A model generated the notes under the pieces. The model searched no databases and was not told the origin of the DNA. It worked only from the letters and a program-made list of their open reading frames with translations. Positions 1-64,000 of a stretch of DNA of 64,000 bases are shown one piece after another. The position numbers and the translations under genes are program-made. The stretch covers positions 1,426,001 through 1,490,000 of the forward strand of contig WIUZ02000008.1 of the NCBI GenBank assembly GCA_015956445.1, written 5' to 3'. How positions within the stretch are numbered: position 1 is the stretch's first letter; each line of letters opens with the position of its first letter. Origin of the DNA: Thelephora terrestris (lineage: Eukaryota > Basidiomycota > Agaricomycetes > Thelephorales > Thelephoraceae).

Positions 1-341
1 ACGACGAGCTGTAATTTAACCGTATATCCACCATAGTAATATCCCCCATCCTGTCTCGTAGTTCTGTCATTGTTTTATCCTCGCACGGATACTGAAACCA
101 AGGTTTCTACACGTTACAAACCTGGAGCTCCTTGAGTGTATGACCAAGTCGAAGTAACTGTGTGCCCTTCCGGTTTGTAACCCCAGAGCGCCGCGGGGAG
201 GACCACGCACCAAAGTTGGAGTAGTGGCCGAGACCTCGCATGGCTAAAGGGAGCTGATCAGGGTTGTTGAAAGTACTAGGCGAAATGGAGCGGTCCCCAG
301 GCCTCTTCTCCCCCAAAAACATGGTGAAGGCCAAGAAAAAT

Positions 342-413
342 TGACCGAGGTAGTACTCGAAACTACAACCTCCTGATTCGTAGTCAGACGCGCTACCATT
401 ACGCCACACGGCC
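342..413 (-). tRNA. tRNA-Arg (anticodon ACG), intronless
   Basis: On the minus strand the 72-nt segment folds as a tRNA. The acceptor stem is GGCCGTG against CTCGGTC with one mismatch and one G-U pair. The D arm follows TGGCGTAATGG (box A). The anticodon stem TCTGA/TCAGG encloses the loop CTACGAA, giving ACG in positions 34-36. The T arm is GTAGT-TTCGAGT-ACTAC (box B). Discriminator A is at 342. A run of T follows the 3' end on the minus strand (335-341), as expected for a Pol III terminator. ACG (read as ICG) decodes CGU, CGC and CGA arginine codons. No intron lies after position 37. Confidence 0.87.
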
Positions 414-630
414 ATATTGCAAGTGGTGAATAACAGTATAATAATGTTCAATCATTCAGAAGCACCACCAAACGGTCAAAAGTTGGAATCCCTAACCAAC
501 CCGGTTTCTATTACGGTATAGGTGTGGCTAGAAAGCTCCTCAAAGCCGTGACAAAAATACTCTATGTGGGGTTCGTTCAGATTTCCAGCAAATTTCACGA
601 TAACTACAGTGTTTGGGGCTTTGGTGACCA

Positions 631-2294
631 CTACGATAAGTCCGGGAGCTTGTCATCATCCACCCTGACTTCTACACATGAAACGGACTTCCGGAGCTGC
701 TGGATCGCTTGACGGTTTGGTGGTGTGGTAGTGTTGTATACAAGTACCACCCGGTGCGGTCGGGTGGCAAATTTTTCATACCTCTTCGTGATGACGTCTC
801 CCAATTCTTTGACCATTTCTACGGGCAGGCCACAGTCGAAGAAAGCGACGGTGTGAAGGGAGGGGCACAACACTGGCTCCGCGGCTAGAAAATGGAGGGT
901 CCCAGGAGGGAAGACGGTCTTGGAGATTACGAGGATTTCCAACGCGGGTAGCAGCTCCAACACCCAGGACAGGCGGTTATCGATAGGGAGACCTGGGTGG
1001 ATATCCACGTGGAACTCACGGACATTGGCGGTGGAAAATAGTTCAATCCCCGAATAAAACTTTGTGTGACGGCCCAAGGCTTTCAACGACAAATACGAGT
1101 TTTTGCCGGAAAGCTGGAGCGTTGGAGGGTTCATCTGTACCTTGACGGAGGATATCGGGTGTACTAACCCTCGAATAGCGTTGAGTGCCGACGGCAGGAG
1201 CGGACCAAATCCAGCGTAATTTCCTGGCCTGGTGAGGAGAACCTCCAGGGAAGTACCGCGCGGGAAATTTATAGACGAAAGCAACCCTCTGGAGTCAATT
1301 TCCTCGGAACAGGTGATGGAAAAGTGCCGAAGGTGTGAAAGCGACACCGTTCGTACTGGAGTTTCCGACACAGAACCGTCGGTAAATCGAATATCCAAAT
1401 CGACGAACTCTAGGGCAAGATGGGAGTCCAAGAACCCAATGAATGCCCTGAAGTCAAAAGGAGTCGTGTATCCTATCAACTCAAGCTTCACCAGGGAGGT
1501 GATATGGAATAGCGCGGGATAAATCGGCGTTTGGGTCAAGTGAAGTGACTTGAGGGTCCGGATGTCGCGGAAAACTGGGGGAGTGGGGGCTTCATCGGAT
1601 GGGAATGGTTGGACGGGTGCGGCGGACTGTTGAAGCTCCAGGGAGACAAGGTTGAGCATCGGCGAGTCGAAAAATCCGGGAAGATCGTCTACGATAGCTT
1701 CGACAGATGAATATCCCGTGAGGCGGAGAGAGTAGGTCCTTGGGACGCTAGGAAGTAATGACTTGAGGAAACCTCTCCCGCTCTTAATATCGGATACGGT
1801 GATGTCTACGGCCAGCGGGACCGCTCCGGAACGTTCGAGACATAGAGGAACCAATCGCTTCCACGCGGTTGCTATCGATGCCCAATTTCTCGGACTAGAG
1901 CTGATGGCTTTGTGCCAGTACCGACAGACGTGGGTCAAGGATACGATCAGCCTGGGATCGGTGTCGGAGACAAAGGTGGCGCAGGATGCGAGGACCTCCG
2001 GAGGGAGGCGGTTCACGGGTCGTAGCGAGTTCTTCAGAGTGAACACCTCGCGTAACACGGCTCTGGCCTGCTTCTCTAGGGTGTCAATCTGTAAACGTAG
2101 CCTTAGTATCTAAAGTGTACTTCCACTAATTACTGGGATCTGACCTCAACAGCCACAGTGGCCACAGAATCGCGAGAGATCGGTGGCATCTGCGCCCGGG
2201 CCTGTACTCCCGCACATTCCATAAGCAGTTTCTTGTTCAATGCGCTGATGAGTTGCTCGACGGAGAGTTCGAGAATTTTATCGGGCGCCGTCAT
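631..2294 (-). CDS. F-box-like protein, paralogue 1 (two exons)
   Basis: Exon 1 runs 2294-2145 from an ATG (MTAPDKILELS) and exon 2 runs 2088-631. The 56-nt intron has a GTCAGA donor and a TTTACAG acceptor, and the phase-0 join is supported by the identical structure in the neighbouring paralogue. An F-box-like segment (NRLPPEVL, then VCRYWHKAIS) lies near the start of exon 2. It is followed by about 400 residues of irregular leucine-rich sequence, as in the large Agaricomycete F-box families. F-box proteins of this kind normally bind Skp1 and select targets for SCF ubiquitin ligases; the target here is unknown. The frame is fully open and the C-terminus ends KLPDLS. It is the proximal member of a tandem duplication. 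Confidence 0.85.
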
Positions 2295-3099
2295 GGCGGC
2301 AGAGGCTAGACTTTGGATGCGGAACGTAATGGCTGCTGAAGTGCTGAAGCGCTGATCATTCAATATTCAGTACTACTACTAACAGGATAAGCGAGGAATG
2401 TATCAGTCAGTACCTACATAAGACCTTGTTCAGAGCCATTGAGAGATAGGTCACTTCTCAGCACTTGTCGACCTAAATGATACTAAATGGGCAATGGTTC
2501 CTGTGCCCGAAACCGCAAAATGAGTATCGAGTACTATGTACAAACCTGAGTACTTGAGTACCCATCAGGATTTTCGTGTGCTCGACCCCGAGGACGATCC
2601 AGTTTCGAAACAATCATGGGAAACAGTAAACGATATAGATACAGGTACATTTGAGCTGGCAAGCCACCACACCACTGAACCCTTTCTAACCCAGATCTTC
2701 ATCATAACCAATGAATATCATAACCACCTGCACCCGTTGCCTGGGCTACTCGACTGAAGGCAGAAAGGCACTACCAGTCTACCCAGGCCGTAAAGCTTCC
2801 AAGGGTTGAAATCCTCGACAAAGTCGGGTGCTATCAGAAGGCGTGGGTACAAGTGTAGCTAGGAAGCAAACCCCGAAGCCGTAGTAAAACGCTTCAACAT
2901 TGATAATCTGAGAAATTGAGTCCTTCCGATTATCAGCAGTTTGCACAATGGCTATAAAGTCTCGGACCTTGGGCTGGTCGTAGGAAGAATTGCGAAACGT
3001 GTTGGCTTCAGATTTAAGTTGTAGATCTAAACACGCACATGCAATTGTTAACGGAAGCTTTTTATATGCGCGCCAAAATGCCAACCTGACATTTTGTAG
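2295..3099. other. Intergenic region between the F-box paralogues
   Basis: About 0.8 kb separates the two F-box copies. It should hold the promoter of paralogue 1 and the 3' region of paralogue 2. Only short open frames without codon-like composition are seen and I recognise no element. A short tract at about 3095-3180 resembles the 3' part of paralogue 1, because the duplicated unit includes the C-terminal codons. Confidence 0.5.
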
Positions 3100-4757
3100 T
3101 CACCGTGATAAATCTGGAAGCTTGTCATCCACCCTGACCTCTACACATGAAACAGACTTCCGGAGTTGCTGGATTGCTTGAAGTTTTGGTGGTGTGGTAG
3201 TGTTGTATACGAGTACCACCCGGTGCGGCTGGATGGCAAATGTTTTATATCTCTTCGTGATGACGTCTCCCAATTCTTTGACCATTTCTACGGGCAAGTC
3301 ACAGTCGAAGAAAGCGACGGTATGAAGGGAGGGGCACAAAACTGGCTCCGCGGCTAGAATGTCGAGCGTCCCAGGAGGAAAGACGGTCTTGGAGAATACG
3401 AGAATTTCCAACGCGGGTAGCCGCTCCAACACCCAGGACAGACGATTATCTGTAGGGGGACTTGGGTGGATATCCACGTGAAACTCGCGAACATTGGCGG
3501 TAACAAATAGTCCAATCCCTGAATAAAACGATGATTGACGACCCACGGCGCTCAAAGATAAAAACGAGTTGTTCCCGGAAAGTTGGAGCATTGGAGGGGT
3601 GAACTGAGTCTTAACGATGGATATCGGGTGCAACAACTCCCGAATTTGCTTGAGTGACGACGGCAGGAACGAGTTAAATTTCGCAATATCTCCTAGCTTG
3701 GTTAAGAGGACTTCGAGGTGAACACCGCGGGGGAAAATTATAGACGAGAGCAACCCTCTGGAGTCAATTTCCTTGGAGCAGGTGAGGGACAAGTGTCGAA
3801 GGCGTGAAAGCGACACCGTTCGTACTGGAGTTTCCGACACGGAACCGTCGGTAAATCGAATATCCAAATCGACGAACTCGAGGGCAAGATTGGAGTCCAA
3901 GAACCCAATGAGTGCCCCGAGGTCAAGAGGAGTCGTGTATCCTATCAACCCAAGCTTCACCAGAGATGTGATGTGGAATAGCGCGGGATAAATCGGCGTT
4001 TGGGTCAAGTGGAGTGACTTGAGGGTCCGGATGTCGCGGAAAACTGGGGGAGTGGGGGTTTCATCGGATGGGAATGGTTGGACGGGTGCAGCGGACTGTT
4101 GAAGCTCCAGGGAGACAAGGTTGAGCATCGGCGAGTCGAAAAATCCGGGAAGATTGTCTACGATAGCTTCGACGGACGAATATCCCGTGAGGCGGAGAGA
4201 TTTGATCCTTGGGACGTTAGGAAGTAATGTCTTGAGGAAATATTCACCGCTCTTGATATTGGATACGGTGATGTCTACGGCCAGCGGGACCGCTCCGGCA
4301 CGTTCAAGACATAGAGGAACCAATCGCTTCCACGCGGTTGCTAACGATGCCCAATTTCTCGGACTAAAGCTGATGACTTTGCGCCAGTACCGACAGACGT
4401 GGGTCAAGGACACGATCGGTCTGGGATCAGCAGGGGAGACAAAGGTGGCGCAGCATGCGAGGACCTCCGGAGGGAGGCGGTTCACGGGTCGTAGCGCATT
4501 CTTTAGAGTGAACACCTCGCGTAACACGGCTTTGGCCTGCTTCTCTAGGATGTCAATCTGTAAACGTAGCCTTAGTATCTCAAGTGTACTTTCACTGATT
4601 CCTGGGAGCTGACCTCAACAGCCACAGTGGCCAGGGAATCGCGATAGATCGGTGGCACCTGTGCCTGTACTTTCGCACATTCCATGAACAGTTTCTTGTT
4701 CAATGCCTTGATGAGTTGCTCGACGGAGAGTTCGAGAATTTGTTCGGGAGTGATCAT
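3100..4757 (-). CDS. F-box-like protein, paralogue 2 (two exons)
   Basis: Exon 1 is 4757-4614 (starts MITPEQILELS) and exon 2 is 4557-3100, with a 56-nt intron whose position and splice sites match paralogue 1. The protein is about the same length and mostly identical to paralogue 1, with the F-box-like segment NRLPPEVLACCATF near the start of exon 2. Differences cluster in the middle of the repeat region (around residues 260-340 of exon 2) and just after the F-box, as in substrate-binding regions that diverge after duplication. Same strand and head-to-tail order show a local tandem duplication. Both copies are open, so both may be functional. Confidence 0.85.
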
Positions 4758-5208
4758 GGTTGAGGTAGACTTTGAATGTAGTGGGCGACTGTGAGTCAAG
4801 GGAAAACGCACGGTGGCCGTTTGAAACAAACGTGCGGAGGTCGCTTAAGCTGAAGCTGGAGCGCTGAACTTCGAGCGCTAACTGCAGAACAAGCGGCCCG
4901 GGGTGACTGTGCCAGCAAGCACCAATACTTTGCGACCTTGTTCAGCACTATTCGAGGCAGGTCGATTCCTAGCACTGATTGACCCAACTGGTGTCAAAAT
5001 GTGGTAAGGCCCTGGCAGGACTCTTGTTTTTTCCCGGGACTTTAGTTCCGGGTCTTATCGAGTTGGATTTTAAGCGCCACTGCCAAAAATCTGATTTCAC
5101 GGTAAATCGTCACATGTCACATCAGTGACGTTGCCCTTTTAAGTATGATTCTCACTTTGTCTCGCACCGTCCCCCGCCCTTTCCTCGTCCACCACCTCTA
5201 CCACCAGG
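4758..5208. other. Intergenic region upstream of F-box paralogue 2
   Basis: This is the presumed promoter of paralogue 2 on the minus strand and the leader of the Helitron-type frame on the plus strand. It contains a small GC-rich inverted repeat (CCCGGGACT...AGTTCCGGG, about 5033-5052) and the short palindrome GTCACATCAGTGAC near 5117, which also occurs near 41,490. No gene is recognised. Confidence 0.4.
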
Positions 5209-6925
5209 ATGAGCAGTCAACCCATCTGTGCTTTCCTCAACGATGAACGGGTGAACGTTGCCTTTGATTCGTCGTTCTCTACCTCAGCAATATCGCTGTC
5301 TCTTGCACACATGCTCAATCTGGCCTGTATATTCACCGATTCCGGCCACCAACGTTGCTTTGCGACGCTTGTCGTCCCCACTGCCGGCGGATTCTACCGT
5401 TCTCGGTTGAGCTTAGCGACTGCTTTTGACTTGACCGCCGATGTCGTCCTTGGGGGCGATTGGGTCGTGCCATGCCAACCAGTCTTCCTGGACAACAATT
5501 TGCTGCAACGACCCATGCCGCGTTTGCTAGACAGTATCTTACCCCCTCATCATTGGTATCCCATCGCAGGTCGGTCCTCTTCCCTTCATTTGCTTTGCAT
5601 ACTTATCAACCTTCAGCACCTGTAGATCTATCCCGCAAACTCAGGGATTCTAATGTGGGAGCGCGGGATGCACTCTCATCGTTCATAGCGGGATGCTGTT
5701 TTGATGATTTGTTTTGTGTTGATTTGTTGAACGATCATGCCATCGCTCCTGTCCACGGCTCCTGCGATGAACAACGGGCTGCACTTCTGACGCACCTGTT
5801 AAATGGAAAGTGTGCCTCGGCACTATGTGTCCCTTCATGCAAGGTACTTGTTTGTGACGCTTTGTCCCCAGTTCATCTTTCCCATCTCCTTTGTTCGTTA
5901 CTGTTGGCTGCCTATCAGAATAAATCAGTCACCTTGCAAGCGTTTTTTCTCTGTTGTGAGTCGGTTGGTTTGCATGCAACCACTGTCTCTCCTGGATGTG
6001 TGCTACAATCGAACTTACAACAACAGCTGAAACGTCGTGAACCGCTGGTTGAGTGCCAGGACGTGTTTGGTTTGCTTAACAGACTGGAGACGCTCGGCGC
6101 CGGTTCTCTTTCCGAACTAATTTCTCTCCATGGAATTGAATCTAGTTCACACAACAAGGATGTTGCATGTGATGCGATTATTCGCCACCTCGTAGCTGGT
6201 ACTTGTGAAAACACCGACAGTGAACTATGTCACTTTGTCTGCTCTGTGTACCTCTGGACTACCAGTTCAAGTCGATCTGGGCGCACTAGTTTACAGCTGT
6301 ATGTCCTGGACGGTGTATTGAGAACCGCAAACCGGGAAAGATTCTCATGCATCCTACGTGCACTCGATGTTCTTCATTCTCCTGTGGATCCCATCAAGGT
6401 TTACCGATTATTGCTGCGAGAGTATCTTCATGCCAATAAACAGGCGATTCGTGTCCATCCTCATGAGTTGGATTTTCAAAGAGACTGATACCAAATTTAC
6501 AGCGGTTGCAAAGGCTTAGCCGCAGCGAGTTTCTCATAGTGAGAAGGCACATACGATCGGCGAGTTTTGTGCTCTGACATCATTGAATGCTCTAAAAACC
6601 TTCACTTGTGCCTCTTGTGCCGAACGTGTTCGTGATAGCAAACGGTCCAACGTTCCTCTCGATGACATTAATCTTGAACTTCTTCGCCCTGCACAGACTG
6701 CATCTGATGTTAGTTGTGCTGCTCCCCCCACGCCTTTCACAAATGGTCCCTTGGAGCAGGTTCTGGTTGATCCTGTCAGTGTTTTCTTTGACGGCAACCG
6801 CGCGACACATTTAGCACTGAGTATCTGCCCAGAGGCATTGAAAACCAAGTCGGACCAAGGTGAGACCATCGCGAGACGTCCCGGGCTCTGCCGCTCGCCG
6901 GCCCTACGCCTTTTTTATTTATTTA
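5209..6925 (+). pseudogene. Truncated N-terminal part of a Helitron-type (Pif1-helicase) transposon protein
   Basis: An ATG at 5209 opens MSSQPICAFLNDERVNV, an N-terminal module with a retropepsin-like look (FDSSFSTS.., VVLGGDWVV). A probable intron (5571 to about 5624, GTCGGT...CTGTAG) leads to an open frame ending at 6488. Beyond that stop, a shifted frame (about 6545-6925) has the arrangement TCASCAERV ... VPLDDINLELLRP ... PPTPFTNGPLEQVLVDP. I recall this from the segment that precedes the Helitron-like/Pif1 helicase part of Agaricomycete Helitron proteins. No Rep HUH motif and no helicase motifs follow: the sequence turns into the 3' flank of Nup192. So this is a 5' fragment, with one stop plus frame change at 6486-6550 unless spliced. 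The family call rests on memory of the arrangement, not on an alignment. Confidence 0.55.
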
Positions 6926-7406
6926 GGTGCTAGTTTATTGTGCGGAGGCAATGAAGCCTATGGTATGTACACATTACGTACTATGAGGATGTGATAGGTG
7001 GTGTGGGTTTAAAGATGGAGAGGAGAGGTTTCGGGTCTCCTGCTCGTACTGGTGTTTTAGCCCTTCCGACACTTCCCTCCTCTTTTCCCTTTAGTCCTAT
7101 CCAATCTATCCTTGTCCTCGTTATCCTTCGGTGGTCGTTCTTGGGTGGTTTTGTGTCAAACATACAACGGTTGGGCAGGACTCTTGGCAGCGAGAGGCTG
7201 GTAAGTATAGGTACAGAAACGCATGAGCATTGAGTTGGCGAACTCAGTCCTTTTTACTATTAGCCTAGATCCCTCGCGCAACAAATGTCTCCCCGCCATA
7301 ATCAACCCCAACGACTTGCTCTTAATGCTTGAGCTGCTCAGGAGCAAGGCATTATTCCAAAGCCAAAGAGTCATACCTACACTACAGAAATTCTCCAGCG
7401 GACGTC
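6926..7406. other. Intergenic region downstream of Nup192
   Basis: About 480 bases lie between the end of the Helitron-like fragment and the Nup192 stop. This presumably contains the Nup192 3' UTR. No further gene is recognised. Confidence 0.4.
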
Positions 7407-10400
7407 CTAAAATTGACCTTGCCCATCATTCTCCGGCTCCTGAAGCCCTGTTGTCTCCCTAATCCGTCTGCATATTGTCTCGATATACGCGCGGTTGAAT
7501 CTCCAATCCCCATTCTCTGCCAACGATTCATTATTCTGTCGCAGTAGATATACGTCAGAGCGAGTGTGCAATGTTATGTCGATGATAATCACCATATCCA
7601 ACGTGTCCAACCTTTGCAAGAGAGCACCCAACCTCCGAGGAACCTCCGCTCTGAACGATTCAACATCCATGGACGTCACCAGTCTCGTAATATGCGGAGT
7701 TGACACCTGAATTTGAGATTCAGCGGGCCTGGCTTCAGTGTAATACTGAAGGTGTCGCCAAAGCAGGAGGAGCAAAATCTCCAAGGTGTCTGCAATACCA
7801 ACCGTGAGCAAAAGATAATTCGATACACGAGTCCAGCGCACCAAGCAAACTCTGAGCGTTGTAACGAGCTTCAGAGCGGAGACTCTGGATTTTCTTCGCG
7901 ACAAGGGCCCGTTTTTGTGCAATATCGAGGTCCTGCATGACCTTCATCGTCCCCGCATCAAATATCTAAAGACTCTGAGTTTTCGATAACCGCTGGGAAC
8001 ACCTGAAATACGGTACCTGAGTGACACTGTCCACACGTATGCTGTCTCGGGCGGCGAGTTCAGCGGATAGGTCAAGGATGTTCTTGAACGCGGTTGTGAG
8101 ACATGTACACAAGTCGTTGAGGGCCTCGATGGCGTCGCCGACGGATGGGACGGTTGCTGTGAATTGCTTAGCAGGTGTATGAGACAAAGGTTGACAGCCC
8201 ACCATAGAAGCGGACGCCTCTCTCTTCGTGCCGAGGGGCAGCTATTACCGGTGAGAGCACCAACGAGATCTCCGGTTCTATAAAAGAGTGTTAGGGAGAA
8301 GCTTCGTGGCAAGTAATCATCCACTGACCCGCAAAGGAACTTGCTGACCCCAGATACGCAGACATCGATCTTCGCAGCATCATTTCCTTGCGTTGCACGT
8401 TGGACCTGAATTTTGTTTCGTGACGGTTGACTGGATCGTAAGCGGTGGCGTCCGCAAGTTCCGCATCGGTTGATGGCCGGATGCTCTCGGTCCACGATGA
8501 GCTTCCGAGAGTTGTCGCGGCCAGCGCAAAAATGGCGCCGTGGATACCGCCATAGCCAGACGATGAGAACTGGAGCAGCGCATAGTTAGTAGTAGTAGGG
8601 TCACCATGCGACAAACACGCACGAGCTCGGACTTGGGAACTAGGGGAAGGACGGCAGTGCAAATGGACACAACGAGGTTTATTTCGTCAACAACGGCGAG
8701 CGGAATGTCGTCCAAATCGACCCTGAGGAGAATGACGATGGTATCACGGTGCGCGTTGAGGAATTCCAGAACCTAGTGTAGACGGGTTAGCCAAATGACA
8801 CAGTTGTTCTACCGCCCACATACCTGTGAGGTCGCAGTTTGATGGGAGCTGCCCAGGGTCGTTAGCACTCCGTGGACAAGTTGCAGAGATGGAATGAATA
8901 GCTGATGATACCGCTGGGAAGCAGACGGTAGGAGACTACTCTGATCTACGTAGAAGGGTTGGTTGAATGGCGTAAAAGATATCACCAATTTACTCACCGA
9001 CGAACGTCTGGTCAGCTTCTGGCCGGGCATCGAGATAGTCGCATTGGCTTAGGATAGTGATGACACGAGACTCAAGGAGTCTCTCAGCCCCTTGGCGAGT
9101 TTGTGAAATCTGGATCGATAACGACATCTTCGTTTCGTACACGTAGAGCGCGTTTAGGTCATCTGTAGGCAGATAAGTGAGCTTGGATGAGTTGACTAAC
9201 AAAAAACGGTCTACCTGGGTCCGGCTTCAGTACACCTTGTAGTCGGACATCAGACTCTTTCAATCCGTGCACAAAGTTCGAGAGAATCCCGTGACGGGTT
9301 AGAGCAGTTAGGATCGAAGACTGCCTTTCCGTTCGGCACAGATACACCAACGAATCCAGCAACATAAAGGCCACCGTTTTCCACACCTCCGTCCCATCGA
9401 TGGCATCTCGGGCGATAGTCGCCACAAGTTTCTCGATCACGGTTCGGATGATGGCAGCGCTTCCTGATATGAGCGAGGCGGAGGACTGTCGGGTTGAGAG
9501 CGCGTCCTGCTTCCCATTTCCAAACGCAAAATCGTCCTTGCTGGCTGAGAGGGATAGTGAGGAGAGGGAGAGCTGCTTTGGTGAGGGTTCGTCCGATGAT
9601 CGCTTCTTCCCATTGGTTATCAGGTGGAGGTAGTTGATGAGAGTGGCGTACAAGTTACCGCGCACGAACTGGTTCCGACTGGAGTCCAATACGCATTCAA
9701 GTGTAGATCGCAACAACGCATAGAGTCGCTCCGATGGTAAGGACGCAGTGTCCAACTCCCCGTTGTCAGACTGTATAATTGCCTGGTGTTGTCGATCCTC
9801 GCGCAGCTTGGTGATGGTAGATAGGAGAACTTCGGAAAGAAGCATTGCTGTTGGTTGCTGTATGTTCGGAGACTTGAGAATGTTCGGTAGGACGTGCAAC
9901 AGGTCGTAGAGCATACTCTCCCGACGCTCTTGCGGAAGGTAATCGAAGCATTTCACCAAAGCCATATCAAGCAAGTTCCTCCACGACTCGTAGCCTTTAG
10001 TCATCGCGTCGTGAACTTGGCGACGGTGGTTCTCCACAGCACAGCTCTCGAGGATGTAGTTGGTCTCCGCCTTGAGTTGATCGACGTGCGCAGGAGTTAC
10101 AAGTCGACCTTTGGCGTGGAGAGTGCGTCGCGCCGTTGCGAGGAGGTCCAAAAGCGCGTTCCGGTCGATGATCTCTGATCCGTATTGGTCGACCTGCGTG
10201 CAAGCCTGGAGGTTCAACTGGAGAAACTCGATTTGAACAGGCGTGACGGTTAAGCTATCGAACCAATCGAAGTCGAGGGAGTGTAGGTATTCGATTATTC
10301 GGAGATTGGATTGGCCAACCTCCTGGAAAGTCCGATATGGTTCGTCAGAAAACTCATCCTCGTAGTCCTCATACCCGTCGTCGTGGCTGAATAACAGATC

Positions 10401-13400
10401 CAAGAGCTCCGTCACACCTTTGTTGTGGCCCTTGTTAGTCAGGACGTGGAGTTCCAACGCAACCAGGGAGAACACCGATGACCGTAGTCGTAGAAAGGCG
10501 GAGATGGCTTCAACTGTCGAAGCAACCCGAGTCTCGTCTTTGTAAACGATCTCAATCGGGTTGTCATCCTGAACGCTGGGAGTTTTGAACGGAATCGCCC
10601 TGAGGTGTCGGGCAAAGAAATTCTCGCGCGTTCGTAGATACCTCATGCTGAAGTCGGCCGTCCTGGGGTGCTCGCACAGTCGTTGAACGACCCGATAGCA
10701 ACGCTCAGCAAGCCCGGGTAAGATAATGAAGAGCGGTACTACTTGTGAATCGGCCGTGCGTCCCTTTCCTTTGAGTGTCGGGATCCCGGAGTTGAGTAGA
10801 TCCAAGATGGAATGTACGCAGCTCCTTCGGGAACCGAGAGCTTGAGGGTCTTGTATTTGTTGGTCAGAGGTTAGACCACCGAAGAGCAGGAAATGGGCGG
10901 TGTTAGGGTAAGGACGGTCCGGAGATGTGTTGGCAAGGAGGAAGTCGAGAATCGCCAGCCGGGTAGCCTGTGGGAGGACTTCTGGGGGGCCTTCTAGATC
11001 CGGAGCGCCAGCGCCAGTGTATTGATCGGTGGTCATCTCCGCTTGGAGAACATCGTCAAATACTTCTACATCCATGGCCTTCTGGTACCCTGCTAGAATA
11101 CGCTCCGAGTCCGCACTTCGATCGATGATCGCGGTGAGGTTGTGGACGCTCGGAGAAGATGCAAGACAAGCGAGGATCTTCACCGAAAGGAGAGGCAGTT
11201 CTGGATATTGCGGGTAGAGAATGTAAGCCACGAGCGCTGGGACAGTTTGTGCGGAGAAGGTCAAGACCTGATCGAGACGAGTGAAGTACGAGCGGGTGTG
11301 CACTGTTCCGATGAAGGACGAGCTGTTGAACTCCGACAGGGAGGGAACCAAGATGTCGAGGAAGATGTCCTGGATCTCCAGAACGCGAAGGATAATCCTC
11401 AAGACGCGGATCATTGTGGTCTGGAAGTAGTATTCCTCCTCTGCGAGGCCTTTATCTAAACCCTCGATGCCATCGACGATGTAGGTCAATAGCGTTGTCT
11501 GGAGCGGAGTGGAAGACAGGATCCGCTTCATGATATCATAACCGGGATGAACCAACAACGGGATGAGAGTATCTTCTTTGAGCTGTAACTCTTCCATGGG
11601 GGAGACGAGGGATTCGAGAGGGTAACTTGCCAGACACCGTTCAATAAAACATAGACAAAGATCGTTTGTCTGCCAGCGGTCGGAGGGCTTGACATAATCC
11701 CTGCTAGAAATCTTGGAGAACACGTTATCGACCACGAACGAGACGAAGGGTCCAATTCCGGGCAAACGGTAGGGTTGACCCAGCGCATCTGGTATGGTAT
11801 TGATCGACTCGGCTTCTGACAACTGATCTTTGAGCGGAATCCTCTTCTGAGTGTGGACGAGGGTTGCGAGGAGTTTTAAGAAGGGGATAGTAGCGGGGTA
11901 CAGCCTGTGTGCGGCTTCCACGTCTTCCAGCTCAATTTCGACACCTTTTGACATTTGGACACCGGTGCCTCCGGTGGACTTGACGTTGATGATTTCCAAA
12001 CGCTCCATCAACGACCACACCGACTTGGAAAGATCCACACCGGGCTGACCTCCGCCTGGCTCGCAGAATGAGGCGATTGTGTTGAATAACGCGCCTTTCA
12101 ACTCGAGGGGGATACCCAGAGGAACGAGGGCAAGGAGGTTCTGGATTGCGCGGAATTTACCATGTGCAGCGATCGCCATCCTGGCGGGGATAGAGTGAAA
12201 TGCGATCGAAGATAAGACACGGAGGAACGCTTGAGCGAGGAGAACATCCTTCTCTGCCAAAGAGAGTTGTGGGCGGGGCGGTTGCTGGGTTGGTTGGGGC
12301 TGCGAGGACCACCCATATTGGTTGGCACTCTGCTGGGGCGGAGCTTGGCTGGTGCTGAGGACAGCCCAGCTCTCGAGGATGCCAAAGATGAAAGCGAGAG
12401 AGATAGTGGGGGCGGTGGAATTCGATTGCTGGGAGAGACCGTTCCCTGCGATGACCTCTCCGCCGCCACGGGCCAGGAAGTTGTAACCGAGTTCGCTGCA
12501 CTGGGTACCCTTGGTGAGCCCGGCGAGCATGTCATACAACGCGGTAGTCATGTCAAGGTCTCGGGGTTGGGTCGACCATACCACCCACTGAAGGAAAGCA
12601 GGCAACTTGCCTGAAGTGGCCTCTAGGTACTCTGCGTAGGTGATGGGTTCCCTGGGAGCAGCACCCCAGAATTGAAGGGCTCGTTCTTGGGGAAGGGAAG
12701 AATAAAGTAAGCCGATGAAGGAGAGAAGGGTCGCGATGTCATTTCGGGGTTTCTCTGCCTCGGCTGTTGGCGCGGTGGCCGTGGGAGGGTTGGGGCCGTT
12801 TCGGAGATACCTCGATCGATCGTTCCGGACGGAAGCAAGAAGGAAATCCTCCTGCCTCTGTTTGATCTTTCGGAGTTCGGAAGATCCGTGGGTGAGAAGC
12901 AGTCGAATTAAGGATTCGAAGCTCTCAAGAACCAGCGGTTTGAAATCCTCAGTAGGCGGTTCGGTGTTGTCCTGTTCCAAGTTTGGGATGGTCGACGCGA
13001 GGAAGGACGAGAGATTGCTGCCGCCGCGCTTTTTATTCACCAGAGTCAAGATTCGAGCGAGATAGACAAAGGAATCGCCCTGAACCGCGTTCCATATCTG
13101 GGTGACAAGCTCCTCCGTCTTGAATCCGTCGATGTGTTCCAGCGGCGGATCGCGGTGACGGGTGTCGGTGAGGAATAACGTCCATTTGAGAAGCACGGTC
13201 GCTTTCAGGCCAAGCTCCTTCCATTCGCTGTTTGCGGGGTCGAACTTTCTTCTCATGTACGAGACAAGCTGCTTGTCCATCGATAACCTCTTTCTGAGTT
13301 CGTTCGTATTCGTGTCTGGCGCGGCAGGTTCGAACGCGGCAAGAAGCGAGGAGAGGATGTACACAGTCATCGGGTGCTTGTGGTTCGCCGCCAGCCAATC

Positions 13401-14254
13401 GGTAGTTCTCTGGACGTCTGTCGGCGTTAAGAAACCTATCCTTGCCATTTGAAAGTATACGATGGCGGAATTCCGCCGTTCGTATCTCACTGAATCGTAA
13501 CAAGCTTTCAGGATAGTGTGGCCCAAACCGACGTTTCCTATAGCAGAAGCAGCTTGAGTTATGGTGTTCAAACGCCAAGATTCGTTCGTACCGTTATGTA
13601 TCTGGGTATTGCTTCCAGCATTCTGTACTGCGATCTGAATTTTTGAAAGTTGTTCATCAAGGGATCGGATGCGGGTCAAGATTTTGGCGGTGAGATGTCC
13701 ATTGGCGGTGGAAGCGGGCGTGATTAGTTGGTGCCGCACGTAATTCGCCAGTTGGTGGTAGAGGGGATTGGAACCGTCGGAAAGGGAGAGGAACACGGCT
13801 TGGAACAGGTATCGCAAACAGTCGACGAACTGCCGTCGGTAGGTGTAATGTTCGAGAAGGGTCAACTCGATCAAGTCAATAGGAGACAGGTTAGGGTTTT
13901 GGACCAAGACTGTGTGGAGGAGTCCCGCGGCATAACGTTCGGAACATTCCAGCTGCTGGGCAACGAACACAGCGTGTTTGGCAAAATCCGCGTTGACCGC
14001 CATAGGCTTTCCGTTGACGGTGGCTCTACCTGTTTGATGGATTAGAGTGCGTTCGCAGGCGCGAACAGGTTTAAAGACGGACCGGACTCGAGCTCTTGTC
14101 GTTCCTGTGGATTTTGTGGCCCGACATGATAGAGATCGAGGATGTGTTGTTTGTTGGAAACGAGCTGGTCGAAGAGTTCCTGCTCGACGGATTGGAAGCC
14201 CTGGGGACCGAGGGCTGAGATGAGGGCTGACCGAAGACGCGAAAAGGGAGACAT
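7407..14254 (-). CDS. NUP192: Nuclear pore scaffold nucleoporin Nup192/Nup205
   Basis: This is the large inner-ring nucleoporin, which as an alpha-solenoid binds Nic96/Nup53 and holds the pore scaffold. Exon 1 starts at 14254 (MSPFSRLRSALISAL). A roughly 54-nt intron leads into one very long exon (about 14033-9213) that contains the family hallmark GKPMAVNADFAKHAVF followed by QQLECSERYAAGLLH. Smaller 3' exons follow: DDLNALYVYETKMSLS (about 9164-9000), VLEFLNAHRDTIVILLR (about 8770), and the last exon with LLLTVGIADTLEILLLLLW, ending NRAYIETICRRIRETTG and the stop at 7407. The coding length is about 2,000 residues, normal for fungal Nup192. Introns in the last 1.8 kb are placed only approximately. 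It diverges from Naa30 across a 223-bp shared promoter. Confidence 0.9.
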
Positions 14255-14477
14255 CGCGTGGGACAGACTGGAGAGTTAGAGTGTGAGTCGGAAACGCGAC
14301 TCGGTTCTTGGCACGTGTGGCTGAAGATCAGAGCCTGCGGCAAAGTTAACCCCGCTTGGTACTTACCTGCCAGATAGAAGCGCACATTGAACACGAGATC
14401 ATACCACTGGGGGGAACCTCTATATAAATCACCCTCAAGTTCCCCTCCAACTTTTAGCTCTTTCTTGCCTTCCCACC

Positions 14478-15293
14478 ATGCCTTCAATCGTCTACCGTCA
14501 GTACACCGGCGAACGCGACCTCCCTCACATCATCTCTCTCGTCGAGCATGAGCTCTCAGAGCCGTATGTCATATACACCTATCGGTACTTTCTAAACCAA
14601 TGGTATGTCTTTCTCTCCTTCTCCCACTCGACTCGATAACTCATTCCACCTCGCATAGGCCACATCTCTCTTACCTAGTAAGCCCCGTTCCGTGTGCCCC
14701 GTGTCGTTATCATCTCTCACCTGTGTTCTCTCGCTCTATCTAGGCTTACCCAGATGACAGCTCTAACGTCCCCGTCGGCTGTATTGTCTGTAAGCAAAGT
14801 CCACATAGAGAGTCCAGGAACCGGGGCTACATAGCCATGCTCAGCGTTCACAAGAACTGGCGGAAACGCGGTATCGGTAGGTGGTCGTCTGACCAAGCCC
14901 CCCGCCTCGTGTGCTCACTCGGTTGCATTAGCAACCTCTCTCATCCGACAGTCAGTGGAGAAGATGAAGCAGGACGGCGTTCAGGAGGTGAGCAGGGAGA
15001 TATCTACGCACCCCCATTCTCGTTTAATTTGGAATTGGCTATGATCCGTATGACAGGTCGTGCTCGAAACTGAATTCGATAACGCGGCAGCATTAGCCCT
15101 GTACGAGTCTCTCGGTTTCATCCGAGAGAAACGGCTGTTCCGGTTCTACCTTAACGGCAAAGACGCCTTCCGCCTCACGCTCTCCGTGGCCCCGTACTAC
15201 CCTCTTCCGCCTGGTCACGCCAACCTGAACTACCGGGCCATCTACGTTGCACCCAGGTACTCTGATTCTGATGACGATGAGTCCTCCAAGTGA
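14478..15293 (+). CDS. NAA30: NatC catalytic subunit, N-alpha-acetyltransferase 30 (Mak3)
   Basis: A GNAT-fold enzyme that, with Naa35 and Naa38, acetylates the N-terminal Met of proteins beginning Met-Leu, Met-Ile, Met-Phe and similar. It starts [18 protein letters not shown] at 14478. Exons joined by short introns give [31 protein letters not shown], then [19 protein letters not shown], which contains the acetyl-CoA pyrophosphate-binding R-x-x-G-x-A motif. [10 protein letters not shown] and [21 protein letters not shown] follow and are typical of Naa30. It ends in an acidic tail ([10 protein letters not shown]) at 15293. At about 190 residues it is near yeast Mak3 in size. All splice sites I used are GT..AG. 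Confidence 0.9.
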
Positions 15294-15521
15294 CCAATAT
15301 TTTGTCACTACGCGTTGACGCGTTGACGACTTGTCAAGATATCCCTTCTTTGTACAATTTCTTTTTGTAGCGTTTTCTTGGGCATCTTGGAGCAATCTCG
15401 TGTACATTTACGTACAACCTCTTCTAGCCGCATATCTCCCCAATAATTATAACCTATTTGCCCCGGCTCCGGCGGTCCGTCTCCCGAATTGAGTCGCCGC
15501 TTCCTTAAAGCATCCGTTAAT

Positions 15522-17343
15522 TCAAACAGGGCCGGAAAAGGCCGGATTCGCATCAAGGGACCGTCTCCCTTCGAGCCAAAGCATACTTTCTGTGGGGCAT
15601 CTACTCAACTGCAGGTCCCCAAAACCTTGTAAGGTTTGAATATTTGAATGCGTACCTTCATATGTCTTTGGGACCACGTTTCTTGATAACGGGGGCCCGT
15701 CTTCCACCACCCAAGTGAACCGAAAGTCGTTTGTCGTTTCTTCTAATCCGGTCGAAACATCCACTACGTTGGCCTCTACGCGAACGTGCTGCGAGCAACA
15801 AGGTTTTAAGCAACGGCTTACGAGATAAGAAGTGGGACGTACGACGATTGCAGGATACTTTCCGGATGCTGTGCTGTGGATGATCGTGGATCGAAGCCTA
15901 AGGATGCTTCCGATTGAAACTGGTTTTGCAAACGAGATCTTATCTAGGGACAGGAACCGGACGGGCCCGCGAGAGAAAAGGGTGGCGTTGGCGAATCCAA
16001 GTTCATACGCTAGACGCATCAGATACCCTGCATCGAACGGGGATTATCGCTTTAGTACACACGAATTCCCCGATCCGTACCTCCGAAGATCTTTGAGTGC
16101 GCGTTTCTGCTTTGGGGGAACATCAGCTGCGATTTCTCTATTGTCGTATCCGACATCCACACCCTCTCCGCTTCATGTGAAGGGGTGGCGATGTATCCGT
16201 CTTCGTATTGCCCGGCTTTCAGATAGAACGAGTGTAGTGCTTCCGCCTCAGCAGACGTCGGCGGTACCCGTGTCAATGCCGTTCTAGACTCCATCTGTCG
16301 TTTGTCTCGGAACCCTATGTCCAAATGTTCTCAAGGTCAAGAAGAGGGCAGATGAAACGACAATGAAGACCTTTTCCAATCTCGTACAGCTCCTTCTCTT
16401 CTGGAGTCGCAAGTGTCAGTTGGGGTACTTCGTAGGATCCCCCGCGAACGTCCCTACAAACCATACAGAATCGACCTATATCGGTGTTTTCAGAGATAGA
16501 CGAGGCATTATCGCCAACGGGCTCACCGAGCATAAGTGATTCTTCGTTCCCGCCGTCATCGAGGCCGATGAGCCGCACTACAATTTCCATAGAAGACCGG
16601 CCGGTATGAATTACGTGACCCGACAACCTCAGGTCTCGCAGTGGAGGATATATCGGAGCGAGCACGTCCAACCTTGCAAATAGCGCATCAGACGGCTTTC
16701 ACCCACTTGCGCTTTCTCTTACCTGTCTACGGAGGCCGTGACGACATAGAACCCTTGCTCTTGTATCGTTCCAACCGTTTCCGCTTCAGGTCCCAGGAGG
16801 TGCTTGTACGCAACCGATCCAGCAGTAGAGTCCAACACTTCCATGATCTTACCGGTCCGGATCCCTCCGGAAGCGTTGGTGTATTGCTCCAGAAACTCCG
16901 GCGAAGATTTGAATGGGAGGGTTACTTCACAATACGAGTCGTGCATATTGCGATTCGTCGCCCGAGGTTTCCGTAGTGGCGCCGTTTCCGAACCTTTTTC
17001 CGTTTTGCAATCGGGCTTCATATTCAAGAGAGCATCTGACCAGAAGACGTGAGGCCGAGGCCGCACCACCCTGTCATGTGTCAATCCGAGTACTATCGGC
17101 CTTGACAGAACGTGGGTACGCTCACGACTGGCGTCTTGTAGACCTGTTACCTGATAGCCATATTTCTCAATGCGCAAGACAACGGAGATGAACGGATCCC
17201 GTATACTGACGAACGGCGTTGAGCAACTTGTCAATGTTTTGGACATTCGCGCTCTCCTCTGCCGGTGAAGCCACAGAGCTAAATCCGCAGCGTGACAGGG
17301 TGGTTATCTTTGCGGAATACCGTCTGATACCAGTTCGGAGCAT
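15522..17343 (-). CDS. Mitochondrial acyl-CoA thioesterase, ACOT9-like (double hotdog)
   Basis: This enzyme hydrolyses acyl-CoA to free acid and CoA, most likely in the mitochondrion. The start is MLRTGIRRYSAKITTLSR at 17343; this Arg/Ser-rich, acid-poor leader looks like a mitochondrial targeting peptide. The first hotdog domain contains NMHDSYCEVTLPF and GGIRTGKIMEVLDS. The second, further downstream, has the family motif SKIFGGYLMRLAYELGF followed by FLSLDKISFAKPVSIGS. The last short exon (LSRCPTESMLWLEGRR..) ends at 15522 after an intron with a CTGCAG acceptor. Seven or more short introns are implied. Two hotdog domains and the length match the ACOT9/ACOT10 family. The acyl chain preference cannot be read from the sequence. 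Confidence 0.8.
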
Positions 17344-18407
17344 TGTTAAGAGAGGCAAAAGTCACGTGTATGACTATCTAGCGATCTTTACTGTTACAAT
17401 TACAGTGTATTACACCACGCACCACGGCGTGAGGGGACTCGCCAACAGACTCGGGACGAGCTTATACTTATCCCTGCGGTCTTCAATGGCCCCTAAGAGT
17501 GCTGACCCCTGCGTGGTGCGCTGGAACTCCTTTCTCCGATGTTGTTCTCGCTCCCGAAGCTTGAAGCCCTCGTCGGATCACTTCCTCAGCACCTTGGCGC
17601 CAGGGGTGCTACACGACCTCCGAGATGTCTTGAACTTTGGAAATGAATCCTCGAGTCTCTACAAAAAATGAGGTATTTTTTGACCTGATTCTCCTTTTCT
17701 CGCACCACCCACGCACTTCAATATTTTCCAGGCATCTTCGGTCACTGCCCTTTGCAAAACGATGGCTCACTTTTTTAGAACTAGCAAACCTCGGACGTAT
17801 TGGGCCCTGTCTCGAGGCGGGTAGCTCTTGCAATCATTTTTCATGTTGCGCACCCCCCCAAGAGCCGATCGTGTCCGCCTCGCTCGCGACGGGACATCCT
17901 GCCCACTTCCTTTCGTACGGTAGGGAACATGTCCTGGTATTGTTCCAATACTCGGTGGCACCTAAATCTCCTCTCTTCTTCTCGGAGTCCCGATTCCCGT
18001 ATCTCCCGTGAACGGCAACACGCAATCAAGCCCATCCAGAAATTTCTCTGGGCAAAGACAAATGTCGAGAATACGTACCCAGAGTGTTCTTGATCATGTG
18101 TAAATGGCTCCCGACCAAAAGACGGACCAGAAGTATCCCAGCTGGCACTCACGATCTGACTCCGGCGTGCGTTCGTTTGTCGTTCAGAAGAGTTGTGATT
18201 CTGCGGTCGAGTGGTCGAGTGATTTTCATTAGGTACGTGTTACTTCTGCAAAATGCGCAGTTCCCTCCCTGAAGAAAATATCTGTAATCGCAGCGTACAG
18301 CGAGATAAGTAGCATCGCAATCGGCCCTCTCCCTGACCTTTCATTACGTCAGACCGTCAGATTGTGCAGATTTCCTCCCGTTGATTGTATTGGTGGTATC
18401 GGTAACG
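17344..18407. other. Intergenic, about 1 kb; one unrecognised possible small gene
   Basis: This lies between the ACOT9-like start and the 3' end of the left HNH gene. A plus-strand frame at about 17486-17671 (MAPKSADPCVV...) and scattered open stretches downstream (around 17,760 and 17,850) could be exons of a small gene, but I could not build a convincing model and recognise no family. Confidence 0.3.
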
Positions 18408-19585
18408 CTATCGCATCAGACCGAGACCGTAGAGCAGAGAATCAAGGCGTGTACTCCCATCTGAAGCCAGGACACGAAGCTCATCCATGTCACGCCAATA
18501 GGCTTCGAAATACTCCCCTGCACCAGTCAAATAGAGGACTCGTGAAAAAGCGGCATGTAGTTCCAAAATCTGCGGATCAGGGAGATCGATCCCTTCAGAA
18601 TGTGCGTTAACGAACGTTACAACTTTTCCGGCATATTCCGTAAAAACATCCCCGGCCTTGACTGTGTAGGTGTCGGGTGCGTTCTACAATATTGTACAGA
18701 TGTAAGCGATTATGAACAAATGGGATTTCGGATGACACACCGTTTTCTCAAACCACAATTTGAAGTTTGAAAACATAGGGCCGAGATCCGCGCGGAGGAG
18801 CAAGCCGTTCGAAGGACCGTTTGTTTTCAACCCAGCAAGCTTTCTCACATCAAAAGAACCCCAGGCCGCAATCATATCCAAGGATTCGGAAGGTTGTTGA
18901 AAGTAGTTTGAGGAAAATGGAAGAATGTGACATGCGATAGTGGCTCCGTGAAAAGCCTGCTGGGATCGGACGAAATCCATCGACGCCTCGATTCCATAGT
19001 TGCCAGTGATGGGACATCTATCGCCCTGACGCAGACGGAGCTAAGTGACATGAGATGCGCGTAATATACTAATTGCAACGCAAACGCTTACAAGAGTGTG
19101 GAAGGCCTTCTGATCGCCTCGTGAAGCACCCTCGATTAACTGCGCTGTTTCTTGAGTGTGTGGACTGTGCCTGGTAGATGATGATATGCCTTTTTTGGTA
19201 TTGCCACTTGCTTTGACTATGGTATTCATAAACAACTATCATTACCATGAAGACTAACGTACTTACCAGGGCAAAGAAGGTATGTCAACCATGTCTCAGC
19301 TAATTGGATCAGAAATGCAGCTGGGTCTTCCTCTCCGTCATAAGCGAGTATCGCATATGCGACATAGTGCTTGCCCCTATCGTCGATTGCGAGGTCGATA
19401 AGGCTATGGAGTAAGGTAGCCACTCCAATTTCTTTGTGAAGCAACTTGTCCTTTGTGTATATATCGATGGCTCTTTCGGCTTTCCTGACCATGTGATTAA
19501 TAGCCACTGTATCTTCAGGGCGCTGACTCTTGAAGGCATGGAGAACAGACATGACAGATTCTTCAGAGACACGTCGTTCCATCAT
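18408..19585 (-). CDS. HNH-domain protein, left member of an inverted gene pair
   Basis: It starts MMERRVSEESVMSVLHAF at 19585. The N-terminal half is helical and family-specific (RGKHYVAYAILAY). A short region (IVKASGNTKKGI) leads into an HNH_2-type domain: CPITG after LRLRQGDR, then ACHILPFS, then NGLLLRADLGPMFSNFKLWF. These are the Cys/His/Asn-containing positions of the fungal HNH proteins. The last exon ends LYGLGLMR at 18408. HNH domains of this type are ββα-metal nuclease folds. In mushrooms these proteins are abundant and mostly uncharacterised, so nuclease activity is inferred. Three or four introns are present. It is a clear paralogue of the gene at 20017-21257. Confidence 0.75.
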
Positions 19586-20016
19586 GAGGGGATAGAGCAA
19601 GGCCTGGAATTGTGGGCTGAGGTTGTTGCTGTGTGAGACGCGGCACGTTGAAACTGAAACAAAGGACTCACGCTACAGAACTGCCAAGGGCGGGGTGCAG
19701 TAGAATTACAGGAGACGATGTAGGCGCGAGAGATACTGTACTAGCTGATTTGGAGATTGACGCAAAAAGTGCCGATCGCGAGAGGCGTGGCTACCGACAG
19801 CCACTGGCAGAGTACGGCCGGCCGCATAAAGCGTTGAGATAAGTACTAGTGCGGCAGATACAATTAAAAATTCCAGTTTTTACGACGGGAAAACAGATAT
19901 ACATCCACAGATGGATAGGCATAAAAGTGCAGAAGGAGGCAGTTTCGTGTTATAGACTTCGTCCAGCCAATCGTAACCGTGTGAAAGCTCCATTCCACCC
20001 CTTGAATCATATCGAG
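19586..20016. promoter_or_regulatory. Shared 5' region between two divergent HNH paralogues
   Basis: The two related HNH genes point away from each other across 431 bp. I see no clear TATA box or palindrome that would pair the promoters. Short open frames here are not convincing. The arrangement suggests one bidirectional promoter region, by inference. Confidence 0.4.
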
Positions 20017-21257
20017 ATGAAACGAACTGCCTCTGAAGAACTTGTTTTGGCTGTTCTCTATGATTTCAAGGACCAGGATCCTGAAGATACAGCGACTATT
20101 AACTCCATGGTTACAGAAGCCAAAACAGCCATCGATTCGCACGCAAAGGACGCGTTGCTTCAAAAAAACATTAGAGTGGATGCCTTATTCCACAGCCTTA
20201 TCGACTTCGCAATCAACGATAGGGGCAAGCATTATGTCGCGTATGCAATACTTGCCTACAAGGAGGTGGAAGACCCATGTGCATTTCTGGTTCAATTAGC
20301 TGAAGCGTGGTTGGCATACCTTATTTACCCTGGTGAGCACGTTGGCCTTCACGGCAATGGTAATTTTTCTACGGATACCATAGTCAAAGCAAGTGGCAAC
20401 ATCAAGAAAGGCATACCGTCTACCAGGCAAACCCCGCACATCCAAGAAACAGCGCAATTAATCCAGAGCGCTGAACGGGGCAATCAGAAGGCCTTCCGCA
20501 GCCTCGTAAGTGTTTGCCTTGCAATTCTTCTACACGCATCTCATTTTGCTTAGCTCCGTCTACGTCAGGGCGATAGATGCCCCATTACCGGCGCATATGG
20601 ACTAGATGCGTTGGGGGATCTTGTTCCGCAGGAGGGTTCTCAATCAGCCACTATCGCATGTCATATTCTTCCGTTTTCTTTAAACGACTTTAAAGAAGGA
20701 TCTTCCAAAACCTTTGTAACTTCTGGTTATTCTTTTCTATCTCATAATATTGACCTCCTTCTTCAGAACGGCGCAGTAGTTACCTGGGGTATGATTGGGG
20801 CATGGGGTTCTTTAGATGTGGAAAAGCTTGCTGAGCCGAAAATCAATGGTCCTTCGAATGGCTTGCTCCTCCGCGCGGATATCGACCCTATGTTCTCAAA
20901 CTTCAAATTGTGGTTTGAGAAAACGGTGTGTCATCTGAACCCCATTCGTTTATAATCGCTTACATCTGTTCAATATCCTAGGACGAGCCCGACACCTACG
21001 TACTCGCGAAGCCCGAGAAGCTCAAGACGCAATATGCTGGCAAAGTTGTAACGTTTGTCAATGAACATTCTGAGAGGATCGATCTCCCTGATCCACAGCT
21101 TTTGGAACTACATGCCGCTTTTTCGCGAGTCTTCCATGTGTCTGGTGCAGGGGAGTGTATTGAAGCTTATTGGCGTGACATGGATGAGATTCGTGTCCTA
21201 GCTTCAAATGGGAGTACAAACCTTGATTTTCTGCTTATGGCGCCCGTGACCCGGTGA
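20017..21257 (+). CDS. HNH-domain protein, right member of an inverted gene pair
   Basis: It starts MKRTASEELVLAVLYDF at 20017 and runs open through SLIDFAINDRGKHYVAYA to QKAFRSLV. A short intron (about 20508-20552) leads to LRLRQGDRCPITGAYGLD, ACHILPFSLNDF and NGLLLRADIDPMFSNFKLWF, so the full HNH_2 core is kept. After a further intron, DTYVLAKPEKLKTQYAGKVV and the C-terminal AYWRDMDEIRVLASNGS are shared with the left gene; it ends at 21257. Compared with the left copy it has an insertion of about 25 residues between HILPFS and IGAWGS. The C-terminus differs (LLMAPVTR against LLYGLGLMR), so the two have diverged in length and tail. Confidence 0.78.
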
Positions 21258-21890
21258 CAGGCCACCTCAAAACCTGATATTTTTAATGGGAGTGACAATC
21301 GTTATTATTCGGCTGCTACTGTAGATACTCCATCCCAGGTACTTAAGAAGTTTGGCCGGCAAGGGGCGAGACCCGGCGATTGTGGTGGTTCATTTGCCCA
21401 GTGTCAGATTCGCGGAGGGGTCTGACACTGGATGTAAATCTGGACCAAATCGAGGAAAAAATGTGCTGGGGTCTGTTTTCCGGACGAAATACCGTCCAAG
21501 CGAGAAAAATATATGTTCTAATGACTACATATGAAAATACCCGGGCTTTCAGGCACTCGGGCCGTGTACCTCTCTGGGTGATTTCGGTGACGCACGCCTT
21601 GCAAAATCGATCTCAAATGCAGAACTCTATGTCTGTCTTAAACGATAGTAATATAGTTCCTAGTACACAGCAGAGACCCAGACGTCGTAAAGAACGCGGG
21701 AGGATAGAAGTGAGAGTGTGAGAAGGTGAATGCGAGAGCGCCCCAGGAGTATATAGAGGAAAAGCAACAATGCGACAACAAATCAAAATCGACAGAAGAA
21801 CAAGGGGAGAGAGGGTAAGAGCAGGATAAAACAACATTTCAATGACCCGATCAGTTCGACCTTGAGGAACCAGTCCCAAACTCTTGGATG
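21258..21890. other. Intergenic region between HNH gene and DUF6533-like gene (3' to 3')
   Basis: About 630 bases between convergent genes. Short frames only; no repeat, RNA gene or conserved coding segment was recognised. Confidence 0.4.
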
Positions 21891-23838
21891 TCACGAGCTG
21901 TTGTCGCCCTCGATTTCGGCGCTATGGCCTTGATCGGCATGGGCATCGATGGAATACGTAGTGCTGAGAAACTCAGGGCCACCAACGTTGGTGCCAGGAC
22001 GGGGTATACCAGTAAATTGGAGGCTGGTGGACATGTCGGTCATCTCAATTTCCGTTCTACTCGGATAAGAGAGACTTCTGAGGTTTAAGAGAAGACGCGA
22101 CCCCTGGATTGGAGCTAAAGCGAAGGCAAGCTAGAAACTGGGGGTGGAAACTCACAGCGATGCATCCGGCGGTATTTGACGGGGTAACGAACAAGGAGGA
22201 GAGAAACGGCGGTGCATACTCAAAGACAAAGAGGTTTACGATCAGCAACGCAAAGATACTGGTCCCCGATTAGCGATGTGAAACATTGTCGCAGGATCTA
22301 AATGTATGAACTTACATAGAAAAGTACACGGCAGAATCCCTTGCCTGGAGATGACTGATCAGAACAGAATATACAGGGAGATGATTCGTGAAAATATACC
22401 ATGAGGGTCAATGTGGGAGGGGCGGCCCACCGGTCTTTCCACCAAGCAACGGCCCTCGACATCACAAGAACAAACAGTAAACCTGGCGTGCACCATAAGC
22501 ATTGACGGCAGCTGCAACATTTCGAACTTACTTTCGATAATGACAGGTGCAATCCTAGACATGAGCCAATTAAGCGTTGGCTAGAGTGACGCAAAACAGG
22601 GGAGCCTCACCAGTAGCCAGCAATGAGCGCAGGAACGCTTGCGGCGTAACAGCCTGGAAGCATGCTGAAGTCCTGGACAACTGGCGGAATTAAATTAGAA
22701 ATTCGAGGGAAATGGTGGATGGGTAATCGTACTGTGGACTTTTTCTCCGACAAAGTCACGAATTGTGAGGCCAACGAGAGTGGCAACGCCGCCTAGAAGC
22801 ACCAACATCAGTCCTTGGTTAGGCGAGACAAGGGGAATACTTGCATAGATAAAAGCAGCAGGCAAGAACCAAGACGGGCTGAGAAGGGAATTAACGGTGA
22901 AGGTTTGATGTGGAAATTGGTTTGTCGCACCGTGTTGCCTCTATCTATTTGGTAAGGTTAGGTTGATTAGATTGAAGAGGGCAAGGCTGTATAACATACA
23001 AAGAGCCCACACGCGGGAGAGAAGGATGCCTGGAACGGGGAAGTGAGAAAAGTAAAATGATGAGAGAGGTGAACGAGCGATACCTTCGGTGGTCGCATGA
23101 GTGACGGTCGTGCAACTAGGTGGAGATTAGTTACAGCTCAAGTCGTTGATGGGAAATGTACTCGCACAGCGAGCCAACGTAAGTAAAAGACACAGCTGGG
23201 AGAGAGAACGTTAAGCACTTGAGCGATTGATGACAGTCAACCTGGAAATACTAACAACTAACGACGGTGTTCAGTGTGGTGAAGAAACAAGTTTCGAGGG
23301 TAGAACTTACATCCTCCGGAAGGTGAGTCCGTGTTGAAGCTAGGGACGGGGTAAGAATGAAGGAACGGCCGGAGATATGTCGGGGATATACTAACCAATG
23401 CCGTTAAAGCTAGGAACAAGCGTCAGAGATGAAGGCGAACGAGGCGCACAACATACGCACACAAGCATAGGTATCACAACGTATCTGTTGATTAAGAAAA
23501 GGCACTTGATTATCGAGAAGCGAAGGCTATGAGAAATGTGAGTTTGTTTGGTGAGATTGAGTGGGCGGATGGGGGTTACTGACGTCCACATTCGTGTGAT
23601 CTACGGAAGCAGATAGGCGGTAATCAGGTCTGAACGGAGGACGGTGGGAGTTTGCGCTTACCTCTTCTCGGAGGGTGAGCGCATAGTCATACAGGAGGGT
23701 CGTCGCGCAAGCAGCTGTGAGGAGAGTTGAGAACGTTCCAGGGTGGGGGAGGGCGGAGTTCACGAGACCTGTCACGTAGGCGACAACATAGGCCTGATTG
23801 GCCATGTCAAGATATTCTTTGGAGGGTATCTCGGACAT
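21891..23838 (-). CDS. DUF6533-like multi-pass membrane protein
   Basis: It starts MSEIPSKEYLDMANQAYVV at 23838. The first exon continues through a hydrophobic segment ending LTAACATTLLYDYALTLREEV. The TLLYDYALTLREEV stretch matches the start of the DUF6533 family, multi-pass membrane proteins greatly expanded in Agaricomycetes and of unknown function. Many small exons follow between about 23,650 and 22,100 with hydrophobic character, and I did not place all their borders. The last exon reads TEIEMTDMSTSLQFTG and ends EGDNSS at 21891; the TEIEMT segment is also typical of the family's cytosolic tail. Function is unknown. The surrounding genes give no clue. Confidence 0.6.
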
Positions 23839-24544
23839 TGCTGGGAAGGTGGAAATGAGGGAGAGGGGGGGACATGCAGTCTGGGGAAGGGGAAGAAGCA
23901 GTGAGAAGTCACACGGCTGGCGAACGACTCTATATATTGATTTCATATGTGGACCGTTAGCCGACGTACAACAGCCTACGAGTCGGCGTCGATTGTAACC
24001 CGGAAGGGTCTGTCGGAGCGGGCAGGTCGCCAGCGAACACTCACGTACGCTTATATGCCCTCTTCTGTTCGCGGGTGAGATCGTTCCTGGTGCCGTTTCT
24101 CACGAAATACTGGCACTGAGGGTGATGCATGATGATCATAGACTGATAAACTAGCGATGACCTACTGTCGCGGGTGAACACGGAGCCGAAGGGAACGGAT
24201 CCGACTGGGGTAAGGGTTGATTAATGTGTGGGTAGTCAACCGAACAGTACTCATTTCGCTTGTGTCAACGCCTCGAAAGCGAGAGTGCGATAGGTAACGA
24301 TTATGGGCGGTTTCAGAGACCGCCCGGGTAGACGTCATGCGCTTGGCCACTTCTCTTCCGGGAAGCCGACAAACGCTGAGAACTTACTGTATCCAGGTCA
24401 TACTTGTTGGCTATCAGATTGTCGATTACCCGGCACAACCTTTATCAGAATTAGACGTCTCTTGATCTGCTTCAAGTCTATCTTACTTACTCCCCCAATC
24501 ACTTCTTCCGTTTCTCCAGGCTCGTGATTATGACCCTCGTCATA
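23839..24544. other. Intergenic/unresolved; possible 3' exons of the small minus-strand gene
   Basis: Minus-strand coding-like stretches at about 24,497-24,400 (KIDLKQIKRRLILIKVVPG) and 24,350-24,162 could be further exons of the hypothetical gene that starts at 25056, but the joins are uncertain. The 23,839-24,160 part is the presumed promoter of the DUF6533-like gene. Confidence 0.3.
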
Positions 24545-25056
24545 TCAAATATACAAACCATCTTTGTGTCTGGCACACAAGCCACTGACATGATCTCGTC
24601 CAGCATTTTCATGCGACTCGGTGGAAGACGTGACGTCCACTACACTGCCAGGAACTAGATATGCACCCTCAAGCCTCGTGGCATACTCACCTCCGAGGCG
24701 AAGTAGCAGTAAGTTGACAACAACGAACCGCGTAAGGATTTCCCCCAGTTCATGCGACCACTTCCAAATCAACGACCTGGGAGGGGCTGTTTAGCCTTCA
24801 TTTCAAAGTCTTCTAGTCAGCGCATAATGAATATTCATCCGCACGACCAATGGGTCGAGTTCGTGCTCATGAGAACCATCACGCCGAAAGCAAGTCCCTC
24901 GTACATCGCGCGTACGTGGAGTCGGCCAACCGATGGGGCGTCCATGTCCAAACCGAAGTATATCGTAAAGGGATGCAGGCGAAAGAGGGAGAGCGCAGCT
25001 TTATCTCGTGGATTCATACCAGGAATCCCTGTCGCTCGCTGTTCCTGTTCCACCAT
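24545..25056 (-). CDS. Hypothetical small membrane-associated protein (3' end unresolved)
   Basis: I do not recognise this protein. An ATG at 25056 opens MVEQEQRATGIPGMNPRDKA, then SLFRLHPFTIYFGLDMDAP and a hydrophobic stretch LAFGVMVLM. A plausible intron (GTGCGG donor at about 24849, CCCAG acceptor at about 24784) joins to LIWKWSHELGEILTRFVVV and LLLRLGGEYATRLEGAYL, with a stop at 24545 if no later intron exists. Two hydrophobic segments suggest a membrane protein of about 150 residues. Its start lies 129 bp from the divergent Sft2 start. The codon pattern and the splice fit are the only support. The 3' end may extend to about 24,160. Confidence 0.38.
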
Positions 25057-25185
25057 TGCCACCCCAGTCAATGTTGGCGGCAACCAGTGTTCTGACCGGT
25101 CATGTGATCATTGCCTTTGCGGTGCCACTGTGAGTGTGACTGCGAGTGAGAGCGATCGTTCAATAATCCCATCTCCCGACAACCC

Positions 25186-26043
25186 ATGGCGCCCGACCAA
25201 TCCTCTACAGAACAGTCCTTTAGGGCAAATCTCTCCCAGTTCCGATGGGCCAGCGGTGTCCAGGATGATTCTCAGCCAGCTCAGACATCTAATTCGTTCG
25301 CCAGATTCTACAATGCTGTTGGCGGGGGCTATATACCTCTGAGGTCAGGCGAAAGGTCAAACGAGGAGGAAGCCTATTTTGCTCTTTCTAGATGGGACAG
25401 GTACGTATCGCTCAATTTTGTCTCCTTTTCGCCTTGCATGCGAATCATCGCCCCACGCATCTTCTAGATTGATAGGCTTTGGCGCATGCTTATTGGGAGG
25501 CGCAGTCTGCTTCTTTGTCGCATTTTTGACAGCACCGCTGATTCCAATACGACCCGCCAAATTCGCGTTGGCACTCAGGTCCGTCCAAACTCTCCCCCGT
25601 TTTGCACACCCCTCATACTTCCCTCGTCACAGCCTGGGTAGCGTCTTGGTGATGTTTGGGTTCGTTGAATACGAGATCCCAAGAGGCATTCCAACCACTT
25701 ACCATGGGTACCTTCCGCAGCTTCGCAGTTTTGGTGGGACCCATAACCCACCTTAAGCATCTTCTGTCCAAAGAGCGACTACCCTTCTCCGCTGCATACA
25801 TCACCAGCCTCGCCCTTACCATTTACTTCTCTGTATCAGTGAGCTGTTCTTTTAATAGGCGCCCATTTCGTAGTTGACGCGACGTTCTAGGCAAAATCGT
25901 ACCTGGGCTCCTTGATCTGCGGCGTAGTACAGGTTGCCTGCCTCGTCGCATACGTGCTCGCTTATTTCCCTGGAGGAGTTACCACCCTTCGTTTCGGTGC
26001 CAGCATGCTCTTACGAGGAGCCTCTTCCATCTTACCCCGGTAA
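25186..26043 (+). CDS. SFT2: Sft2 family Golgi vesicle-transport protein
   Basis: A four-helix membrane protein of the Got1/Sft2 family, involved in retrograde fusion of endosome-derived vesicles with the Golgi. It starts MAPDQSSTEQSFRANLSQF at 25186. The cytosolic N-terminus ends YFALSRWDR and is followed, after a short intron, by LIGFGACLLGGAVCFFVAF (helix 1). SLGSVLVMFGF (helix 2) comes next, then the polar loop GPITHLKHLLSKERLPFS between helices 2 and 3, which is the best family signature. Helix 3 is AYITSLALTIYFSV. The last exon (SYLGSLICGVVQVACLVAY, helix 4) ends LLRGASSILPR at 26043. At least four short introns interrupt it, two of them inside or beside the helices. Confidence 0.88.
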
Positions 26044-26278
26044 TGCGCCCCCACCCCCGATAACTTTGTGTACGACTGGATATATGTGGATATTTATCTT
26101 CGTCTCATCATTCAATAACCTACTAAGATCAGGTACCGAAACTTCGGTTTACCAGCTACGACTTACGCTACATGTATACTGAGGTCCGTGAACAATGCAT
26201 GGGAAAGAATGAATGGATATAATGGGAATGACAAACTCGTGGCAGTTCATGAAGAGGGCATTCGTCTGGGCTTGGTCG

Positions 26279-28296
26279 TTACTTAGATTTACTGAGTTTC
26301 GGAAAGGCAGAAACGGAGTGTTGGATGTCATGCGGTTCTTGGGGGCGGTCGCTGAGGCCACAATCTCGAGGAGCAATGTCTCCGCATTTGACATGAGCAC
26401 TTGGGATGGTCACGGGTGAGAAAACTTGAACCAGCTCCTTTGAGAATCAGACACTTACCGGAGACCACAGTCATCGCACTCGAGGACCGGCTTCCATCCA
26501 ATGCGTTTGGAGCATATGTCACATTTGGCCGTCAAAAATCCGCTACTGAAGAGGCGTTCGAATGGGTTCCATCCCGCTTCCCCGGGCGTCGATCGTCGTG
26601 GGGGCGAGATGTTTCCACTCGATCGTTTGGTACCAGGTTTTAAGAGGGTGAAACGATGCAGTGCGGAGGGAATAGATCTAATCGTAGACCCTCCCTCGGT
26701 AGCAGCGGTGGTGGAGATCGAAGAGTGTGCGGTCTGGAAAGTTGCCGCAGAGAAGGCGGAGGTTGCGATTCTCCTTCTCGTATGGCCTTCGGCCCCATCG
26801 CCTCCGTTCCCGGTGGGTCTGATCGTAAGCACGGAAGAAAGAGAAGGCAGATCATTCCCTTGATGTTCTCTGATCACTGTGGTGCTGTAATCCGATAATC
26901 CACTCTGGGTGCCTTCAACGAGCGGTTGCGCACTTTCGCCTGATTCATCTGAATGAAGGTTAACGGGCACGATGGGTTTCACCAGCTCTCTGAGCGACGA
27001 AATAACACTACTCACTGCTCCATGTGCTGGTAAGATTGACCCTGGACAGTTTTTCAACGACCTGCGCTCGCTCCTCATCAGAGTCGTCGCTTCCGTAATC
27101 TGACTTAGGGGAGTCAGCTGCAATATCCTTTCCCACTCCCACGCCGAAACTTGGTATCCTAGGGGCAGCGTTTGGTCGTTTCGAACCTGTCATGAACTTG
27201 ATGGTGCCAACGTGAAGGTCGTCCGCTTCCGAGGGCCTACTCAGGACTTCTGCTTCGATCCCCCGAAGGCGATCAAGGATCACACGTGTCGTTGGACGTT
27301 GCAGCGGTTCGTTCGACAGACAATCGATGCAAAGTTGGACGAAGGCGGGGGGACAATCAGGGCTCGCAAGCTTCCGAACCTCACCTTCGTCAATGGCAAA
27401 GCTTGGTGCCGAACGCTTGAATGTGTTGTCGTCGGCAAGTTTGCGGCTAGCAATCTCGCAGAAAATGACACCGAGAGAATACACATCGGTAGGGAGGTCG
27501 AATTCGTTGCCAAGGAGGATTTCTGGAGACATGTACGAGTCTGTTCCGCAGAAGGTCAGCCGCTTGCTTTCGTCTGCGTTCCGAGCAGCGATACGCGCGA
27601 ACCCGAAATCGGTGATCTTTAGTCGACCGTTCGATGTGACAAGTAGATTTTCGCCTTTGAGATCCCGATGTATGCAACGACGAGCATGGAGATAGGCAAG
27701 AGCTCGGGCTATATCCGTCGCAAAGGAGAGTCGCAGTCGCCATGGAAAGTTCTTATTTTTATCGTGAATATAGGAGCGAAGGTTCCCTGTCGTTGTTTTG
27801 GTTGTTGTCAGCGAAGGCGAGTAAACAGGGGTTAAGGATTCCACCATTTTCAATGAACTCTGACACAATAAAAATCCGGCCATCTGGGTCTGGAGCGCGA
27901 GATAGGCCGAGGTAAAGAACGACGTTAGGGTGTCTTGCCTCCCTGGAAAAGCGATGGTGAATGCAGGATCGCCCAAGGAGATCACGCGAGAGCTGACTTC
28001 ATAAGTCTCCATTCCCGCTCGAAGTATTTGGCCACGTCATAGTCTGTGGACGGCAGGACTTCTTTAATTGCAACGTCAATTCCAAGGTAAGTGCCTGCGA
28101 TGGGGTGAGCAGGGGGATCAGCGAGTATTAGTTTGGAGGGTTCACCTTTATAGACTTTCCCGAACGATCCAGCTCCTAGTTTCTTCCAATCGCCCTTTAT
28201 GTCCTTGAGAACCGGTGGGAGAAATTAGCTTGAGGGATTATTACAACAATTGTGCTGTACCTCGAAAGGGATGACGTCGAAAGCGTCTGAGTGCAT
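26279..28296 (-). CDS. TKL-group protein kinase, LISK-like, with C-terminal C1 zinc finger
   Basis: It starts MHSDAFDVIPFE at 28296. After one intron the glycine loop LGAGSFGKVYKGE is followed by the ATP-binding Lys in VAIKEV. The long exon carries CIHRDLKGENLL (catalytic loop), ITDFGFAR (metal-binding Asp), GTDSYMSPEI (activation segment end) and DVYSLGVIFCEI, so all catalytic residues are present. Downstream is a low-complexity Ser-rich linker, then CDICSKRIGWKPVLECDDCG, an intron, and CHVKCGDIAPRDC. That is a C1 (diacylglycerol/phorbol-type) zinc finger. Its leading His seems replaced: the N-terminal side reads GWNPFERLF where HxF is usual. The stop is at 26279. The kinase-C1 order fits the fungal LISK-DD1 type. 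Substrates are unknown. Confidence 0.8.
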
Positions 28297-28410
28297 GGTT
28301 GTGGAAAGTGAGAACAAGAGGCCCAGAGTGGAAATCGTGATCGGCCTGATTGATCTCAGTCATCCACCTTTTTGCTCCCCTCCGACAGAAACGGCTCCCA
28401 TCTGACGAGT
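28297..28410. promoter_or_regulatory. Short bidirectional promoter between the kinase and Tsc2
   Basis: Only 114 bp separate the start codons of the divergent kinase (28296) and Tsc2 (28411) genes, so their upstream controls must overlap. No recognisable core element is seen. Confidence 0.45.
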
Positions 28411-31400
28411 ATGACCGACGACCTCGAACATCGCCCGCGCCCCAGGGCGAATACTACCTCTTTTTCCGCCTTTGGATGGCGAAAACCTCCTCCTCCCCAG
28501 CCGAGCGTTCATGCGGCCACATACCAAAAGTCGACATCCGTCCAAACTCTTATCGAGGACCTAACACCACCTGCCGTACCTTCTTTGACTTTCGCTCGGT
28601 CCTTAGCCGTTCTCCTCCAAACAACTTCTCCTTGTCCATCTCTTCCCACGCTCATGCCGATATTGGGAACGCTCTGCACCGAGCATTCCCCTTCCTCCCT
28701 GCAGGCTGCGGGTTACGATATTCTTGCTGCCTATTGCGGCAACCCCGAGACAACGTTGAACTCTAGCTCAGATGTCCTCGCTTGTTTTGAGCTCTTCAAT
28801 ATACCATGGACCGTCGATCTTTGGGAGCCTCGGTTCAAAGCATTCGCCAACTTCAGCAATGCGATATCATACAAAGACATTTTCATATCCGACATATGCA
28901 CAACGATACTAGGGTGGATAAAGTCCGCATTCGACCCAATGCTCACCCCCAGTTCTCTCCCTCTGTCAGAGACCCTTGAACGACAGCGAGGCCTCAAGGA
29001 ATATTTTTCCTTCTTGTTCGGTATTCTGGCCTCGCCCGAGTTTCTGGACGGAGCTCATGAAGAAGAGGTTGTGCAAATACTTTCTGTTTTGGGCGTGAGT
29101 GTCCGCACCGCAATTCTATCACCTCGAGAAGCACCGCCCTTCTTACCCCCGGACGCGGGCTCATCCCGAGCCCATCGAAGGAACCAATCTTCTACCTCCG
29201 CTCCCGGCACCAGCTCGTCACCCATTCGTCACCCTGCGGACATTGCAGTAGAGGCTTATGCAGAGTTTTTAACAATCCATCACAAGAAACTCTCGCACGT
29301 GCACCTTTCCTCTATTATGCCAATTTTACTCCGTTCTCTCGCCTTCCACGCGAGCCCCCTTCCTCGCTTATCTGTGCATAACATTACCGATAAACTCTCC
29401 GAGATCGAGAGAAAAATCTGGGGTCTCATAGACTCCATGTTTTCCGGGCCACACGCGGGCTCCTGCACCCTTATCCTGCACCGTTCACTATCCCCGGACA
29501 CGGAAAATAGTCGGGATCCTCTCCCATGCGTACAACTCTCATTTGGGGCCCACAGGGTTCTCAGGAGCCTCCTCCGTCGGTCACTCCTTGCCAGGCTCGC
29601 TCGTGCTTACATATCCAAGGCGAATTCTCAGACTTATACTCATACGGGCGCAGCTGGCTCTGTTGACCTGCCCGAGGATTTCATATCCCTGGCATGGCCG
29701 AAGGAGGATGCGTCGATGTGGGAATTCTCGAGGGTTTCACCTTTGTACTGCAAATCATTGGGTGACTGGATGGTTTGGCAGCCTGAAAATCGTTCCCTTG
29801 ATCCAGCTTTATCCCCAGAGATCATCTTATCGGAGGCCGCTGGTTTGTTAATCGACGTGTTGTACGCGTTAGATGATAGGGCAGAGGAAGAAGACGACTT
29901 TGACGAAGAGGAAGTAGTGGCGGTGTCGAAAGCACTTCATCGATTGGTGCAGTATATAAGGATTTACCGGTAACTTTCTCGTGTACACGGAGGGAAACCT
30001 GTGCTTGACTACTGCCATCCAGAACCACGGAAGGTGCTCCGCATATTCTTTCGCGCTCTGCGCATCTGGATGCCCGGCCGACGATGCTACAGATAATCTC
30101 TTTCATACTGTCGCGGGACATATCCTCCCCTGTGAACTGGTTCATGCCGAGCGTCCTCCTCTCCATTGCAGATCACCTCTCAGATGAGGATTCGTCCGGG
30201 GCGGTCGCCGCGATCACGAGGCGTCACGGATTTTCTCCAACCTCGCCGGAATGGATGGAAACCTGGGACGACGTTTTGAAAAACCCGAATGTTTTTTCGG
30301 GCGCTAGGCCGTTGACATGGGCTGCGATTCTGGAGGCTATAGAGACCGTCCACTCTATCGTTAAAGATGTCCCACCGTACAGGAAGCCCTGGGTGGAATT
30401 GGTATTTAGTTTTTGGAGTACAAAGGCTCACTCCGAACTGGGTCATGGCGCTGAAGTGCTGTGGTTGATCTTAGGCGAGGAAATTTCTCTTAGGCGAATC
30501 GAGTCTCAGGGGGAAATCACGACGGACCCGGTCATGGACGAGATACTGGCGTTTTTATCAGAAATGGCCGTACACGACAAAACCCATCTCGGCGCCGAAC
30601 CTCGATCTCCATCCATTGACAATACAACTCCTGCATCATCTGCTGTCCCATCCGCAAATATCCGACCGGACGCACGCATGACCCGGAGGAGCGGGGAACA
30701 CACTTTGCCCTCCGTCATGTCCATCCTCACGACGTTCACAACCGGAAATTCGTCTAGGTCTCAATCGCAGAATCGGAGGGCCGGCGAGGAAGATGCTTCC
30801 GAGCCCCCAAAGGGTTCAGAGACTTTTCCCATGCGGCCTTCATCGGACACCATGACAAAATCTGTCGGGGCGACGCTCGCCTTCATCTTGGCGTTTAGCC
30901 AGCTCGCATTTTCCCCCCATCCAGTGAAAGGCCCAGATTTCGATCTATCAATTCGAATATTCCGGGTGCTACTGCAAATAGCACATTCATCGACGTGCTC
31001 GAGAGCTCGCTTGATGTCACTAAGGTTTCTTATGCGTCTCCGAGCGGACCGAGACCACAAGGTATACTTCGCCGCCTCAGGTTATGATCCGGACGGTCAC
31101 ATCTTAGCCATGGCCCGAATATCGAACCGAGCCAAGCCGGAAGAGGAGAGCGTAGACCCTCCTAGTGGGGAGAGGAAGGAGCGTGGGCACTCGGCGGAAC
31201 AGCACCCGCAACGGCCTCGTGGTCGAGCTCTTGTGGTGGCCCGCGACCATTCCTTGTCAAAACATAACCGAAGCACCTCCCGGGCTACCGAAAGTATAAT
31301 TCTGCAGCCTCTGTGGCAGGTCCCGGACGTCTTGCCAATAAGAATCCCTTTCAGTGATACACCTACCAAGGGCATTTCCTCGTACGCTCAATCACCGTCA

Positions 31401-33603
31401 GAAGAGGGCGGGCTCCTACCGGTTTCTGAATACCTGAACATCATCATCAATCTATTATCCGCGGAACGAGACTGGGAGGTTCTATCATTCGTCCTGTGCC
31501 ACATCCCAGCACAGCTCGGTAACAAACACCTGTTTTGTGGACCTAAATGCCGCGCCCTCATAAACCAGCTTCTAAAAACACTGTGCGCCGGCATTTCTAC
31601 CGGAGAACTTGGGGCGAAGATAGACCTCTGGCCAGATGGGCTTAGGCCCAGGGACGCGTATGGCTTGGCCTACCACTCCCTCTCCGTTCTCATCAGCTAC
31701 AAACGCTGTTTCGACGGACAATCATTACACCACCTCGTTGAGGTCTTTCTCGATGGCTTGAGTGGATCACCCTCGGCCATCAAGTGCTGCCTCCACGCTC
31801 TCTCCTTGTCAGCATTCGAACTAAAGCCATCGATGACCAGATACTTGTCCAGGATCTTGGAGAAGTTATCCCAGATCATGTCCAACCCCACGATGTCGGT
31901 GCACATCATCGACTTCTTATCAATAGTCGGGTCGATCCAATCCTTGCACGTCAATTTTCGAGAACAGGAGTACAAAATGGTCTTTGGTGTTGCCCTCCAG
32001 TATCTCCAACAACACAATAGGCAAGATTCGACAAATCAAATACCTTGGGCGTTGTCACAACACGTCCGCATCATGTCATACTACATAATCTATGTTTGGT
32101 TCCTATCCCTCCGTTTATCCGACCGGCCTGGGCACATCCCTTTCATCTGTCGCCAATTGTTGCTGGCCAACGAAGGACGCACCTCGGTCGATCAATCGAC
32201 CGAAGTCTGTTTCGACTGGCTCGCACGTTATTCGTACGCCAGCGCAGATCCACGACCCACAAATTCCATCCTCGACGAGATAATAACCAACCCCCCTGCT
32301 GCAGTAGAGACCGCGACCTCAGAGAAGACGTGGATCGTTGGCAATTCTGTTGTCACCATCCGTACCCTCTCCAGGCTTGGCTGGCTGGAGGTGGTGTCGC
32401 GCAGAGCGTCGGGTCTGACAAAGTTCCTCTGCCGAGCCGAGAACGTTCCAATCGTCGGACCTGGTGATCTTAACCCGGATATGCTCTCTGTCCCGGCTAG
32501 CTTCATGATGGAACGCCCTTGGAGCTTAGGTGGTCCCGTTCCCGAGGCGAGTACTTGCATTCATGATGATGTTCGGCCTTTGTCAATATTAGTCATCCCA
32601 GGAACAGTTAACCTTGGAGTCGGACGAAGCCAGCACCTCCCCTCCCGACCCAATCACCGGGTATGTCTGGAGTGGAACAGCCCCTTCCCAACGCCGTAAA
32701 GATGTAGCGATCGACCCTTCATATTTCCCACTCCAACTTTCCTCCTTTCCGGACAAAGACAGCCCACATTTTGGGACCTTGGTAACCGATTCACCCAAAA
32801 TCAAATCTTTTACCCGCACATTGGACCGGATGCCGGTCATTGACACACACAAAGTCGGTATCATGTACGTCGCTCCCGGACAAACCACAGAGGAAGAGAT
32901 TCTTCAAAATACGTACGGGTCACCCGCATATACGAGGTTTTTGGAGGGAATAGGCCGGCTGATTAATCTTCGCGGTCAAAAGGACGTCTATGCAGGCGGA
33001 TTGGATCCTGATGAGGATGGAGAGTATGCCTATGCTTGGTGGGATGATAACTCCCAAGTCCTTTATCACACCGCGACCTTGATGCCAACTGACCCACAAG
33101 ATAAATATTCCAACAACAAGAAACGACACATCGGGAACGACCTCGTTCGCATCGTGTGGAACGATTCCGGGCTGCCGTACAGATTCGACACCCTGGCCAC
33201 CCAGTTCCAATTCGTCAACGTCGTCATAGAACCACACTCTATGGGCACCATTGCGGCTTTCTCAGACAACGTCCACGAGAACGAATACTTCAAAGTTACA
33301 GTACAAAGGGCCCCAGGGATGCCAGAGTTCTCACCCGTTGGAGAATTCAAACTTATCTCCGCCCAGGAGCTCCCTCTCCTCGTTAGGCAACTTGGCCTTC
33401 TCTCCGACTGGTTCGCATTCGTCTTCCAGACGACGGAGCGGGATACACAGCGCGTAGAGGTCATCACGAACTGGCGTTCTCGGTTGGATACCATTCAACG
33501 GTTTAAAGCTGGAGTGGGTTTTGCTCAGCCACATCGGGCAGCTGTGGCTGGTAATAGTATCTTGGAGCAGCAACCCGTCCGAGATTTTTCTAGCGCATAC
33601 TAG
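28411..33603 (+). CDS. TSC2: Tuberin homologue Tsc2, Rap/Ran-GAP domain protein
   Basis: Tuberin is the GTPase-activating subunit of the TSC complex, which turns off the small GTPase Rheb and so restrains TORC1. It starts MTDDLEHRPRPRANTTSF at 28411. A long helical N-terminal half of about 520 residues (to 29971) is joined across an intron of about 50-60 nt to the 30,030-32,560 exon. A further intron (GTACTT donor near 32,553, CCCAG acceptor near 32,604) leads to the C-terminal exon ending at 33603. This last exon holds the Rap-GAP core: VGIMYVAPGQTTEEEIL, FLEGIGRLINLRGQKDVYAG, and HIGNDLVRIVWNDSG with the Asn thumb, then FQFVNVVIEPHS. The total is about 1,650 residues, in the range of fungal tuberins. 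Confidence 0.88.
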
Positions 33604-33668
33604 AAGTCCTCGTGTTGGCGTACGGCAGCCGTTATTACATTGTATGGCGATGATATATTATGCAAGGA

Positions 33669-35985
33669 TCAAGTCAAATCAATAATATCGTCCGGGGCTT
33701 GAGATTGGCCTCGGCGACGCGACCTCGCGATCAACAGAGGTGCAACCATAGGTTTTGTGCGATTTGGGACGAGCTGACCTTCGTCCGAGTCACTAGAGAT
33801 TTCTATAATATCATTTGATGTTGTATCTTGGGGGCCTGAGGTAGGCCCCCGGAGCTGCGGGGGTTTGGGGGCGGGTGTGGGCCTCGTTGCTGGTCCAGGG
33901 TGGACAGGGACCTTGTAAGGAAGTTGGGGCTGCTTTTCCTTGTCGACCGTTTGTCGCGTGCTCTTTCCAGTGATCGAGGATCCACCTTTGTTGGCAGTGG
34001 TTGGGGGGGAGACCATACCGCGTTGTGAAGTATCTGTAGCGGCGAGATTATCGATAAGACTGAGAATCTTGGAACGTCCACCTGAGGTTAAGCGGTCATC
34101 TCGGTGATGTACGTCGGGCGATTTTGACGTGTGTTCTTCTGGTTTTGTGACAGGGTAGAACGTCTTGAGATTCGGCCTTGGTCGAGGCTCTCGTTTTTGT
34201 GGTTCCTCTGGATCTTCTTGGATGGTAGGGGTTCCTTCGTCTATGGCTTCTGAACGGATCATGGGTTTTGCGCGGGTACTCTTTTTAGAGGCCTTTCGCT
34301 TAGCGCCTTCTTCATAGGAGTCGACGAGGGATGGCATTGCTGTCCTCACTATAGACGCAGCAACCCACACACGAAGGTTGCTCGATGGGTCCGGCGGGGG
34401 TTTCTTGGTTCGTTTGTCGCTGTCGCTTGTGTCGTCAGATGAGCAGATATCAGCAATGAGTGGCGGGCGTATGTCTTTAATACCCGCAGTGGCGAGCGCT
34501 ACAAGTCGTTCAGGGGACACTTCAAGACGGTACTCCAACAACCCATCCGTAGAATCATGGTTTCGACTTAAGCGAATCTTGAGGATGAGTTGCTGACAGA
34601 TCGACGAACTACCGATTTGAAGATGAGAGAGAGATGCCGCTGTGGATGTGGCTGGTGAGGAAGATGGTGGCTGACTTTCTGATGGTTGTGCCGTTGCGGA
34701 TAAGTAGGGCCCATTGGCGTTCTGCGGATCCTTCTCTAAAACTGACTCGCGCAGAAACCTGAACACTGCGGCTGGCCAGATCACGGTGCGAAAGCGTTTT
34801 ATAATCACATGACGAACACCCCATTCGAAGTAGAGCTCGCAAATGTGTGCGATTCTGCCAAGGTCGAGCGGTCGCTCCCAATTTAACTTGATTCTGTGGA
34901 CCTTTCCTTCTGTCTCAGAAGTGATGGGGTTTGCATATGACATGAGGATGTCGATGTCGGGGAACTCTTCAGGGATGGCCTTGGATAAAGAACCCAATTT
35001 CCGGCCCAAGATACCGCGGGAGTTGGTGCGAAGCTCTTCCGCTAAATCCTGTTTCCATGTGACCAGGAACTCTTGGAGACCTTCTCTGGAAAGGGTGCGC
35101 GCGGCAGATAACAAGCTGTCACCGAAACCACACTTCGCGAGTCCATGGGCTACTTTTGGGCCACATCCCGACAACCCAGCTTGATGATAGTCCCCACCAC
35201 TCAAAAGCGCAATAAGAATGAGGCCGCCGTGTGTCAGATCGATTTCGGGTTTGCTGAACTCGCTCGCTCTGAAGATAACTGCGTGATTTCCATCATCCTT
35301 TGACGAAGAACCGGACGTAGCGTGTGGGCGGTTTCCTGACAATGAACCATTCGGGCTGGGTGGTGTCAGCAAAAGGTATCACAAAAGAAGATGACGGAAC
35401 GCACTTGCGTACCACCATTTTCCCCCCAAAGACAAACGTGTCAACATCATCTGAGAGAACTGCGTCGATAACGCCAGTCCGATTTAAAAAGGCCAACTCT
35501 GCTTCTGCTTCCCCTGGAGCCTGGACATACCACAGGTTCACCAAGAGTGATATACGAGAGGAAGGCCCTTACCAGGTGCCATTCAAAACCAAAGGCTTCG
35601 ATGATGTTCTTCATGCCATCCGTCAGCCAATGTGCTTTCCCAGAAATCTTCTTGTTCCGCTTTATTGAAGGGCGTTTCGGGCCGTCGAACACGAAGAGGG
35701 GTAGTAGTGGGATACCGAGTAACCTAGAACACCGGAAGAACAGAGTTCTCAACTCTGGATTCTCTCCCTCGCGTCCATATGCGGCGTGATAAAACCAGAT
35801 GCTGGCATCGATACCGATGCGAAGTCCCCGGAAACCCTTAACATTGTTTTCGAAGCCATCCACGATGGCAAGATTGGCTAAGGAACGTCGCTCGCCAGCA
35901 GGGCGCAATAACTTAAGATTGTGAGCTAGGAGGCAAAGACCGGGCTGTGAACAAATCTTACATCCCATAACCCAGGAACACCCAT
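33669..35985 (-). CDS. GEN1/Yen1-type Holliday junction resolvase (XPG/Rad2 family)
   Basis: It starts with the family N-terminus MGVPGLWD at 35985, followed after a 50-60 nt intron by LLRPAGERRSLANLAIVDGF, FRGLRIGIDASIWFYH (first metal-binding Asp) and GREGENPELRTLFFRCSRLL of the XPG-N region. After a second intron the XPG-I region shows APGEAEAELAFLNR (catalytic Glu residues) and DAVLSDDVDTFVFGG (Asp pair). The long last exon has GGDYHQAGLSGCGPKVAHGL, the helix-hairpin-helix with conserved Asp. Then come a chromodomain-like region and a long basic, Ser/Pro-rich tail ending DDIIDLT. In yeast, Yen1 cuts Holliday junctions late in mitosis. The 3' end is only 65 bp from the convergent Tsc2 stop. 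Confidence 0.88.
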
Positions 35986-36158
35986 GGTAGAAGCGGCGAC
36001 GGGAGATTGGTGGCCATTAGTCACGGGCCAAGTTGGTGCACGCTACTACGCGACAAGGTCATGTGATGTAACTGTACCGGAAGCAATAACTTAGATGCAT
36101 GATACAAAATCCTCAATACAACCTACAGGTAAATCAAAATCCAACCTCGCTCGCCCTC

Positions 36159-38617
36159 TCATAAATGCACCTGATTTACCATTTCTGTCATCTGTGAATC
36201 GATTCTCTGCTGTGTGCGTTCGGCAGCTGCGTCGTACACATAATGCACCACTGGATGCCAAAGTCTTCTTTGGCCATCTGTGGGGCTGAGGTTGAGTGAC
36301 TCAGAAGAACCGGCTCGAACTTGATCGTGTCCGAAGAAGCTGTCGCCAGCATCAGAGAGGCCTGATTAGATCATCAATGATCAGTGAACGCAAAAGGAAA
36401 GTGGAGCACGTACGGTCCTCCTCCTCAATTACCCTTCTCTTTCCTAGTGCCTTCGCGCTTATCCCGATAGGGGTCACGATGTCGTAGCCATCGCTGTCGT
36501 CACCTGCTTCGGACGAGGCCTTCCGTTCGCCACTTAGGTAGCCCGAGCGAGTGGGAATATCCCCTATCGATCTTTGAGGTGACGGTGTTCTGGACCGAGG
36601 CTGGTTGGGTGAGGGAAGACGAGGACCATGGGGCGCAGGTGGGGGTGGCGCAAGGTTTTGAGTGTTACCCGTGTGTGTGGATACTGGTTGCAATTTCATG
36701 GAAGGGGTATTCCCAGGGGAAGTTCCGGATCGGTGTCCGTAAGGAGCTGGAGACAACGAACGCGAGCGGTCGGTGGCGTTCTCGAGTGAGTGCTGGTCGA
36801 AACCTATGCCTTCGTGCTACCGGGAGATTAGAGAAAAGGAGACCACGAAAAGAGTAATCGTACTCTGGTTTGCCCCTTGGTTCCGTTGCTTGGGTTCCAC
36901 CGGTCAGCATCAGTCTCAACCCCGACCCTTTCCCAATCATCATACATGCGCAGGGATTCAACCAGTTCTTCGTTCGAAATCAGCAGGGCCGCAAGCAACT
37001 GTTCTTCCACTGTCAATTCAGAGGGGTCTTTACTCAAGTCGAGAACATTTGACCCCTGGTGGTCAGGAAGCTCGCCGGAAGCCACTCGGCTGTTGCGTGA
37101 ACGTTCGGCACTTGAAGAAGCCCAGGGTATTTGAGCAAAGATCAGTTCCTGAGATGCTCTACATCGTGCGTAAAACTCCTGTGAGTGGTAAACACATGTA
37201 CAAATACAGATCGAATCAAGCTTGCCTTGATCACAATCTCTTTTTCCTTCATTTCCTCTGGCTTTGTATAGGTAACAGCCTCTGCCAACAGTGCAGCGTT
37301 ACCCCGCCCAACTTGACATTCCTGAAAAAGGCGTCGAATATCCTCGTCCAAAGGGATAATAAGGTCATTGGGGCTAGTGTTTGAGTATTTGGACTGCGGG
37401 TTGGGTTGATCCTAGGGGTGAGTAGGTGAGGCTTAGTTTGTATGGACATCAGCGCGTCGTACTTGTGAGTCTACAGAGGAGGGCGTCCTGCGTTGGACAG
37501 GGGGGTTGAACATTGCGTCATCAGGATCGAACGGGATGCCCTGGGAGCAAATGAATGGCGGTCTGGGGGAGGATACGACCGAAACTCACGTCATCCGGTT
37601 TTGACGGAGGCTTGACTTTTCTCCACAAGGCACGAAAACCTTCCCGATCATTTTCTAGGAGTTGTTTAGGCACACGTCGAGAGCTAGTTGAAGGAAAGAT
37701 GGGCCTACTTGAAACGCTTGGATGGGCCGCTGCCGCTACCACGGTCAGAAGACGTTCCCGAACAACAGGAACGGTCTGGGGATTTTCCAGAACATCTTCA
37801 ACAATTTCCAAAAATTTACGAGAACTGGACTGTTGAATGAACACTTGCGACGAGTTTCGAAGCATTATGGCCCAGAGCTGCCAGGCAGGTAGCCCTTCTT
37901 AGATTGAGCAAGTGTAGCAGATGGTGGAGAGTGACCTACACGAGCGGCAGACAATTGGGCTGGGGGCTCCGCGTATCTGTGAACGGACTGGTGAGTGAAC
38001 CGGACCCAGTTGACCCTGCAGAAGGGGTACGGACTTGAATTCTCGCTTGAGAGCCTTGATAGCCTCTTTTGCATTTGCTTCACTAGAGGACGCCCGTTCG
38101 CAAACTTCCAGGACGAGAGCCCAGTCTTCTGAAGCAGTGGCAGTCAGATAACCTTTTGCACGGTTAGTACGGCAAGCGAGGAAGCGATTGGAGGCATCGA
38201 CACACCAATCATCCTTGTCAACTCTGCCTGTCCATCCTCTTCTCGCCCCACTCTATCGCGGTTTCTACCTCTTCCGCCATCCCTTTCCCTTTCTTTACGT
38301 TCCCCAAACAGTTTCCAGTCCTTCTTGTCATCTTTGATTGAGGGCTCGTACTGACTGGCACGGTCATCCGGCGAAACGGGATGAGCGACTTCTATGTGGG
38401 GGTCTAGAGCTCTTAAAATGCCGACTGCAGCAGGTTGTTTCTTGCGCGACCATCGAGAATCGCTCTCACGTTCCGATTTCACCGACTTTGCTGGTAATGG
38501 AAGCGAGGAGAAAGATGAAGATCTAGAACCGGAAAGAGGGTATGGCTGAGGAGGGGGAAGCAGAGGATCCTCCTCGATGACACGTTTTTGCTTGTCGCGC
38601 CCAAACAATTTCCTCAT
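36159..38617 (-). CDS. VHS and GAT domain protein, Lsb5-like (endosome/actin adaptor)
   Basis: The likely start is MRKLFGRDKQK at 38617, followed by a Ser-rich basic linker. The VHS region spans about 38,160-37,500: SEDWALVLEVCERASSSEAN, AKEAIKALKREF, then AAQLSAARLWAIMLRNSSQ and RKFLEIVEDVLENP. The GAT-like part comes later (DIRRLFQECQVGRGNAALLA, then LTVEEQLLAALLISNEELV), with a Pro/Ser-rich tail and a last exon ending TQQRIDSQMTEMVNQVHL at 36159. VHS-GAT proteins bind ubiquitinated cargo; yeast Lsb5 links endocytosis to actin through Las17. The frame stays open upstream to another ATG at 39034, so an N-terminal extension of 139 residues is possible. Confidence 0.75.
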
Positions 38618-39034
38618 GGCGGCCAAAGTTGAAGTCAACGAGAAGATGGGGGAGGTTTGCCGCTGATGGAAAAGCGCGGAAACAACACCGTCGGAGTTCA
38701 AACTCAGACATTCGAAAAGGTGATTTTGAATCCGCAGGCAAAATGTGTACCCTTGTGTATCCCGCTGACATTCAAAAGCACTAGCGACGCTGAAGGTGAC
38801 CGGTGAAGCTTCCTGAGGGGGCGTGAACGTAGCACCCTCGATCGACTGGCCAGAGAACCCAACAATGCCCCTAGGTTCGTACCAAACCCACTTCCCTCGG
38901 CGAGCTTCGGCCTGCGGCCGATCCGATCGAAGATCGGATACCTCCCGCGAGGGAGGGGTTTGAAGCAAAGTGTAACTTTTGGCAGGAGTCGGGTCGTGGG
39001 AAATCGTTATTGTTATCGTCGCCCTTAGCCCCAT

Positions 39035-41592
39035 CGTTATCCACTACAACGAGTTCTTATGAGACTAATCGCTCCCGCGTGACCCCGTGTGACATCACTG
39101 CGAGAGAAGAGTAGTATACATTGGCCATCTTGCCTTGGCGCCGACTGTGCACCCTACCAAAGCTTGAGAAAACGACAATACGTCCAAGCATCCGTCACTC
39201 GACTCCGTCGCCGACCTCAAGCATGGGTCCCACGTGCCTGAATCAAATATGCCTCATCATCTTCATGATCATATCACATTCGAGCCTCTCGCAGACCTCG
39301 AGGGATGGAAGAGGACCTTTTCCGACCCACGAACTCGCCCGGGTGTCATACCCGTTCTTTGACCGTTGTTTGTCATTTCCGCTGCGGGTGCTGAAGATGG
39401 TGGCTCGTCCATTTTCGCAATTCATCACCTGCCCCCAAAACCCTCTGCATAGAGCACAGGAACATTTCGATTTTCGAGGTTTTCGGAAGCTCCTCCCTCC
39501 GACGAACGGATTATTCCTCGCGACCCATCTAAACGACGCTGTTCGCCTTCAGGCTCGGATGATCCCCCAGATTCCCCTTCAATCGCCACAAAACGCCAAA
39601 GCTGGTGGGAGCGGGGACGGTCCCTCGTCTTCCCCTCACTCTCAACTACCAGCTTCTCTAGGAATCTGTTGGAACCCCGACTCTGGTAAGCGCGAGGTTG
39701 AGAAGACGACCCGCTACATGGAGTGTGACATTGTATTACATTTTTCATTACATTTGTCTTGTAGTCGAACGAATGATGCAACAAAAAATTGTAGTTTGAT
39801 CACAAAAATTACTTACTCAACCCGGGTCATACAAAAAGTGTCACTTTGCCCCAAGCCCCTCACGCGTTCCGCGTGAGGGCTCCGGCTCCGCCGGGCCGGG
39901 CTTGCGTCGAGCCTAACAATGCCCCCAAGATTAATTCTTCCTTTGGTTTTCTAATGTCCCAATACGGGCTCTTGGCCCCTGCCGATCTAGCCTTTCAGTC
40001 CAAAACTACCTGATGCCCAGAGGAGAGTCAGTTTGGCAGGAAAGAGCGACAGCGAGAGGGACACTGTTGAAACAAGATTGGAAAAATGATTCAATCAAGG
40101 AATCCTTCCTCCCTTGGCGTGTTGTGCTATCTGATGACGGAAGATGAAAAATGATCACACCTTTGTTGGCAGCTTGCCCATACAATCATCTCCCCAGCAT
40201 GAACCTCATCTTATGAGAAGTTTGGCACCTCTAGTTCACATCAACTATTTTCTTGGATTCAAGGGAATGTTTGACACTCGCAGCGCATTCACAAAGGCAA
40301 CGAGTCCACTTTGTTGTGGGGACCGGCAACCCGCCTTGGGCGCGCGTTCTGATGTGAAATTCATTTTTAGTGAAGAGTACCATGGCCTGTTTTCCAGCAC
40401 ACCAAAGGTGAGCACATCGGACTAGATACACGGAAATAATACATGGCGTCATTGTGCACCTATCGGTGACGGGAATTTATTTAGTATGAAATACCCAGCA
40501 TGAAATGTCCGTTCTGGTGGTTATAAAAGGAGTAACCTTGCTCAGCAGTCGGGGTGTTACAATCCTCGAGTTTTGCCGCATTCTGGTTCGTTGGGTGTTA
40601 CACTTGACACTGTGTTTACCAACATATGGCGCATCTCACGCCAGGCCCAAGGGACGGGCTCTCTATCCCCATGGTCCCTTATACCCGGGTTACAGCCGTT
40701 GCGTTCAAGGGAGGGCTGTGGCGCAGACCCTGTCCTGTGGAGCCGCTTCACCCAGTTCGATCACTGAGATTTTGGGAAAAACCTCAAATTCCGCCGTTTG
40801 AGAAACCTTCACAAAAAATCCCGTCACCAAATCGAAGCCTAAGGTACCCCCTCACGCTACATGTTTTTTAATTGAGTGTAGTATGCAACAGTCCAGAGCA
40901 AACTGGTTTCGAAAAATGCGGGCAGAGCTGAGTGTGTGGGAATTCCGCGTGGAGCCAAAATTTGGCAGAGGGTTGCCGGTCCCCATTTGTTGCAAATTGT
41001 TGAAATTTCCATCACGTCTGTCACAGGTGGAGAGTCGGCGAGTTCAATGTCCACCTGTTGATTCCAAGATGGCAAGTCGTGAAAGCATCTTCATGTATGC
41101 ATATTCACCCAAGAGAAATTACTGTATCGGCCTTTCTGCTGCTCATTATACTGTGTTATACTTGAGTCAACAAACTGTCAGGGCCACTCTACCCTTTATT
41201 GCTGTTCTCATGAAAACTGGAACAGCGGGTTTTTCCGCTATTTTTTTGATCACTCTTATACTTTTGCACCTGACCTACTCGATGTCCAGCACCTCAATGG
41301 ATGCGCTCAATTTCTATAATGTCCTTCCAACTTGTTTGGCCTTCATCTCCTCAATGCTTGTAATTTTTAGCTTAGAGTGATTCTGTTGAACCGGAGGTCT
41401 GTGCCTGGCAACGGGTCAACTGGCTCCACCATGTCAAGCGAGAGCTGATGCCGGAGAGCGCTGAATAAGCGACCTGAAGGGGCAGTGTCACATCAGTGAC
41501 TTGATTGATTTATATAAAATATTTATATATATTCTGGAATTTTTTCAGCCAGAAATTGCCGGTCTCGGTGGAGGGAAGCATGATCGGAACAA
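39035..41592. other. Gene-poor transition into the repeat region
   Basis: About 2.5 kb with no gene I can support. The longest plus-strand frame (39,121-39,876) has no recognisable domain, and a minus-strand frame is open over the same DNA. A 165-codon plus-strand frame from an ATG at 40,883 to 41,380 has a hydrophobic stretch near its end (GFSAIFLITLILLHLTY) but no homology I recognise. A short TGTTACA repeat occurs at about 40,556 and 40,600. The palindrome GTCACATCAGTGAC at about 41,490 also occurs at about 5117. Confidence 0.35.
39857..39879. repeat. Perfect 10-bp GC-rich hairpin
   Basis: CCCTCACGCG at 39857-39866 pairs exactly with CGCGTGAGGG at 39870-39879 across the loop TTC. It is followed directly by a second GC-rich imperfect inverted motif (GGCTCCGGCTCCGCCGGGCC). 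No gene ends nearby that would make it a terminator. It may be an element end, but no CTRR terminus follows as in Helitrons. Confidence 0.6.
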
Positions 41593-42518
41593 CAGTAGTA
41601 CTTATTAAAATGATTAAGACTTTGTGATGTTTTGTCTTAAAAGTGAATGATTTTTCTCATGAGTTCCTCAATGCCCCCAAGGGGGCAAATTTTACTCATA
41701 GAGTATTAATCAAAATTATGGGGGGGACTAGGACCCAGCTGACGGTGCACTGGTGTTCCCAATTAGGCAGGTGCCGATGGTGTGGATGACCCAGGAGAGT
41801 GGATTGCTTATATAATGAAAAATAGACTGTGGGAATTTCCGATCAAAATTTTCCCAAAAGGGAAATTTTGATGGCTGATATAAGCAGGTCATGTGACTGC
41901 AAAAGTGGGTTTTGGTTATGTAAGCAGGTCATGTGACCGACCAAAAAAGAAAATTTTGATGGCTTACATAAGCGGCTCAAAAATGCTTTTTGCAAAAATT
42001 ACTGAAAAAGGAAAATTCCTTTTTAGGAAAGACTTTCCAAAAAAGGAATTTTTGATGGCTTACACAAGCAACTCAGAAATGATTTTGGCAAAAATTACCA
42101 AAAAAAGAAATTACCAAAAAAAGAAATTTCCTAAAAAAGAAATTATGCACTAGAAAATTCGGAAAAATGCCGGAAAAATCCTAAAAAATTCCCACAGGTC
42201 TAGAAAGTGCCCAAAATGGTAAATCAATTCCAGAAATATCCAAAAAATTGTTTTTCTGGCTGGAAAAATCAGAAAGAATTCCGAAAAAATTCCCAAAAAT
42301 TCCAGAATATAGATAAATATTTTATAAAAATTATTTTAATTGTTTTGGTCCATTGAATAGCCCATAATTCCAATATTAATGTATTTTTTGCCCCAAAAAT
42401 TCATAAAAATCCCAAAAAAATAAATAAAAATAGGAAAATACAAATATATCTATAATATTCATTACACCATGAAGTAAAGACCAGTTTGTGGTCATAATCC
42501 AGCCCTAAACCTAGTCCT

Positions 42519-42830
42519 GGACCTAACCTAACCTAACCTAGCCTAACCCTAACCCTAACCCTAACCCTAACCTAGACCTAAACCTACACCTAACCTAACC
42601 TAAACCTAACCTAACCTAACCTAACCCTAACCCTAAACCTAACCTAAACCTAACCTAAACCTAACCTAACCTAAACCTAACCTAACCTAACCTAACCTAA
42701 CCTAACCTAACCCCAAACCTAACCTGCTCTAAACCCAGCCTGCCCTAAACCTAACCTAGCACCAAACCTAAACCTAAACCTAAACCTAAACCTAAACCTA
42801 ACCTGCCCTAAACCTAACTCTGACCTGGCC
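42519..42830. repeat. Telomere-like (CCTAA)n/(CCTAAA)n satellite, left arm
   Basis: About 310 bp of CCTAA, CCTAAA and CCCTAA units in irregular order, with interspersed CCTGCCCTAAA variants towards the inner end. It is followed by a short (TTATC)n run at about 42,840. The units look like degenerate versions of the fungal telomere repeat TTAGGG read on the other strand. Confidence 0.9.
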
Positions 42831-43913
42831 TAGTTTGGTCTTATCTTATCTTATCTTATTTTATCTATTTTATCCTGTCTTACCTACCCTAGACCAAACC
42901 TAACCTGACATAGTCAACTTAACCTAGTCCACCACAGATCACCCAACCTAACCTAAAGTGGTCCACCTGACCCAGACTGATGCAGCTTGAGTTTATCTCT
43001 TCTAATTAGCTGTTATCTTATCTGGCCTTAATCTAAATACCCTAGCTAACCAACATTTAACCCAACCTCACCTGGCTCACCAGCAAGTAACTGGGCTACA
43101 GGAACACACCCTGAGCTGCACTATCCCATATCCTGTATCCAACTGTCACTCAAACACAAGAATTGTGGTGGACCTACAAGTTAGTGGACCCATAAGCCCA
43201 CAGACCCACAAGTATAGGCTGCTCACTCAGTGGAGACATTTGTTATCCAACCTCACCCACGTACCACCCTCACCCTGGATTCTGTGCCAGACCACAACTT
43301 CACCACGGCTCAAGTTCAACCACCTGGCTAAACCCATGTACAATCAGGTCTACAAATCCATGGATCCATAACCAACAGTCTATCAACCTGACTTGCAGGT
43401 TCAGCCAGGTGGTTGAACTTGAGCCGTGGTGAAGTTGTGGTCTGGCACAGAATCCAGGGTGAGGGTGGTACGTGGGTGAGGTTGGATAACAAATGTCTCC
43501 ACTGAGTGAGCAGCCTATACTTGTGGGTCTGTGGGCTTATGGGTCCACTAACTTGTAGGTCCACCACAATTCTTGTGTTTGAGTGACAGTTGGATACAGG
43601 ATATGGGATAGTGCAGCTCAGGGTGTGTTCCTGTAGCCCAGTTACTTGCTGGTGAGCCAGGTGAGGTTGGGTTAAATGTTGGTTAGCTAGGGTATTTAGA
43701 TTAAGGCCAGATAAGATAACAGCTAATTAGAAGAGATAAACTCAAGCTGCATCAGTCTGGGTCAGGTGGACCACTTTAGGTTAGGTTGGGTGATCTGTGG
43801 TGGACTAGGTTAAGTTGACTATGTCAGGTTAGGTTTGGTCTAGGGTAGGTAAGACAGGATAAAATAGATAAGATAAGATAAGATAAGATAAGACCAAACT
43901 AGGCCAGGTCAGA

Positions 43914-44248
43914 GTTAGGTTTAGGGCAGGTTAGGTTTAGGTTTAGGTTTAGGTTTAGGTTTGGTGCTAGGTTAGGTTTAGGGCAGGCTGGGTTTAGAGC
44001 AGGTTAGGTTTGGGGTTAGGTTAGGTTAGGTTAGGTTAGGTTAGGTTAGGTTAGGTTAGGTTAGGTTAGGTTAGGTTTAGGTTAGGTTTAGGTTAGGTTT
44101 AGGTTGGGTTTAGGTTAGGTTTAGGGTTAGGGTTAGGTTAGGTTAGGTTAGGTTTAGGTTAGGTTAGGTGTAGGTTTAGGTCTAGGTTAGGGTTAGGGTT
44201 AGGGTTAGGCTAGGTTAGGTTAGGTTAGGTCCAGGACTAGGTTTAGGG
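43914..44248. repeat. Telomere-like (TTAGG)n/(TTTAGG)n satellite, right arm
   Basis: Inverted counterpart of the left-arm satellite: TTAGG, TTTAGG and TTAGGG units over about 330 bp, preceded by the mirrored (GATAA)n run at about 43,870. Unit order broadly mirrors the left arm but copy numbers differ, as expected from slippage after the arms formed. Confidence 0.9.
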
Positions 44249-45257
44249 CTGGTTTATGACCACAAACTGGTCTTTACTTCATGGTGTAATGAATGTTATA
44301 GATATATTTGTATTTCCTATTTTTATTTATTTTTTTGGGATTTTTATGAATTTCTTGGGCAAAAAATACATTAATATTGGAATTATGGGCTATTCAATGG
44401 ACCAAAAACATTTTTTTTTAAATAATAAAATATTTATCTATATTCTGGAATTTTTGGGAATTTTTTCGGATTTTTTCCTGATTTTTCCAGCCAGAAAAAC
44501 AATTTTTTGGATATTTCTGGAATTGATTTACAATTTTGGGCACTTTCTAAACCTGTGGGAATTTTTTCGGTATTTTTTAGGATTTTTCTGGCATTTTTCC
44601 GAATTTTCTAGCGCATAATTTCCTTTTTGGGAAATTTCCTTTTTTGGTAATTTTTGCCAAAATCATTTCTAAGTTGCTTATGTAAGCTATCAAAATTTCC
44701 TTTTTTAGAAAGTCTTTCCTAAAAAGGGAATTTCCTTTTTGGGATTTTTTGTCAAAATCATTTTTGAGTCACTTATGTAAGCCATCAAAATTTCCTTTTT
44801 TGGTAATCCATCAAATATTTCCTAAAAAGGAAATTCCTTTTTAGGAAAGACCCCTTCAGACACATTTTTGAGACGCTTATGTAAGCCATCAAAACCTTTC
44901 TTTTTTGGTCGGTCACATGACCTGCTTACATAACCAAAACCCACTTTTTCCAGTCACATGACCTGCTTATATCAGCCATCAAAATTTCTCTTTTGGGAAA
45001 ATTTTGATCGGAAATTCCCACAGTCTATTTTTCATTATATAAGCAATCCACTCTCCCGGGTCATCCACACCATCGGCACCTGCCTAATTGGGAACACCAG
45101 TGCCTGGTCAGCTGGGTCCTAGTCCCCCCCATAATTTTGATTAATACTCTATGAGTAAAATTTGCCCCCTTGGGGGCATTGAGGAACTCATGAGAAAAAT
45201 CATTCACTTTTAAGACAAAACATCACAAAGTCTTAATCATTTTAATAAGTACTACTG

Positions 45258-46533
45258 CGTCTCCGGCGACAGCGAGCCAACGCCAAAGCCGACGAACGAC
45301 CTGACGAAACAGCAGAAACGACCTCGCCTGGTTGAGGCTCTTCACAAGGCAGCGACTTCCACCAACCCCGAATCCCTGGCTCTCATGTTCAATGAACTCC
45401 AGCTTCCCCGCCTGAAGCCCTCCCCGCTACGCCCAGATTGCGATCTACGAGATTGGTTGAAAACCTGGACCCCACTCAACTCCTGCATCACTCTGGACGA
45501 CAACGGATCCCCTACCAACTTGCCCGATGAAGACCTCCGAAGAGTCAAGGAGGCTCTCAAGGAGGCGTACGCCCCTGGCACCCGAAACGTCTATGGCACC
45601 GGCTTATTCGCCTTCCACTTCTTCTGTGACTTGAGGGACATCAGCGAAGACCATCGCGCGCCCGTCAACCCGAACGTTCTCGCCTCCTTTATCGCTTTCC
45701 TCATCGGGACCTATGGCGGAGGAGCGATCAAAAACTACGTATACGGAGTCCAAGCGTGGCACATCATACATGGGGTCAAGTGGAAGGTCAACGACATCGA
45801 AATAAAGACTTTGTTCGAAGCAGGCAACAAACTGACACCCCAGGAGTCAAAAAGGAAGGAGAAAAAACCCTGGACCTTGAAGTACCTCGAGGATATCTGT
45901 GAGGCCCTCGTCCCCAGTGACCCAAAGGACGCCGCCATTCTAGCATGCCTTACCACAGCGTTTTGGGGTACGGCGAGGCTCGGGGAAGTTACCGTACCCA
46001 GACTCGACGCCTTCAAGTCATCTTGACATGTCAAAGTGTCAGTCGTTAAGATCACCGAGCGTGACCGAAACCTCCTCGAACAGACCAGCATCTTTATCCC
46101 ATGGACGAAGGCTGCCAAGGAGAAGGGCGAGGAAATCTTTTGGGCGAGGCAAGAAGGGACCTCCGATCTGCTGTCCGCTTTGAAAAACCACCTAAGGGTC
46201 AACAATCCCCCTTCCAACGGACACCTCTTCGCCCATAAGCACCAGAAAAGTATGAGACCCATGACGCGGGCCATCTTCCTCACCCGGATCAACAAGATCA
46301 TCTCCGACAAGAACCTGCCGAAGCTAACGGGTCACGGAATATGAGTCGGTTCCACCCTCGAGTACCTCCTGCGAGGTGTTTCCTTTGACGTCATGAAGGC
46401 CAAAGGAAGATGGAAAAGCGACGCCTTCCGCTCTTACCTGTGAAAGCACGCTCAAATCATGGCGCCATACATTCAGGCAAACCCCATGGCCTACGAAGAT
46501 TTCGTCCACCACGCAATGCTGCCCGTTCGTTGA
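45258..46533 (+). pseudogene. Decayed tyrosine recombinase (Crypton-type or related YR element)
   Basis: Coding begins in frame directly at the foldback border (SGDSEPTPKPTNDLTKQQK) and continues through LKEAYAPGTRNVYGTGLFAF, KNYVYGVQAWHIIHGVKW, ACLTTAFWGTARLGEVTVP and, near the end, TLEYLLRGVSFDVMKAKGRW and HAQIMAPYIQANP. The order (SAM-like N-terminal helices, the Arg in TARLGE, then the LRGVSFDVMKAKGRW segment) is that of the tyrosine recombinases common in Agaricomycete genomes, as in Crypton DNA elements. The reading frame is broken about three times and its 5' part is missing. It is flanked on both sides by same-orientation copies of the foldback arm. I cannot tell a Crypton from another YR element, because no neighbouring transposon genes remain. 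Confidence 0.75.
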
Positions 46534-46653
46534 GTGAGTAACGGAGATCCGCCAACTAAAACTCGGGCATTAAGTCACCCACTGACTTATGCGTCGACAG
46601 GTCTCCTATCCTGTGGGTAACGCAGCTGGCCTCCAACGCCTGATTCCCTCGGC

Positions 46654-46674
46654 CTGAAAGCCCTGCGGGCTTTT
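46654..46674. other. GC-rich hairpin downstream of the recombinase
   Basis: AAAGCCC followed by TGC and GGGCTTT forms a short strong hairpin about 120 bp after the recombinase stop. It may be an element end or RNA 3' structure. The position is approximate and function is not shown. Confidence 0.35.
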
Positions 46675-46771
46675 GCCCAGTTATCTCACTCTACTTCAAC
46701 TATGTACCTAACCAATAAAAATACTCATTTTGATTGCGCAACACTAATCATGAGAGAGACAAGCTAAGAAC

Positions 46772-47368
46772 CCATTTTTGGGATATTTCTGGAATTAATT
46801 TACTATGTTAGGCACTTTCTAGAGCCATGGGAATTTTTTCGGTATTTTTTAGGATTTTTCGGAGCTTTTTAGCATATAATTTCCTTTTTTGGTAATTTTT
46901 GTCAAATGCATTTTTGAGTTGCTTCTGTAAGCCATCAAATATTTCCTAAAAAGGAAATTCTTTTTTAGGAAAGACCCCTCCAAAAGCATTTTTAAGATGC
47001 TTATGTAAGCCATCAAAACTTTCTTTTTTTGGACAGTCACATGACCTGATTACATAAGTAACATCCACTTTTTTCAGTCACATGACCTGCTTATGTCAGC
47101 CATCAAAATTTCTTTTTTGGGATATTTTTCGGAATTTAAAAAAAATATTATATAAGCAATCCACTCCCCTGGGTCATCCACATTGTCGGCACCTGCCTAA
47201 TTGTGAACACCAGTGCCCGGTCAGCTGGGTCCCAGCCTCCCCTATAAAAGTTTTAGAAATTCCATGAGCAAAATCTCCCCCTCAGAGCAATCAAAAAATA
47301 ATAAGAAAAAACACTTAAAATTGTGTCATAGTCTCACAAATTTTTAAAGAATCTAATAAGGACTACTG
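46772..47368 (+). repeat. Third copy of the foldback arm, direct orientation, diverged
   Basis: From TTTTTGGGATATTTCTGGAA to ...AATAAGGACTACTG this follows the outer 750 bp of the right arm (about 44,505-45,257) in the same orientation. It has the repeated TTTTTGG and GCTTATGTAAGCCATCAAA units and the CCTGGGTCATCCACA and GGTCAGCTGGGTCC segments. It ends on the same ACTACTG as the foldback. It is clearly more diverged and shorter than the two arms are from each other. The decayed recombinase therefore lies between two direct arm copies. Confidence 0.8.
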
Positions 47369-47773
47369 TTATCCTATCCACTTCTATGTTCCGCTCACTT
47401 TGTTCTGGTCTACGGACTATCCCTCCTTATTTCTGCTTCATTTATTTGTTCCCTCTTCCTATCCACACAACTTTACTCTTTCATTTGGACTTGACTATCA
47501 AACACTTTCTATATCCACAAAAGCACTTTTTCTAGTTAGATTTCCTCTTGTTTCACACTCTCTATATTCTGACTCTTTCCTCTTTCTCGCTATTCCTTTC
47601 TCTTGGCCTCCTGAGTTTCTATCAGAGGTCCCAAGGAGACTCTTCATTCGCCTCAAGACAACCGAGGGCAGTTACTCTTTGAAGTCCCATGGAGATGTTG
47701 TGACTGTATTTCGGACAATATCTGGAATCGCAACCTTCTCTTGACTATTGACAACCACTGCGTGAGGTCTAGA
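47369..47773. other. Short unassigned stretch
   Basis: About 400 bases, T/C-rich, between the third arm copy and the first CACTG element. The plus-strand frame at 47,400-47,744 has no recognisable domain. The target duplication AGA of the next element is at 47771-47773. Confidence 0.35.
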
Positions 47774-48240
47774 CACTGGGGGCAGGGGCACCTGGAATTG
47801 GTGATTACATCTTGATTACATGGTGAGTTCATGTGCACTTTTCAATAATTGTAATCGCCGATTCCAGGTTGATTACATTTCAAATGTTACCTTGACATGT
47901 AATTCAACTGTTGCCACCAACTCCATTTGAAATTTCCTCAAAATTTTCCCAAGCAATGTTTCCTGAATGTGCCCAGTGGGTACATTGTGAAAACATCTCA
48001 TGTTTTTGAATGCATTTAGATTTCATCTCGGACGATTGAAGAACATGCTGATTACATTCCAGAAACATTTGTTGAGAACATTTCAAATGGAATTGGTAGA
48101 CGTTGGTTGGATTACGTGTCAAGGTAACATTTGGAATGTAATCAACCTGGGATCAGCAATTACAATTATTGGAAAGTGCACATGAACTCACCATGTAATC
48201 AAGATGTAATCACTGATTCCAGGTGCCCCTGCCCCCAGTG
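47774..48240. mobile_element. EnSpm/CACTA-like palindromic MITE 1 (467 bp)
   Basis: The termini CACTGGGGGCAGGGGCACC and the exact inverse at 48240 begin inverted repeats of over 130 bp per arm. The 3-bp target duplication AGA is at 47771-47773 and 48241-48243. CACTG ends with a 3-bp duplication are the EnSpm/CACTA pattern. It has no transposase frame and is non-autonomous. Confidence 0.88.
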
Positions 48241-48339
48241 AGAAAACGTCCCTCAGCATTCTCGACTGTCCCAACAAGGATTCACCTGTCCCTTCACCTT
48301 GCCACACTTCTGTCAGGGTTGAAGGCCTGCTTACTGTTT

Positions 48340-48954
48340 GTGGGGTGCTAGAGGATTAGCAGGATAAGGGGTATCTGGGCAAGCTTTGAGGAAGGGAGTT
48401 CCTGGAGTAGAAACAAGAGGTGGAGGGATGTCAAGAGCGAGTGGTGACTCAAATTGATAGGGATGGATGGGAGAGTTGTAATCCTGACAGAATTCAACTA
48501 GATGTTGAATGAACGGTTTGAAGTCTTGATTGCTGAGTCATTCAAAGCTGTTGAGATATTCTATGACAGTGAAGGGTAAGTCAGTTGGTATATCCCACTA
48601 GAGAACTATGATTGCTGGACAATGTGTGTGGACGTTGGTGGTAAGGTGAATTCGAGGAGTGGGAAAATAGAAGGCTGGACTGATACTGAAGTAGACAGTG
48701 GCTAGCACGCTCTCAGTGAAATCAGATTTCCAGAGGAACTGATGATCAGCTCCAAGTAGGAATGGGGGAGTGGTAACTCTGGCGTCAAGAGCAGCAAAGG
48801 GTCGGTAATATGGGTGATGAGCCAATAGACCAGAGGTCCTATTAAGCTGGAGGCTTCTGATGAGTTTATACTCCCAGATGGAACGCCGAGCGTCAGGTAT
48901 AGTTGGACATTGGATGGGACTAGTAGAGGGGAAAGGGTTAGGGGCGCTGAACAT
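48340..48954 (-). pseudogene. Element A gene A1, copy 1 (decayed)
   Basis: It begins MFSAPNPFPSTSPIQ at 48954 and follows the 207-residue A1 product of copies 2 and 3 (SIWEYKLIRSLQLNRTSGLL, PPFLLGADHQFLWKS, YFPTPRIHLTTNVHTH). The frame is not intact over its full length. The product is unrecognised; see the copy 3 gene at 57337-57960. Confidence 0.7.
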
Positions 48955-49255
48955 ACACTGGCAGGAGAATTCCTGCTTGAATGAGTCAGATAAAGAGTAA
49001 GGCGTGAGGAGAATTCCTCAGCTTACTTTGTTTATTGAGTAGTTGGTAGGAGAGTACGAAAGAGATTGAGAATGGGGAAAAGAAAGGAGCGAACGCTCTT
49101 CCTTATATACCCAATCTCTTACATGCTTAGTATTTGTACAATGAGTCAAACGAGAGTCAACATGGTCTGTGCGTAGTTTAGGGTAGGGCGAATGAGTCAG
49201 AGGAGTGGGACTTAGGACGACTGATGGTAAATACAAATAGGGGAACAATAGGGAA

Positions 49256-49395
49256 TGAGTCGATAGGAGCACAATGGGGATTTCTCGTGTTTTACGGTAG
49301 TAATAGAAGCACAATGGGGATTTCTCAGGTTTCACGGTAGTAGTAGAAGGACAATGGGGATTTCTCCTGATCGGTGGGGATTTCTCAGGATTGAT
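49256..49395. promoter_or_regulatory. Iteron block between A1 and A2, copy 1
   Basis: Four GGGGATTTCTC units spaced roughly 25-50 bp apart, all on the strand that codes for A2. A TATATA box for A1 lies to the left (about 49,107). Equivalent blocks exist in copies 2 and 3. Confidence 0.6.
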
Positions 49396-49598
49396 GGGAT
49401 CGTGATTGGGGCTGAGGGTTCGTTTATCCCCTTTTGGATAACAATGAATAATGGCTTATTGTCGTTACCTCTTTGAGTGTCCCATTGATCTGAGCGTATT
49501 TAGCCTGTGGGGTTCCTTGGTCTTTTCCTCCTCATCATCTCTTTTCCACTCCCACCAATCTACAGTAACTCCCTTCTCACAAACAACCTTTTATCACT

Positions 49599-49897
49599 AT
49601 GTCTCTCAACGCTGCTGCCACCCCCTTTGTTTCCACTTCTCCTTATGAGGCCGACACCCCCTATGACGTTGAACAACTCTTGTATGACACCCTGGCCAAC
49701 ATCACCTTTGATAATCAGGTCGCTCAGGAGTTCCTCACTACTCACAACGCTCCTCCCCACTTTTCGGATCAAGCTGGGTACGATGATCCCAATTGAACAG
49801 TCATGCGTCATCCCAGTGTTTCTCCTTTGGTGGATGCTATGGAGAGAGAAAGGGAGGATAGGATCGCTAAGTTAGAAAAGCGATTAGACCTGATGTA
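49599..49897 (+). pseudogene. Element A gene A2, copy 1, 5' part (interrupted by copy 2)
   Basis: It starts MSLNAAATPFVSTSPYEADT at 49599 and continues to the coiled-coil segment REREDRIAKLEKRLDLMYV, where copy 2 is inserted. The segments ANITFDNQVAQEFLT and NAPPHFSDQAGYDDP match A2 of the other copies. The remaining part lies at 54,509-55,073. The reading frame is decayed as well as interrupted. Confidence 0.7.
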
Positions 49898-49929
49898 CGT
49901 GATGTCACACACATGTGACATATTGAAGA

Positions 49930-50835
49930 AAATCACAAAGGATCTACGTTACAAACGCACTTCTGGTCGAAAGGGCAACAATGAGCGAAATGAAAGGGAT
50001 TGTATACACTCTGAGAGCAATACAAATACTCCCTCGTTACTGGATCTTGCCAGCAATCTCGACAACCCAACACGTCATGCTGGAATCCCTCATGCATCTC
50101 CTGTCTCACATCCACCAAACCCTCACTCACTAATTCGAACTCATACTTGTCCTGAAGACTCGCCACTTCCAACTTCAGCCGCATGCGAACTTGACGAGCC
50201 TTGTTCAACGGGTGACACTGCTGTCCAGAACGAGTCATCAGACTCTTGCGGGTCTTCTTTGAGGTCCTCTCCACCATCTGAGGAACTGGGGCAGGACTCC
50301 AGGGAGGGGATAGAGGGAGAGGAACACCCTGATCCTGGAGGAGTCGGAGGGATGATGGGGGAGGACTTAGGGGGGTTGGTGCAGTAAGAACCGTGGCATT
50401 AGTGTCCAAAGTATCTGAAGAGAGATGCCTGGAAAGGCCCCCAATGTTCCAAGGCAAAGTGAGAAAAGTCGCTGTTAAGACTATTAACAACCACGTACAG
50501 CAGATCCAAATGCTTCTCTAGTTTGGCAATCCTATTCTCCCTTTCTCTCTCCATAGCGTTCACCAAAGGAGAAACGCCGGGACAGCGCATGACTGTTCGG
50601 TTGGGATCATCGTACCCAGCTTGATCCCAAAAGTGAGGGGGGGCGTTGTAAGCGGTAAGAAACTCTTGAGCGACCTGATTATTGAAGGCGATGTTGGCCA
50701 GGGTGTCGTACAGGTGTTTTTCAACATCGTAAGGGGTGTCGGCCTCGTAAGGAGAGGCGGAAACAAAGGGGGTGGTGGCAGCATTGAGAGATATAATAGA
50801 AAAGGGTTGTTTGTGAGAGGGGAAGTTACTGCAGA
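49930..50835 (-). pseudogene. Element A gene A2, copy 2 (decayed)
   Basis: Same product as A2 in copy 3, with the segments SLNAATTPFVSASPYEADTP, NRIAKLEKHLDLLYVVVN, DFSHFALEHWGPFQASLFRY and, at the C-terminal end, LGCRDCWQDPVTREYLYC. The gene is not intact in this copy. Confidence 0.7.
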
Positions 50836-51788
50836 TTGGGAGGAGTGGAGAAGAGACAACGAAGGGAAAGGACCAAGAAATCCCACAGATTAAATATGCC
50901 CAAATCAATGGGACACGCAAAAGGGTAACAACAATACACCATTACTCATTATTGTCCCAAAGGAGATAGACGAACCCTCAGCCCCAATCGCTCCCATCAA
51001 ACTCTGGGAAATCCCCATCACTCTTCTAATGCTACCATGAAACTTGAGAAATCCCCACCGATCATGAGAAATCCCTATTGTCCTTCTATTACCACTGTCA
51101 GGCCGACGCGACCTCTACAGTTCAATAGCACTCTTGCTATCCAAATCTATCACACGCAGGGGTCAAACACACAGTTATAACCCTGTTGCAAAGCCCAGGG
51201 ATATCAGAAGTCTCTTCACAGACTAGATTGGAGAAGAGGAGAAAAAAGGAGACAAGGGTCTTCAGGCACTCTTGCTCTAAGCACACAGCAGTAGAGGTCA
51301 CGGAGAGTCTGATGATAACAAATCTAAGGAGTACAGGCTAAACTACTCTGAGTATATATACTACTTAGATTTGTGACGTGACAGTGACATGTAACTACCC
51401 TAAAGATACAAACACAGACAAACATGGTCCGTGCGCAGCACTGCATGGTCTGTGCGTTACGTGGTGACTAATGCTACAAATTATCAGCTGATAAACGAAA
51501 GTGTGGCGGCCAATAGCAATTTGAGAGCATTACAAAGCAGTTACAAAGCATGACGTAGCCTGGGAATGTTCGGAAGGAATGTGGATATGACTGACTAACA
51601 GCCAATGGCAAAAGGGGAGCATATGACTAAGAAATAGGGGCATATGATGTCATGTGGGTCATGCGCAGTAAACAATAGAAATGATGACTCAACTCCTGAG
51701 TCGTGGAAAGGGCGTGGCATTTGGTATATAACCAAAGGGGGTTGGGTGACTGGTCTTCCAACAAACCCACCTTTGTTACACAGCCAAC

Positions 51789-53048
51789 ATGCCTCATGCT
51801 TCTACTCGCAACCCCACTCGTCGCTCTTCTTCTTACTCTCCTGTTCAGGAGAACAATTACAACATCGACCGCTTCTCCCATGCTCGTCGTGATCCATCCC
51901 GCCCTTATCCTACTTTGGGAGCCGTTATGGACCGGACCGCCACCGCCGACCCTAATGAGGGGTTCTCTGATTTAGGTGGGGGCCCTGCTTGCGTATTCCG
52001 GTTTAGGAAACCAAGCTAACTCCTTTTAGGTTTCAGGGATTTCCTCCAAGCCGCTCGTAGGGTGTCTCGGCGCAAGTTGGCGCGTATCGAGACCAACCCA
52101 TATGCGAGCGAACTCCTCAATAGGGGTGTTGAGTTCATGACAGAGTCCAACGAGACCTTCAACTCCGTGTTGGAGGCCAGCGTTCTCCATACGGGGAACG
52201 TTGGGTCCATGTTAATGGATGAAGTGGCTCACGTCAACGAGCGCATCGATGGTCGTCGTGAGGAGATCGAGGCTTTGGAGAACTGGAAGGAGGATATGCA
52301 GGGGGTTATTCATGGACAAGAAGATAACGTTGTTCGGCAGGGGGCCGATATTGATTTGCTTAAGGTAAATGTGGGGTCGGGAGATAATTGACTTCTCTAA
52401 CCCAACATTTCCTTTAGGGAGAGGTGACTACTCTCAAAAACTTGGTCCGGGCTTTGGTTACTAAAACCGGAGAGTTGGAGGACGATAAGGTAAGGGATAG
52501 GGGTTGAAGATAGTTGATCTCTTCTAACCCTATTCCTTTAGGTTCGCCTTACTCGTCGCGTCTCCGAGTTGACTGGGGAGGTCCGGGATCTCCAGAGGAG
52601 GTGTAACGAACCGGAGGTCCGAGTCGAAGAAGAGGAGGTGGAAGTTCCGTATCGGGCCGGGTCACCGATAATTCCCAATCGGGCCGAGTCGCCGCCCGCT
52701 CGTCTGTTGGTCCGTCACGAGAACAGGTTGGTTCCCATTGATGATGAGGTCATTGAAATCGGGAGCGACGAGTTCTACCAGAACGTAGGAGTTGTCCGTA
52801 GGGACACTCCTCGTCCTGAGTTTGTTTCTACTCCTTGGGGTAGTTGCCGTCAATGGCCTGCTCTGGAGTATGATCCGTACGCCGAGTTCGTTCCTGATAG
52901 TGAACCAAACTCTGATACGGAGCTTCCAGATTATGATGACTTGTCGGATGTGGACCCGAACGAGATCCGGGAACAGAATTGGTTGAACGAGGAGTTGGTG
53001 AGATCGGCATTGGAAGTAGTACAAAGGATCCGAAGAGATATTGATTAG
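51789..53048 (+). CDS. Element B gene B1: coiled-coil protein, four exons, apparently intact
   Basis: I do not recognise the product. Exon 1 starts MPHASTRNPTRRSSSYSP at 51789. Three short introns, each with GT..TTTAG ends, interrupt it (about 51,976-52,028, 52,364-52,417 and 52,489-52,541). The joined frame stays open to 53048. After a basic N-terminus comes RDFLQAARRVSRRKLARIET. A long coiled coil follows, with heptad-like RIDGRREEIEALENWKEDM, LLKGEVTTLKNLVRALVTK and RRVSELTGEVRDLQRRC, then an acidic C-terminus (YDPYAEFVPDSEPNSDTEL and DDLSDVDPNEIREQNW). It has about 360 residues. It could be a scaffold, Gag-like or DNA-bridging protein; the sequence does not decide. Its introns argue that element B moves as DNA. 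Confidence 0.65.
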
Positions 53049-53158
53049 ATAACTCTTTTGTACTGTTGGCTTCCAATGAATCTTCTTTCTATTTTATTGC
53101 GCGTGATCCATGAGTCGTAAAACATAATGGTTTTCATAAGTCCAATCCAAGGGTCAGA

Positions 53159-53389
53159 TTAATAAACCGGTTGACTTCTGCGAGAGGTCAGCGCGCGTCG
53201 CTTATTAACACATCCCTTGTTGTCGGTAGCCTGAATATCTACTAGTTGTCCAGGGGCAACGGAGGGCCAGGTAGGGGGGATCTTCGTATGAAGGTCCGCC
53301 GGTACATGTTCACGTATTATACCTCGGGTCTTCTGGGGTATCTTGACTAGTAGCACGTTCCACGTATTGGACTTCGAGTCGTTAAGCAT
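53159..53389 (-). CDS. Element B small frame B2 (hypothetical, 76 residues)
   Basis: An ATG at 53389 opens MLNDSKSNTWNVLLVKIPQK and ends in a basic tail (KGCVNKRRALTSRRSQPVY). It runs convergent to B1, 110 bp from the B1 stop. The product is unknown; a net-basic short protein could bind nucleic acid. It may be only the first exon of something longer, or a chance frame. Confidence 0.35.
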   Translation of the reverse strand: MLNDSKSNTWNVLLVKIPQKTRGIIREHVPADLHTKIPPTWPSVAPGQLVDIQATDNKGCVNKRRALTSRRSQPVY

Positions 53390-53858
53390 AGGGCATACTG
53401 CATAATAAACAGTTTACCGCCGTGTTTAGGGCAGGGCACCAACTGACTTAGTGGTGATGAGGCGTTAAATAAAGGAAATGAAAGGGGGTAAACGGCGAAA
53501 TCATCACAACCACCATGAAACACAAGAAATCCCCATTGTATCACTATTGACTCATACCTTATTGTTCCCCTATTTTGTATCGCACCACCAGTCGTCCTAA
53601 GTCCTGCTTCGTTGACTCATTCACCCTGCCCTAAACTACGCACAGATTATGTTGACTCTTGTTTGACTCATTGTACGATTACTAAGCCTGTAGAGGATTG
53701 GGTATATAAGGAAGAGCGTTCGCTCCTTCTTTTCCCCATTCTCAATCTCTTCTGTACTCTCCTACCAACTGCTCCAATAAACAAAGTAAGCTGAGGATTT
53801 CTCCTCATGACTTATTCTTCATCTGACTCATTCAAAGCAGGAATTCTCCTGCTAGTGT

Positions 53859-54482
53859 ATGTTCAGCGCTCCTGACCCATTCCCTTCTACCAGTCCTATC
53901 CAATGTCCGGTTATACCCGATGCCCGACGCTCCATCTGGGAGTATAAGCTCATCAGGAGCCTTCAGTTTAATAGAACCTCTGGCCTATTAGCTCACCACC
54001 CCTATTATCGTCCATTTGCCGCTCTCAACACCGGAGTTACCACTCCTCCATTCTTACTTGGAGCTGATCATCAATTCCTTTGGAAGTCTGACTTGACTGA
54101 AAGCGTGCTGGCCACTGTTTACTTCAGTATTAGTCCAGCCTTTTACTTCCCCACTCCCCAAATTCATCTTACCACCAACGTTCACACCCATTGTCCCGCT
54201 ATCATCGTTCTCTGGTGGGACGTACCAACTGACTTACCTTTTGCTGTCATAGAGTATCTTAACAGCTTCGAAAGACTCAGTGATCAAGACTTTGAGCCCT
54301 TCATTCAACACCTAGTTGAGTTCTGTCAAGACTACAACTCCCCCATCCACCCTTATCAATTCGAGTCACCACTCGCTCTTGATATTCCTCCTCCGCTTGT
54401 TTCTACTCCAGGAACCCCCTTCATCAAAACCCGTCCAGATACACCTTACCCTGCTAATCCTCTAACGCCCCACAAACAGTAA
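53859..54482 (+). CDS. Element A gene A1, copy 2 (open, 207 residues)
   Basis: It starts MFSAPDPFPSTSPIQCPVI, 150 bp downstream of a TATATAAGG box (about 53,702). The frame is open throughout and ends NPLTPHKQ, 21 bp before the element end. Conserved blocks are SIWEYKLIRSLQFNRTSGLL, PFLLGADHQFLWKSDLTES, YFSISPAFYFPTPQIHLTTN, and DFEPFIQHLVEFCQDYNSP. A Pro-rich tail follows (PPPLVSTPGTPF). No family is recognised. It is about 80% identical to the copy 3 product by eye. Retention of an open frame in a nested, partly decayed copy suggests recent insertion. Confidence 0.65.
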   Translation: MFSAPDPFPSTSPIQCPVIPDARRSIWEYKLIRSLQFNRTSGLLAHHPYYRPFAALNTGVTTPPFLLGADHQFLWKSDLTESVLATVYFSISPAFYFPTPQIHLTTNVHTHCPAIIVLWWDVPTDLPFAVIEYLNSFERLSDQDFEPFIQHLVEFCQDYNSPIHPYQFESPLALDIPPPLVSTPGTPFIKTRPDTPYPANPLTPHKQ

Positions 54483-54508
54483 GCAGGCCTTCAACCCTGA
54501 CACGTGAT

Positions 54509-55073
54509 TGTCAATAGCCTTAACAACGACTTTTCTCATTTTGCCTTGGAACATTGGGGACCTTTCCAGGCATCTCTCTTCTGGTATTTCAGTCACCAGT
54601 GCCGAGGTGCCTACTGCACCGACCCCCCTCAGTCCTCCCCCATCATCCTCCGACTCCGCCAGGATCAGGACGTTCCTCTCCCTCTATCCCCTCCCTGGAG
54701 TCCTGCTCCTGTTTTTCAGATGGTGGAGAGGACCTCAAAGAGAAGTCGCAAGAGTCCAATGACTCATTCTGGACAGCGGTGTCACCCGTCGAGCAAGGCC
54801 TGCCAGGTTCGCATGCAGTTGAAGTTGGAGGTGGTGAGTCTGCAGGACAAGTATGGATTCGATCTAGTGAGTGAAGGACTAGGTCAAGTGAGGAGGGATA
54901 TGTTTGAGGGCTTGGAGCATGATGTTCTGGGATGTCGGGACTGCTGGGTGGATCCAACTTCGAGAGAGTATTCCTACTGTCCTCAGTCCATTTATAATCC
55001 GTTCCATTTTGCTCACTGTTGCCCAATGGACCAGGACTTTGTTTGTAGGGTAGATCCTTTCCTCCTCGTCTAG
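54509..55073 (+). pseudogene. Element A gene A2, copy 1, 3' part
   Basis: This continues copy 1 after the copy 2 insertion: NSLNNDFSHFALEHWGPFQA, then a Pro-rich region, then RMQLKLEVVSLQDKYGFDLV and the Cys-rich end LGCRDCWVDPTSREYSYC with HFAHCCPMDQDFVC. The A2 stop is at 55073, followed by about 90 bp to the terminal hairpin. Function is unknown. Confidence 0.65.
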
Positions 55074-55171
55074 TCTGTTTGTTTTGTTTTGTACTATTAC
55101 TACAAATGAGACCAATGTCTTGAATAACCTGTGTGATTTTCTGCAAAATGTCACGTGTTCGTGACAACTTC

Positions 55172-56584
55172 CCTCTGTCCCTATTTCCTCTTGCAACTTC
55201 CTGATGTTTTCCCTCTTGACCCGTGACCTTAGACCTGCAACCTGCAACCTGCGCCCCTCAACCCCAGACCTGCGACCTGCGTTCTCCAGTAGATAGCTTC
55301 CCTTGGACTTTGTTTCTCTTGTTCTCCCTCTCGACCATGTCCTGATCAGTCCCAATCATGTCCCAACTATTTCCCAACTCTTCAGCACACCTCTTATTTT
55401 TAATCTTCCTTTTCCTATCTCCATTCTCCATGTCCCGATCACATCTTGATCGATTGTGCCTCTCTCAACTCCAGACCTCCCTCTAGTTCATTTTTCAACC
55501 ACATTCCTTTCCCTCATTGTTCCATTCAATCCCTCATCCCTCCTATGTCATAGACACATCATTAGGTCTCTTTGACATCATTTTGGTTTGTTCCCTTTGT
55601 TCCCTTTGTTCTCAGATTCCCCAGCATCATATATAAAGGCCCCTGTATTCAATAGACTGAACAATAAATCAGTAGCATTCCCTCTCTCTCTTTCTCTCTC
55701 TCTCCCACTCTCCGAGGCCTAGCAGCGTTGCTACAGTTCTCCCTTTGGTTCCCTCATTGTCTCGCTCTCATTTTTGTCATCCCTCTAGTCTCTTGTGTCC
55801 TGCTGGTGTCCCACTTTTTGGCTCTCTTATCCTGATGTTTCCCAACGTCTCCCTTAGTCTATTATTGGTAGTTTCATTTCCTGACTTTTCTGTTGTCTTT
55901 CATTCCTTTTTCCCATTTGTATCCCAACTTTAGCTCTCACCTTTTGTTTGTCTCCTGCAGACTCCCTAGAGGCTCACCCCTCTGAACCAAAGACCCGACC
56001 TTCTGACTGCCATCTTTGCCCTTTTGGACTCCAAAGGCTTAGAGGCTAGTTCAACGGTTGATGAGGTGTTTGTACTGAAACAAAGCTGGTGAGACAACAA
56101 ACATTGGTGAATTGATAAGTTGTACCCGGACGAAGCAGGAATCCCGCTTTGATGACACTGAGGACAAGCCCCTACTTACTGACCAGGTACTTTTTGAATA
56201 CATTGTAGTTCCATGTCCAATGTACTAACACTTTGCTGGGCAAGAACAAGTTGAGTTCTTTCAGAATGTATTGAGCAATGTAATTACTACTTCCCAGCTC
56301 AGTCCACTGTGGAAACATTCAAAAAGTACTGAATTGTCAGCATGCTGTATTTTATTTTATTTTGAACCATTTTTCACACCCAACTTTCGCTCACTTTCCT
56401 TACCTTTCCATCTTATCTTATCAATCCCCCTTATCACAATTCACACGTCATCACAAAAGGACAAAGACAACGCACAATGGTATTACAGGCAGAGCGACCA
56501 CGATGAAGACACAAGAAGAACAGCCGACAGAGTTGAATCCACATGGACTCTATGGACAAGGACTGAGGCATAAGACCCCAGCCG
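55172..56584. other. Unassigned AT/CT-rich stretch with LTR-like signals
   Basis: Beyond copy 1 there is a run of CCTGCAACCTGCGACCTGCG-like short repeats (about 55,226-55,280). At 55,630-55,700 come TATATAAAGG, AATAAA and a CT-rich tract. At about 56,100 the sequence AACATTGGTGAATTG could be a primer-binding-like site. Taken together this could be one LTR and leader of a retroelement fossil, but no second LTR or pol gene is seen in the window. At about 56,185-56,330 an imperfect inverted repeat (CAGGTACTTTTTGAAT / ATTCAAAAAGTACTG) suggests a small MITE remnant. Confidence 0.25.
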
Positions 56585-57213
56585 TCAGGACCTGCTCAAC
56601 TGAGACTCCCTAGCAATAACAGCCTCATCCTCCTCCTCCGTCCCCTCCAAGGCATTCTCAAAAGCTTCCTCATCAACCATCTCAACAACCCAAGCTTCCT
56701 CCAGACAATGAGCGACGGCCAGCTGAACTTCAGTGCGAAGGCAGCTCCTTGCTGAATCGACCAAGGTCTGGTCCTGACTCCGAGTCCTCTGCACTGACCA
56801 TTCCTCCATCCTCTCGGTCAGCTGAGTCACCAACCTCACGGCCTCTGCTGCATGCTGGACTGACGAGAGTGTCAGGCTCGTCAAGTCATTCACGTCTACG
56901 GACTCCAAAGGGATCAGCTCGCCGTGATCCAACCAACACTGCAACATTGTCGCATCCGAATAAGAAGGTGGATCACTTGAGGACTCCTCCAAAGAGGATG
57001 TTGGGATTGCTTGGCTGGATTTGATGGGCTGGATGACAAGCACTGTTGTAAGGGACCCATTGATGAGCACGGATGGAACACTGTCCACGCACCGGAGAGA
57101 CCATTGGAGGAGGGACAGGAACAGCCACCTTGTTCTCTTCCTCATACTCCAACTTGGGCAAACTGCTGGCTGGGTTGACCATTGTCTCCTCAGATGTCTC
57201 GTGGACAACCTCT
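56585..57213 (-). pseudogene. Unrecognised coding-like fragment interrupted by a CACTG element
   Basis: On the minus strand the frame reads SSSDPPSYSDATMLQCWLDH, LTSLTLSSVQHAAEAVRLV, MEEWSVQRTRSQDQTLVD and EEAWVVEMVDEEAFENAL, with an acidic end and stop at 56585. The helical, acidic composition looks like true coding sequence. The right end is cut at 57213 by the target duplication of the next element. Similar minus-strand coding-like pieces at 60,346-60,454, 61,408-62,057 and 62,783-63,119 may belong to one gene split by three insertions. No family is recognised. Confidence 0.4.
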
Positions 57214-57336
57214 TCTCACTGGGGGCAAGGGGTGGTGTTCCGGTCCAGAACATTGCAAGTTCATTGCAAGGAAATGGACGATGTACCTGGCAAAAACCGA
57301 CCCAGAACATCGCAAATGTCAGGGTTGTAGGCCTGC

Positions 57337-57960
57337 TTACTGTTTGTGGGGCGCTAGAGGATTAGCGGAGGGATGTGGGGTGTCGGGTCGAGTTTTGAAG
57401 GGGGTTCCGGGCGTAGAGGTGAGAGGAGGAGGGATATCAAGCGAGAGTGGTGACTCTGTCTGATAAGGATGGACGGGCGAGTTATAGTCCTGGCAAAACT
57501 GGTTCAATTGCTGAACGAACGGCTCGAAGTCTTGACCGCTGAGTTGTTCGAAGTGAACGAGATACTCTATAATCGAATAAGGTAGTTCAGTTGGGATGTC
57601 CCACCAAAGGACGATGAGAGCGGGGGAGTGAGTGTGAACGTTGGTGGTTAAATGGATTTTGGGAGAAGGGAAGTAAAAGGCAGGGCTAACACTGAAATAG
57701 ACCGTTGCTAGGGTACTCTCAGTGAGGTCTGAGTTCCAAAGGAACTGATGGTCTGCGCCTAGAAGGAAAGGAGGAGTAGTGACTCCGGCGTCGAGAGCTG
57801 CAAAGGGGCGATAGTAAGGGAAATGGGTGAGTAAACCGGCAGTTCGGTTTACTTGAAGACTTCTGACGAGTTTATACTCCCAGATAGATCTCCTAGCGTC
57901 AGGGACAACTGGTCGTTGAACGGGACTTGTAGAGGGGAAAGGATTAGGGGCGCTGAACAT
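57337..57960 (-). CDS. Element A gene A1, copy 3 (unknown 207-residue protein)
   Basis: An ATG at 57960 opens MFSAPNPFPSTSPVQRPVV. The conserved core has RRSIWEYKLVRSLQVNRTAG, FPYYRPFAALDAGVTTPPFL, LGADHQFLWNSDLTESTLAT and YFPSPKIHLTTNVHTHSPAL, then WWDIPTELPYSIIEYLVHFE and a Pro-rich tail. It is one open exon ending NPLAPHKQ at 57337. No signal peptide, Zn-ribbon or nuclease motif is visible. The mixed beta/aromatic composition suggests a compact folded domain. It is present in all three copies with most differences conservative, which suggests selection on the protein. A TATA-like TATATAAGG lies about 140 bp upstream on its strand. Confidence 0.65.
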   Translation of the reverse strand: MFSAPNPFPSTSPVQRPVVPDARRSIWEYKLVRSLQVNRTAGLLTHFPYYRPFAALDAGVTTPPFLLGADHQFLWNSDLTESTLATVYFSVSPAFYFPSPKIHLTTNVHTHSPALIVLWWDIPTELPYSIIEYLVHFEQLSGQDFEPFVQQLNQFCQDYNSPVHPYQTESPLSLDIPPPLTSTPGTPFKTRPDTPHPSANPLAPHKQ

Positions 57961-58276
57961 ACACTGGCAGGAGGATTCCTGCTAAACGAGTTAGAAAGGG
58001 GTAAGACGTGAGGAGAATTCCTCAGCTTACTTGTATTCAGGTTGTGGGTAAAGGAGTACAGAAGAGATTGAGAATGGGGAAAAGAAGGAGCGAACGCTCT
58101 TCCTTATATACCCAATCCTCTACAGGAGTCATTATTCTACAACGAGCCAAACAGGGATCAACATGGTCTGTGCGTAGTTTAGGGTAGGGTAGATGAGTCA
58201 GAATGAGGGGACTTAGGACGACAGATAGTAATTACTCATACGGGAACAATAGGGGCACGAGTCGATAGAAGCATTC

Positions 58277-58407
58277 GGGGATTTCTCGTGTTTCGTGGTA
58301 GCAATAGAAGCGAGGTGGGGATTTCCCGTGATTGATGGGGATTTCTCTGGATCAATGGTAGCAATAGCAGCGTGGTGGGGATTTCCCATGATCGATGGGG
58401 ATTTCTC
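58277..58407. promoter_or_regulatory. Central iterons GGGGATTTC(T/C)C of element A copy 3
   Basis: Five copies of GGGGATTTCTC or GGGGATTTCCC lie in 131 bp between the divergent genes, alternating with GTGATTGATG and TGGTAGCAATAG-like spacers. All point the same way as gene A2. Copies 1 and 2 have four each with the same polarity. They may be promoter elements or binding sites for an element-coded protein. Confidence 0.65.
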
Positions 58408-58614
58408 TGAGTTTGATGGGATTGCGATCAGGGTTAAGGGTTTGTTTCTCCTAATTCGGACTTTAATGGATAATGGGTTATTGTTTTCTCTTTCCAGTTT
58501 GCCTTTGAGTCAGGATGTATTTAAGTCAGGGGGATTAATGATCGTTCCCTCCATCGCCTCTTTTCCACTCCCACCAATCAACCACTACCTTCCTCTTAAA
58601 CATCCGTTACTACT

Positions 58615-59518
58615 ATGTCTGCCTTCGCCGCCAACAACGTTGTTCTCAACGCTGCCGCCACCCCTTTCACCCCGTCCTTCGAGACCAATGCTCCCTACGA
58701 CGTGGAGCAACATTTGTATGACTCCCCTGCCAACATCGCCCATGACAACCAGGTTGCCATAAATTTCCTCACCGCTCATAACGCTCCCGCCAAGTTCTGG
58801 GAGCAAGCTGGGTACAAAAACCCTAGACTCTCTAGGCCTGTGGTTCAGGCTCAACACCCTGGAGCCGTTCTGTTATTGGACACCATGGAGAGGGAGAGGG
58901 AGGATAGGATTGCGAAATTGGAGAAGCGGGTGGACCTCATGTACGTCATCATGAACAGTTTGAATGATGACTTCTCTCACTTTGCTTTGGAACATTGGGG
59001 ACCTTTCCAAGCATCTCTCTTCCGATATTTCGGACACCAGTGTCGCGGGGCTTATTGCACCGACCCCCCTTGCAAGTCCCCAGTCGTCCCTTCGCCACCG
59101 CCAGGATCAGGGCATTCCTCTTCCTCCATCCCCTCCCTGGAGTCCTGCCCCAGTTCGCCAGATGGTGGAGAGGTCCCAGAAGAAGAAGACCCGCAAGAGT
59201 CCGATGACTCGTTCTGGTCAACGTTGTCGTCCCTCCGACAAGTCACGTCAGGTGAGGATGAAGTTGAAGGTGGAAGTGGCGGGTCTCCAAGACCGCTATG
59301 GGTTCGCCTTAGTGAGCGCAGCCTTGTCGGACGTGAAGCGGGAGATGTATGATAGTCTATCTCATGATGTGTTGGGGTGTAGGGAGTGTTGGCAGGATCC
59401 GGTGACGCGCGAGTGGGCTTACTGTCCTGAGAGTGTTCACAACCCTCACCACTTCGCTCATCGTTGCCCTCTTCCTCAGAACTGTTCATGTGATATCGAC
59501 CCGTTTGTTCTTGTCTGA
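58615..59518 (+). CDS. Element A gene A2, copy 3 (coiled-coil and Cys-rich protein, two overlapping frames)
   Basis: An ATG at 58615 opens MSAFAANNVVLNAAATPFTP. The segment YDVEQHLYDSPANIAHDNQV is followed by a short coiled coil (MEREREDRIAKLEKRVDLMY) and DFSHFALEHWGPFQASLFRY. A Pro/Ser-rich region comes next. The C-terminal part, read in an overlapping second frame to 59518, has MKLKVEVAGLQDRYGFALV and a Cys/His-rich end (VLGCRECWQDP, YCPESVHNPHHFAHRC, CSCDIDPF) that could bind zinc. I leave the link between the two frames open; splicing is possible. No family is recognised. It occurs in all three copies. Confidence 0.55.
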
Positions 59519-59605
59519 GTTTGTAGTTCTTTTTAGCCACTCTTGTACTATTATTACTGCGAATGAGACCAATGTCTTGGATTACTTGTGAGATCTTGGC
59601 TACTA

Positions 59606-59623
59606 TGTCACGCGTTCGTGACA
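59606..59623. repeat. Terminal hairpin of element A copy 3
   Basis: TGTCACG, loop CGTT, CGTGACA: a perfect 7-bp stem at the exact 3' end of the element. The copy 1 equivalent is 55149-55166 and copy 2 is 49903-49920 (inverted). In copy 2 a stem pair is changed on both sides, so pairing is kept. Confidence 0.75.
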
Positions 59624-60345
59624 GCAAAGACATTCTGAATTTTCCAGGCCAATTTCTTTGCAGTGTTCTGGGACAGAAAATGGTCAGTACATTCACAGTG
59701 TTCCAGTAATGTTCCCACTAGGTAATCCATGGGTACATTCAGAATCTCCCCAAAGAAAGTAACCTTGATGTCGATGATTGGCGCATTTACAATGTTCCTG
59801 GTCAGGAAAATTCAAAATGCGGCCAAACAATGTGTTTGCAGTGTTCCAGGGTGGTACATCCAGAATGTACTGGTGCCGTTGACTGCAATGTACTGAGTTT
59901 TGCAAACATCAGGAACACTGCAGGAACACTGCAAGGAAACTGGAAAAACTGGGAACATTTTGAATGAACTTGTGATGTTCCCAGTTTTTCCAGTTTTCTT
60001 GCAGTGTTCCTGACGTTTGCCGAACTCAGTACATCACAGTTGACAGTACCAGTACATTCTGGACGTACCACACTGGAACACTGCAAAAACACTGTTTGGG
60101 TGCATTTTGAATTTTCCTGTCCAGGAAAATTGTAAATGTACCCATGGGTTACCTAATGGGAACATCACCGAAACATTGTGAATGTACTGACCATTTTCTG
60201 TCCCAGAACACTGCAAAGAAATTGGCCTGGAAAATTCAGAATGTCTTTGCGATGTTCTGGGTCGGTTTTTGCCAGGTACATCGTCCATTTCCTTGCAATG
60301 AACTTGCAATGTTCTGGACCGGAACACCACCCCTTGCCCCCAGTG

Positions 60346-60454
60346 TCTCCACCTTCGGTGCACGTCAGTGTGTGGTATGACCCATCGGAAGCTGGTGACG
60401 CCATCCTGTCCGGAACCGACTCGTCATCAAGTCATCATGGACAGCAGCCACAGA
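60346..60454 (-). other. 109-bp unique segment between two CACTG elements
   Basis: It reads open on the minus strand (MASPASDGSYHTLTCTEGG) and may be a piece of the same interrupted gene as 56585-57213. It begins and ends with the target duplications TCT and AGA of the neighbouring elements. Confidence 0.4.
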
Positions 60455-61407
60455 CACTGGGGGCAAGGGGTCAAATACCCGGTGGGTACATGCTGAACAC
60501 ATTGTGATCACAGTCAACAAGTGATCACAATGTGCCCAGTGGGGGAAATTTGAATACATTCAAAATGTGCCTGGCCATGTGAGTCCAATGTGCCCAGTAG
60601 GCACATTTTGATTGTGATCACAATGTACCCATCAATGTGATCTCAATGTGCCCACTGGGGACATTTTGATTGCAATCACAATGTAGACATCAATGTGATC
60701 TCAATGTGGCTGCTGTGCACATTTTAATTTCTTTCACAATGTTCCCATCAATGTGTTCCCAATGTACCCAGCTCATTACATAATAGTTTCTTTCACAATG
60801 TTGCCCACAATGTGTCCAGCATGTGGCTGAGCCACTCATTCAAACTTCTTTCACAAAGTATCCAGTGATGTGTCTAGAATGTGTACAGCCATACATATAG
60901 TGATTTCTTTGAAAGTTCATGGTGAAATTGAACAATATTGAGATTACATTGTGATTATTTCAAAAAGGACCCCCTGGGGAGATTATGGACACATCACTGG
61001 ATAATCTTTGAAAGAATTTTGAATGAGTGGCTCAGCCACATGCTGGACACATTGTGGACAACATTGTGAAAGAAACTATTATGTAATGAGCTGGGTACAT
61101 TGAGAACACATTGATGGGGACATTGTGAAAGAAATTAAAATGTGCACAGCAGGCACATTGAGATCACATTGATGTCTACATTGTGATTACAATCAAAATG
61201 TCCCCAGTGGGCACATTGAGATCACATTGATGGGTACATTGTGATCACAATCAAAATGTGCCTACTGGGCACATTGGACTCACATGGCCAGGCACATTTT
61301 GAATGTATTCAAATTTCCCCCACTGGGCACATTGTGATCACTTGTTGACTGTGATCACAATGTGTTCAGCATGTACCCACTGGGTATTTGATCCCTTGCC
61401 CCCAGTG
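60455..61407. mobile_element. EnSpm/CACTA-like palindromic MITE 3 (953 bp)
   Basis: The ends CACTGGGGGCAAGGGGTCAA and its inverse at 61407 have the 3-bp target duplication AGA at 60452-60454 and 61408-61410. Each arm is built of about six degenerate 60-75 bp units around CACAATGTRCCCAC...AATGTGATCTCAATGTG. The arms meet near 60,930-60,990. There is no coding gene. Confidence 0.88.
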
Positions 61408-62057
61408 AGATCAAGTACGGCAAGGGCACAGTCACTCACTCATCAAGTCGACTCTGGCACCCAATAAAAGAAGAGCATTGTCTAAAGAGTCAACCTATAG
61501 GAGGAGTGAGCTTCCCAGCCAATTAGGGGAGCATCACATCACGCCACACCTTGGTGTCCAAATCATTCAACACCCTCCTATGGCAGTTGAGACAATGGTC
61601 GACCTCGATTGTCAGGAACATGGTATTTTTAAACTTTTTATAACACACTCTTTCTTCAAACTTTCTTATCCTTTTGTATTGTTTGAATGCCTCACAATCC
61701 CTTTACTTCACTTCCATCATTAAAACCGTTAAACGCACAGTGTATTCAAGGTCCAACCGGAACAACAAAGTCTATCTAGAAGTTGATTGTATCCTCTATG
61801 GGTACCCAGCGCTCAAGGGTTCCATCCCGGTTCAACCAACCTCCTCTCCCAGCAAGCAACTCTCCAAACATGGCATCCCCATCCTCCACGCTCAACTGAA
61901 CGACTAGGTCAAGTCGACACGAAGGGACTCCTTCAAAGGGACCCACCAGCCGCCCAGATGTCACTGAACTTTGCAACACTTGGTTCCACATTTCCATCAC
62001 CGGGTGATTGCTTGGCAGCACCGTCGACGTAGTCAAAGAGACCCTCCGTCTCCCTCA
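61408..62057 (-). other. 650-bp unique segment between CACTG elements, partly coding-like
   Basis: Minus-strand frames at 62,036-61,776 and 62,057-61,933 look coding-like (FGELLAGRGGWLNRDGTLER; DYVDGAAKQSPGDGNVEPS). No family is recognised. The left 250 bases are AT-rich with no feature. It starts with the AGA and ends with the TCA target duplication of the flanking elements. Confidence 0.35.
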
Positions 62058-62782
62058 CACTGGGGGCAAGGGGGTACTTACCCAGTGGGTACATTGTGAG
62101 TTCATTGTGAGTTTTGAAACCATTTGCCCAGTCATTACCCACCAGGTACTTTTTGGGTACTTTTTGAAAGATACCCATCAATTCACCTGGATTTTACCCA
62201 CTGGGTACGTGGTGGGTACTTTGTAAAATTACCCACTCAGGAACCCAGTGGGTATTTTTTGAGCGAAACCCCTGGGTTCTTTTCACAATTTACTTTCCAA
62301 AGTGCCCATCACAAACCTGAGCCACTCATTGAGAGTTCTTTCATAAAGTACCCACTGATCTGATCAAAATGTACTCAACAGATACTCAATGGGTTCTTTG
62401 AGAGTTTGTGGTGAAACTGAGCCACAGTGTGAGTTCTTTGTGAGTTCTTTGAAAAAACCCACTGGGTACATTGTGATCAGATCAGTGGGTATTTTGTGAA
62501 AGAACTCTCAATGAGTGGCTCAGGTTTGTGATGGGCACTTTGGAAAGTAAATTGTGAAAAGAACCCAGGGGTTTCGCTCAAAAAATACCCACTGGGTTCC
62601 TGAGTGGGTAATTTTACAAAGTACCCACCACGTACCCAGTGGGTAAAATCCAGGTGAATTGATGGGTATCTTTCAAAAAGTACCCAAAAAGTACCTGGTG
62701 GGTAATGACTGGGCAAATGGTTTCAAAACTCACAATGAACTCACAATGTACCCACTGGGTAAGTACCCCCTTGCCCCCAGTG
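62058..62782. mobile_element. EnSpm/CACTA-like palindromic MITE 4 (725 bp)
   Basis: The ends CACTGGGGGCAAGGGGGTAC and its inverse at 62782 have the 3-bp target duplication TCA at 62055-62057 and 62783-62785. The arms are almost perfectly complementary: a 79-codon open frame is found with nearly identical translation on both strands (62124-62363 and 62716-62477), a product of the palindrome and not a gene. It is rich in CCCACTGGGTAC units. Confidence 0.9.
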
Positions 62783-63119
62783 TCATTGGAGGCCTGGGCG
62801 GGATCCTGGACTGCGAGTTGAGTGAGGTGCTGACGCTGGATCTCGGACTCGACCTGTCGATTGGGTTGGTTGACGCAGTATCGGAACTGTCTTCTCTCAT
62901 CTTGACCAGACTGGCCACCATCCGACTCAACTGGAAGTGGGTAAGGATTTGAGGGTGCCATGCGATGATTGTTGTGGTACCGGGAGCATTTACAACACTG
63001 ACTTTTAGTAACCGGACGTACCTCGGCGACCCTCAGTGCATCCTCGGCCTTGTCAATGGACATCTCCTCGATCAGGACCAATTGACCAATTGGGAACAAT
63101 GGACAACACCCACAGTTCT
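62783..63119 (-). pseudogene. Unrecognised coding-like fragment between CACTG elements
   Basis: A minus-strand open stretch with SIDKAEDALRVAEVRPVTKS, a Cys/His-containing QCCKCSRYHNNHRMAPS and a polar Gln/Arg-rich region (QVESEIQRQHLTQLAVQDPA). It is cut on both sides by CACTG elements (TCA at 62783, TCT at 63117-63119). It may be part of the same gene as 56585-57213. No known family. Confidence 0.4.
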
Positions 63120-64000
63120 CACTGGGGACAAACCCCAGTTTCCCAGCCCGGGACATCATAAATACATTGTAAGGAAATGGAAAATGTGCCTGGCAATGAC
63201 CCACCTGGTAGATCATAAATACATTCAAAATGTCCAGGCCAATTTCCTTAGAGTGTTGCCAGCACAGGAAATTCTCAGTACATTCATGGTGTTCCTGGTC
63301 ATGTGATCTCAGTGTTCCCAGGTCATGTGACCTTGATGTCCTGATGAGGTAATCTGAGGGTAAACCATGAATTTTCCCAAATAAAGTAACCATGGTATTC
63401 CTGAGTGGCTCATTCACAGTGTTCTTTCCAGTGTTCCCAGTGGTGTTATCATGGTGTTCCGAGTCAGTAAAATTCAAATTGAGCCTTAACGGTGCGCCGG
63501 AAGTGTACCAGTGTGGTATATCCTGAAAGTACTAAGGCCTTTGACCATGATGTACCAAAATTCGGCAAACCATCAGGAAACTGTGGGAACACTGAATGGA
63601 AACTGAAAAATTGGGAACATTTTGAATGGGTTTATGATGTTCCCAGTGTTCCCAGTTTCCTTTCAGTGTTCCCACAGTTTCCTGATGGTTTGCCGAATTT
63701 TGGTACATCATGGTCAAAGGCCTTAGTACTTTCAGGATATACCACACTGGTACACTTCCGGCGCACCGTTAAGGCTCAATTTGAATTTTACTGACTCGGA
63801 ACACCATGATAACACCACTGGGAACACTGGAAAGAACACTGTGAATGAGCCACTCAGGAATACCATGGTTACTTTATTTGGGAAAATTCATGGTTTACCC
63901 TCAGATTACCTCATCAGGACATCAAGGTCACATGACCTGGGAAACTGTGGGTTCACTCAGGGTTTTCTTTCAATGAGCCACTCAGGGACATCATGGGTAT
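63120..64000. mobile_element. EnSpm/CACTA-like palindromic MITE 5 (partial, runs off the window)
   Basis: It starts CACTGGGGACAAACCCCAG at 63120 after TCT. The left arm runs to about 63,625, where the centre GGGAACATTTTGAATGGG..TTTATGATGTTCCCAG folds back. The right arm mirrors the left to the window edge (CACACTGGTACACTTCCGGC, GGTAATCTGAGGG in inverse). By symmetry its end should fall about 130 bp beyond the window. The right target duplication cannot be seen. Confidence 0.7.

Follow-up and report, generated by a model that had tools for sequence, protein, structure and literature searches.

The window, a 64,000-nucleotide stretch of a Thelephora terrestris contig, contains three copies of a gene-carrying element, A, and one copy of a second element, B. 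Self-comparison revealed that one A copy is uninterrupted, and that another lies inverted inside the third and itself harbors B. The elements, with nested inserts subtracted from the net lengths of A, are:

57317–59623, forward strand: element A, uninterrupted copy, 2307 bp; target-site duplication (TSD) GCAAA at 57312–57316 and 59624–59628
48311–55166, forward strand: element A, outer copy, net 2251 bp; TSD ACTTC; inner copy inserted within
49903–54502, reverse strand: element A, inner copy, net 2182 bp; TSD CGTGA; element B inserted within
51096–53508, forward strand: element B, 2413 bp, TGTCAGGCCG...ATCATCACA; TSD ACCAC; gene different from those of A
60124–60345, reverse strand: paralogous empty site for copy 57317–59623, with a single GCAAA, from flank comparison
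59606–59623, no strand assigned: 18-bp terminal palindrome TGTCACGCGTTCGTGACA, from end comparison

All three A copies have TGTCA...TGACA ends and the exact 5-bp duplications that an earlier note on this DNA had described; with B included, the four insertions (4/4) are flanked by exact duplications of four different sequences. Among 792 TGTCA/TGACA pairs spaced 250–8000 bp apart, only four have matching 5-bp flanks, and three of these are the A copies. In a control in which the left flank was slid (40 slides), the number of matching pairs averaged 0.75 and reached a maximum of 3. The fourth pair, 31255–37318, has no repeat in the self-comparison and is probably due to chance. The A boundaries also follow from homology between copies. 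The inner copy, formerly placed at 49903–54503, is real, but it ends at 54502 and is inverted. The 2413-bp insert that it carries, which the earlier note did not mention, is element B, with TGTCAGG...ACA ends.

The insertion of the third A copy is confirmed by an empty site within the window, at 60124–60345, in the opposite arm of an inverted-repeat element with CACTG ends. When the flanks of 57317–59623 are fused at a single GCAAA and compared with the reverse complement of this arm, the first 169 of 222 positions are identical, 69 of them past the junction, and the last 53 contain 10 differences. The terminal hairpin reported for all copies was also recovered, as an 18-bp palindrome with perfect 7-bp arms in 3/3 A copies, the inner copy differing by a paired change. 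The terminal inverted repeat itself measures 5 bp in A (TGTCA/TGACA) and 3 bp in B (TGT/ACA). In the two copies tested, 57317–59623 and B, comparison of the first with the last 400 bp gave nothing beyond a 9-bp chance match.

Each A copy contains two genes, A1 and A2, and B contains a single spliced gene:

57337–57960, reverse strand: gene A1, uninterrupted copy; open frame encoding 207 aa and terminating 20 bp short of the TGTCAGGG end
53859–54482, forward strand: gene A1, inner copy, 207 aa, open (ORF list, alignment)
48331–48954, reverse strand: gene A1, outer copy, two in-frame stops (alignment)
58615–59518, forward strand: gene A2, uninterrupted copy; the reading frame changes by +1 between about 59034 (last of the first part) and about 59215 (first of the C-terminal part)
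49599–49902, forward strand: gene A2, outer copy, N-terminal part with one in-frame stop, truncated where the inner copy inserted
54504–55073, forward strand: gene A2, outer copy, C-terminal part, one open frame (ORF list, alignment)
49933–50821, reverse strand: gene A2, inner copy; in-frame stop, then +1 frame
51789–53048, forward strand: gene B, 366 aa; exons 51789–51975, 52030–52364, 52418–52489 and 52542–53048

The view that every copy carries the same two genes within about 2.2–2.3 kb holds for their presence and for the net lengths (2182–2307 bp), but not for their integrity: A1 is open in two of the three copies and A2 has a single open frame in none, being split and stopped in the outer copy and requiring a +1 change in the other two. 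No GT-AG intron of fitting length common to the three copies explains this frame change, as judged by eye among the candidates. Between copies, A1 shows a dN of 0.12 and a dS of 1.9, and dS among the A copies ranges from about 0.8 to 2.9 (NG86 estimates, in which values above 1 are saturated). Judged by these comparisons, A1 and A2 are genuine genes, and purifying selection acts on both. AlphaFold2 models of A1 and of the C-terminal part of A2 (mean pLDDT 32.1 and 40.5, respectively) were too poor for a fold search.

Gene B is intact, with four exons and three introns; its splice model was chosen from several computed candidates and is in frame throughout. Homology to A1 or A2 was considered and rejected, the best match (E = 0.029 across 25 residues) being at noise level. 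Searches against family profiles gave no match above cut-off for A1, A2 or B (B in NCBIfam through its last exon only), and for A1 and A2 nothing beyond noise was found in Pfam, PHROGs, NCBIfam or PDB sequences, in agreement with the previous statement that the element encodes no recognizable enzyme. We also scanned contig collections of mainly viral and prokaryotic DNA: protein scans of the viral contigs gave 3, 50, 56, 32 and 57 pattern matches with no confirmed relative, the A1 protein scan of the genome contigs gave 80 with none confirmed, and DNA-pattern scans of both gave no match.

At their ends, A and B have in common only the first seven bases on the left and the last three on the right; they also share an internal site close to a predicted promoter:

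58102–58110, reverse strand: predicted TATA box of A, TATATAAGG, pointing to the TGTCAGGG end; offset 786–792 in the three copies
58163–58174, no strand assigned: site ATGGTCTGTGCG, common to B, 61 bp from the TATA match
58277–58410, no strand assigned: iteron block of five GGGGATTTC units, between the divergent promoters
51353–51360, reverse strand: predicted TATA box of B, TATATATA, palindromic; offset 258 from the TGTCAGG end
51424–51456, no strand assigned: shared site, present twice in B, starting at 51424 and 51445

The shared site, CATGGTCTGTGCGT, is identical at 14/14 bp between A and B (E = 0.017), and all four matches to ATGGTCYGTGCG in the window fall inside A or B. It occupies a near-equal position in the two elements, upstream of a TATA match of the same orientation (61 bp in A; 71 bp in B, from the nearer of its two copies), which is present in B and all three A copies and is predicted to point out through the TGTCAGG end. 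Because the TATA sequence of B is a palindrome, it was oriented by means of the shared site. The 257 bp from TATA to this end in B contain no listed ORF of at least 80 aa on that strand. Two of the three A copies have an AATAAA 70 bp beyond the TATA match; none is present there in 57317–59623 or B. With its like ends, equal duplication length and shared promoter site, B is a sister element of A.

Several known classes were tried and rejected. The interval 48311–55166 is not an LTR retrotransposon with its arms as LTRs, as the A copies are inverted and nested rather than direct, and an LTR-like TATA/AATAAA stretch at 55630 lacks convincing ends. A hAT assignment, suggested by CAGGGTTG near the left end, is at odds with the right end and with the TSD length (8 bp expected, 5 bp found); CACTA elements have CACTA/G ends and TSDs of 2–3 bp, as against TGTCA ends and 5 bp here. 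Four different duplications do not fit the one short target sequence shared by Crypton (tyrosine recombinase) insertions, nor do inverted repeats of 3–5 bp fit the roughly 10 bp or more of cut-and-paste transposons. No recognizable cut-and-paste transposase is encoded by A1, A2 or B, a criterion that applies to autonomous copies only.

Based on these observations, we propose, with a probability of roughly 0.6, that A and B are solo LTRs of about 2.2–2.4 kb from two related LTR retrotransposon families, probably of the Ty3/Gypsy type. This reading is suggested by: (i) the TG...CA ends, whose inverted repeat is very short, the 5-bp duplications (within the 4–6 bp range of LTR elements) and the lack of any longer terminal repeat; (ii) the A1 stop codon 20 bp from the end, and the interval between TATA and end in B, which has no listed ORF of 80 aa or more on that strand; (iii) the end type and TATA-proximal site that B shares with A despite an unrelated protein; and (iv) the AATAAA that follows the TATA match in two A copies. 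The duplications would have been made by a retrotransposon integrase, and each insertion would have lost its gag-pol interior when its two LTRs recombined. The earlier note had named an LTR integrase as a possible source of the ends but had not considered the copies as solo LTRs. Read towards the TGTCAGG end, the LTR would comprise U3, with the shared site and TATA, followed by R-U5 running out through that end; in A, R-U5 would also encode A1. An accessory gene transcribed in the divergent direction (A2 in element A, the spliced gene in B) would lie on the opposite strand of U3. The opposite LTR orientation, with A2 and gene B in sense, could also apply. Speculatively, the gene products might have a regulatory role in the element, for instance through iteron binding.

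Some observations count against an LTR origin. All four insertions are solo, and in the window we saw neither a full-length element nor a pair of LTRs, no primer-binding site or polypurine tract, and no reverse transcriptase or integrase; no YxDD motif occurs in open frames of at least 60 aa between 40 and 64 kb. LTRs rarely encode proteins, and two selected genes inside one LTR would be unusual. Copy 57317–59623 and B also lack AATAAA at the expected place.

A and B might instead be non-autonomous, gene-bearing cassettes that an unseen Mu/Tn7/Ginger-style DDE transposase mobilizes in trans; the different cargo between similar ends would suit this, and TGT...ACA ends with 5-bp duplications also fit such enzymes. 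We consider this unlikely: no eukaryotic family of such transposons is known to us to make 5-bp duplications, the outward promoter of B, 257 bp from the end, would have no evident role, and the end identity between A and B is confined to seven and three bases. A slightly fainter prospect is that the two elements represent LTRs of LARD-like, non-autonomous retroelements, or else cassettes of LTR origin that the host has domesticated and that serve it through A1, A2 and gene B; the intact, intron-containing gene B and the open A1 frames agree with it, but nested, repeated and partly broken copies resemble mobile elements rather than a host locus.

We regard as improbable that element A represents a new type of transposon, complete in itself, in which A1 and A2 form an unrecognized integrase-like machine acting on TG...CA ends with a 5-bp stagger. 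Both genes are present in 3/3 copies, match nothing beyond noise and have stayed under purifying selection at high dS; against this, B lacks A1 and A2 but resembles A in its type of ends, TSD length and promoter site, the inverted repeats span just 3–5 bp, and A2 is broken or frame-shifted in every copy. A two-protein system lacking a DDE enzyme of known family, with B as a protein-swapped cousin or a trans-mobilized element, appears just as improbable. The proposal that A1 and A2 are a new mobilization module is less well supported: since A and B share ends and promoter site and differ in their genes, these genes are suggested to be cargo rather than the mobilizing enzyme.

If A and B are solo LTRs, gene-carrying LTRs of 2.2–2.4 kb would be a new form of a known element type: some fungal retrotransposons would keep protein genes inside their LTRs, giving two gene sets per insertion, and each solo LTR would be a free-standing gene cassette, a possible way for genes to spread and to persist after their element is gone. 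Action of the products on the LTR iterons would be a candidate for self-encoded copy-number control, and such LTRs would risk annotation as host genes or unknown repeats. If the LTR assignment is wrong, a new transposition machine or trans-moved gene cassettes would be still more surprising. In titles and abstract openings of the papers listed, we recognized no published case of ORFs inside fungal LTRs, which leaves their absence from print unproven.

Among known systems, the MMTV sag protein is largely encoded within an LTR, as a single retroviral gene in sense orientation, and Tj1, Tosmo and Tcry1 of fission yeast belong to the Ty3/Gypsy class. In the excerpts of published descriptions on which our comparison draws, the LTRs of these yeast elements have 5′-TGTCA...TGACA-3′ ends and 5-bp TSDs, perfect in Tosmo1, Tosmo2 and Tcry1, and occur as solo LTRs (PMC10085805); as described, they match A in both the 5-bp inverted ends and the TSD length. 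The Tcry1 LTRs are about 410 bp, with no LTR genes mentioned in the excerpt (PMC10085805), as against the 2.2–2.4 kb of A and B. In crapaud of Podospora anserina, solo LTRs are common and subfamilies differ mainly in U3 upstream of TATA; at 339–443 bp, with no U3 genes described in the excerpt, its LTRs are far shorter than the gene-carrying A and B (PMC10787394). Two further lines of precedent support the solo-LTR reading. Solo LTRs are abundant in the agaricomycete Pleurotus ostreatus (609 and 585 in two assemblies; PMC4905642), and antisense extra genes are known from LTR retrotransposons, namely Grande (gene23, with its own reported promoter), RIRE2, Retand and Boty of Botrytis (brtn) (PMC7264820). 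These genes, antisense as A2 and gene B would be, are of unknown function, but are located between pol and the 3′ LTR (PMC7264820). Retrosat2 and RIRE8 of rice have LTR ends TGTCACACCC-GGGCGTGACA, Retrosat2 LTRs exceeding 3.2 kb, and carry an extra ORF0 upstream of the gag-pol ORF (PMC3485330), whereas the genes of A and B would sit inside the LTR itself.

The mobile elements considered here are element A, in three copies that each hold two divergent genes (A1 and A2) around an iteron block, and its sister element B, inserted in the inner A copy.

Mobile elements and the CACTA-type foldback family (TSD, target-site duplication)
48311-55166, element A, outer copy, net 2251 bp without nested inserts, TSD ACTTC
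49903-54502, element A, inner copy, inverted, within the outer copy, net 2182 bp without nested inserts, TSD CGTGA
57317-59623, element A, third copy, 2307 bp, TSD GCAAA
51096-53508, element B, 2413 bp, TGTCAGGCCG...ATCATCACA, TSD ACCAC
47774-48240, CACTA-type foldback, apparent duplication AGA
57217-60345, CACTA-type foldback, host of the third A copy, apparent duplication TCT
60455-61407, CACTA-type foldback, apparent duplication AGA
62058-62782, CACTA-type foldback, apparent duplication TCA

All three A copies start with TGTCAGGG and finish with GTGACA, and the exact 5-bp duplications that the earlier note had claimed for them were borne out, as was the start of the inner copy at 49903, its end being corrected from 54503 to 54502. 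Matching 5-bp flanks were found at 4 of the 792 TGTCA/TGACA window pairs in the size range tested, against 0.75 on average and at most 3 in 40 slid-flank controls, and three of these four pairs are the A copies. The boundaries are additionally set by homology between copies and by one empty site: the joined flanks of the third copy, with a single GCAAA, were compared with 60345-60124 in the opposite arm of its host inverted-repeat element, and the first 169 of 222 positions are identical, 69 of them beyond the junction, while the last 53 hold 10 differences. Of the leftmost 40 alignment columns, only 3 differ between copies, coding or not, and the terminal palindrome (59606-59623, 55149-55166, 49903-49920) has perfect 7-bp arms in all three copies, the inner copy carrying a paired change from G-C to A-T.

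Codon comparisons indicate that the A1 and A2 proteins were under selection during lineage divergence. For A1, the third and inner copies are 82% identical over 206 codons, with 41/11/99 differences by codon position and NG86 values of dN 0.116 and dS 1.93; over 118 codons, NG86 gave dN 0.10 and dS 2.74 (third versus outer) and dN 0.034 and dS 0.90 (inner versus outer); the N-terminal part of A2 gave dN 0.208 and dS 2.94 for one pair (129 codons), and its C-terminal part dN/dS values of 0.241/1.58, 0.208/0.78 and 0.145/0.82 for three pairs (145, 177 and 142 codons), all dS values above 1 being saturated. A1, whose stop codon lies 20 bp from the TGTCAGG end, has an uninterrupted reading frame in two copies, whereas its outer-copy version contains two stops. 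Between the third and inner copies, A2 shows a third-position excess in one frame to about 59034 and in the +1 frame from about 59215; its right part in the outer copy is a single frame. In A2 (58964-59518 and 58615-59352), two diverged copies require this +1 change at a similar position; no intron was found that accounts for it, and frameshifting, an unusual intron or decay by chance may lie behind it. Parts of A1 and A2 gave only weak Pfam matches, and nothing above cut-off in Pfam, PHROGs, NCBIfam or PDB sequences (one MHC match, E 0.018, was taken as chance), in agreement with the earlier note, which had recognized no transposase, helicase or reverse transcriptase; AlphaFold2 models of A1 and the A2 C-terminal part were unusable. 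No relatives were found in viral and prokaryotic collections, which say little about fungi.

Element B splits the iteron block of the inner A copy. Its gene (gene B), with splice sites chosen by hand among candidate sites, is a single gene of four exons and 366 aa with the reading frame kept throughout and introns of 54, 53 and 52 bp containing CTAAC. Pfam returned six weak matches, all under curated cut-offs, several of them coiled-coil-type families and the top one SlyX (E 0.0024); similarity to A1/A2 is at noise level (best E 0.029 over 25 residues). When the third A copy is compared with B at the DNA level, the top-scoring match is CATGGTCTGTGCGT (E 0.017). The 64 kb contain four instances of ATGGTCYGTGCG, versus 0.015 expected under uniform base use: one each in the outer and third A copies and two in B. 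A relaxed-pattern search recovered a decayed version in the inner copy. Start to start, this site lies 61 bp from a TATA box in the three A copies (decayed form in the inner) and 71 bp in B, where a second copy of the site lies at 92 bp; A and B agree in its orientation relative to the TGTCAGG left end. Between this TATA and that end lie about 790 bp in A, mostly A1, but 257 bp in B. Another TATA-like box, 365-410 bp away on the other side (58518 in the third copy, 51725 in B), stands ahead of the gene on the opposite strand, A2 or gene B.

LTRs have TG...CA ends, a short inverted repeat, 5-bp duplications and a promoter directed out through one end. A and B show this anatomy, with TG...CA ends, an inverted repeat of 3-5 bp, duplications of 5 bp and a putative promoter reading out of one end, and we propose, with a probability of roughly 0.62, that they are solo LTRs carrying genes. 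That their genes differ while the ends are similar and the promoter site is common to both suggests that the genes are cargo and not the mobilizing enzyme. A1 would then lie in sense orientation within R-U5, and A2 and gene B antisense within U3, a placement that would let gene B keep its introns. Against the solo-LTR reading, (i) neither an LTR pair nor gag-pol was seen in the window, (ii) no YxDD occurs between 40 and 64 kb within open frames 60 aa or longer, and (iii) no ORFs inside fungal LTRs were recognized in the literature among the matches listed. AATAAA is present where R would end in two of three A copies, and absent from the third copy and from that place in B; support is therefore incomplete, and the LTRs may run the opposite way. 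The family put forward in the earlier note is real and, as far as searched, undescribed; it most likely belongs to a known class, the LTRs, in an unusual gene-carrying form.

The window has 49% GC, short introns and Nup192, Rap-GAP and kinase genes, features that suggest a filamentous basidiomycete. It also holds a duplicated gene (635-2319 and 3107-4778, 88% DNA identity) for a putative F-box/LRR-type protein. Each of the four CACTA-type foldbacks is an inverted-repeat element that ends in CACTGGGGGCA and is flanked by an apparent 3-bp duplication. A further inverted repeat, 41593-45257 (3.7 kb, 91% over 2.9 kb), contains, in each arm, extended tracts of telomere-like CCTAA/TTAGG repeats in degenerate form; it adjoins an interrupted gene (about 45214-46500) for a putative tyrosine recombinase, with nothing above cut-off in Pfam, and lies near a diverged third repeat at 46774-47368. 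At 55630-55680, TATATAAAGG with AATAAA and a CT-rich tract shortly after it resembles the R region of another LTR, for which no convincing ends were found.

Grande, RIRE2, Retand and Boty are described as carrying extra antisense genes between pol and the 3' LTR, hence outside the LTR (PMC7264820), whereas in the solo-LTR reading A2 and gene B would lie inside it, which counts against that reading. Solo LTRs are reported in numbers from the mushroom Pleurotus ostreatus (609 and 585 in two assemblies; PMC4905642), and the LTR subfamilies described in Podospora differ mainly in U3 (PMC10787394). Rice Retrosat2 is described with long LTRs ending TGTCAC...GTGACA (PMC3485330), and fission-yeast retrotransposons with exactly TGTCA...TGACA ends and 5-bp TSDs, the ends and duplication length of element A (PMC10085805).
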